37,688 nt of DNA from contig CALMKX010000035.1 of the NCBI GenBank assembly GCA_937867335.1, positions 1 to 37,688 on the forward strand, given 5' to 3'. The notes below the pieces were generated by a model, which was given only the letters and a program-made list of their open reading frames with translations, had not been told where the DNA came from and did not search any database. The DNA comes from an uncultured Acidobacteriota bacterium (GTDB taxonomy: Bacteria > Acidobacteriota > Thermoanaerobaculia > Multivoradales > SZUA-115). Shown piece by piece: positions 1 through 37,688 of the stretch. Positions within the stretch are counted from its first letter, which is position 1. The number at the start of each line of letters is the position of its first letter. The translations under genes and the position numbers were made by a program.

Positions 1-83
1 CCCAGGCGACAGCCGAGCCGGCGGCGCTCGCCCGGCCACCGCTCCCCGCCGAGCCCGAGGCCCGCCTGGAACCCTTCCAGCCG

Positions 84-1193
84 GTGACGGTTTCGGCCCC
101 GGGCAAGCTGATCCTGATGGGCGAACACGCGGTGGTCTACGGGCGCCCCGCCCTGGTAGCGGCGCTCGACCTGCGACTCTCGGCCGAGCTCGCCGCCACC
201 TCCGAACGGGGCGATTGCGAGCTCCTGCTGCCGGCCGTGGGTGTTGCCGAGACGCTGCCCTGGGAAGAAATTCTCCACTACGCCCAGGAGGCCCGCAGGC
301 GTTGGCACGCTTACGCCGAGGAACCCTCGCCCGCGGCCTTCCGTGAAGTGCGAGGCGAGGACCCGGCCCATGTGGTGAAGGTCGCCCTCGGCGAGGCCGC
401 GCTCGAGGCCGGGTTCGAAGCGGGCGGCGAAGCGCCGCCTTCCTTCCGCCTGGAAGTGCGCTCAGAGCTGCCGGTGGGCTCCGGCTTCGGCAGCTCGGCT
501 GCCACCGCCGTGGCCGTTTCGAACGCCCTCCTGGCCTACCTGGGAGTGACGGCCACCAAGGAGAAGCTGCAGCGCCTGGCCCTCGACACCGAGCGCCGCC
601 AGCACGGCCTGCCTTCCGGGGTGGACAGCGCCACGGTGCTCTACGGCTCGCTGATCTGGGCCCGCAAGAGCCTCGAAGGCGGCATGCACGTGGACCCTCT
701 CACCTCCTCCTCGCCCCTGCTCGAGCGTTTGCGGGTGTTCGACACCGGAGCCCCGGCCGAGGCTACCGGCCACGTGGTGGCCTCGGTGCGGGCACGCATG
801 ACGGAGGACCCCCTGCGCTACGAAGACCTCTTCGATCGCATGGAGCGGCTGACCTGGGGCCTGCGCCAGGAACTCGCCCGAACCGACGAGATCCCGCCCA
901 GGATCCTCGCCCTGATCCGCCAGCATCACAGCTGCTTGACCGAGCTGGGAGTGGTGCCACGGGAGGTACAGGAACGGGTGGCGGCGATCGAGGCCGCCGG
1001 CGGCGCGGCCAAGATCTCGGGAGCCGGCTCCCTCGCCGGGCCCGGTGCCGGCTGCTTGCTGGTCTACCACCCGCAGCCGGACGCACTCGAGCAGCAGGGC
1101 CTGCTGACCGGGCTCGCCGCCCTTCCGCTCCGCCTCGGCGCGCCCGGCATGCGCCTCGAGCGCGCCAGCTGGGTGGAGGAACCTCGATCGTGA
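84..1193 (+). CDS. mvk: Mevalonate kinase (GHMP kinase family)
   Basis: ATP-dependent phosphorylation of mevalonate to 5-phosphomevalonate, a cytosolic step of isoprenoid synthesis. The product (369 aa from the GTG at 84) opens with the family motif SAPGKLILMGEHAVVYG. It has the GHMP ATP-binding loop PVGSGFGSSAA at about residues 130-140. GLPSGVDSAT supplies the catalytic Asp (about D181), and the third motif is a stretched KISGAGSLAGPGAG near the C terminus. Length is normal for the family. GTG 84 fits the usual N terminus, but the frame is open all the way to the window edge (27 Ala/Pro-rich codons without a stop), so an upstream start or a fusion cannot be excluded. Its stop overlaps the next start as GTGA, indicating translational coupling with the decarboxylase gene. 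Confidence 0.93.
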   Translation: MTVSAPGKLILMGEHAVVYGRPALVAALDLRLSAELAATSERGDCELLLPAVGVAETLPWEEILHYAQEARRRWHAYAEEPSPAAFREVRGEDPAHVVKVALGEAALEAGFEAGGEAPPSFRLEVRSELPVGSGFGSSAATAVAVSNALLAYLGVTATKEKLQRLALDTERRQHGLPSGVDSATVLYGSLIWARKSLEGGMHVDPLTSSSPLLERLRVFDTGAPAEATGHVVASVRARMTEDPLRYEDLFDRMERLTWGLRQELARTDEIPPRILALIRQHHSCLTELGVVPREVQERVAAIEAAGGAAKISGAGSLAGPGAGCLLVYHPQPDALEQQGLLTGLAALPLRLGAPGMRLERASWVEEPRS

Positions 1194-2218
1194 ACTCGGG
1201 GGCAAGCCCGCGGTCGCTCGGCAAGGCGTCCGTCAAGGCCCCGGCCAACATCGCGTTCATCAAGTACTGGGGCGCTCGCGATCTCGAGCGGGCCCTGCCG
1301 GTGAACGCCTCGATCTCGATGACCCTCTCGGTGTGCCAGAGCCATTCGACGGTGGAGGCCCTGGAGGAACCCGGCAACGACGCCATCTGGTGGGCCGATG
1401 AGTCGGGCAGGCTCGTTCCCGCCGGCGCGGCTTTCACCGGCCGCGCCCTGGCGCACCTCGACCGCCTGCGCCGGGCGACGGGCTTCGCCGGCTCCTTCCG
1501 CGTGGCCACGCGCAACAGCTTCCCCGCCTCGGCGGGTATCGCCTCGTCGGCTTCGGGTTTCGCCGCTCTCACACTTGCGGTCGTCGAGAGCCTGGGGCTC
1601 GAGCCCTCGCCGGCCGAGCTTTCCCGGCTGGCCCGGGCGAGCGGCTCGGCGTCGGCGGCACGGTCGGTCCTGGGCGGCTACGTGGAGCTCCCGGCCGGCC
1701 TGAGCGAGGAGGCGGCCACGGCCCGCTGCCTGGCCCCGGCGCAGCACTGGCCGCTCGCGGACGTCATCGTGCTGGTGGATGACGGACCGAAGGATGTCTC
1801 CTCCCTCGAAGGCCATCGGCGAGCCCTCACCAGCCCCTACTTCGAAGCCCGATGCCGCGAGCTCCCCGACCGCCTCGCCGCGGTCCGTGAAGCGATCGCC
1901 GATCGCGACCTCGAGAGCCTCGGGCCTCTGGTCGAGGAAGAGGCGATCGACCTCCACTTGATCGCCATGTCCTCCAAGCCGCCGATCTTCTACTGGCGTC
2001 CGGCCACTCTGGAGGTCCTTGCAGAGATTCGCAGACTGCGTAACGAAGGCATTTCCGTTTGGGCCACGATGGATGCCGGGCCGAATGTCCACGCGCTCTG
2101 TAAACCAGAACAATCTCAGTTGATCGGCTCCCGCCTGCGTCACGCGCAAGGCGTCTCCGGGATCATTTATGACCAGGTGGGTCCCGGCCCCGAGAGCTCA
2201 GTCCCGCCATTATTCTGA
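1190..2218 (+). CDS. mvaD: Diphosphomevalonate/phosphomevalonate decarboxylase family protein
   Basis: ATP-dependent decarboxylation of a phosphorylated mevalonate. The 342-aa protein shows the family landmarks NIAFIKYWGARD, SFPASAGIASSASG (phosphate loop), SGSASAARSVLGG, KDVSSLEGHRRALTSPYF and the catalytic MDAGPNVHAL. The start is the GTG that overlaps the kinase stop. The KYWGK motif of classical diphosphomevalonate decarboxylases reads KYWGA here, and the Met after SSxEG is His. With an isopentenyl phosphate kinase next door and no phosphomevalonate kinase visible, the true substrate may be 5-phosphomevalonate, giving isopentenyl phosphate rather than IPP. Family assignment is firm; substrate choice is inference. 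Confidence 0.9.
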   Translation: MNSGASPRSLGKASVKAPANIAFIKYWGARDLERALPVNASISMTLSVCQSHSTVEALEEPGNDAIWWADESGRLVPAGAAFTGRALAHLDRLRRATGFAGSFRVATRNSFPASAGIASSASGFAALTLAVVESLGLEPSPAELSRLARASGSASAARSVLGGYVELPAGLSEEAATARCLAPAQHWPLADVIVLVDDGPKDVSSLEGHRRALTSPYFEARCRELPDRLAAVREAIADRDLESLGPLVEEEAIDLHLIAMSSKPPIFYWRPATLEVLAEIRRLRNEGISVWATMDAGPNVHALCKPEQSQLIGSRLRHAQGVSGIIYDQVGPGPESSVPPLF

Positions 2219-2238
2219 AACTGCAATTTCTAGCCAAA

Positions 2239-2315
2239 CTCACCGACTTGTCTAGGTGAGGCCGGTTCAACCTGGCAACTCCGGCCCTTCCCTCGAGGGT
2301 CGGAACGAGTTTGCC
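2239..2315 (+). promoter_or_regulatory. Two consecutive inverted repeats between mvaD and ipk
   Basis: The 131-bp gap before the kinase gene holds a 6-bp perfect stem CTCACC/GGTGAG (2239-2244 with 2255-2260, 10-nt loop). A longer imperfect hairpin follows, bounded by GGCAA (2274-2278) and TTGCC (2311-2315) and centred on the palindrome CCCTCGAGGG. No T-run follows. It could be an attenuator, a weak terminator or a processing site between otherwise co-directional pathway genes. Confidence 0.4.
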
Positions 2316-2349
2316 AGGGCCGTCTACTTGGAGAGGGAGGAGCTCAAAG

Positions 2350-3171
2350 GTGCCGAACTCGAACGATCACTCGCGTGAAGTCATCCTTCTCAAGCTCGGA
2401 GGCAGCCTGATCACGGACAAGACCCGCCCCGACGCGCTACGACCCCAGATTCTCGAACGACTCGCCCAGGAGATCGCCGGCCTGCGCCGCGACCAGAAGC
2501 TCGACCTGGTGATCGGCCACGGCAGTGGCTCGTTCGGCCATGCCACGGCAGCTCGCTACAACGTCTCCGAAGGCCTGAGGAAGCCGGAACAGCGGTTCGG
2601 CGTGGCCGCCACCCGGGCCGCGGCAGCCCGCCTCAACCAGCTGGTGGTGGAGGGACTCCTCGCGGCCGGCGAGTCGCCCTTCCCAATCGCTCCCTCGAGT
2701 GTGATGGTGGCCCGCTTCGGCCTCGCCCGCCGCTTCTTTCTCGAGACCCTGCTCGCGGCCCTCGAACAGGAACTGTTGCCGGTGGTCTTTGGTGACGTGG
2801 TCATGGACTCCGGCCAGGGCGCCGCGATCGCCTCCACGGAAACCGTCTTCTCCGCTCTCGCCCAGCAGCTGCCCAGGCGACGCTGGGTGGTTCGCCGCAT
2901 GGTCTGGCTCGGCGAGACCGCTGGCATCTACGATCGCGAAGGTCGCACGATCCCCACTCTCTCGACCACTTCGATTCCCCGTTTGCTGATGGGGCTTTCC
3001 GGGGCCTCGGGGGTCGACGTCACGGGCGGCGTCCGCCATCGAGTCGAGACCGCGGCCCGCCTGGCCAAGCGGGGAATCACCTCGTGGATCCTGGACGGCC
3101 GAGAGCCCGGCTTGCTGGCCCAGGCCCTCGCCGGCGAGGAGGTACCCGGCACCGTGGTGCTGGCGAGCTGA
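2350..3171 (+). CDS. ipk: Isopentenyl phosphate kinase (amino acid kinase fold)
   Basis: Phosphorylates isopentenyl phosphate to IPP with ATP, the last step of the alternative mevalonate pathway. The 273-aa product has KLGGSLITDK (about residues 15-24) and GHGSGSFGH (ending near residue 64). The final His of the second motif corresponds to the catalytic His that separates IPK from other amino acid kinases. The C-terminal part carries GASGVDVTGGVRHR, typical of the family's nucleotide end. GTG 2350 is chosen because GGAGGAG lies 7 nt upstream; a TTG at 2311 in the same frame has no such site. The neighbours upstream are mevalonate kinase and the decarboxylase. Confidence 0.9.
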   Translation: MPNSNDHSREVILLKLGGSLITDKTRPDALRPQILERLAQEIAGLRRDQKLDLVIGHGSGSFGHATAARYNVSEGLRKPEQRFGVAATRAAAARLNQLVVEGLLAAGESPFPIAPSSVMVARFGLARRFFLETLLAALEQELLPVVFGDVVMDSGQGAAIASTETVFSALAQQLPRRRWVVRRMVWLGETAGIYDREGRTIPTLSTTSIPRLLMGLSGASGVDVTGGVRHRVETAARLAKRGITSWILDGREPGLLAQALAGEEVPGTVVLAS

Positions 3172-3191
3172 GCTCGCCCCGGCTCGAGCAA

Positions 3192-3213
3192 GGGGCCCGA
3201 ATCCACGGGCCCC
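3192..3213. terminator. Hairpin between convergent ipk and subtilase genes
   Basis: Perfect 8-bp stem GGGGCCCG/CGGGCCCC with a 6-nt loop, in the 64-bp space between two converging genes. It has no strong T-tract, so it is probably a bidirectional terminator of the GC-rich hairpin type. Confidence 0.6.
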
Positions 3214-3235
3214 ATGCCCTTGAGAAGGCTCGAGA

Positions 3236-5962
3236 CTACGGCTGCTGGGTGATGCTGACGTCGTCCACGGCGGCTTCGACCAGCGAAGCCGTCGCGGCAT
3301 CGGCGGTGTCGATCAGAATCCTCACCGTCTGACCGGCGAAGCTCGAGATGTTGAACGAAGCGCTCGCCCAGACGGCGTCGTCATTGGCGGTGGAGCCCAG
3401 CTCCTGGAGCACCGTGGATGTGGTGGTGCCCACCACCTGCACTCGGAAGTAGTCCGCGCTCGAAGAATTGGTGCCGTGGGCGAAGTAGTACGAGAAGGAG
3501 AGGGTGAGCACGCCGGTCGCCGGCAGGGTGATCGCCGGAGAGCGCACCGAAGTGTTGCCACCGTCCACGTCGTTGGCACCCGCCGAAGCGCCGGCCAGGC
3601 GGGCTGTGACCAGATCGTTGAGCCCCGAGACCGTGGTGCCCAGCTGCTTGGTGCCCGACGAGGTCGTGGTCTCGGGGTCGCCCCTCTCCCACCGCCCCAG
3701 CGTGGCGGTGTCGGTGCCGCCGGGGTTGACCACCCAACCCTTGTCGGTCTCGAAGTCGTCCGAGAAGACGACGACCGGCAGCGGCACCGTGCCTTCCGTG
3801 ACATCTCCCGTCACCACCAGGGCGAAGGGCTGCGGGCCGTTCGGCACGGTGAAGGAGCGCACGGTCACGGTATAGACGCCCTGGGCCGGAGCGCTGAGCA
3901 GCACCTGCTCGAGGTTGTTGCGACGGTCGGCCGTGCCGCCGGCAGCCGACTGGCCGCCGGTGAAGACGTTGCCCCGGTAGATCGTGCCGCCCGGAGCGGT
4001 GACGATCAGGTCGAGATCGTTGTTCAGGTGCGGATTGGCGGCGAGGGTCGAGGGGAAATCGGTCCAGGCGAGGGTGGCCTTGAAGGACTCCCCGCTGCGC
4101 ACCGTGAAGGTGAAAGTGCGGTCCTCGTTGGTGGAGCCCGTAGCGAAGCTCGGAGCGTTGTCGCTCACCCACAGCTTGCGGGTCTGGCCGGTGAAGAAGA
4201 GGGCGTTCTCGAGCAGGATACGCCCCCAGCCCTGGCAGTTGGCCGGAATCGCGGTGGTGCCGCTCATGTTGACAGCCGAGTTCACCAGGGCCGCCTTGAG
4301 CAGCGCTGCGGAGGGCGTGAAGGCGTTGGCGCTGTTGGCCGAGCCGGTGGGGTACCAGCCGTCCGTGAAGTACTGGCGGATCAGGGCGGTCAGGCCCGCG
4401 GCCCCCGGAGTCGCCATGCTGGTGCCCGAGAGGGTCAGGGTGCCGCAGTTGTTGGTGGTGACCGAGAGATCGTTGTTGGCCGAGATGATGCTCGAGCCAG
4501 GGTTGGTGAGGTCCGGCTTGATGCGGCCGTCGTCGGTGGGTCCGCAGCTCGAAAAGGAGGCCATCGAGTCGGCGCTGGTACCGCGCAGGGTGGCACCCAC
4601 CGAGACGCCGTTCTTGGCCGTCGAAGGGCTGCCCACGCTACCGGTTCCCGGCCCGGAGTTGCCGGCGGCGAAGAAGATCAAGAAATCCTTGTGATTCCAC
4701 ATGAACTCGTCGACGTCCTGGCTGCCGGCCGAGTAGTTGTTCTGCACCGCTGCGTTCTCGTTGTCGCCCCAGGAGTTGGTGTGCAGGCGGGCACCCTGGG
4801 TGTAGGCCTGCTGGAACAGGGGATTCAGGTCTACCACCGGGCAGCCGATGCCGGGCAAGTCGCCGCAGTTGTCGGTGGCGAAGCCGGCGTCCTGGATCAC
4901 CAGCTTGGCGCCGGGGGCCATGCCGTCCGCCGTGTCGTGGGTGAGCAGGTTGGCGAAGTTGTCGCCTGCGGCCGTACCGGCGACGTGGGAGCCGTGGTCC
5001 TGGGTATCCCATTCGGAGTTCGAGATGCCGCCGGCGCACTCGCCGGAAGCCAGGAAGTCCACGGCGATCACCTTGCGCTGGGCGGTGTCGACCACCGTGC
5101 CGGAGTTGCAGACGTTGGTGGGAGGCAGACCGCGGGCGGTATCGCGGAAGAAGCACATATCGGCGTCGATGCCGGTGTCGATGATGCCGATGGTCTGCCC
5201 TTGGCCGAAGATCCCCTGCGAGAAGATCGGGGTGGTCTGGCCGCCGCTCAACCCGGACTGCCCAACCCACACCGTGGTGTCGTTGAGCAGGCTGCGACGG
5301 GGCTCGAGGTCTACCCAGAACACGTCCGAGAGGCGCGCCAGATCTTCGCGGTGGGCAACGATCTCCTCCGGCGTGAGCAGCAGGCGGATGCGCGAGAAGA
5401 AAGGATTCTGGCGGGCCCCTACCACCGCGTTCAATCCCAACGCCTTGACCTGTCTCACCACCTCTCCGAGATCGGCGTCCGGATAGACCTGGATCAGGAC
5501 TTGCTTGTAGATCGGCTCGTGCTTGCCCGCGAGCGCTTCGACCGAGGTCACCGCCGGGGACATCTTGTAACCCGGGTGGTAGGCGCCCACCCAGCTCGCC
5601 CCCATCGCGCTGGCCCAGGCACCGTCGCCGTTGCCGCCGGCCGGCATGCGGACGAGAAAGGTGTCGTAAGGCAGGTAGGCGTAGATTCGAGTTACCGAGC
5701 TTGCGAGCGCATTGTATTGAATTCGATCGACCGGGCCGGGAAACTTGATCAGCATCACCGAGCCGGGGCTCGAGGCTCTCGGCTCGACCTGGAGCTCGGG
5801 CGGAAGCGCGGGTGGATTCTCGATATCGATCGTCTGCGAGCGGAGCGAAATCGACTTGGAGCGGTCTGGCTCCGCGGCCTGAGCCGTGAGCCCCAAGGCC
5901 AGGCCCAGGCTCAGCAGTGCCACAGCCACCCGTGGTGGCGAGAACCGGGTTCTCGAAAGCAT
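3236..5962 (-). CDS. Secreted S8 family serine protease (subtilase), 908 aa
   Basis: Extracellular protease. A Sec signal peptide (hydrophobic core about residues 12-26, cleavage near AQA-AE) is followed by a long propeptide-like region to about residue 230. The catalytic domain follows: Asp in GIIDTGID (D262), His in DHGSHVAGT (H323), the oxyanion Asn in FFAAGNSGPG (N435) and Ser in LSGTSMATPG (S515). A beta-rich stretch (about 600-710) resembles subtilase P/pre-peptidase-type modules. The last 170 residues, starting near FSDDFETDKGW, look like a jelly-roll adhesion or carbohydrate-binding module. The protein is much longer than minimal subtilisins. It is divergent from the aminopeptidase gene, suggesting joint secreted protein degradation; the substrate is unknown. 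Confidence 0.92.
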   Translation of the reverse strand: MLSRTRFSPPRVAVALLSLGLALGLTAQAAEPDRSKSISLRSQTIDIENPPALPPELQVEPRASSPGSVMLIKFPGPVDRIQYNALASSVTRIYAYLPYDTFLVRMPAGGNGDGAWASAMGASWVGAYHPGYKMSPAVTSVEALAGKHEPIYKQVLIQVYPDADLGEVVRQVKALGLNAVVGARQNPFFSRIRLLLTPEEIVAHREDLARLSDVFWVDLEPRRSLLNDTTVWVGQSGLSGGQTTPIFSQGIFGQGQTIGIIDTGIDADMCFFRDTARGLPPTNVCNSGTVVDTAQRKVIAVDFLASGECAGGISNSEWDTQDHGSHVAGTAAGDNFANLLTHDTADGMAPGAKLVIQDAGFATDNCGDLPGIGCPVVDLNPLFQQAYTQGARLHTNSWGDNENAAVQNNYSAGSQDVDEFMWNHKDFLIFFAAGNSGPGTGSVGSPSTAKNGVSVGATLRGTSADSMASFSSCGPTDDGRIKPDLTNPGSSIISANNDLSVTTNNCGTLTLSGTSMATPGAAGLTALIRQYFTDGWYPTGSANSANAFTPSAALLKAALVNSAVNMSGTTAIPANCQGWGRILLENALFFTGQTRKLWVSDNAPSFATGSTNEDRTFTFTVRSGESFKATLAWTDFPSTLAANPHLNNDLDLIVTAPGGTIYRGNVFTGGQSAAGGTADRRNNLEQVLLSAPAQGVYTVTVRSFTVPNGPQPFALVVTGDVTEGTVPLPVVVFSDDFETDKGWVVNPGGTDTATLGRWERGDPETTTSSGTKQLGTTVSGLNDLVTARLAGASAGANDVDGGNTSVRSPAITLPATGVLTLSFSYYFAHGTNSSSADYFRVQVVGTTTSTVLQELGSTANDDAVWASASFNISSFAGQTVRILIDTADAATASLVEAAVDDVSITQQP

Positions 5963-6095
5963 GTCATCTCCTTATGGGAGTGGGTGAAGGATCTGCCGAA
6001 AGAAGTGCGAGCCGCCCGGCCGAGGGGGACGCTCGTACCGACCGTGATAGCTTTGCCTGCCCTCGCTTTGTCACCCCTTGATCAGGAGGAATCTC

Positions 6096-7997
6096 ATGAT
6101 TCGTAGCATCGATTGGCTGGCGGTCCTGCCCGCTCTGCTGGCCGCTGTGCCAGCTCTGGCCCAGGGCTCGACGAGCCCGGGGAACGAGGTGGAAGCTGCT
6201 GCCCGGGCCGCCCAGCCAGGCGCGGACCCGCACTCCTACGCCCGCCCGGCCGAGATTCGGGTCAAGCACGTGGCTCTCAAGCTCGACGTCGACTTCGAGC
6301 GCAAGGTACTCAGCGGCCGGGCCACCCTCACTCTGACCCGAGACGCCAAGACGCCCCTGCTCTACCTCGACAGCCGAGGTCTCGACATCAAGGCCATCAC
6401 GCTCGCAGACGGCAAGCCTGTCGCTTTCGCTTTGGGCCCTGAGTCCGAATCGATCGGCCAGGCCCTGGTGGTGGACCTCGGGCCCGAGGGCCAGGTGGTC
6501 AACATCGACTACGCCACGCGCCCCGATGCGGCCGCTTTGCAGTGGCTCTCACCGGCGCAAACGGCAGACGGCAAGCAGCCGTTCCTGTTCACTCAGTCGG
6601 AGCCGATTCTGGCCCGCACCTGGATCCCGCTCCAGGACAGCCCCGGTGTGCGCTTCACCTACGAAGCCGAGATCCACGTGCCCCCCGGCCTGCTCGCTCT
6701 GATGAGCGCCGAGAACCCCCAGGCCGTAGACCCCAAGGGCCTCTATCGCTTCAAGATGGACCAGGCGATCCCCGCCTATCTGATGGCCCTCGCGGTGGGA
6801 GACCTGGCCTTCCGCTCGACGGGGTTGAGAACGGGCGTCTACGCCGAGCCTTCGAAGGTGGACAAGGCAGCCTGGGAATTCGCCAACACCGAAGCGATGA
6901 TCAAGTCGGCCGAGCAGCTCTACGGTGGGTATCAGTGGGGCCGCTACGATCTGTTGGTCCTGCCGCCGAGCTTCCCCTACGGTGGCATGGAGAACCCGCG
7001 GCTCACCTTCGTGACGCCGACCGTGATCGCCGGCGACCGCTCCCTGACCTCGCTGGTCGCTCATGAGCTCGCCCACTCCTGGTCGGGGAACCTGGTCACC
7101 AACGCCACCTGGAACGACTTCTGGCTCAACGAAGGGTTCACTGTCTATTTCGAGCGGCGGATCATGGAAGCCGTCTCAGGCCGGCCCTACGCCGAGATGC
7201 TGGCGTCACTCGGACTCACGGATCTCCGACAGCAGCTCCAGGAGCTCGGCCCGGGCAGCCGCGACAGCCACCTCTACGGCAATTACGCGGGCCGCAATCC
7301 GGACCACGCGGTCAACGCGATCGCCTACGAGAAGGGCTACTTCTTCCTGCGTACCCTCGAAGCCGCCGTAGGGCGCCCGGACTTCGATCGTTTCCTACGC
7401 AACTACTTCGAGACCTTCGCTTTCCGCTCGATGAGCACCAAGGCCTTCTCGGCCTTCCTCGACCTGCGCTTGCCCCAGGCCAAGAGAGCGGTCAACGTCG
7501 ACGCCTGGATCTCCGGTCCGGACCTGCCAGAGGGCGCCGACCTGCCGAAGTCCGACGCCTTCACGCGAGTGGAGACCCAGGTGGCCCGGTTCGCCAAGGG
7601 CGCCCGCGCGGCCAAGCTGCCTTGGAATACCTGGAACACTCAGGAGCGCCTGCATTTCCTCGAGAGCCTGCCGGCCAAGCTGCCGGCTCGCCGGCTCAAG
7701 GACCTCGACGAGACCTACCACCTCTCCACTTCGGGGAATTCCGAGATCCTGGTGGATTGGCTCCAGATCGCCCTGCGCAACCAGTACCAGGCCGCTTACC
7801 CAGCCGTCGAGAGCTTCCTCGAGATGGTAGGTCGCCGCAAGTATCTGCGGCCTCTCTATGCCGAGATGGTGAAGACTCCCGAGGGCAAGGCCATGGCGGA
7901 GCGCATCTACACCAAGGCCCGCCCTTCCTACCACTCGGTTGCCACTGGCACCATCGACGCCCTGCTCGGCTGGAAGGACGGCAAGGCGGCGAGCTGA
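6096..7997 (+). CDS. Secreted M1 family zinc aminopeptidase (LTA4 hydrolase-like)
   Basis: Exopeptidase releasing N-terminal residues, probably periplasmic or secreted: the 633-aa product begins with a signal peptide ending ALAQG at about residue 24. The exopeptidase motif GGMENPRLTF lies at about 296-305. The zinc site is HELAHSW (H323, H327) plus E346 in WLNEGFTVYFE, the HEXXH-X18-E pattern of M1. The C-terminal third resembles the leukotriene-A4-hydrolase helical domain, matching aminopeptidase-B/LTA4H-type members. ATG 6096 is chosen because AGGAGG lies just upstream and the signal peptide starts there. It is divergent from the large subtilase, with about 130 bp between starts holding no clear operator. 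Confidence 0.93.
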   Translation: MIRSIDWLAVLPALLAAVPALAQGSTSPGNEVEAAARAAQPGADPHSYARPAEIRVKHVALKLDVDFERKVLSGRATLTLTRDAKTPLLYLDSRGLDIKAITLADGKPVAFALGPESESIGQALVVDLGPEGQVVNIDYATRPDAAALQWLSPAQTADGKQPFLFTQSEPILARTWIPLQDSPGVRFTYEAEIHVPPGLLALMSAENPQAVDPKGLYRFKMDQAIPAYLMALAVGDLAFRSTGLRTGVYAEPSKVDKAAWEFANTEAMIKSAEQLYGGYQWGRYDLLVLPPSFPYGGMENPRLTFVTPTVIAGDRSLTSLVAHELAHSWSGNLVTNATWNDFWLNEGFTVYFERRIMEAVSGRPYAEMLASLGLTDLRQQLQELGPGSRDSHLYGNYAGRNPDHAVNAIAYEKGYFFLRTLEAAVGRPDFDRFLRNYFETFAFRSMSTKAFSAFLDLRLPQAKRAVNVDAWISGPDLPEGADLPKSDAFTRVETQVARFAKGARAAKLPWNTWNTQERLHFLESLPAKLPARRLKDLDETYHLSTSGNSEILVDWLQIALRNQYQAAYPAVESFLEMVGRRKYLRPLYAEMVKTPEGKAMAERIYTKARPSYHSVATGTIDALLGWKDGKAAS

Positions 7998-8027
7998 GCC
8001 CGCGGGGTTCGAGCCGGCTTCCCCACT

Positions 8028-8055
8028 GCTGGCTGGCCCTACTCGGCCAGCCAGC
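8028..8055. terminator. Perfect 11-bp hairpin at the convergent aminopeptidase/vapC junction
   Basis: GCTGGCTGGCC (8028-8038) pairs perfectly with GGCCAGCCAGC (8045-8055). The 6-nt loop contains the toxin stop codon. It lies 30 bp past the aminopeptidase stop, so it can terminate that gene, and it also sits across the 3' end of the toxin gene on the other strand. Confidence 0.65.
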
Positions 8056-8410
8056 GATGATGCGCCCGTAGGTTCTGGTCTGCCGTGACCAGCGGCAGCT
8101 TGCGGGCGCTGCTGTGGGCAGCGAGCAGGCGATCGAAAGGATCCCGCGTCCAGCTGAGCCCCAGGGCCTGGTGCACCAGCGAGGACAGGCCTGGATCATC
8201 GAGCTCGAAGCGGGTATCCCGGCCGATCGCCGCGCGGAGCTCCGGCCCCCGCACTTCCAGCCGGCCGACTTCGGAGAGGAATTCGATCTCGAGCAGGGAA
8301 ACGGGCGAGATCGCCCACGGCCGGTAAGCCTCGAGACGCGGGAACTCCTTCAGTCGGCTCGAGCCGAGAAGAACCCAGAGCAGCACGTGGGTGTCGAGCA
8401 GGGCCCTCAA
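8039..8410 (-). CDS. vapC: PIN-domain ribonuclease toxin (VapC-like)
   Basis: Predicted type II toxin, a Mg-dependent RNase. The 123-aa product begins LRALLDTHVLLWVLLG, giving the first PIN Asp. SLLEIEFLSEVGRL follows with its acidic residue, then SWTRDPFDRLLAAHS and the closing LVTADQNLRAH with the remaining acidic residues. The layout matches the PIN subgroup usually paired with Phd/YefM antitoxins. The start is a TTG overlapping the antitoxin stop (TTGA), so translation is coupled. A longer reading from further upstream in this frame runs over the antitoxin gene and is not credible. The gene lies directly downstream of its antitoxin, the usual order. Confidence 0.85.
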   Translation of the reverse strand: MRALLDTHVLLWVLLGSSRLKEFPRLEAYRPWAISPVSLLEIEFLSEVGRLEVRGPELRAAIGRDTRFELDDPGLSSLVHQALGLSWTRDPFDRLLAAHSSARKLPLVTADQNLRAHHRWLAE

Positions 8411-8688
8411 CGGGGTCTCAGCCCCCCGAGGCTGAGACCGGGAGCCTGGCCGTCCCACTCCCAGGTCCAGGAGTCGGCCGAGTCCAGGTCTTCGAGAGGT
8501 CGAATCAGCTGAGAGTAGTCGATCGGCGTCATCGCTTTCTCCTCTTCCTCGGGAGCCAGTTTCAAGTGCAGCTTCTTGCCATCCCGCTCGATCACGATCA
8601 CCTCCCCCGCTGCCGCTTCGTCGAGCAGCTGGAACCAGGTTCTCCGAGCTTCCGTGGCCGGCACTCTCTTCATGTGTACAGTGTACAT
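8407..8688 (-). CDS. Phd/YefM-type antitoxin
   Basis: Antidote and autorepressor for the adjacent PIN toxin. The 93-aa product contains MKRVPATEARRTWFQLLDEA, the classic Phd/YefM DNA-binding N-terminal motif, then EVIVIERDGKKLHLKLAP. The acidic C-terminal tail DLDSADSWTWEWDG is likely the toxin-wrapping segment. Two Met starts are possible. ATG 8688 has AAGGAGG 8 nt upstream and is preferred; ATG 8673 (MKRV) would match the family start better but has no ribosome site. TGTACA repeats lie across the region between these two starts. Confidence 0.85.
   Translation of the reverse strand: MYTVHMKRVPATEARRTWFQLLDEAAAGEVIVIERDGKKLHLKLAPEEEEKAMTPIDYSQLIRPLEDLDSADSWTWEWDGQAPGLSLGGLRPR
8675..8687. promoter_or_regulatory. 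Tandem TGTACA operator over the antitoxin start
   Basis: TGTACA at 8675-8680 and again at 8682-8687, separated by one base; each is self-palindromic. TGTACA is the published core recognised by YefM-type antitoxins. The position at the antitoxin start codon supports autorepression by the antitoxin/toxin complex. Confidence 0.7.
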
Positions 8689-8805
8689 CCATAGACCCTC
8701 CTTGAAAAGAGAGCGGAGTCCTTTCTCCGTCCTCCCCCTAGGAAGAGGCAATTCGAGAGCAGAAGCTTTCGCGGGCGGACTAGAAGGTGCGGTCGGCCTC
8801 GTCGA

Positions 8806-9795
8806 TCAGGAGGCCGTCAGTTGGGGGTCCACCGCGAGGACGACCTTGCCCACACCTGCGCTGGCTTCCAGATAGCCGTAGGCGAGGGCAGCTTGGTCGA
8901 AGGCGAAGGCGCGATCGAGCTGCGGATGGAGCCTGCCATCATCGAGTCGAGACGCTCCGAAGCGCAGGAACTGCCCTACCAGCCGAGCCTTCTCGGCCCT
9001 GCTCCGGGGCCGCAGCACCGATCCCTGAACGCGCAGCCGCCGCGCCAGGATCAGGCCGAGGTCGAGCTCGGCTCGGGCTCCCGCCATCAACCCCACCAGT
9101 ACCAGCCGGCCGCGGGGCTCGAGAGCCGCCAACACGCTGGCGAGCCAGCCGCCGCCCACCAGGTCGAGCACCAGATCGGCTCCCCGACCGCCGTTGGCGC
9201 TGCGCAACTCCCGGCCGAGATGCTCGCTGAGCTCGAAACACGCGCTCGCCCCCAAGGGCCGAAGCGCTTCGAGGCGCGCGAGCGAGCGGCCGGCAGCGAA
9301 GACGCGGGCACCGAGCTCACGGGCGAGCTGCACGGCGAAGGTGCCCACGCCGGAAGCCGCGCCGGTGATCAGCACCGTCTCGCCGGCCTCGACGCCGCCC
9401 TCCGCAACCAGATTGGTCCAGGCGGTAAGAGCCACCTCCGGCAGGCAGGCCGCCTCGAGCAGAGAGAGCCTCGCGGGAATCGCCATGCACTGCCCGGCCG
9501 GCGCGCTCACCCGCTCTGCCTGTCCGCCCCCGGCGAGCAGGGCCATGACTCGCTGCCCCACGCTCCAGTCGGTGACTTCCTCGCCCACGGCCGCCACGAC
9601 TCCCGCGCACTCGAGCCCGGGAATCGGGCTTTCGCCCTGAGGTGGTGGGTAGAGCCCGCGCAGTTGCAGCAGATCCGCCCGGTTGAGGCCTGCGGCCGCT
9701 ACCTGGATCAGAACTTCGTCGGGGCCGAGCGAGGGCTCCGGCGCCTCACCCAGCTCGGGCACGCCTTCCTTGCCAACGGGCAAGACTGCACGCAT
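8806..9795 (-). CDS. Zinc-independent NAD(P)H quinone oxidoreductase (MDR superfamily, PIG3-like)
   Basis: Medium-chain dehydrogenase/reductase, predicted to reduce quinones or enones with NADPH in the cytosol. The 329-aa product starts MRAVLPVGKEGVPELGEAPE at ATG 9795, with GAGGAG about 8 nt upstream. AAAGLNRADLLQLRGLYPPP and PGLECAGVVAAVGEEV are typical of the PIG3/quinone-oxidoreductase branch. VLITGAASGVGTFAVQLARELG is the Rossmann nucleotide loop, and the structural-zinc Cys cluster of alcohol dehydrogenases is absent. The gene is upstream of and co-directional with the toxin-antitoxin pair, with about 120 bp between them, so no functional link is implied. Confidence 0.87.
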   Translation of the reverse strand: MRAVLPVGKEGVPELGEAPEPSLGPDEVLIQVAAAGLNRADLLQLRGLYPPPQGESPIPGLECAGVVAAVGEEVTDWSVGQRVMALLAGGGQAERVSAPAGQCMAIPARLSLLEAACLPEVALTAWTNLVAEGGVEAGETVLITGAASGVGTFAVQLARELGARVFAAGRSLARLEALRPLGASACFELSEHLGRELRSANGGRGADLVLDLVGGGWLASVLAALEPRGRLVLVGLMAGARAELDLGLILARRLRVQGSVLRPRSRAEKARLVGQFLRFGASRLDDGRLHPQLDRAFAFDQAALAYGYLEASAGVGKVVLAVDPQLTAS

Positions 9796-10031
9796 CGCAC
9801 ACTCCTCACGGTCGATCGGCTCTGGCTCCCGGGCCGTCGTGTCTCGGGGACCTCTTCCCGAGTCTAGCCTGAGGTCTCCGCTTCGGCCGAACAACCGCCA
9901 TAAACGCAGCGAAATCTATCCAGACACTGAGAGCTAGAATTAGACACCGATCCGCGAGATCCTACTCGCAGCGGGGGCTAATGGCGGCAGCCGCCTTCCC
10001 GCCCTGAGGTGCTCGGAAGGTACGAACTCTG
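9796..10031. other. Intergenic region upstream of the quinone oxidoreductase
   Basis: Leader and promoter space for the (-) strand oxidoreductase. A short stem GCGAG/CTCGC (9954-9958 with 9965-9969) is visible. I see no gene, no repeat family and no convincing -35/-10 pair. Confidence 0.35.
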
Positions 10032-10060
10032 GCGCCGGAAGCCTCAGCGGCTTCCGGCGC
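10032..10060 (-). terminator. Perfect 12-bp hairpin after the acyl-CoA dehydrogenase gene
   Basis: GCGCCGGAAGCC (10032-10043), loop TCAGC, then GGCTTCCGGCGC (10049-10060), starting 25 bp past the dehydrogenase stop on the (-) strand. The stem is strong and fully complementary. The following T content is low, so termination may be only partly intrinsic. Confidence 0.7.
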
Positions 10061-10085
10061 AGGATGGGCAGGGTCCAGGGAAGAG

Positions 10086-12023
10086 CTAGAGAGCGGCGGC
10101 CGCGCGAGTGGAGGCTGCCGCCACGGCGGGCCGGCGCTCCTCCTCCTCGAGCCGGCGAGGACCGGAGGCCGCCTGCGAGTGAACCAGGCCCTGCTCCAGC
10201 CACTGGTGACGCCCGGCCAGCACTTCCTGGGCGCGGCGATATTTCAGGGCGTCGTCGTTCGACCAGAGATCGCGGAAGAGGTCCTTCACGCGACGGCGGG
10301 CAATCCGGCAGAACAGATCGGCCAGCTCTCTGGCGCTGGCAGCTTCCGCTGCACCGGCCTTCTCCAGAGCCTTCGCCCGCGTGACCGAAGCCGCCATGGC
10401 GAAGAGCTCGTTGCCGATGTCCACCAGGCGGAAGAGGAAGCCCTGCTTGTGCTGCAGCTTGCCCTGGTGGACCAGCATGCCGTGGAAGACCTGCCGGGCG
10501 AGCTTGCGGGCGCTGCGCTCGACGAAGCGCAGATGAGGCGCGAGAGAGCCGAACTCGGCGTAGCGGGGCCAGCGCCCCCAGCCCAGCCAGCGAGTGGGAT
10601 ACCAGCCGGCGTAGAAGGCGGTCGCCCTGCCGAAGGCCGGCAGCTTCTCGCCCATCCCCTTTTCGGGGTCGATCAACGCTCCGGCTACTTCGAGGTGCTT
10701 GTCCACAGCCTCACGAGCCATCAAGAGATGCATGATCTCGCTCGAGCCCTCGAAGATCTTGTTGATGCGGTAGTCCCGCATCAGGCGCTCCACCCCGATC
10801 GGCTCCTCGCCCCGCGCGGCGAGCGAGGTCTCGGTCTCGTAGCCGCGACCGCCGCGGATCTGCATGGTGTCGTCGACGATCTCCCAGGTACGGAAGGTGT
10901 TCCACTCCTTGCAAGCGGCCGCTTCCAGGCGGATATCTGCGGCTCCGTGATCGGCCATCCAGGTCGCCAGATGGACGATTGCCTCCATGGCGAAGGTGGT
11001 GGCGGTCATGCGCGCGATCTTCTCGGCGATCGCTTCGTGCTTGCCGACGGGGCGGCCCCACTGGACCCGCTGCGCGGCCCATTTGCGACAGATTTCGATC
11101 GCCGCCTTGGCAGCGCCCACGGAGCCGTTGGGAATCGACAGGCGGCCGTCGTTCAAGGTGGTGAGGGCGATCTTCAAGCCCCGGCCTTCGTCTCCGATCA
11201 GATTCTCGGCCGGCACCCGCACGTTGGTGAACGACAGCACGGCGTTGGCCAGAGCGCGCAGACCCATGAAGTGGCAGCGCTTATCCACCTTGACCCCCGG
11301 CCAGGAGGTCTCCACCACGAAAGCGCTGATTTTCTTGGTCTTGGCGTCGGCTGCCATCACCACCAGGAGCTTGGCGATGGTGCCGTTGGTGCACCACAGC
11401 TTCTCGCCGTTGAGCAGGTAGTCGCCTTCGGCGGTGCGCTCGTAGGTGGTGGTGAGCCGGGCGGGGTCCGAGCCCACCTGCGGCTCGGTCAGGGCGAAGG
11501 CCGAGATCTCGCCGGCAGCGCAGCGCGGCAGGTACTTCTTCCGCTGCTCGGGGGTGCCGAAGATCTTCAGCGGCTGGGGCACGCCGATCGACTGATGGGC
11601 AGAGAGCAGGGCCGAGAGGTTGCCATCGAAGCCGCCCAAGAGCTCCATCACCTTCTGGTACTCGACGTTGGAAAAGCCGAGACCGCCGTACTCCTTGGGG
11701 ATCTTCATGCCGAAGGCGCCGAGCTTGCGCAGCCCTTCGATCACATGTGCCGGGTAGTCGCCCTGGGTGTCGATCTCGACCGGATCGACCTCGTCGCGCA
11801 GGAAACGCTTGAAACGCTCGAAGAACTCGGCGAATTCAGGCCGCTCGCCGCCCTCGAGGGGATAGGGGTGCAGGAGATCGAGCCGGAAGCGGCCCAGGAA
11901 GAGTTCCCGCATGAAGCTGGGCTTGTCCCAGCTCTCCTGGCGGGACGCTTCCGCCACCTTGCGCGACTCTAGCTCACTGCCGTGCGCCGGTTCGGGGCGG
12001 CTGGAGTTGGTGCCTTGGCTCAT
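10086..12023 (-). CDS. Acyl-CoA dehydrogenase (VLCAD/ACAD9-like, long form)
   Basis: FAD enzyme for the first oxidation of fatty acyl-CoA in beta-oxidation. The 645-aa product has the ACAD signature [13 protein letters not shown], the flavin-contacting GEKLWCTNG and [10 protein letters not shown] in the region of the FAD/active-site helices. [18 protein letters not shown] lies near the end of the core. About 200 further helical C-terminal residues exceed the roughly 380-residue standard enzyme and match the long-form VLCAD/ACAD9 architecture. The start is ATG 12023 ([12 protein letters not shown]) with GAGGAG 6 nt upstream; the reading further upstream is not supported. The electron acceptor would be ETF. 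It is co-directional with the transporter and asnS but separated by 150 bp and a hairpin. Confidence 0.9.
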
Positions 12024-12144
12024 CGCGATCTCCTCGGGGTTATGACTACCTGCGGCAATTGTAGCACAGGGGGTGGCCAGGGCAATTCCTCCCTCTGACC
12101 GCAGAAACCCCAGAGAAACAGCCACTTTCGCCCACGGCCACGCC

Positions 12145-12161
12145 ATGCCGCGCGGCGGCAT
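12145..12161 (-). terminator. Small hairpin after the EamA transporter gene
   Basis: ATGCCGC (12145-12151), loop GCG, GCGGCAT (12155-12161). It lies 13 bp beyond the transporter stop in the 151-bp gap before the dehydrogenase gene. It is short but perfect and could separate the two transcripts. Confidence 0.4.
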
Positions 12162-12174
12162 GAGCCGCCCGCGA

Positions 12175-13050
12175 TCACCCTTTTGCCGCACTGCGGCTGG
12201 CCAAACCCACCCCGGAGAGGATCACCAGCATGCCGAGGACCATCGCCGAGGTGAGGCGCTCCTTGAGGAAGACCACTCCCACCACCACGGCTACCAAGGG
12301 GCAGAGATACGTGAGCAGGGAGAGGCGGGTGGCGTCCATCCTCTGCAGGAGCTGGAAGTAGAGATAGAACGCCACGGCGGAGCCCAGGACGCCGAGATAG
12401 AGAAAACTCGCCACCGAGCGCGGGCCCAAGTGGACTTCGCGCCCCCGCTCGAAGCTCAGGGCGAGAACCGCGAAGACCCCGGCCGAAATCGCCATCGGCA
12501 CTAGGGTGAGCGAGAGGGCGTGGACTCCCCCGCCCGAGCGCTTCACCAGCACCTGCCCGATCGCTGCGCAGGTCGGCGAGAGCAGGAAGACGAGCGCCGG
12601 AACCAGCGTCGCCGAACCGTGGGCGAGGTCGTCCGAGAACAGCACCACGGTGCCGGCGAAGCCGAGTAGCACCCCCAGGAGGCGAGCTGGCCCGAGCCTC
12701 TCGCTGGGCAAGCCAAAATGGGCGAACACGGCGACGAATAGCGGGAAAGTGGCGAAAAGGACAGCCGCCAGGGCCGAGGGAACATGCTGCTCGGCCCAGT
12801 AGACCACGCCATAGGAACCGAGGAAGGTGAACGCGGCGTTGACCAGCCACAGCCGCCGCTCGACCGAGCTCGTGCCGAGCCTCAAGCGCAGGCGCCAAAC
12901 GAACGGCAGGAGCGCCAGCGAGGCCACCGCGAAACGCAGAGCCGCCGAGGTCATCGGCGGCATGCCCTCGAGTCCCACCCGGATCGCTGCCCAGGTGGTG
13001 CCCCAAATGACCACCAGGGCGACGTAAGAAGCGAGATCGCGCCGCGTCAA
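12175..13050 (-). CDS. EamA/DMT superfamily transporter
   Basis: Inner-membrane exporter of the drug/metabolite transporter superfamily; the substrate cannot be read from sequence. The 291-aa product is almost entirely hydrophobic, consistent with ten helices in two five-helix EamA repeats. The first repeat opens at [19 protein letters not shown], and the second runs from about residue 150 ([20 protein letters not shown]). It ends in a [20 protein letters not shown] segment typical of the family. The start is a TTG with GAGG just upstream; the gene begins 6 nt after the asnS stop, so it is probably co-transcribed with asnS. Confidence 0.87.
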
Positions 13051-13056
13051 GCCGCC

Positions 13057-14358
13057 TCAGGGGTAGATCTTGTAGAGCATCCGTGGATACGGGATGGTCT
13101 CGCGCAGATGGGAGAGGCCGCACATCCAGGCCACGAAGCGCTCGAGCCCCATGCCGAAGCCGCTGTGCGGGAAACTGCCGTAGCGCCGCACGTCGAGGTA
13201 CCACTGGAAGGCTTCGAGCGGCAGCGCATGCTCCTCGATCCTGGCCTTGAGCAAGTCGTGGTCGTGGATGCGCTGGCTGCCGCCGATGATCTCCCCGTAG
13301 CCTTCCGGAGCCAGCAGATCGAGGGCCAGGGCGACCTTGGGGTTCTCGGGATCGGGCTGCATGTAGAAAGCCTTGGAGGCCGCCGGATAGCGGTGCACCA
13401 TCACCGGTCGCTCGAAGGAGTTGGCGAGCAGCGTCTCGTCGTCGGCGCCGAAATCGTCGCCCCATTCGATCGCCACGCCCTTGCTCTTCAGGAGCTCGAC
13501 GGCATCGGTGTAGGAAAGCCGAGGGAAGGGCTTGACGATGCCTTCGAGCTTCGAGGTGTCGCGCTCGAGGGTGGCGAGCTCGGGTTTGCAGCGGTCGAGC
13601 ACTCGGCCCACCAGCGAAGTGACGAAGTCCTCGGCCAGGGCCATCAGCCCCTCGAACTCGAGGAAGGCCACCTCCGGCTCGACCATCCAGAACTCCATCA
13701 GATGGCGGCGCGTCTTGGACTTCTCGGCCCGGAAGGTGGGACCGAAACAGTACACACGGCCGAAGGCGGCGGCGGCGGGCTCCAGGTAGAGCTGACCGGA
13801 CTGCGAAAGATAGGCCTTGTCCCCGAAATAGTCCGTCTCGAAGAGCGTCGAGGTGCCTTCGCAGGCGGCGGGAGTGAGGATCGGCGAGTCGATGTTGACG
13901 AAGTCCCGCTGGTAGAAGAAGTCTCGGATGGCCTGGGAGACCTCGCTTCGCACCCGCAGGGCGGCATGTTGGCGGCTGGAGCGCAGCCAGAGGTGGCGGT
14001 GCTCCATCAGGAACGCCGTGCCATGCTCCTTGGGGGTGATCGGATAGTCCTCGGTCAGGAAGGTCACGGTGAAGTCCGTAACTTGGAGCTCGACTCCGGA
14101 AGGCGCCCTGCGATCCTCCTTGACCAGCCCTCGGGCCCGCACGGTGGACTCGAGAGTGACGCTCTCGAGGTCCGCCCAGGCGGCCTCGCTCACCTCGGCG
14201 CGGCTGACCACGCCCTGGACCGAGCCGCTGCCGTCGCGCAGCTGCAGAAAGCCGATCTTGCCGCTCGAGCGCTTGCCGGCGAGCCAGCCGAGGACGGTGA
14301 CTTCCTGCCCGATCTTCTCGGGCAGCGATCGAATCGTTGTAGGCGGTGCTTGGCTCAT
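13057..14358 (-). CDS. asnS: Asparaginyl-tRNA synthetase
   Basis: Charges tRNA-Asn with asparagine; a class II synthetase acting in the cytosol. The 433-aa protein has an N-terminal OB-fold anticodon-binding domain ([20 protein letters not shown], about residues 18-100). The catalytic core follows, with motif 2 [19 protein letters not shown] and motif 3 [12 protein letters not shown], and the protein ends PRMLYKIYP. The length and the ending are those of AsnRS rather than AspRS, which has a bacterial GAD insertion. Its presence implies direct Asn-tRNA charging. The region upstream to the divergent subtilase is 133 bp. Confidence 0.95.
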
Positions 14359-14491
14359 AGGCGGGCAAGTCTAGCAGGCGGACTCGAGGCGAGGTCCTCG
14401 GTGCCTTCTGCGGGAAGGGAAAAGCCGCTAAACTCCTCTCTACTTGCTCGTGTCTGCCCTTTCGAGGCCCTTTTCTGCAGGAGATCCCGGA

Positions 14492-16030
14492 ATGCGTTGC
14501 GCCCAACTGATCGCCGCCCTGTCGCTCGCAGCCGCCTCCACTCTGGCCGCCGGCGCCGCTCCCACCGATTGGCAGGCCAAGGTCGACCCCTGGCTCCTCG
14601 GGCGCGCCCAGCGCGCCGGCCAAGTGGAAGCCCTGATCCTGCTCGACCGCCAGGCGGACCTCTCTGCCGCCCGCGGGCTGCGCACCAAAGAGGAGAAAGG
14701 CCGCTACGTCTTCGAGCAGCTCCAGCGCACCGCCGCCGAGACCCAGGGCCCCTTGCTCGGCGAGCTCGATGCGATGGGCGCCGAACACCGCAGCTATTGG
14801 GTCGCCAACATGGTGTGGGTGAGGACCGGCGCGGCGGGGCTCCAGGCCCTGGCCGAACGCTCGGATGTGCGCCATCTCTTCGCCAACCCCCAGGTGAAGA
14901 TGGCGCTGCCTCGGCCCACCGCGATCGACGATGGCTCCGTGGGCAACGCTCCCTTCACCACTGAATGGGGCGTCAACAAGGTCAATGCCCCCGCCTTATG
15001 GGCCCAGGGCTTCTCCGGCCAGGGCATCGTGGTGGGTGGCGAGGACACTGGCTACGATTGGAACCACCCGGCGCTCAAGAACAAATACCGCGGCTGGAAC
15101 GGCAGTGCCGCCGACCACAACTACAACTGGCACGACTCGATCCACAGCGGCGGCGGCTCCTGCGGCGCCAACTCCACTCAGCCCTGCGACGACAACGGGC
15201 ACGGCACCCACACCATGGGCAGCATGGTGGGCGACGACGGTGCTGGCAACCAGGTAGGTGTGGCTCCCGGGGCTCGCTGGATCGGCTGCCGCAACATGGA
15301 CCAGGGCAACGGCACCCCGACCACGTACTCGGAGTGCTTCCAGTTCTTCATCGCCCCCACCGACCTCGCCGGGCAGAACCCCGACCCCTCGAAGTCCCCC
15401 CATGTGATCAACAACTCCTGGGGCTGCCCCACTTCGGAGGGCTGTACCGATCCCACGGTGCTGCAGATGGTGGTGGAGAACACCCGCGCCGCCGGCATCG
15501 TGGTGGTGGTCTCGGCCGGCAACTCCGGCTCGGGCTGCAGCACGGTCAACACCCCGGCGGCGATCTACGACGCGGCCTTCTCCGTGGGCGCCACGGACAT
15601 CAACGACAACATCGCGAGCTTCTCGAGCCGTGGCCCGGTGACGGTGGACGGCAGCAACCGGCCGAAGCCGGACATCTCGGGCCCCGGCGTCAACGTGCGC
15701 TCGAGCCTGCCGGGAGGCAGCTACGGCAACCTGTCGGGGACCAGCATGGCCGGCCCTCATGTGGTGGGCTCGGTGGCGTTGCTGCTCTCGGCCTCTCCCG
15801 GCCTGGTCGGCGATCAGGACGCGGTGGAGACCTGCCTCGAGCAGAACGCCATGCCCAGGACCAGCGGCCAGACCTGCGGTGGAGTTCCGGGCACCAACAT
15901 CCCCAACAACACCTTCGGCTACGGCCGCGTGCAGGTGCCCTGGCCGCTGCCGGCGAACTGCCTGGCGGGCCTCTTCGCGGACGGCTTCGAGACCGGCGAC
16001 ACCACCGCCTGGGCGGCTCAGGTCCCCTGA
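14492..16030 (+). CDS. Secreted S8 subtilase with C-terminal DGFETGD motif
   Basis: Extracellular serine protease of 512 aa. The signal peptide (residues 1-22, ending AAGA) is followed by an I9-like prodomain (about 40-130). The catalytic residues are D185 (GGEDTGYDWNHP), H237 (NGHGTHTMG) and S418 (LSGTSMAGPH), with the oxyanion Asn in VSAGNSGSG. The extreme C terminus reads LFADGFETGDTTAWAAQVP after a Cys and lies outside the protease fold; it resembles a recurring tail I associate with secreted proteins of this kind of bacterium. ATG 14492 follows GGAG at suitable distance and begins the signal peptide. It is divergent from asnS and distinct in architecture from the 908-aa subtilase. Confidence 0.92.
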   Translation: MRCAQLIAALSLAAASTLAAGAAPTDWQAKVDPWLLGRAQRAGQVEALILLDRQADLSAARGLRTKEEKGRYVFEQLQRTAAETQGPLLGELDAMGAEHRSYWVANMVWVRTGAAGLQALAERSDVRHLFANPQVKMALPRPTAIDDGSVGNAPFTTEWGVNKVNAPALWAQGFSGQGIVVGGEDTGYDWNHPALKNKYRGWNGSAADHNYNWHDSIHSGGGSCGANSTQPCDDNGHGTHTMGSMVGDDGAGNQVGVAPGARWIGCRNMDQGNGTPTTYSECFQFFIAPTDLAGQNPDPSKSPHVINNSWGCPTSEGCTDPTVLQMVVENTRAAGIVVVVSAGNSGSGCSTVNTPAAIYDAAFSVGATDINDNIASFSSRGPVTVDGSNRPKPDISGPGVNVRSSLPGGSYGNLSGTSMAGPHVVGSVALLLSASPGLVGDQDAVETCLEQNAMPRTSGQTCGGVPGTNIPNNTFGYGRVQVPWPLPANCLAGLFADGFETGDTTAWAAQVP

Positions 16031-16046
16031 GGCCTGGGAGTAGAAC

Positions 16047-16076
16047 GAGGGGCAGGTCGGCTTCGGCCTACCCCTC
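16047..16076. terminator. Hairpin between convergent subtilase and ahcY
   Basis: GAGGGG (16047-16052) pairs with CCCCTC (16071-16076). AGG/CCT continues inside after one mismatch and a GGCTTC loop closes it. It sits in a 56-bp convergent gap, so it is a likely bidirectional terminator. Confidence 0.55.
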
Positions 16077-16086
16077 GGGTGGTGGA

Positions 16087-17586
16087 CTAGTAGCGGTAGT
16101 GGTCTGGCTTGTAGGGACCGTCGACCGGTACGCCGAGATAGGCGGCCTGGTCGTCGGTGAGACGGGTCAGCTCGGCTCCCAGGTGGCCGAGGTGGAGGCG
16201 GGCCACTTCCTCGTCGAGCCGCTTCGGTAGCACGTAGACCTTCTTCTCGTACTCCCCACGGCGAGTGTAGAGCTCGAGCTGAGCCATCACCTGGTTGGTG
16301 AACGAGGCGGACATCACGAAGGACGGGTGGCCGGTCGCGCAGCCGAGGTTCATCAGGCGGCCTTCGGCGAGCATCAGCACGCTATGGCCGTCGGGGAACA
16401 CCCACTCGTCGTACTGCGGCTTGATGTTCACCTTCTGGATGCCCGGGACCTTACGCAGGCCGGCGATGTCGATCTCGTTGTCGAAGTGGCCGATATTGGC
16501 CACGATCGCCTTGTCCTTCATGCGCGCCATGTGCGCGGCGGTCACGATGTCCTTGTTGCCGGTCGCGGTGATGAAGATGTCGGCCCTCTCGAGCACGCTG
16601 TCGAGGCTCTTGACCTCGAAGCCTTCCATGGCCGCCTGGAGTGCGCAGATCGGGTCGATCTCTGAAACCACCACCCGGGCGCCCTGGCCACGCAGCGCAT
16701 GGGCGCAGCCTTTGCCCACTTCGCCGAAGCCCATCACCACCGCGAGCTTGCCGCCGATCATCACGTCCGTGGCGCGGTTGAGACCGTCGACCACCGAGTG
16801 CCGGCAGCCGTAGATGTTGTCGAACTTGCTCTTGGTCACCGAATCGTTGACGTTCATGGCCGGGAACAGCAGCTCACCGGCCTTTTCCATCTTGTAGAGC
16901 CGGTGGACGCCGGTGGTGGTCTCCTCCGAGACGCCGATCACCTTCTCGGAGAGGTGCGTCCAGCCGAGCGCATCCGCCGCGATGGTGCGGCGCAGCAGGT
17001 CGAGGATCACCCCCCACTCTTCGGGCTCGCTCTCCGGATGGAACTCCGGCACCCGGCCCAGCCGCTCGAACTCCACACCCTTGTGCAGCACCAGGGTGGC
17101 GTCCCCGCCATCGTCGACGATCAAAGTGGGGCCACCGCCGTCCGGCCAGCGCAGCGCTTCGGCCGTGCACCACCAGTACTCCTCGAGGGTCTCGCCCTTC
17201 CAGGCGAAGACCGGGATGCCGCGCGGGTTCTCGGCCGTGCCGCCCGTCTCCGGGCGCCCCACCGCCACAGCCGCGGCAGCGTGGTCCTGGGTCGAGAAGA
17301 TGTTGCAGGACACCCAGCGCACGTCGGCCCCGAGCTCGGCCAGGGTCTCGATCAAGACAGCCGTCTGCACGGTCATGTGCAGGCTGCCCATGACGCGCGC
17401 ACCGGCCAGGGGTCGGGACTTGCCGTGCCGCCGGCGCAGCTCCATCAGGCCCGGCATCTCGTGCTCGGCCAAGCGGATCTCCTGGCGGCCCCAGGAGGCG
17501 AGCGAAAGGTCCGCCACCTTGAACGGCGGCCGACCAGCCTGGCGCGCGGCGTCGAAAGCGTGAGCGGAGACGGTCATCGTAGACAT
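16087..17586 (-). CDS. ahcY: S-adenosylhomocysteinase
   Basis: NAD-dependent hydrolysis of S-adenosylhomocysteine to homocysteine and adenosine, clearing the product of methyltransferases. The 499-aa protein contains [18 protein letters not shown] (NAD-binding glycine loop), [32 protein letters not shown] with catalytic Lys/Asp, and the invariant C-terminal PYKPDHYRY. The segment around [18 protein letters not shown]-like sequence is an insertion typical of the longer bacterial form. The start is ATG 17586 ([12 protein letters not shown]) with AAGGAG upstream. It lies 16 nt behind the ArsR-methyltransferase gene on the same strand, so the pair forms an operon likely tuned by the methyl cycle. 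Confidence 0.96.
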
Positions 17587-17602
17587 CAGGGGCTCCTTCG
17601 GG

Positions 17603-18625
17603 TTAGAGGTTCCGTAATTCGGTCTCGGTCGGTCGATGGCGGCGGGCGGTACGCCTCTTCTCGGTGGCGAGGCGACGAGCCACCGCAGAGAACAGGGCGG
17701 GGCCCTTGGCATCCCGGTCGCGGGGCAGGCCGCGCACCTGGAGGGCCGAGAAGCCAGCGGACTCTCCCCAGGCGCGAAGCTGCTCCTCGGAGAAGCCCAG
17801 CCAGAGGTGGCCCATCTTGGCCCTGTACTCGCGGTGATCGTGGGGGACCATGTCGACGACCAGCAGCTTGCCGCCGGGCTTGAGGCAGCGAGCCGCTTCC
17901 GCCAGCGCGTCGCAAGGGTCCGAAAGGTGATGCAGTACCAGCACCAGGAGGGCGATGTCCAGCTCGCCGTCGGCCACCGGAAGCTGCTCGAGCACGCCCT
18001 GTCGCAGCTCGACGTTGGCTAGAAGCTGAAGCCGCTGTCTCGCTTCCTCGAGCATCGCGGCCGAATCATCCACCGCCACCACGCGGCGGACGTAAGGGGC
18101 AAGCAGCTCACAGAGCCGGCCGGTTCCGCAGCCCAGATCTCCCACCACGCTCTGCTCGTCGAGCAGGGCCAACAGAGCCGGAAACTCCGCGCTGCTGCCG
18201 AAGAGCTCGCGCCGCACGCGCTCCCAGCTCTCCGCCGAGCCGGTGAAGAAGGCCTGCGAGCGGGAGCGCCTCGAGGCCAGCACGGCGCGCAGCCGGGCCG
18301 CGTCCTCGCCCGCCGCCGGCAGGGCCTGCACTTGCTCCCGAACCACTTGCCACAGCCGCTGGCCGGCGTCGTCGAGGCCTTCGAGCTCAAGCACGTAGTG
18401 CCGGCTGGTGCCTTCCCGGCGAGCTTCCACCCATCCTTCATCGAGGAGCCACTTGAGGTGCCTCGAAACCGTGGACTGGGGCAGCTGGAGGGCGGCGCAG
18501 AGCTCCGTCACCGCCAGCTCGCGGCGCTCCAGCAGAAGCAGCAGCCTGGCCCGCGTGACTTCCGCGAGCGCGGCGACCCGGCTCAGGAAGTCGGGTCTGG
18601 GCTCTAAACCGTTGCTACGCTCCAT
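17603..18625 (-). CDS. ArsR-family regulator fused to a SAM-dependent methyltransferase domain
   Basis: Probable methyl-cycle transcription regulator. The 340-aa product has an N-terminal winged helix (about residues 10-95) with [20 protein letters not shown] as recognition region. A class I methyltransferase fold (about 140-265) follows, with [14 protein letters not shown] (motif I), [14 protein letters not shown] and [12 protein letters not shown]. No metal-binding Cys of ArsR metal sensors is seen. ArsR-family SahR regulators of the SAH/methionine cycle are described in Proteobacteria, and the adjacency to ahcY fits that role: the methyltransferase domain may sense SAM or SAH rather than act as an enzyme. 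A C-terminal basic tail follows. Function is inference from context. Confidence 0.85.
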
Positions 18626-18633
18626 ACCATCCG

Positions 18634-18647
18634 TCCATCCGGATGGA
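18634..18647. promoter_or_regulatory. 14-bp perfect palindrome, candidate operator of the arsR-MT/ahcY operon
   Basis: TCCATCCGGATGGA is perfectly self-complementary and lies 8 bp upstream of the regulator's ATG. The position suggests autorepression of the regulator-ahcY operon. Confidence 0.55.
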
Positions 18648-18751
18648 TTGTTCCAAACTCGACCCGGGCTGTCAAGCGCACCGTTCGAGCCCAGCCACGA
18701 AACTCGATGACCCCTTCAGCGACCTTTCCACGCGTTTAACTTTTTAAGGTT

Positions 18752-18856
18752 GCCAGAGGTCCGGCCCGATAGAAAAAAGAGGTCCCGAACTGAGGCCGTG
18801 TGGAATCCTCACATGTACGGGAAGCGAGACCTCAAAACACCGGAAGCGAACCTGGC
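18752..18856 (+). ncRNA. Candidate structured RNA/leader element with two repeated AAGCGA bulge modules
   Basis: Nested pairing can be drawn over 105 nt. GCCA (18752-18755) pairs TGGC (18853-18856); GGT/ACC and CCGG/CCGG follow on the same outer helix. Inside it GAGGT (18779-18783) pairs ACCTC (18829-18833), CCCG (18784-18787) pairs CGGG (18818-18821), and TGAGG (18791-18795) pairs CCTCA (18807-18811). In both outer helices the 3' strand carries the same bulge AAGCGA between a GC helix and ACC. It ends 75 nt upstream of the secreted-protein gene. It could be a 5' leader element, or decayed mobile-element ends. No known family recognised. Confidence 0.35.
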
Positions 18857-18901
18857 ATCATCGTTCAAAATTCTGATAGTCTCTGACTCGTAATAAATCA
18901 G

Positions 18902-18907
18902 TACAAT
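18902..18907 (+). promoter_or_regulatory. Possible -10 box before the secreted-protein gene
   Basis: TACAAT in an AT-rich stretch, followed 14 nt later by a strong GGAGGA ribosome site and ATG 18931. No good -35 at 17 bp spacing, so weakly supported. Confidence 0.3.
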
Positions 18908-18930
18908 CTTATTTCAATTGGAGGATCTTT

Positions 18931-19494
18931 ATGCGATTGAGGGAAAGCATTTTCCACATCTTGCCAGCCCTATGGCTCATGGCGAGCCAACCAGCTTTCG
19001 CAACGATCATGCGTGAGCTCAGCCTGGACGATCTCAGCCAGCAATCATCCTTGATCATCGAAGGAACCTGCACCGGCCTCAGGACATCCTGGCAGCAGGG
19101 AGCATTGATGACCGAAGCCTCCTTTGCGGTCGGCGACACCTTTCGCGGCCGCAGCCAGGAGACCGTGCGAGTGCTGGTTGCCGGTGGGGTCGACACCTCG
19201 TCGAGCCCCGCGGTAGCGATGCAAGTAGTCGGCGCTCCCACTTTCTATCCGGGTGAGCATGTGCTGCTCTTCCTGCGCCCTCTGCCGGCGCCTGATGATG
19301 CCTACGCAGTGGTCGGCCTGAGCCAAGGCAAATTCACTCTCAACACCACCAACGACGGCAGCCTGGTGGCCGAACGGGACCTCGGCGGAATCGAGCTCGA
19401 GGGTGGCCCAGACCATGGCGGCGACTCTGCCCAGCCCCTTCCGCTGCGGCGGCTGATTTCGGAGCTGCACCGAATCGCTGCCGCCCAGAAGTAA
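18931..19494 (+). CDS. Small secreted protein of unknown function, partner of the metalloprotease
   Basis: I do not recognise this 187-aa family. A signal peptide is clear (residues 1-24, ending PAFA). The mature part begins TIMRELSLDDLSQQSSLIIEG and is beta-rich, with FYPGEHVLLFLRP in the middle and a polar C terminus. There are no catalytic motifs and a single Cys. A strong GGAGGATCTTT-ATG supports the start. The metalloprotease ATG follows two bases after its stop, so the two are translationally coupled. A role as propeptide-like partner, chaperone or inhibitor of that protease is possible but is only an inference from adjacency. Confidence 0.75.
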   Translation: MRLRESIFHILPALWLMASQPAFATIMRELSLDDLSQQSSLIIEGTCTGLRTSWQQGALMTEASFAVGDTFRGRSQETVRVLVAGGVDTSSSPAVAMQVVGAPTFYPGEHVLLFLRPLPAPDDAYAVVGLSQGKFTLNTTNDGSLVAERDLGGIELEGGPDHGGDSAQPLPLRRLISELHRIAAAQK

Positions 19495-19496
19495 CG

Positions 19497-21524
19497 ATGG
19501 AGATGGAAATGGCAATCACTGAAACTAGACATAGACACATTCTTCTGTCACTCGCAATTTGCGCAACTATGGCGGGCTTCGCAGCCGAGCCTCTCAAGGC
19601 CGGTGGATTTCTGCAGACCCTGGACGTGACCGGCCGCCACCCCGTCCCCGGCCACCCCGGACTGCTCATCGCCGGCGTCGCGAGCGAGCGCTGGGCCACT
19701 TCGTGCATTCCGGTTCCCCTCCGCATCGGCGACTCGGAGGACCCGATCCCCTCTCCGCCCGGCTTTCCCCGAGATGTCACCCTCGCCCAAGCGGCGGCCG
19801 TGGTGGATCAAGATCTCAAGTCCTGGCGGGACATTCCCACCTCGTTCTTCGATGCGCGGGTGGTGGGCACCACTCCCCTGGCCCACACCACTTCTCGATT
19901 CGACTTCGTCAACGAGGTGAGCTTCTCGCCCGGGCCGGATCTCGCCGGCGACGATTCCCTGGTCGCCTTGACCACCCGCACCACGTTGCTCGAGGACTCG
20001 TTCCTGGCGCCTTTCCAGGACCTCGACCACGACGGCGACCCGGACGTACTCGCTTTCGGGGACAGCTGCCGCGACATCGACGGCGACGGCGACTTCGAGC
20101 TACCGCCCGGCTTCTATCCGGCAGGCACTCTGCTCGACGCCGATATCACCTTCAACACCGCCAACTTCCGCTTCACCACCGCACCAGCCCAGATCGACGC
20201 CAATAAACACAGCATCGATCTTTCGGCAGTGCTGACTCACGAGCTGGGGCATCTCCAGGGTCTCGCCCATGTGCTCGAGAACCAGCTCTCCGACATCGAC
20301 GGCACCGGCAGCACTCTCTATCCCGAGATCGATCCCGACGACCCGCCTTCGGAAGTCGCCGTCTCCTCCCTCGAGGACGACGACCGGGCCTGGAGCTCTC
20401 TCGCCTACCCTGAAGGCACGGCTGCCAGCGGCCCGGCAGCTCTCCAGCGGGGCGATGTCGCCTTCGCGTCTGTGTACGGGCTAGTGAGAGGTGAGGTGCG
20501 GCGGCGCCAGCCCTCCAGCTACCAAAGCGAGCCGGTGACTGGAGCCAGCATCGCCGCGATCGACGCCAGGAGCGGCGTCCACAGGATCCGCGGCGCGGGC
20601 TACTCGGGACATGTCCGGCTCGCCTACGACCCGGTGGCGAGAACCGCCCTACCAATCGGCGTCGGCTTCAACGTGCTCGACGGCGAGTACGAGATACCCC
20701 TTCCCACCGGTTCGTATCTGCTGCGCATCGAGCCGGTGGAGAGCGGTCCCCCCTTCGAGGGCAAGCCGCCTCTCGGGCAACCCGTGCGGCCAGACAACGT
20801 GAACTTCACCACCCTTCTGGCCGATCAGCTCGGCCAGAACCGCTTCTTCGAAGAATTCTGGAACGGCGGCGCGGAGTCCGCCGAGGAGGAGCTACCCGGC
20901 CAGGCCGTCGCCGTCAACGTCCGAGCCGGCAGGGTGAGCGACGATCGCGACTTCGTCCTCAACGAGCAGATTCGAGTGGGCGACTCGCGGGACTACGTCG
21001 GAGTGGCCGCCGGCACCGGAGCCACGCCGGGGACCTACTTCGCCCTGCGCATCCCGGGAGACGAAATTCTCGCTGCGGCCGGCCGGCATCGAGTGGCGAT
21101 CCAGGCCGCGGAGTATTTCGTGGCCATCACGGATGACTCCGTGGTTCCTCTCTTCAGCGAAGCTCTGCTGGTACGTGGCTTCATCGCCGGCAACAGCGCC
21201 ATTCTCGACCTCGCCCATCCGCTGCGGCGTACCACCAACTTCGTGGCGCAGCAGACGGACTTCTCGCCCTTCTACTTCTCGGATCCCGAGGAGCTGGGAG
21301 AGGATTTGCTCTACGAGCTCAGCCATGGGCTCGAAGCGGTGTTTCTGGTGCTGAGGGATCCGCTGAGCCGCCCCTTCCCGGGGGTGTCGGGCCTGCCGCC
21401 GCTGGTGGGAATCCGTGAGGGCCAATTCCCGATCGGCAACTCCTACCGATCGCCGGACGATCACTCCTTCGTGCGGCAGACCCACGACTACCTGTTTCGC
21501 CTGCTGATGACCCGGGAGGACTAG
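19497..21524 (+). CDS. Secreted matrixin-like zinc metalloprotease
   Basis: Predicted extracellular metallopeptidase of 675 aa. A signal peptide (about residues 14-36) precedes the protease domain. The zinc motif is HELGHLQGLAH (H248, E249, H252, H258), the metzincin HEXXHXXGXXH pattern. Calcium-loop-like DLDHDGDPD and DIDGDGDFE lie just before it, near residues 176-200. Where metzincins have a Met-turn, the sequence reads GSTLYPEI, with Leu instead of Met. The C-terminal 350 residues look like beta-sandwich repeats of unknown type. ATG 19497 is used; ATG 19509, preceded by GGAG, is also plausible. It is coupled to the small secreted protein upstream. Confidence 0.85.
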   Translation: MEMEMAITETRHRHILLSLAICATMAGFAAEPLKAGGFLQTLDVTGRHPVPGHPGLLIAGVASERWATSCIPVPLRIGDSEDPIPSPPGFPRDVTLAQAAAVVDQDLKSWRDIPTSFFDARVVGTTPLAHTTSRFDFVNEVSFSPGPDLAGDDSLVALTTRTTLLEDSFLAPFQDLDHDGDPDVLAFGDSCRDIDGDGDFELPPGFYPAGTLLDADITFNTANFRFTTAPAQIDANKHSIDLSAVLTHELGHLQGLAHVLENQLSDIDGTGSTLYPEIDPDDPPSEVAVSSLEDDDRAWSSLAYPEGTAASGPAALQRGDVAFASVYGLVRGEVRRRQPSSYQSEPVTGASIAAIDARSGVHRIRGAGYSGHVRLAYDPVARTALPIGVGFNVLDGEYEIPLPTGSYLLRIEPVESGPPFEGKPPLGQPVRPDNVNFTTLLADQLGQNRFFEEFWNGGAESAEEELPGQAVAVNVRAGRVSDDRDFVLNEQIRVGDSRDYVGVAAGTGATPGTYFALRIPGDEILAAAGRHRVAIQAAEYFVAITDDSVVPLFSEALLVRGFIAGNSAILDLAHPLRRTTNFVAQQTDFSPFYFSDPEELGEDLLYELSHGLEAVFLVLRDPLSRPFPGVSGLPPLVGIREGQFPIGNSYRSPDDHSFVRQTHDYLFRLLMTRED

Positions 21525-21533
21525 CGCCCTTGG

Positions 21534-21577
21534 GAAGCTCCGCCCCCTGTCCCGGCCACAGCCGGGCGGGGGGCTTC
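21534..21577. terminator. Hairpin between convergent metalloprotease and glycosyltransferase
   Basis: GAAGC (21534-21538) pairs with GCTTC (21573-21577) and CCGCCC (21540-21545) with GGGCGG (21564-21569), around an 18-nt loop. It fills the 52-bp convergent gap and touches the glycosyltransferase stop codon. Confidence 0.55.
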
Positions 21578-22440
21578 TAACGGGCCGCGCCGGAGGCGGC
21601 CTCGAGCTCCTCGAGGCCGGCCCAGACCTTCTCGTCGTCGTCGAAAGGCGGCAGATTCGGCTGCAGGCCGCGTCTCTCGTTCACTCTCCAGCCCCAGAGC
21701 GTGGCCCATTTGACGTAGGTGCCGAAAGCCTGGAGCATGCAGAAAACCAAGCCGTGCATGCCGTCGAGAATGCCGCCTTGCAGGATGTAGGTGCGGAAGA
21801 AGCGCCAGCAGGTCCGGCCCGCCACCTGCAGGAAACCGGACTGCTTGCCTTCGCGCCAGCTCTGGGCCGCTCCCCAGTAGCCGTACTTCATGATCCGGGG
21901 GATGTACTCCTCCAGGGAGTCCACCATGAGGTGCTCCATGGAGTTCTTGAGCATCGGCGCTGGCCCGCGGGTCTTCATGTCGGCGTGCACCCGCCGATTC
22001 GGGTAGCGGGCCGTCCCCTTGCGCACCAGGCGGACCACGCTGTCGTGCTGCCAGCCGGAGAAGCGGATCACCTTGCCCAGGAACCAGCAGCGCCGGTGAA
22101 TGGTGTAGGCGTCGAAGGCCGGCTTGCCCGCCAAGAGCCTCTGGATCTCCTCCTGAAGGGCCGGGGTGCAGCGCTCGTCGGCGTCGAAGATCAGGATCCA
22201 GTCGTGCTTCACCTGGTCCATGGCCCAGTTCTTCTGCGAGGCGGAGCCGTAGTAGGTGCGCTGGATGAAGGTGACCCGCGGCAGGCCCTGGACCACCTCC
22301 GCGGTGCGGTCGGTCGAGAACGAATCGACCACGAAGATCTCGTCGCACCAGGCGAGGGAGCGAATGCAGTCGCCGATGTGGCGCTCTTCGTTGAAGGTGG
22401 TGACGATTGCCGAAATCGGGGTGAGAGCCTCTCCGCTCAT
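21577..22440 (-). CDS. Family 2 glycosyltransferase (WaaE/KdtX-like)
   Basis: Inverting GT-A glycosyltransferase, probably transferring a sugar to lipopolysaccharide core or another surface glycan at the inner face of the membrane. The 287-aa product starts with the nucleotide-sugar region ISAIVTTFNEERHIGDCIRS, then DEIFVVDSFSTDRTAEV. The metal-binding FDADER acidic motif follows, and QKNWAMDQVKHDWILI is typical of the WaaE type. A conserved C-terminal part, YILQGGILDGMHGLVFCMLQ, matches the group. ATG 22440 is used; GTG 22446 in the same frame with AGGAT nearby is an alternative. It is divergent from an acyltransferase gene, which fits an envelope-lipid theme. Confidence 0.87.
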   Translation of the reverse strand: MSGEALTPISAIVTTFNEERHIGDCIRSLAWCDEIFVVDSFSTDRTAEVVQGLPRVTFIQRTYYGSASQKNWAMDQVKHDWILIFDADERCTPALQEEIQRLLAGKPAFDAYTIHRRCWFLGKVIRFSGWQHDSVVRLVRKGTARYPNRRVHADMKTRGPAPMLKNSMEHLMVDSLEEYIPRIMKYGYWGAAQSWREGKQSGFLQVAGRTCWRFFRTYILQGGILDGMHGLVFCMLQAFGTYVKWATLWGWRVNERRGLQPNLPPFDDDEKVWAGLEELEAASGAAR

Positions 22441-22557
22441 CGGCACGAGATCCTATCCCAGAGTCGGGTAGAATCCCCGCACTCGACCCCGGTGGCCCTG
22501 CCCTGCAACCTCCCTCGGCGGAGGCGGCCGTGCCCTGGACGACCGCTGCCGAACTCT

Positions 22558-23307
22558 ATGCGCTCGTTCTTCACCTTCTGCCTGCTGGCGACCCTGAAGG
22601 TCCTGTGCCAGCTCTTCTTCCGCTACGACCTCGACTGGGTGGGCGAGTTCCCGGAGAAGAACCGCTGGGGCGGCCTACGAGTCGCCGCCGTGCTCCATCA
22701 CACCAGCCTCTACGAGTTCCTCTGGGTGAGCGCTCCGCCCTTCCGCTTCCTCTGGCAGGTGGCCTGGCACGGCGTGGTGCCGGTGGCGGATTCCACCCTG
22801 GCCCGCTCCGGCGTGGGCACCTTCTACAAGACGGTCGCCCGCCACGTGGTCCCGATCAGCCGCGAGCGGGATCACACCTGGCGCGAGGTGCTGCAGAAGA
22901 TCGGCGACCCTCGCTCGGTGGTGGTGATCCTGCCGGAAGGTCGGATGATGCGGCGCAACGGCCTCGACAAGCACGGCAAGCCGATGACCGTGCGCGGGGG
23001 TATCGCCGACCTCCTGCTGGGAGTGGATGAGGGTCGCCTGCTCTTGGCCTACAGCCGCGGGCTCCACCACGTCCAGGCCCCGGGCGAACGTTTCCCCAGG
23101 CTGTTTCGCACCCTCAGCATGCGTTTCGAGTCGATCGACATTCCGAGCTACCGCGAGCGACTGCTCGCCGAGGTCGGCGAGAAGGGCTTCAAACGCGCGG
23201 TGATCGAGGATCTCGAGGCGCGCAGAGACCACTACTGCTTCCCGGACCCCGAGGAGCGCGAGCGGATTTTCGCCGCCCGGGCCGCTGCCCGCGCCGCGGA
23301 GCGGTAG
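22558..23307 (+). CDS. PlsC-like 1-acyl-glycerol-phosphate/lysophospholipid acyltransferase
   Basis: Predicted membrane-associated acyltransferase of the PlsC superfamily, 249 aa. The N terminus has a hydrophobic segment (SFFTFCLLATLKVLCQLFF). The catalytic HX4D box appears as HHTSLYE, an HX4E variant, and VILPEGRMMRR corresponds to the family's PEG-x-R substrate motif. The start ATG 22558 has no obvious ribosome site, so an upstream GTG is possible. The partner across the divergent region is a glycosyltransferase. The acyl acceptor cannot be deduced; lipid A-type or phospholipid acylation are both open. Confidence 0.75.
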   Translation: MRSFFTFCLLATLKVLCQLFFRYDLDWVGEFPEKNRWGGLRVAAVLHHTSLYEFLWVSAPPFRFLWQVAWHGVVPVADSTLARSGVGTFYKTVARHVVPISRERDHTWREVLQKIGDPRSVVVILPEGRMMRRNGLDKHGKPMTVRGGIADLLLGVDEGRLLLAYSRGLHHVQAPGERFPRLFRTLSMRFESIDIPSYRERLLAEVGEKGFKRAVIEDLEARRDHYCFPDPEERERIFAARAAARAAER

Positions 23308-23319
23308 CCTCCTTCGGAG

Positions 23320-24216
23320 CTAGCCCAGCCTCTGGGCCAGAAACCGTCCGGCGCGGGCGATCGCCTCACGGCCCTCCGGTAGCAGTCGGGCGTAGAGCTG
23401 CCAGCCGTGGAGCATCTCCGGCCAGATCTCGAGCTCCACTTCCACGCCGGCAGCCCGAGCTCGCTCGGCGAAGCGGCGCGAATCGTCGAGCAAGGTCTCG
23501 CAACTGCCCACCTGCAGCAAGGTCGGCGGCAGGCCCGCGAGCTCCGCGTGGAGCGGCGAAGCGCGCGGGTCGTAGGGGTCGGCGCTTCCGAGGTAGAGCG
23601 CGGCGGTCTTTCTCAGGTAGGGCTCCTGGATCACCGGGTCGACGGCCGCCAGGGTCTTCAGCGAGTCGCCCTCGCCGGCAAGGTCCACCCACGGCGAGAG
23701 GCAGGCCACTGCAGAGGCCGCCGGCTCGCCGGCCCGGCCCAGCCAGGCCAGGGCCGCGAGGGCCAGGCCGGCCCCTGCAGAGTCCCCGGCCAGCGCGAGG
23801 CGCGAGGCCTCCACCCCCGGTTGGTGGACGAGCCAGCGGTAGCTCAGAAGGGCATCCTCGAAGGCAGCCGGGAAGGGATGCTCGGGAGCCAGGCGGTAGT
23901 CCACCGAGAGGGTACGCGCTCGGGCTTCGAGGGCCAGGCGGGCGGCGAGGTCGCGGTGCGTGCGGCTGGAGCCCAGGACGTAGGCGCCGCCGTGGAAGAA
24001 GAGCAACGTCCTGCCGGGCTCGGCGCCCGGCGGCAGCAGCCACTCGGCTGGCACGCCGCCGGCGTCGACCGCTTCCACCGTCACTTCCGGCGGTGCCGGG
24101 CAGAGGCGGACGATCGCCGCGAAATCCCGCCGGGACTCCGCCACCGATTGGCCGGCGCGGTCGTTCCCGCGGGCCTTGAGAGCGGAGAGGATCAGCGTGA
24201 GCTCGCGACTGGCCAT
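23320..24216 (-). CDS. HSL-family alpha/beta hydrolase (esterase/lipase)
   Basis: Carboxylesterase of the hormone-sensitive-lipase family (298 aa). The oxyanion motif is LLFFHGGAYVLGS and the nucleophile lies in LALAGDSAGAGLAL. The Asp of LLDDSRRF and the His of EMLHGWQLY complete the triad; DYRLAPEHPFPAAFED is a strong family signature. No signal peptide, so cytoplasmic. It lies 58 bp downstream of nosY on the same strand, so read-through from the nos operon is possible, but a hairpin in the gap may separate them. The substrate is unknown. Confidence 0.9.
   Translation of the reverse strand: MASRELTLILSALKARGNDRAGQSVAESRRDFAAIVRLCPAPPEVTVEAVDAGGVPAEWLLPPGAEPGRTLLFFHGGAYVLGSSRTHRDLAARLALEARARTLSVDYRLAPEHPFPAAFEDALLSYRWLVHQPGVEASRLALAGDSAGAGLALAALAWLGRAGEPAASAVACLSPWVDLAGEGDSLKTLAAVDPVIQEPYLRKTAALYLGSADPYDPRASPLHAELAGLPPTLLQVGSCETLLDDSRRFAERARAAGVEVELEIWPEMLHGWQLYARLLPEGREAIARAGRFLAQRLG
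23323..23337. terminator. Short hairpin at the convergent acyltransferase/esterase junction
   Basis: GCCCAG (23323-23328), loop CCT, CTGGGC (23332-23337). It overlaps the esterase's last codons just past the acyltransferase stop. It is only 6 bp and of low strength. Confidence 0.35.
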
Positions 24217-24224
24217 CGGCAGCT

Positions 24225-24248
24225 TCGCCCCTCGGGAGCGAGAGGCGA
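24225..24248 (-). terminator. Hairpin between nosY and the esterase gene
   Basis: TCGCC-C-CTC (24225-24233) pairs with GAG-A-GGCGA (24240-24248) with one mismatch and a 6-nt loop, 26 bp past the nosY stop. It is a plausible end, or partial attenuation point, of the nos operon. Confidence 0.45.
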
Positions 24249-24274
24249 GGGAGTCTAGCCGAAGGGACGGACTT

Positions 24275-25183
24275 CTAGAGGTCGCAGCGGCGAATGCGCA
24301 TCAAAGCCACCCCGATCGGCGCCGCCAGCCAGAAGGCGAGGGAGCCGGCGAGCCAGAGCCCGGCGCCGAGCGAGCCGTGTGTGAAGCGGAGGAAGGCCAA
24401 CGAGGCGGCGCCGAAGGCGGTGGTGCCCTCCGAGCCGAGCATCACCGCGGTGCGCACCGCATCGACCGGGTTCACCAGCACCGCCACGATCAAGAGCCGC
24501 GAGGCGACGCCTGAACGCAGCATCGAGGCGAGGCCGAGGGCCGCGAGGTCGTAGACGATCACGCTCAAGAACCAGATCACCAGGGCGAGGGCCAGTACCC
24601 GGGTCCGGCTGGATTCGGTGGTGCCGGCGGCGAGCGCCGCGGCCACTCCCAGGAAGAGCGCGGTCAAGAGCCACGAGCCGCCCACCAGGAGCAGGAAGGA
24701 GCCCAGGCCTTCGTCGCCGGCGCGGGTGAAGATCACCACTCCGGCGGCCCCGAAGCCGAGCAGCTGGGCGGCCGCCAGGGCCACGAAGAGGCCGAGCAGC
24801 TGGCCCAGGAGCAGCGTGGGCCGTGCCACCGGCTGCGAGTAGAGAAGCTCGCTGGCGCCCCGCTCGGGCGAGAGGGCGAGGGAGCCCATCACCACCGCGG
24901 CGAGCGGCACCACCAGCAACACCAGCTGCACCAGGGAAGCGGTGGTGCGGGAATAGTCCTGGAAGCCCGTGCCTCCCGAGAGGATATAGCCCGAGGAAGC
25001 CACGGCGAGCGAGAGTGCAGCGAAGGTCACGCCGAAGATCTGCGTCCAGCGGGAGCGCAGCGCGAGCACCAGCTCCTGCCGGGCGCAAAGCAGCAGGGGC
25101 TGGGCCGGGCTCTCGAGATCGCCTCCTCGAGGCCCTTCCTGGGTCGCTGCCAGCGGTTCGGAAATCAGGGCGGATTCGATCAT
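24275..25183 (-). CDS. nosY: NosY, ABC transporter permease for NosZ copper-site maturation
   Basis: Membrane subunit of the NosDFY complex, which supports assembly of the CuZ centre of N2O reductase. The 302-aa product is dominated by about six transmembrane helices, including TQIFGVTFAALSLAVAS, LVQLVLLVVPLAAVVMGSLA, LLLGQLLGLFVALAAAQLLG and a final LAGSLAFWLAAPIGVALMR. The loop ALSPERGASELLYSQPVARP is the family hallmark after helix 2. The start ATG 25183 overlaps the nosL stop as ATGA. It is the last clearly nos-related gene of the operon. Confidence 0.9.
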   Translation of the reverse strand: MIESALISEPLAATQEGPRGGDLESPAQPLLLCARQELVLALRSRWTQIFGVTFAALSLAVASSGYILSGGTGFQDYSRTTASLVQLVLLVVPLAAVVMGSLALSPERGASELLYSQPVARPTLLLGQLLGLFVALAAAQLLGFGAAGVVIFTRAGDEGLGSFLLLVGGSWLLTALFLGVAAALAAGTTESSRTRVLALALVIWFLSVIVYDLAALGLASMLRSGVASRLLIVAVLVNPVDAVRTAVMLGSEGTTAFGAASLAFLRFTHGSLGAGLWLAGSLAFWLAAPIGVALMRIRRCDL

Positions 25184-25632
25184 GGCTTGCCTCCCGGAGG
25201 GCCCGCTGGCGGGAACACCTCCCGCGGCTCGAGGGCGGGCAGGCCGGCGGCGGCGGGGTCCGCCTGGCGGGCAGCCGCATCGGCGTGGGCGATCAGGTGC
25301 GAGCCCATAGGCGTGGCCAGGCTCGGCGCCCGCGTGTAGATGGCCTTCGAGGCCAGCACCCACTGGCCGCTCCGATGGTCGGCGACATAGGCCACCCAGC
25401 CCTCCCCGGCGGCCTTGCCTTCCGCCAGGTAGGCAGCCAGACAGCCGACGTCGTCGAAGAACAGGGGCTCCTCGCCGGGAGCCACCAGCTGGGCGGCGAA
25501 ATGCACATCGGAAACCGCCATCCGGCAATGCCGGCAGCTCTCGTGCCGGGTGTCGAGTGGGGCCGGGCCCGGCACTCCCCCGCCGCCACAGGCGACCCAG
25601 AGCGCAGCCAGGAGCACGCTCGCACGGCTCAT
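25180..25632 (-). CDS. nosL: NosL, copper chaperone lipoprotein
   Basis: Delivers Cu(I) to the N2O reductase maturation machinery at the outer face of the membrane. The 150-aa precursor has a short signal peptide with a lipobox ending VAC-GGGG. The Cu-binding motif CRHCRMAVSDVHFAAQL (C-x2-C-x-M) follows, then LFFDDVGCLAAYL and the conserved GSHLIAHAD tail region. Its Pro-rich C terminus is variable in the family. The start ATG overlaps the nosF stop (ATGA), and its own stop overlaps nosY, so F, L and Y are translated as a block. Confidence 0.92.
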   Translation of the reverse strand: MSRASVLLAALWVACGGGGVPGPAPLDTRHESCRHCRMAVSDVHFAAQLVAPGEEPLFFDDVGCLAAYLAEGKAAGEGWVAYVADHRSGQWVLASKAIYTRAPSLATPMGSHLIAHADAAARQADPAAAGLPALEPREVFPPAGPPGGKP

Positions 25633-26531
25633 CGCGCAGCCTCCACCAGCTCGCGGTAGAGGCCGTCGAGGCGGCCTTCCTCGGTGGTGAGGCCGAGGAT
25701 CTCGGCGCCTGCGCGCTCGAGCAAGGCGAGCACTTTCGGACGGTCCGCGGCATGGCCGGGGATCACCAGCTGAGCCCCCTGCCAGTCGGCACGAGGGGCG
25801 AGCTTGCGGACCTCCTCGAGCAGCGGGCCGGGCTCGGCGCTGTGCAGCCGAACCCGCAGCACACCGCGCTCGGCCAGGCGATCCGCGAGCTCGGCCTGGG
25901 TGAGCAGGGCGACCAGGCGCCCCCCCACCAGCACGGCGAAGCGGTCGGCCAGGCGTTCGACGTCCCCCAGCTGGTGCGAGGTGAAGCACACCGTGCGGCC
26001 ACTCTCGCGCCGGCGTTCGATCTCGCCGTAGAAGGCCGAGAGGCCGTCCGGATCGAGCGCCGCCGTGGGTTCATCGAGGAGCAGGATCGGCGCTTCTGGC
26101 AGCAAGGCCACGGCCAGCCCCAGCCGCTGGGTCATGCCTCCCGAGTAGGTTCTCACCGCGCGGGCTCCGGCGCCATTCAAGGAGGCGAAGCGCAGCACTT
26201 CCTCCACCCGGCCGCTCCGGACGCCGCGCAGCCGGCGGTAGAACTCCAGCACTTCGCGCCCCGAGAGGCCGTCCGGGAAGGCCACGCGCTGAGGGAGATA
26301 GGAGAGGCATCGCCGCGCCTCGGGCCGTCCGGCCGGCAGGCCGGCGCTGCCCACCGTCACCTGGCCAGAGGTGGGAGCCAGGAGGCCGGCCGCGCTCTTG
26401 AGCGCTGTGGTCTTGCCCGAGCCGTTGGGGCCGAGCAGAGCGAGCACTTCTCCCGGCTCCACGGCCAGGTTCAGGCCGTCGACGGCGGTCAGGGTACCGA
26501 AGCGCTTGGTCAGGTCCAGATAGCGAATCAC
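25629..26531 (-). CDS. nosF: NosF, ABC transporter ATPase
   Basis: Cytosolic ATPase of the NosDFY complex. The 300-aa product shows Walker A GPNGSGKTTALKS (about residues 34-46), ABC signature YSGGMTQRLGLA and Walker B ILLLDEPTAALD, followed by the switch His in FTSHQLGD. The roughly 80 residues after the nucleotide-binding domain are the usual NosF/CcmA-like extension. The start is a GTG that overlaps the nosD stop (GTGA) and has AGGAGG 6 nt upstream. Confidence 0.93.
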   Translation of the reverse strand: MIRYLDLTKRFGTLTAVDGLNLAVEPGEVLALLGPNGSGKTTALKSAAGLLAPTSGQVTVGSAGLPAGRPEARRCLSYLPQRVAFPDGLSGREVLEFYRRLRGVRSGRVEEVLRFASLNGAGARAVRTYSGGMTQRLGLAVALLPEAPILLLDEPTAALDPDGLSAFYGEIERRRESGRTVCFTSHQLGDVERLADRFAVLVGGRLVALLTQAELADRLAERGVLRVRLHSAEPGPLLEEVRKLAPRADWQGAQLVIPGHAADRPKVLALLERAGAEILGLTTEEGRLDGLYRELVEAAR

Positions 26532-27913
26532 CACGGCCTCCTGCCGGCCCAGAAGGCCAGACACCCGAGAGCCACCGCCCCGAGCGAACCCGCCATGCCG
26601 GCGCCATCGACCCGCCCGGGCCCAGCGGCTGCCGAAGCGCGCCAGCTTGCGGGCGGACGGGCGAGAGGAGAGGGGTCCACCACGGCGACCGGATCGAGCA
26701 CCGGAAAGGCCTGCTCCGCCGCGGCGAGGGCCGTCGCGGCCGGGCTCAGGGCCATCAGATCGGCCGCGGTGAGATTGCCGCGGAAGTGGTCGAACACACT
26801 CGACAGGCGGTAGGGCCGATCCGAACGGCCGTCGCCGTCGAGATCCGGCTCCAGATTGTCGGACCAGTAGTTGCCCTCGAAGCGAGTATCCGTTCGTTTG
26901 CCCACCAGCGAGAGCGGCGAGAGATTGGCGATGAAGGTGTTTCCCACCAGCTGATTGTCGCCGCACGAGTCGTAGAGCACCACGGCGATGTCCGAGTCGG
27001 CGATCAGATTGTCGCGGAAAATGTTGCGATAGGAACCTTCCAGGAAGATGCCGCGGGCGTTATCCACGATCACATTGGCTTCCGCTACCAGCTCGTCGCA
27101 AGCCTTCAGCAGCAGCCCCACGGAGGCGAAGCCGCGGTTGTGAAGGAAGCGGTTGTGATGGAAGACCAGCCGCTTCGAATACATCAAGGCGGTGCCGGCG
27201 TCGCAGTTTTCGAACAGATTGTCCTCGAACACGTTGTCGTCCGAGAACATGTAGTGCAAACCGTAGCGCAGGTTGCGGGCCTCGTTGCCGCGCACCAGGC
27301 CGTGATCGGAGGACTGGATATAGAAGCCGTCCCGGGCCTCGGTCACCACGTTGCGCTCGAGACGGAAGCGGTGGGTATTCCAGACATGGATCCCAGAGCC
27401 CTTCTCGCCCGGGTCCCTGCCGGGGATGCCGACCACCTCGCAGCCTTCGACCACGGAATCGTCGGCTTCACGCAGGTAGATTCCGAAGAGCGAACCACGG
27501 ATCCGGACGTCCCGCACGGTCACGCCGTGGGCCGCGACGTGGACTCCCGAAGGGTCCCGGCCGAGATCGCCGCCGGCCCGGCCGTCGATGTCGAAGCCTT
27601 GAACGGTCACGCCGGCCGCCCTCACGCGCACCACGCTACCCTCGCCGGAGCCGAGCAGCAGGGGGCGGCCGCGCCCCACCAGGGTCACGGGCCGATCGAG
27701 GACGAGGTCGCCGCGGTAGAGCCCGGCGGGTACTTCCACGGTGGCGCCGGGAGCCGCGGCGTCGACCCGGGCCTGGAGCTCGGAGACCGCCTCGCCGACC
27801 GGTCGGCCTTCGAGCTGCCCCGAGGCCGGCACCCCATCCGATGGGACGGCCGGAGCGGCCCCGCCGGAAGCGGCCCAGATCAGGAGCGACAGCATTCCGG
27901 CTTCGGCGGTCAC
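26528..27913 (-). CDS. nosD: NosD, periplasmic copper-processing beta-helix protein
   Basis: Periplasmic partner of NosFY that inserts copper and sulfide into NosZ. The 461-aa product has a short signal peptide (residues 1-20, ending GGAAPA). A long right-handed beta-helix follows, of CASH/NosD repeats such as GSGIHVWNTHRFRLERNVVT and GFYIQSSDHGLVRGNEARNL. The conserved FEGNYWSDN then DLDGDGRSDRPYRL marks NosD. A C-terminal hydrophobic segment (about residues 440-457) could anchor it in the membrane. The GTG start overlaps the nosB stop (GTGA); ATG 27895 is the only alternative. Confidence 0.92.
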   Translation of the reverse strand: MTAEAGMLSLLIWAASGGAAPAVPSDGVPASGQLEGRPVGEAVSELQARVDAAAPGATVEVPAGLYRGDLVLDRPVTLVGRGRPLLLGSGEGSVVRVRAAGVTVQGFDIDGRAGGDLGRDPSGVHVAAHGVTVRDVRIRGSLFGIYLREADDSVVEGCEVVGIPGRDPGEKGSGIHVWNTHRFRLERNVVTEARDGFYIQSSDHGLVRGNEARNLRYGLHYMFSDDNVFEDNLFENCDAGTALMYSKRLVFHHNRFLHNRGFASVGLLLKACDELVAEANVIVDNARGIFLEGSYRNIFRDNLIADSDIAVVLYDSCGDNQLVGNTFIANLSPLSLVGKRTDTRFEGNYWSDNLEPDLDGDGRSDRPYRLSSVFDHFRGNLTAADLMALSPAATALAAAEQAFPVLDPVAVVDPSPLARPPASWRASAAAGPGRVDGAGMAGSLGAVALGCLAFWAGRRPW

Positions 27914-28548
27914 GACAGCTCCGGGGCGGGCTTGCGGCTGCCCCTCCACGCCAGCACCAGGGCCACCACCAGCAGCAGGGCCATCAAGCCCAACACGTAG
28001 GAAGCAGGGCCGGGAGTCGAGGTCACCTCGAAGTTGGCGAGCTGGCGACGCCCGAGCATCGGCGGCATGAAGGGCTGCACTTTCACCGCCGCCGTGGGCG
28101 CGAGATCGTGCCCGTAACGGTACAGCTTGTAGCCGAAAGACCACAGCGAAAACAGGCTGAAGTAAAGAAAGAGCACCACCATGTCGAGCACGTGGCCGAG
28201 CTCTCCGTGCACCGCGGCTCGCAGAAAGAGCAGGGCGAGCGCGCCGAGCACGAAGGGGATCCACTTGAACTCGGTGAAGTCCGCCGAGACGAGGTCGTGC
28301 ATGCCGATGTAGTGATTGAGGACGTTGATCTCGTGCACGTCCTGCCCGCCGTTGCCGCCGTCGAGCTTGTAGCTGTAGATGTGGAGCCGCAGGCCCTGAG
28401 GGTACTGCGGCGCGAACATGGTCATATTCCAGAGTGGAAAGAGATAGGTCACGAATACCAACAGAGCGGCCGCCACCAGAAAGGCCCGCGGCAGCATGCC
28501 GGCCGGCGTCTCGAGCCGTCGCGCCAGGGATTGGGAAGCTGTTTTCAT
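27910..28548 (-). CDS. nosB: NosB-like membrane protein of clade II nos clusters
   Basis: Integral membrane protein of 212 aa in the position (between nosZ and nosD) where clade II N2O reductase clusters carry nosB, whose function is not established. Four helices are visible: about 20-40, 95-115, 118-138 and 183-203. The loop between helices 1 and 2 is rich in His and Met (WNMTMFAPQYPQG, HEINVLNHYIGMHDL), suggesting metal or heme contact outside the membrane. ATG 28548 lies 6 nt after GGAGGAGG; ATG 28554 is too close to that site. The name rests on position, topology and my recollection of the family. Confidence 0.75.
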   Translation of the reverse strand: MKTASQSLARRLETPAGMLPRAFLVAAALLVFVTYLFPLWNMTMFAPQYPQGLRLHIYSYKLDGGNGGQDVHEINVLNHYIGMHDLVSADFTEFKWIPFVLGALALLFLRAAVHGELGHVLDMVVLFLYFSLFSLWSFGYKLYRYGHDLAPTAAVKVQPFMPPMLGRRQLANFEVTSTPGPASYVLGLMALLLVVALVLAWRGSRKPAPELS

Positions 28549-28607
28549 GCTCATCCTCCTCCCGGGCGGAGCGGCGCAGGGCACCGCTCCGCCGTCCGGC
28601 CAGCGCC

Positions 28608-30470
28608 CTAGCGGACGTTGACGATCAGATAACCCTGCATCTCCTGGTGGAGTGCCGAGCAGAAGTTGGTGCAGTAGTAGGGGAACACGCCTTCCTTGTC
28701 GGCCTTGAAGGTGAAGGTCTTGGTCTCGCCCGGGTCCACCACCACGTTGATGTTGTAGTCGAGCAGGCCGAAGCCGTGGAGCTCATCGGTGGTCTGCTCG
28801 ATGTTGGTGATCGCCACGGTCACGGTGTCGCCCTTCTGCACGTTGATCGAAGTCGGCCAGAGGGTGGAACGAACCGCCACCACCTTGGCGATCACCTTGT
28901 CGCCCTGGCGCGTGACGCCGGCGTCCTTGACGTCCCACACGGCCAGCGGATGGTGATTCTCTTCCTTGGGATAGACCTCGATCGGGTGCAGCTTGTCTGC
29001 CTTGATCATCTGCGCGTAGTGCGGCTCGGGCTCGGTGAAGGCGTCGTAGAGCAGCTTCATCTTCTCCTCGCTGATGTCCACCAGCTGGGAGGATTCCGGC
29101 TGCGACGGGCCCACCGAGAGGTGCCGGCCGTGCGAGAGCTTGTTGAGGCCCACGAGGTACTTGCCGTCCGGGCTCACGGTGTCGCCTTCGGCCGCGGAGA
29201 GGTGGCCGATCGAGTACGACATCGGCACCTTGTCCACCACTTCCCAGGTCCCCAGCTTCCACTTGGCGATGGCGCTGTCCACGAAGAGCGAGGTGTAGGC
29301 GTAGCCGTCCGGGCCGAACTGGGTGTGCAAGGGGCCCAGGCCCACCGGCACCTCGGCGTCCTTGATCGACTCGTAGCGGAGCACCGGGATGCCGTCCTCG
29401 TCGCCGGAGAAGTCCTTGTTGCGGATGGCGGTCTGGATCTTCTCGAAGTTGAACACCGTGGTCACACCCTGGAGCTTGCCGGAGCCCACGATGTACTTGC
29501 CGTCCGGCGAGACGTCGACGCCATGGGGCGACTTGCCGCAGGGCATCAGGTAGACCATGTCGGGCACCTTCTTGGGGTCGAGCACTTTGACGCCGCCGAT
29601 TGTGTCGCCGAGGCCGTCGGCGATCGCCTTCTCCGCTTTGTGCCAATCCACCGCCGCGATGTAGTCGCGATCCCGCTGGGCCGAGGTGACCTCGAGCTGG
29701 CCGGTGGCCCGCTCGCTGTTGTAGGAGGTCCAGAACATCCAGCCGTCGGAAGCGAGCTTGCCGGCGTCGCCGAGGTCGTAGTTGAAGGGCGGCATCAAGA
29801 TCTCCCAGCCGAGGGACATCTCACCGCTCGTGGGGTTGATCTTCACCGCCACCACCACGCCCTTGTAGCGGCTGGCGTAGTCCTCCACCGGCGCCACGGT
29901 GCCCTTGGGGATGGGGATCGAGAAGCGCGTGGCCATCATCGAGTACTCGGTGTTGGGAGTCACGAAGGCCGAGCCATGGTTGCCGGAAACGTTCGGAATC
30001 GGCCCGAGGATCTGGCGGGTCTTGAAGTCTCGCAGGTCTACCCGCGCCACCCGGCCGTTCATGTCGTTGACGAACAGCCAGCGGCCGTCGTAGTCGCCCT
30101 TGGTCTCGGACAGGGACGGGTGGTGCACGTCGCCCCAGGTGAGGCCGCCCAGCATCTTCCGGGTGTCGTCGTCGAAGCCGTAGCCGGTCGCCGGATAGGG
30201 CGTGTAGACCGGAATGGTCGCCAGGTGGCGCATCGAGGGCACGCCGTAGACGTAGACATTGCCCGAGTGCCCCCCGGAGGCGAAGAGGTAGTACTCGTCG
30301 AGATCTCCTGGGGCAACGTAGGTCTTCTGGGCCGCCAACGCGATATCCGAGACCGCGGCGGGACGGTTGGCCCCGTGCGGCGCGCTCGGGGCGCAGCTCC
30401 AGGCGATGACGCCGGGAACCAGCACCAGGGCCAGCGCCCAGAGGAGCAGGGTCTTGGTATGGCTTTTCAT
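28608..30470 (-). CDS. nosZ: Nitrous oxide reductase NosZ, Sec-type (clade II), possible lipoprotein
   Basis: Reduces N2O to N2 with electrons from cytochrome c, in the periplasm. The 620-aa product is a seven-bladed propeller followed by a cupredoxin. The seven CuZ His ligands are H116 and H117 (GDVHHPSL), H165 (SGNHGSAF), H316 (GKSPHGVDV), H382 (GPLHTQF), H423 (IGHLSA) and H484 (EPEPHYAQ). The CuA ligands are H565 (ELHGFG), C600, C604, H608 and M611 in CTNFCSALHQEM. The N terminus has no twin-arginine: it is a Sec peptide, the clade II hallmark. It ends IAWSC, so Cys26 could be lipidated. GGGAGGG lies 7 nt before the ATG. Confidence 0.97.
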   Translation of the reverse strand: MKSHTKTLLLWALALVLVPGVIAWSCAPSAPHGANRPAAVSDIALAAQKTYVAPGDLDEYYLFASGGHSGNVYVYGVPSMRHLATIPVYTPYPATGYGFDDDTRKMLGGLTWGDVHHPSLSETKGDYDGRWLFVNDMNGRVARVDLRDFKTRQILGPIPNVSGNHGSAFVTPNTEYSMMATRFSIPIPKGTVAPVEDYASRYKGVVVAVKINPTSGEMSLGWEILMPPFNYDLGDAGKLASDGWMFWTSYNSERATGQLEVTSAQRDRDYIAAVDWHKAEKAIADGLGDTIGGVKVLDPKKVPDMVYLMPCGKSPHGVDVSPDGKYIVGSGKLQGVTTVFNFEKIQTAIRNKDFSGDEDGIPVLRYESIKDAEVPVGLGPLHTQFGPDGYAYTSLFVDSAIAKWKLGTWEVVDKVPMSYSIGHLSAAEGDTVSPDGKYLVGLNKLSHGRHLSVGPSQPESSQLVDISEEKMKLLYDAFTEPEPHYAQMIKADKLHPIEVYPKEENHHPLAVWDVKDAGVTRQGDKVIAKVVAVRSTLWPTSINVQKGDTVTVAITNIEQTTDELHGFGLLDYNINVVVDPGETKTFTFKADKEGVFPYYCTNFCSALHQEMQGYLIVNVR

Positions 30471-30495
30471 GGTAATACCCTCCCGGGGCGGCGGC

Positions 30496-31734
30496 TCAAT
30501 GGCCGGCCCCCCCTTGGTTTGCTGGAGCTGCTCCCTCCTGCTTCTGGCGCTGGTACTCGCGGAAAGCCTCGCGCAGCTTCTCCACGGCCACGGCCTTCTG
30601 CTCGGGAGTCAGAATGATCTGGCGCGAGAGCACCACGGACATCGTGCCGGTGGGTTCGCGCAGGAAATCGTCGACAGTGCGACCGAAGCGGCGTTGCACG
30701 TCTTCCACGGCGGTCGAGAGGTCCGGGCCAATCTGCGCCGGGCTCTTGACCCCCAGCGCCTGGATCGAGTGGCAGACGAAGCAGCCGGTCTTGACGAACC
30801 AGGCCCCCGGGCCGCTCTCGAGGCCCCGCTCCTGCTCGGCCTCGGCCACGGTGCGGGAGTCGGTGCGCGGAGCGCCGGCGAGGTAGGCCGCCGGCAGCTC
30901 CTCGCGGCGCCAGGAGAGAATCAGCATCGCCAGGGCCTGGGCCTCGCGGGTGGTCAGGTGGAAGTTGGGCATCACGGTGTCTTCCACCAGGGCGCGCGGG
31001 TCCTTCAAGTGGGCGACGTGCCAGGCGAAGGCCGTTTTCTGGCCGGAAAGGCGGCTGTAGTCGTACTGCTCCGGCGCCTTGTCGCCCACGGTGGTGAGGT
31101 CCGGGCCGATGGTGCCGCCGCGGCCGTTGATCACATGGCAGGCCCGGCAGCCCTTCTCCGCTACCAACTTCTTGGCCAGGTTGATCTCGTCCATCCCCGG
31201 TGTTTCGCGGTCGTAGCGGTGGCAGTGGTTGCAGTTCATCTCGACCAGAGCGCTCTTCTTGGCGGCCAGCGAATAGGCCTCGCCCAGGCTCGCCGAGAGC
31301 AACGGCTCCTCCCAGTGAGCCACCTGGCCGTGAGCGGCGTCCGAGTCGATCGCCCAGCCCTGGCCACCGTGGCAGCTGGTGCAGCCGAACTTCTCCACCG
31401 GGTGGTTCTTGAGCGGCACCGCCGGATGGGTGCGCCAGGGCTCTTCGGCGCTTTCGAAGCCCTTCCAGGCGGTCGCCTGGTGGCAGGTGATGCAGCGGTC
31501 GGCGCGGCCGAGGTCGGCGATCCAGTGCTGCTGGATCCCGGCAGGCACCTGGCTGGCCTTCTCGGCGCCGTACTTCTCGGCCACCAGTTGGCGGAACTGG
31601 TACTGGTAGTAGCGCCAGTCGTGCTGGCGGTCGCTCCAGGCGAACAGCGCGGTGCCGATCACCAGGAGCAAGCCCACCAGGGCCAGGATGGGCCGATCCC
31701 GGTGGGGGAAGGGAGAGTTCGTCCGTTTTTCCAC
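30496..31734 (-). CDS. Membrane-anchored pentaheme cytochrome c
   Basis: Electron carrier, probably subunit of the Rieske/cytochrome b complex and donor to NosZ. The 412-aa product has one N-terminal helix (about residues 15-33) and five CXXCH sites: CITCH (81), CTSCH (118), CNHCH (168), CRACH (196) and CFVCH (318). The first four lie close together as a multiheme module; the last sits in a mono-heme c domain with GPDLSTAVEDVQRRF. An additional Met and several free His could be distal ligands. The GTG start is one base after the cytochrome b stop, with GGAGG upstream. This exact five-heme layout is not one I can name. Confidence 0.9.
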   Translation of the reverse strand: MEKRTNSPFPHRDRPILALVGLLLVIGTALFAWSDRQHDWRYYQYQFRQLVAEKYGAEKASQVPAGIQQHWIADLGRADRCITCHQATAWKGFESAEEPWRTHPAVPLKNHPVEKFGCTSCHGGQGWAIDSDAAHGQVAHWEEPLLSASLGEAYSLAAKKSALVEMNCNHCHRYDRETPGMDEINLAKKLVAEKGCRACHVINGRGGTIGPDLTTVGDKAPEQYDYSRLSGQKTAFAWHVAHLKDPRALVEDTVMPNFHLTTREAQALAMLILSWRREELPAAYLAGAPRTDSRTVAEAEQERGLESGPGAWFVKTGCFVCHSIQALGVKSPAQIGPDLSTAVEDVQRRFGRTVDDFLREPTGTMSVVLSRQIILTPEQKAVAVEKLREAFREYQRQKQEGAAPANQGGAGH

Positions 31735-31735
31735 G

Positions 31736-33088
31736 TCAGATCCTCCCGGGGATCTCGGGCCAGGTCTCCCAGGGCCAGAAGAACTGCCAGTAGGGGCCGC
31801 GGCAGAAGGTGCCGATCACGGTGAGCAGCAGAATGCCCAGGCAGATCGCCAGGAACACCGCGTTCTGGGTGCGCCGGCTCTTGGGCAGCCACCAGCCGGC
31901 GCTGCCGGCGGGGCTCTTGTCCCACCAGGGCCAGAAGGTGAGCACCAGGATCAGCGCACCGGGCAGCAGCACGCCGCCCAGGAAAGCGCCGTTCACGGTG
32001 AAGGAGCCGATGTGCAGGGTGGTGTCGGTGACGATCTCCTGCAGCCACAGGAAGTACCAGGGGGCCTTGGCCGGGTTGGGCGTCACCAGGGCGTTGGCCG
32101 GCTCCTCGAGAGGCGAGCGGATCAGCACCGCGAGGATGCCCACGAAGGCGAGGGTGCCGAGCACCACGATCGCCGCCCGGCGCACCAGGTCCGGTACGGC
32201 GTTGACGGTCGACTCCGGCTGCTCCACCGAGGTGGCCCGGATGCTGGGGGCGGTGCCTCGGGCGAGGCCGAGGAGGGTGTAGGTCTTGGTCTTCGAGGCC
32301 GACTGCTCGGCCTTCTTCTCGAGATGCCCCTCGCGGTCGGCCCGGGCGAGGCCGCCGTCCTTGCGCACCCGCCACATGTGGTACACGAAGAGCACACCCA
32401 GGAGGCCCGGCAGGGCGATGCAGTGCAGCACGTAGAAGCGGATCAGCGTGGGCTGCTCGATGGTCCGGCCGCCGAGCAGCAGCTCGCGGATCTTCGGCCC
32501 CACCCAGGGGATCGACGAGGCGATATTGGTGCCCACCGTCACCGCCCAGTAGGCCAGCTGGTCCCAGGGCAGGAGGTAACCGGTGAAGGAGAGGAAGAGG
32601 GTGGCGAGCAGCATCACCACGCCCAACAGCCAGTTGATCTCCCGCCGCTGGCCCTGGCCGACGCCGTTCTTGTAGGCCCCGGTCAGGAACACCCGCACCA
32701 TGTGCAGGAACACCACCGCCACCATCAGGTGGGCCGAGAGCCGGTGCACCGAGCGGATCCAGGAGCCGAAGGCCACCACGTATTCGATGTCTTTCACCGA
32801 AGCGTAGGCCCGCTCCACCGAAGGCACGTAGAGGAAGAGCAGGGGCATGCCGGAGAGGATGAGCAGCAGCAGGAGCGCCGCCGAGGCGGTGCCCAGCCAG
32901 AAGGAGTAGCTCCATTCGAGCGAGGCCTTCTGCACCTTCGCCGGGAACCAGTGGAGCAGGAAGTTGGACACCACCGCATCGCCGGCCTGGCGGTCGGAGC
33001 GCGGCGAGAGGCTCCAGAAGCGCCTGGGGTGGACCCCGGGAGCGCTCGGCGAGGCGGGAGCGGAGGGCTTGGACAGAGACTCGGCCAT
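31736..33088 (-). CDS. Cytochrome b (fused b6/subunit IV type) of a Rieske/b complex
   Basis: Membrane quinol-oxidising subunit. The 450-aa product carries the two bis-His heme pairs in helices B and D: VHRLSAH...FLHMVR near residues 115-132 and RFYVLHC...FVYHMWR near 220-240. The Qo-type loop is seen as KAPWYFLWLQE. It ends in further helices including VFLAICLGILLLTVIGTF, so the b6-like and subunit IV-like parts are joined. The start ATG 33088 has GAGGAG 7 nt upstream. It lies between the Rieske and pentaheme genes, which is the standard complex III order plus a cytochrome c. Confidence 0.92.
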   Translation of the reverse strand: MAESLSKPSAPASPSAPGVHPRRFWSLSPRSDRQAGDAVVSNFLLHWFPAKVQKASLEWSYSFWLGTASAALLLLLILSGMPLLFLYVPSVERAYASVKDIEYVVAFGSWIRSVHRLSAHLMVAVVFLHMVRVFLTGAYKNGVGQGQRREINWLLGVVMLLATLFLSFTGYLLPWDQLAYWAVTVGTNIASSIPWVGPKIRELLLGGRTIEQPTLIRFYVLHCIALPGLLGVLFVYHMWRVRKDGGLARADREGHLEKKAEQSASKTKTYTLLGLARGTAPSIRATSVEQPESTVNAVPDLVRRAAIVVLGTLAFVGILAVLIRSPLEEPANALVTPNPAKAPWYFLWLQEIVTDTTLHIGSFTVNGAFLGGVLLPGALILVLTFWPWWDKSPAGSAGWWLPKSRRTQNAVFLAICLGILLLTVIGTFCRGPYWQFFWPWETWPEIPGRI

Positions 33089-33099
33089 GGCGCGGCTCC

Positions 33100-33606
33100 T
33101 CAGGTCAAGGTCAGGCGGAAGTCGCGGCCCACGGGTGAGGCCAGGTCCGCAACCAACTGGCCGTCGTCCGCCGAAACCGAGAGCTCGAACCAGGTGAGCG
33201 GCTTGGGCGCCGGGCCGGCCACGTTGGTGCCGTCGCCGGTGTAGCGGGAGCCGTGGCAGGGGCAGAGGAAGCGGTGGGTTAGCCGCAGCTGCTTGCCGCC
33301 CACGGTCTGCTCCTCCGGCCGCGACAGCGCCTCGGCGCGCACGGTGCAGCCCAGGTGCGTGCACACCGCCGAGATCGCATGGAAGGTGTTGCCCTCGCGG
33401 AACACGAACAGCCGCTGATCGGGCAGGAATTTGAGGCCGTCCGGGAACTCGGTCGGGGGGCCGAGCTTCACCGTGGTGGGCGCGTCGTAGGAGACGTTCG
33501 GCACCAGCGAGCGCAGGGAGGCCACGGTCTGGCCGGCCAGGGCCGCCACTCCGGCGGTGGTTCCCAGCTTGATCAAGAAGTCGCGACGGTTGCTCGACTC
33601 ACTCAT
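33100..33606 (-). CDS. Rieske iron-sulfur protein
   Basis: [2Fe-2S] subunit that receives electrons from quinol and passes them to cytochrome c. The 168-aa product has an N-terminal twin-arginine-type signal/anchor (NRRDFLIKLGTTAGVAALAG). Cluster ligands are CTHLGC and CPCHGSRY. It ends with a GPAPKPLTWFEL segment, typical of bc-type Rieske proteins. The ATG overlaps the stop of the upstream flavoprotein gene (ATGA), tying the flavoprotein to the complex. Eleven nt separate it from cytochrome b. Confidence 0.95.
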   Translation of the reverse strand: MSESSNRRDFLIKLGTTAGVAALAGQTVASLRSLVPNVSYDAPTTVKLGPPTEFPDGLKFLPDQRLFVFREGNTFHAISAVCTHLGCTVRAEALSRPEEQTVGGKQLRLTHRFLCPCHGSRYTGDGTNVAGPAPKPLTWFELSVSADDGQLVADLASPVGRDFRLTLT

Positions 33607-35573
33607 GGTTTCTCCTCAAACGGGCCCGCCTCGGGGCGTACCACCCAACTCTCGACGATCGAGAAGCGCTCCATGGTCATGGCATCGGTCGGGCAGCGCA
33701 GGGCGCAGAGGCCGCAGCGGATGCAGCGCTCGTCGTCCTTGAGCATGGCGGCGAGCGGCAGGCCGTCGGCCTCGGCTCGCTCCTCGAGGGCCGCTCGCTC
33801 CTCGGCGCCGAGCTCGAGCTCGGCGAGCGGCACCAGGGCCAGGCAGTATTCCGGGCAGATGTCCACGCAGCGCCCGCAGAGCACGCAGGCCTCCGGGTCG
33901 TAGATCGTCTGCACATGGCAGAGCAGGCAGCGGGCCGCCTGGCGCCGGGCCTCTTCGGGGTCGTAGCCGGTTTCCACCTCGGCGATGCCGGTACGCCGGC
34001 CCACATCGAGGGTGGGCGGGGCTTCGCGGTCGAAGATCTCGAAGCCGGCGATCATCCGGTAGCGGTCGGTGGGCAGCTTCTCCACCTCGAGCTCGGCCAC
34101 TCGCAGCGCCCGCTCCTGCGACAGGCGCTCGTGGATCGAGCGCGCCGCCCGCTTGCCATTGGCGATCGCCTCGATCAGATTGCGAGGCCCGAACGCCACG
34201 TCGCCGCCGGCGTAGATCCCCGGGGCTGAGGTGGCGAGGGTCGTGGGGTCCACCCGGATGGTGCCGGCCGGGCTGAGCTCGACGCCGTCCTCGGGCTTCA
34301 AGAAGGAGAGGTCCGGCCGCTGGCCGATCGCCAGGATGCAGGAGTCGGCGTCCAGGGTGATGAGGTCCGCATCGTCGTAGCTGGGAGCGAAGCGCCCGGA
34401 GGCGTCGAACACCGAGGTGACGCCCCGCAGCACCACGCGGGAGAGGTGGCGCTCGCCCTCGAAACGGGCCGGGCCGCGACGGGTGAGGAAGGCCACGCCT
34501 TCGCGCCGGGCCTCCACCAGCTCCTCGTGGCCCTGGGTGGTGGCGAGCACCGGCATTTCCTCGAAGGTCTCGAGCGAGACGATGGTCACCTCGGACGCGC
34601 CGCCCCGCAGCGCGGCCCGGGCGGAATCGAACGCCTCTTTCAAGCGGGCGTCGGTCTCCTCGGCGAGCTCGCTCATCAGCTCTTCCTTGCCCAGGCGCAG
34701 CGCCGTCCGCGCGGCGTCGAAGGCCACGAAACCGCCGCCGATCACCACCACCCGCCGGCCGAGGTCCATGCGGAAGCCGCGGTTGACGTTGAGCAGAAAG
34801 TCGACCGCCTTGACCACCCCGTCGAGCTCCACGCCCGGCACCGCGAGGTCCCGGCCCTTGCTCACGCCTACCGAGAGGAACACCGCCTCGAAGCCGGCAG
34901 CGCGAAGCTCGGCGAGGCCGAAGCCCGGGGACAAGGGGCTGCCGAGGCGCAGCTCCACGCCGAGGGCGAGGATCTTGTCCACCTCGGCGCGGATCAGGGT
35001 GCGGGGCAAGCGGTACTCGGGGATGCCGAAGCGCATCATGCCGCCCGGCTCGTCGGCCGCCTCGAAGACGGTCACCGAGTAGCCCAGGAGGGCGAGGTCG
35101 TGAGCCGCTGCCAGGCCCGACGGGCCGGCGCCTACCACCGCCACCTTGTGCCCCACCCCCGGCTGCGCGGCCTGCAGCACCACGGAAGCAGGGTCGTCGG
35201 GTGCGCGCAGGGGGAAGTGGCCGAGGTAGCGGTTGCCCTCGCTCAAGCCCTCGCGGCGCAGGCGATCCTGGGTCTGGGGGCGCACCGACTCCACCCCGAA
35301 ACCCTCGCAGACGTGCCGCTTGAGCGCCCGGATCGACACCGGGGCGTCGATCGCGCCGCGACGGCAGGCATCTTCACAGGGGGCGGCGCAGACTCGGCCG
35401 CACACCGAGGCGAAGGGGTTGGGGGCCCGGGCCACCAGGAAGGCCTCTTCCTCGCGGCCCTCGGCGATCAGCTGCACGTAGCGACCGGCATCGGTGGCCA
35501 CCGGGCAGCCGGTCTGGCACTTCACTTGTGCCTTCCAGTGCTCGAGATCGGGGAGCCGAACCGGGATGCTCAT
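33603..35573 (-). CDS. GltD-like FAD/[4Fe-4S] NAD(P) oxidoreductase heading the nos/bc operon
   Basis: Soluble flavo-iron-sulfur protein of 656 aa without a signal peptide, so cytosolic. Its N-terminal Fe-S domain has C19, C23, C58, C62, C66 and C70 (CQTGCPVATD; CGRVCAAPCEDAC). An FAD Rossmann loop follows (VAVVGAGPSGLAAAHDLALLG, about residue 145), then an NAD(P) loop VVVIGGGFVAFDAARTALRLG at about 276. The C-terminal ferredoxin part is CVLCGRCVDICPEYC and CIRCGLCALRCPTDA. It resembles GltD/NfnB-like subunits. FAD-containing NAD(P) oxidoreductase subunits are known in Kuenenia Rieske/b complexes, and operon position suggests the same here. ATG 35573 lacks a clear ribosome site. CLLCH near residue 520 is probably a chance heme-like match. 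Confidence 0.88.
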   Translation of the reverse strand: MSIPVRLPDLEHWKAQVKCQTGCPVATDAGRYVQLIAEGREEEAFLVARAPNPFASVCGRVCAAPCEDACRRGAIDAPVSIRALKRHVCEGFGVESVRPQTQDRLRREGLSEGNRYLGHFPLRAPDDPASVVLQAAQPGVGHKVAVVGAGPSGLAAAHDLALLGYSVTVFEAADEPGGMMRFGIPEYRLPRTLIRAEVDKILALGVELRLGSPLSPGFGLAELRAAGFEAVFLSVGVSKGRDLAVPGVELDGVVKAVDFLLNVNRGFRMDLGRRVVVIGGGFVAFDAARTALRLGKEELMSELAEETDARLKEAFDSARAALRGGASEVTIVSLETFEEMPVLATTQGHEELVEARREGVAFLTRRGPARFEGERHLSRVVLRGVTSVFDASGRFAPSYDDADLITLDADSCILAIGQRPDLSFLKPEDGVELSPAGTIRVDPTTLATSAPGIYAGGDVAFGPRNLIEAIANGKRAARSIHERLSQERALRVAELEVEKLPTDRYRMIAGFEIFDREAPPTLDVGRRTGIAEVETGYDPEEARRQAARCLLCHVQTIYDPEACVLCGRCVDICPEYCLALVPLAELELGAEERAALEERAEADGLPLAAMLKDDERCIRCGLCALRCPTDAMTMERFSIVESWVVRPEAGPFEEKP

Positions 35574-35608
35574 GGTGGGCCCAGCATCTTTCAGTCCGCT
35601 CTGCAGCG

Positions 35609-35626
35609 ATATGACCGGGGTCATAT
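35609..35626. promoter_or_regulatory. FNR/CRP-type palindrome 1 upstream of the nos operon
   Basis: ATATGAC-CGGG-GTCATAT, 7-bp arms with a 4-bp spacer, 36 bp upstream of the flavoprotein start. Spacing matches the N4 boxes of FNR-family regulators (TTGAT-N4-ATCAA); the half-site differs. Confidence 0.75.
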
Positions 35627-35680
35627 CCAGGGCCAGTTGACCGGGCGAAAGGGGCATTTCTCGCCGGCAGCTCGCGCCCG

Positions 35681-35698
35681 ATATGACGAGCGTCATGT
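35681..35698. promoter_or_regulatory. FNR/CRP-type palindrome 2 in the divergent region
   Basis: ATATGAC-GAGC-GTCATGT. It has the same arms as palindrome 1 with one mismatch, centre to centre 72 bp away. It lies 67 bp upstream of the divergent hemerythrin gene. Confidence 0.7.
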
Positions 35699-35765
35699 TC
35701 TCGGGCGGCTTGCTCGCGCGACCATCGACGGTGCTTGGCTCAATCGGCTCGCCGGGAGGTGCTCC

Positions 35766-36479
35766 ATGGTGCCCACGCCTGCCAAGACCCTGGTTTGCCG
35801 CCGGCTCCCTGCCGGCGAGCTCCGAGCCGCGCTGCTCTCGGCCTTCGACGGCCTGGGCCTGCAGGAGACCCTGCTCCTCTTGAGCGACCAACCCCATGCC
35901 CCGGTGCTGCGGCTGCTGCAGACCGAGAGACCCGGCGCTTTCGAGTGGTCGCCCCTTGCCACCGGCCCTCCCGAGTGGCAGACGGAGGTCACCCGGCGGG
36001 CGGCTGCGCGTGCCCTCCGGGAGCTCACCGAAGCCCTGTCCTGGGACCACGACCGCCTCGACGAGCTCTGGCGAGCAGCGATCGCCGCCCGTAGCGCGGG
36101 CGATTCGGCACTCGCCCAGCGCGCCTTCGAGCGCTTCGCCCATGGCTTCAAGCGACATCTGCGCTTCGAGGAAGCATTGCTCTTCCCCGAGTTCGAGCGC
36201 CTCGCCGGCAGCTCGGTGGAAGAGGGGCTCACCGGCGAGCTGAGGGCCGAGCATCGCGCGCTCGAGCGTTGCCTGGCGGCCCTCGCAAGGGGCCTCAGCG
36301 CTCTCGGGGCGGATCTCGGGCCGGTGCAGAGCGAGTTCCAGGAGCTGCTGGCGGAGCACCACGCCCGGGAGGAACGCGTCCTCCTGCCCGCCACCGATCG
36401 CCTGCTCGCGGCGGACGAACGGGACGAGCTGGTGCGGCGCATCCAGGCCTTCGAGGAGGACTCTCCGAACCCGGGTTGA
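35766..36479 (+). CDS. DUF2249-hemerythrin HHE domain fusion protein
   Basis: Probable cytosolic O2/NO-binding di-iron protein. The 237-aa product begins with a DUF2249 domain (about residues 10-75; LSDQPHAPVLRLLQTERPGAFEW is its core). A four-helix hemerythrin HHE domain follows (about 85-230). Likely iron ligands are H95 (WDHDRL), H126/H131 and E135 (HGFKRHLRFEEALLF), H163 (AEHRAL), and H198/H199 with E203 (EHHAREERVLL). Such proteins are common around denitrification genes and may handle NO or repair Fe-S clusters. GGAGGT lies 5 nt before ATG 35766. It is divergent from the nos operon and shares its twin palindromes. Confidence 0.87.
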   Translation: MVPTPAKTLVCRRLPAGELRAALLSAFDGLGLQETLLLLSDQPHAPVLRLLQTERPGAFEWSPLATGPPEWQTEVTRRAAARALRELTEALSWDHDRLDELWRAAIAARSAGDSALAQRAFERFAHGFKRHLRFEEALLFPEFERLAGSSVEEGLTGELRAEHRALERCLAALARGLSALGADLGPVQSEFQELLAEHHAREERVLLPATDRLLAADERDELVRRIQAFEEDSPNPG

Positions 36480-36510
36480 AAAGCTCGCTGCAGGTAGCTC
36501 CCAGGCAGTC

Positions 36511-36516
36511 TATGAT
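36511..36516 (+). promoter_or_regulatory. Candidate -10 box, possibly leaderless regulator mRNA
   Basis: TATGAT ends six bases before GTG 36523, and no ribosome site precedes the GTG. A weak -35 (CTGCAG) lies at 17 bp. Transcription could begin at or next to the start codon. Confidence 0.4.
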
Positions 36517-36522
36517 CGCGCG

Positions 36523-37212
36523 GTGTCCGCCCCCCTGCAGTGGATCCTCCGTACCAATCCGCTCTACCGCCGCCTTTCGGACGAGGACCGCCAGCGCCTG
36601 GCCGAAGTGGCCACCCTGCGCACCTACCCCCGCGGCAGCGCGATCTTCTCGGAGGGGGACGCTTCCGAGCTGCTTTACACCATCGCCGACGGACGGGTGA
36701 AGCTGGTGAAGATGCTGCCCGGGGGCAAAGACGTAATCCTCGAGATCCTCGGGCCCGGGGACCCTCTGGGCGCGGTCGCCGTCTACGAGCAGCGGCCCTA
36801 CCCGGCTTCGGCCGAGGCCCTCGAGCCCACCACCTGCATCGCCCTCCAGCGCCGGGCCTTCTTCACCCTGCTCGAGACCTGCCCGTCGCTGGTGCGGGGC
36901 CTCTTGGTGGGCCTCAACCTGCGGCTGATCGAGCTCACCCAGCGCATTGCCGAGGTCTCCGGCGGCCGGGTGGAAACCCGCTTCGCCCTGCTCTTCCTGA
37001 AGCTCGCCCAGCGCCTGGGCGAGGTGCGCCCCGAGGGGACCTTCATCCCCCTGGCGCTCTCCCGGCAAGACCTGGCCGACTTGACCGGCACCACCATCGA
37101 GACCGCCATCCGCCAGATGAGCCGATGGGCCAAGGAGGGGCTGGTGGTTACCGAAAAGGACGGCTTCCTGCTCACGGACCTCGCCCTGCTCGAACGGCTG
37201 GCCTCCGCCTGA
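36523..37212 (+). CDS. CRP/FNR-family transcription regulator
   Basis: Predicted regulator of the adjacent nos genes. The 229-aa product has a cyclic-nucleotide-type beta-roll (about residues 12-125; IFSEGDASELLYTIADGRVK), a long dimerisation helix and a winged HTH. In the recognition helix TIETAIRQM the FNR pattern ExxSR reads E193-xx-I196-R197. There are only two Cys (105, 120), so no FNR-like Fe-S cluster is expected; a heme- or NO-sensing DNR/NnrR-like role would fit. It lies 43 bp after the hemerythrin gene, perhaps with its own promoter. Its targets are inferred from the two TGAC-N4-GTCA palindromes upstream. Confidence 0.92.
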   Translation: MSAPLQWILRTNPLYRRLSDEDRQRLAEVATLRTYPRGSAIFSEGDASELLYTIADGRVKLVKMLPGGKDVILEILGPGDPLGAVAVYEQRPYPASAEALEPTTCIALQRRAFFTLLETCPSLVRGLLVGLNLRLIELTQRIAEVSGGRVETRFALLFLKLAQRLGEVRPEGTFIPLALSRQDLADLTGTTIETAIRQMSRWAKEGLVVTEKDGFLLTDLALLERLASA

Positions 37213-37224
37213 GCCCGGGCGGCC

Positions 37225-37608
37225 TCAGAAGCCGGGAAAGCCCAATGCCCGCGCCCGCTCGCCCTGAGCGCGATCCAGCGTGAGGAAGGAGATCTCGCGG
37301 ATCTCGCCCCGCAGGTAGAGCGCCGCGGCCAGATGCCAGAGGTCGGCTCCCCGCAAGTAGCCGAAGCCCAGCACCTCCCGCAGCTCCTGGGAAAGGGGGC
37401 GAGGAGGGTGGAGCCAGCTCACCCAGCCGAGCAGCTTCTCCACCCCCGGCACCCCCTCGCGGGCGAGGGCGGCTCGCACCTCCGCTTCGAGCAGATTGGC
37501 GGCGAAGAGGCGAGTGTAGTCGGCCAGCTGGCCGGCGAGCTCGGTCGAGCCCGGCTCGCCGCAGGCCAGGGCCACCAGGCAGGAGCTGTCGAGGTAGGCG
37601 TATTTCAC
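37225..37608 (-). CDS. vapC: PIN-domain toxin (VapC-like), second copy
   Basis: Predicted RNase toxin of 127 aa. It opens MKYAYLDSSCLVALACGEPG with the first catalytic Asp. LLEAEVRAALAREG supplies the central Glu, and GADLWHLAAALYL with FLTLDRAQGERARALG the remaining acidic residues. The start is a GTG overlapping the stop of a truncated upstream frame (GTGA). It is a different PIN subtype from the one at 8039-8410; the two share only the fold motifs. It converges on the CRP/FNR gene with 12 bp between stops. Confidence 0.85.
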   Translation of the reverse strand: MKYAYLDSSCLVALACGEPGSTELAGQLADYTRLFAANLLEAEVRAALAREGVPGVEKLLGWVSWLHPPRPLSQELREVLGFGYLRGADLWHLAAALYLRGEIREISFLTLDRAQGERARALGFPGF

Positions 37609-37688
37609 TCGCGCTCCGCGAGGAAGCGGGCCAGGGCGCCGGGACGCTCGGCGAGCGGCGCGAGCTCGCCGCGGGCCTCGGCGGCCGG
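37605..37688 (-). CDS. C-terminal end of a putative antitoxin (partial)
   Basis: The last 27 codons of a frame that enters from the window edge and ends in RFLAERE. Its stop overlaps the PIN toxin start (GTGA), the usual antitoxin-toxin coupling. Too little is present to name the antitoxin family. Confidence 0.55.
   Translation of the reverse strand, partial: PAAEARGELAPLAERPGALARFLAERE

Follow-up and report, generated by a model that had tools for sequence, protein, structure and literature searches.

A clade II nos operon encoding a predicted NAD-linked flavoprotein beside its own Rieske/cytochrome b genes

An operon from an uncultured Acidobacteriota bacterium joins the genes for clade II nitrous oxide reductase (NosZ) to those for a Rieske/cytochrome b complex and a predicted NAD-linked flavoprotein. 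We consider it rather likely that these products form, as a whole, a dedicated complex that carries electrons from quinol to NosZ and is coupled to NAD(H), in whichever direction that coupling runs. The sequences suggest that N2O removal may be tied straight to the cellular NADH pool, both in this Acidobacteria-related genome and in many bacteria of several phyla. N2O is a greenhouse gas, and the electron route to this type of NosZ has been worked out in few organisms. The operon is a new, widespread variant of NAD-linked Rieske/b complexes and clade II nos clusters that are already known.

The window, a stretch of 37,688 nucleotides, carries ten genes that run on the minus strand from 35573 to 24275 with overlaps or short gaps, bearing out an earlier note that had described a ten-gene, same-direction N2O operon with Rieske/b genes. 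That note had also described the first gene as GltD/NfnB-like and overlapping the Rieske gene; both points hold, and the overlap between the flavoprotein (35573-33603) and Rieske (33606-33100) genes is 4 bases. In transcribed order, followed by the upstream region, the features are:

33603..35573, minus strand: flavoprotein, predicted cytosolic, NAD-linked iron-sulfur (Fer4_20, Pyr_redox_2 and a C-terminal 2x[4Fe-4S] part)
33100..33606, minus strand: Rieske [2Fe-2S] protein (twin-arginine-type N-terminus; CTHLGC and CPCHGS motifs)
31736..33088, minus strand: cytochrome b, b6 and subunit-IV parts fused (ATG start 33088)
30496..31734, minus strand: pentaheme cytochrome c (c5), membrane-anchored (five CxxCH)
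28608..30470, minus strand: NosZ, clade II (Sec-dependent) nitrous oxide reductase (TIGR04246; His and CuA motifs present)
27910..28584 (alternative start 28554), minus strand: NosB, polytopic membrane protein (position and conservation in related loci)
26528..27895 (ATG start 27895), minus strand: NosD, periplasmic copper-insertion protein (PF05048; TIGR04247)
25629..26534 (GTG start 26534 or 26531), minus strand: NosF, ABC ATPase (PF00005)
25180..25632, minus strand: NosL, copper chaperone lipoprotein (PF05573)
24275..25183, minus strand: NosY, ABC membrane subunit (PF12679)
35610..35625, unstranded: palindrome TATGACCCCGGTCATA, putative Crp/Fnr site just upstream of the flavoprotein gene
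35682..35697, unstranded: second copy of the palindrome with one mismatch, putative regulator site in the operon upstream region
35769..36479 (start inferred), plus strand: divergent hemerythrin-domain protein (PF01814, 61 bits)
36523..37212, plus strand: Crp/Fnr-family regulator (PF00027, PF13545)

The reductase half of the operon is a clade II nos cluster, with a Sec-dependent NosZ, NosB and NosD-F-Y(-L). NosZ scores 897.9 bits against TIGR04246 (cut-off 625) and NosD 388 bits against TIGR04247 (cut-off 300); NosB has no Pfam or NCBIfam match. Upstream, the two palindrome copies are the sole matches in the 5.56 Mb genome when one mismatch is allowed, and TGACN4GTCA occurs upstream in 22 of 67 loci against 0.7 expected. 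The nearby Crp/Fnr-family gene is a candidate regulator of the operon. Elsewhere in the genome complex I is present (NuoF, 614 bits), a single weak match to NirS exceeds the cut-off (32 bits), and nothing above cut-off was found for NirK.

In the Rieske protein, a Tyr stands two residues after the CPCHGS Ser; among the related proteins aligned, the Ser is invariant (65/65) and the second position is Tyr in 45 and Phe in 20. The Ser retained here is a potential-raising residue. In cytochrome b, APWY replaces PEWY, and the heme ligands His 127, 141, 234 and 249 (numbered in a translation begun at 33124) are invariant in 59 of 59 proteins, their spacing of 14 and 15 being b6-type. The heme-cN cysteine is absent, and all 59 nos-linked proteins have Trp or Tyr at that position. 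Five CxxCH motifs recur in the cytochrome c of every nos-linked locus where the gene was found. A conserved N-terminal His of cytochrome b, which resembled a ligand for the interface heme proposed in Kuenenia, was dropped as evidence for a flavoprotein connection because flavoprotein-less Rieske/b complexes of relatives carry the same residue.

The flavoprotein best matches PRK12771 among NCBIfam models, below cut-off. Its structure model (pLDDT 85) has the GltD-like FAD/Fe-S domain fold, and the nearest solved folds are NfnABC/StnABC subunits (Z 34.5-35.5; for 9bov_A, Z 35.5 and rmsd 3.1 over 462 residues). Beyond the earlier description, it has a C-terminal, ferredoxin-like 2x[4Fe-4S] part. 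Seventeen Cys are invariant in all 62 nos-linked homologues, predicted to be enough for about four [4Fe-4S] clusters. Glu335 is likewise invariant (62/62), and a Leu-Glu motif, present in all 62, stands where the NADP-linked NfnL/GltD relatives have the NADPH-binding Arg-Arg (YRR in the bifurcating transhydrogenases). Since this Glu replaces the Arg-Arg of solved NADP enzymes, we take NAD, not NADP, to be the probable pyridine nucleotide. Of the NAD(P) link first suggested for this protein, the dinucleotide-binding, GltD/NfnB-like character stands and the NADP half has become less likely.

The flavoprotein gene is an integral member of the nos operon, no stray neighbour. We surveyed its best 80 matches in 84,980 species genomes; among these, nosZ is present in 58 of the 61 loci with enough downstream DNA, so the flavoprotein is not missing from related operons; its absence there would have told against the original reading. 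Across all 62 nos-linked loci, those of the genes that were found lie on a single strand in an unvarying order, and 41 loci have all ten; this recurrence excludes a chance arrangement. The loci range over Acidobacteriota, Anaeromyxobacter, Ignavibacteria, Kryptonia and Calditrichota. Anaeromyxobacter is known for a clade II nos cluster with Rieske and cytochrome b genes, and its strains PSR-1, soli SG29 and terrae SG22 carry the operon. Ten genomes reached through a Planctomycetales-labelled locus were taken as non-anammox, since both of the two inspected have nos operons. A scan of viral contigs found no relatives of the flavoprotein.

The flavoprotein and NosZ are co-inherited. In the NosZ tree, 57 of 59 flavoprotein-linked sequences fall in one clade (SH-aLRT 98), separate from 16 flavoprotein-less ones, and in the genomes examined here the flavoprotein accompanies 5/5 NosZ proteins that are >60% identical, the window's included. 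Two Ignavibacteria (L125 and L128) have a deep, different NosZ lineage, yet their flavoproteins group within the nos-linked clade of that protein; in these two the module is retained with a NosZ of another lineage. The flavoprotein is absent from other clade II nos clusters in the same order. The module is also not N2O-specific: relatives without nosZ adjoin nitrate-reductase-like and other molybdoenzyme genes, and some probably adjoin cbb3 oxidase genes.

The closest described system is the pair of Rieske/cytochrome b complexes of the anammox bacterium Kuenenia stuttgartiensis, Kuste4569-4574 and Kustd1480-1485, which bear NAD(P) oxidoreductase subunits modelled with four clusters and for which quinol bifurcation to NAD(P)+ was proposed (PMC12954380). 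The parallel, drawn in the earlier note, is apt by architecture. Both gene clusters combine a Rieske protein, a b6-type cytochrome b, a multiheme cytochrome c and a GltD-like subunit holding FAD and roughly four Fe-S clusters, and in both, oxidation of quinol would be tied to NAD(P) as well as to an acceptor of high potential. They differ in that a single chain here unites cytochrome b with subunit IV, whereas Kuenenia has a four-helix cytochrome b and a separate subunit IV; the Kuenenia models have heme cN, which lacks its cysteine here; and the cytochrome c carries five hemes, against six or eight in Kuenenia. The nucleotide here is likely NAD, and the predicted acceptor is N2O via NosZ.

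In our reading, the b6-like cytochrome b/Rieske core would oxidise menaquinol at its outer quinol site. From the Rieske centre, the electron of high potential would travel by way of the pentaheme cytochrome c, anchored in the membrane, to NosZ in the periplasm, which NosB-D-F-L-Y would mature. On the cytoplasmic side, the flavoprotein, with FAD and about four [4Fe-4S] clusters, would mediate the exchange of low-potential electrons between cytochrome b and NAD(H). We think that the most likely net reaction is quinol bifurcation as proposed for Kuenenia, in which N2O would receive one electron, downhill, while the other was lifted to NAD+. Granted that the complex exists, bifurcating NAD+ reduction is our tentative guess at its direction, and the reverse a weaker guess. 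Reverse electron flow to NAD+ is not obviously useful, because hosts such as Acidobacteriota, mostly presumed heterotrophs, should not lack NADH. We regard as possible, rather than probable, that N2O is respired by quinol bifurcation (two electrons of a quinol pair to N2O, two to NAD+) and that one modular NAD-linked Rieske/b engine is reused with N2O, nitrate and other reductases across phyla.

The foremost alternative is NADH-driven N2O reduction, to which we give a modest chance. The flavoprotein would oxidise NADH and feed an inner-side heme or quinone site, making the complex an NADH:NosZ oxidoreductase with a Q loop that bypasses complex I. The cofactor chain is identical and would simply run downhill, the predicted NAD(H) preference agrees, and a direct NADH sink to N2O fits organotrophs; however, the genome's complex I would conserve more energy, an argument used against this direction in Kuenenia (PMC12954380). 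It is unlikely that the flavoprotein's partner is a ferredoxin or other cytosolic carrier, with pyridine nucleotide only one partner. The C-terminal 2x[4Fe-4S] part and the kinship in fold with subunits of bifurcating transhydrogenases favour such a partner, yet the dinucleotide sites are intact, with an invariant Glu at the NAD position, and the operon has no NfnA/NuoF-kind subunit.

NosR/NosX-type flavoproteins are thought to serve NosZ maturation or reactivation in clade I. A similar role here, delivering low-potential electrons to CuZ, is improbable. The flavoprotein clade is always encoded with nos, three exceptions aside, but the flavoprotein-Rieske-b-c module also sits beside other reductase genes without nosZ, which points to the Rieske/b complex as the primary partner, and no export signal or membrane segment is predicted. 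Finally, a glutamate synthase small subunit lying beside nos by chance was rejected as highly improbable: similarity to GltD models falls far below their equivalog cut-offs, the nos linkage is conserved in 62 loci, the NADPH-binding Arg-Arg is missing, and the 97%-complete genome, checked for the gltB partner named in the earlier note, holds no full-length gltB, only two stretches of ~30-36 positions (the query was positive in 14/14 controls).

To our knowledge, no NAD-linked flavoprotein belongs to the NosGC1C2H clade II system. In that system (2017 work cited in PMC10653820), a Rieske/b complex likewise feeds NosZ, and this operon has no NosGC1C2H module. The clade II (atypical) nos clusters depicted for cultured nosZII strains share clade II NosZ, NosB-D-F-L-Y, Rieske, cytochrome b and cytochrome c; the figure legend labels Fe-S, Rieske, cyt-b and cyt-c and, unlike the operon here, names no flavoprotein or NAD link (PMC13122619). 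The bifurcating transhydrogenases NfnABC/StnABC and NfnAB (9bov, 9n5u, 8oh5, 5jca) share the flavoprotein fold and the Fe-S arrangement of the GltD-like domain (Z 28-35). They pair it with an NfnA or NuoF-like subunit, whereas the partner here would be the Rieske/b complex. We found no published nos operon with an NAD-linked flavoprotein in the openly readable literature; papers behind a subscription, among them the first surveys of clade II, may mention one.

If a large, multi-phylum clade does couple NosZ directly to NAD(H) via a Rieske/b complex of its own, it would differ from textbook denitrifiers in energy yield, in electron donors and in competitiveness. The anammox bifurcation proposal would gain a counterpart in cultured bacteria, such as the Anaeromyxobacter strains. 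Should bifurcation prove true, N2O reduction would make NADH as well as proton-motive force.

All ten genes named in the earlier note were found on the minus strand, between 35573 and 24275, in a 5.56 Mb assembly (391 contigs, 97% complete) of which the window is contig C35. The first gene, encoding the GltD/NfnB-like flavoprotein, overlaps the Rieske gene by 4 bases; gaps of 11, 1 and 25 bases then separate Rieske from cytochrome b (ATG 33088), cytochrome b from the multiheme cytochrome c5, and c5 from NosZ, and the NosF, NosL and NosY genes overlap one another. NosZ belongs to clade II (898 bits against the Sec-dependent model; cut-off 625), c5 carries five CxxCH motifs and a single hydrophobic segment at its N-terminus, and cytochrome b is a single chain with both N-terminal and C-terminal domains. 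At the other end of this Acidobacteriota window (3-2218) lie tandem GHMP kinase and diphosphomevalonate decarboxylase-like genes, as in the mevalonate-type isoprenoid pathway.

The flavoprotein is part of nos, as had been proposed. NosZ is present in 22 of 99 relatives, and the flavoprotein lies directly upstream in all five genomes (the window's included) whose NosZ is >60% identical to the window's. The remaining relatives' NosZ (39-51% identical) have no adjoining flavoprotein or Rieske/b genes, save one Rieske match in L155, several kilobases from NosZ. When an alignment of six flavoprotein sequences was run against 84,980 species genomes, 80 loci were kept, four of them (L066, L085, L090, L132) from genomes already examined as relatives. 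nosZ lies downstream in 62 of the 80, a count that, with loci picked by flavoprotein, does not give the rate at which such NosZ lack one. Gene order and single strand are constant in 62/62 nos-linked loci for the genes found, and 41 have all ten. Fifteen of the other 18 loci stop too soon to judge, the start of nosZ being visible in three; only L139, L143 and L145 lack nosZ despite enough room, and their genomes gave no NosZ match. The labels on the loci include Acidobacteriota classes, Anaeromyxobacter and other Myxococcota, Ignavibacteria, Chlorobi, Bacteroidota, Kryptonia, Calditrichota, Zixibacteria and Latescibacterota, with Planctomycetales and Acidimicrobiia once each.

Hitch-hiking of the module (flavoprotein, Rieske, cytochrome b and multiheme c) beside nosZ is the less favoured account of this linkage. 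A NosZ tree places 57 of the 59 flavoprotein-linked NosZ in a single clade (SH-aLRT 98), apart from 16 flavoprotein-less NosZ. The two outside it, from the Ignavibacteria loci L125 (7056-18144) and L128 (10001-20183), belong to a deep different lineage (44% identical) and yet have the module upstream, with flavoproteins that fall next to those of Kryptonia within the nos-linked clade of the flavoprotein tree. Most likely, the operon exchanged its NosZ and kept the module, which favours functional coupling.

More distant flavoprotein-Rieske-b-c modules had no nos. Among the 80 loci, the nosZ-less module of L139 (12517-18520) adjoins a NarJ-like chaperone gene, and that of L143 (1152-12657) lies beside a molybdoenzyme/4Fe-4S/NrfD set, with similar genes in L145; these three suggest one respiratory module shared among different terminal reductases. 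The window's genome has a second Rieske/b/multiheme-c module beside cbb3-like oxidase genes on contig C5 (L179, 1143-1544). The module breaks off after the N-terminal part of another GltD-like flavoprotein; contig C69 (L040, 4682-6412) carries the remainder of such a protein, perhaps a paralogue that assembly has split or that is broken.

The flavoprotein comprises Fer4_20, a two-dinucleotide domain for FAD and NAD(P), and two [4Fe-4S] motifs at the C-terminus, with no predicted membrane segment. PRK12771 and GltA/GltD-like models were its best NCBIfam matches, all under cut-off. Seventeen cysteines are invariant across 62 nos-linked homologues. Since the RCLxC segment, which comes first in GltD and NfnL, here follows the flavin domain (Cys549, Cys552), eight cysteines can be allotted to two GltD-type clusters and eight others to two ferredoxin-type clusters. 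Of solved structures, the predicted model (pLDDT 85, pTM 0.86) most resembles the GltD-like subunits found in two bifurcating transhydrogenases, NfnABC and StnABC (Z 34.5-35.5), and after them GltD, NfnL and dihydropyrimidine dehydrogenase. Five solved relatives in the alignment have Tyr-Arg-Arg where the second strand of the nucleotide domain ends; this family has Leu-Glu, with Glu335 invariant (62/62). In Rossmann folds generally, Glu in place of Arg-Arg there favours NAD over NADP, so the nucleotide is probably NAD.

The cytochrome b heme ligands (127/141 and 234/249, numbered from 33124) are invariant in 59/59, with spacings of 14 and 15, as in b6f. APWY replaces PEWY, and the heme-cN cysteine position holds Trp or Tyr. 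Flavoprotein-less split b6-type cytochromes of relatives (L198, L200, L201, L203, L204, L206-L208, L210, L212) keep that cysteine, and flavoprotein-linked ones lack it. An invariant N-terminal His, possibly matching the modelled interface-heme ligand of Kuenenia, was dropped as a sign of flavoprotein linkage, as relatives' flavoprotein-less Rieske/b complexes carry it too. Two more cytochromes b are encoded in the genome: a canonical one with PEWF on contig C223, and one with APWY on C5, adjoining the cbb3-like oxidase genes. In the Rieske protein, Ser after CPCHG is kept in 65/65, with Tyr (45) or Phe (20) two residues further; Ser plus Tyr is tied to high potential (PMC12954380).

Two copies of a palindrome, TATGACN4GTCATA, precede the flavoprotein gene and are the only sites with at most one mismatch in the whole genome:

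35610-35625, palindrome site 1, divergent promoter region of operon and hemerythrin gene
35682-35697, palindrome site 2, same region
35769-36479, hemerythrin-domain gene, divergent from the minus-strand operon, adjoining
36523-37212, Crp/Fnr gene, divergent from the minus-strand operon, adjoining

TGACN4GTCA lies upstream of the flavoprotein in 22/67 loci, where its frequency within the loci themselves would predict 0.7. One may reasonably guess at a dedicated regulator that responds to nitrogen oxides.

Gene content, order, conservation and motifs are direct observations, and from them we infer an electron path. The Rieske/b core would oxidise menaquinol, passing the high-potential electron through c5 to NosZ, and cytochrome b would exchange electrons with the flavoprotein on the cytoplasmic side. 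With menaquinol near -70 mV and NAD at -320 mV, lifting the second electron to NAD would by our arithmetic be affordable once the Rieske potential exceeds about +180 mV, N2O offering an ample sink for the first. In the Kuenenia Rieske/b complexes, which have a comparable NAD(P) oxidoreductase, the Rieske potentials were measured at +303 and +335 mV and models place four Fe-S clusters between heme and FAD; quinol to NAD(P)+ bifurcation has been proposed for them (PMC12954380). The main rival is reverse flow, in which NADH drives N2O reduction. The hosts are mostly presumed heterotrophs and the window's genome has a complex I NuoF gene; there is thus no obvious need for NADH production, which counts against bifurcation.

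The Anaeromyxobacter clade II nos cluster includes Rieske and cytochrome b genes. Clade II clusters are drawn with both in PMC13122619, and for anammox bacteria Rieske/b complexes linked to NAD(P) have been proposed (PMC12954380). Because the open-licence literature searched yielded no description of an NAD(P)-linked Rieske/b complex and NosZ in one conserved operon, we regard the joining of these known parts in one widespread operon as new. With cultured Anaeromyxobacter among the hosts, the mechanism is now open to testing there.
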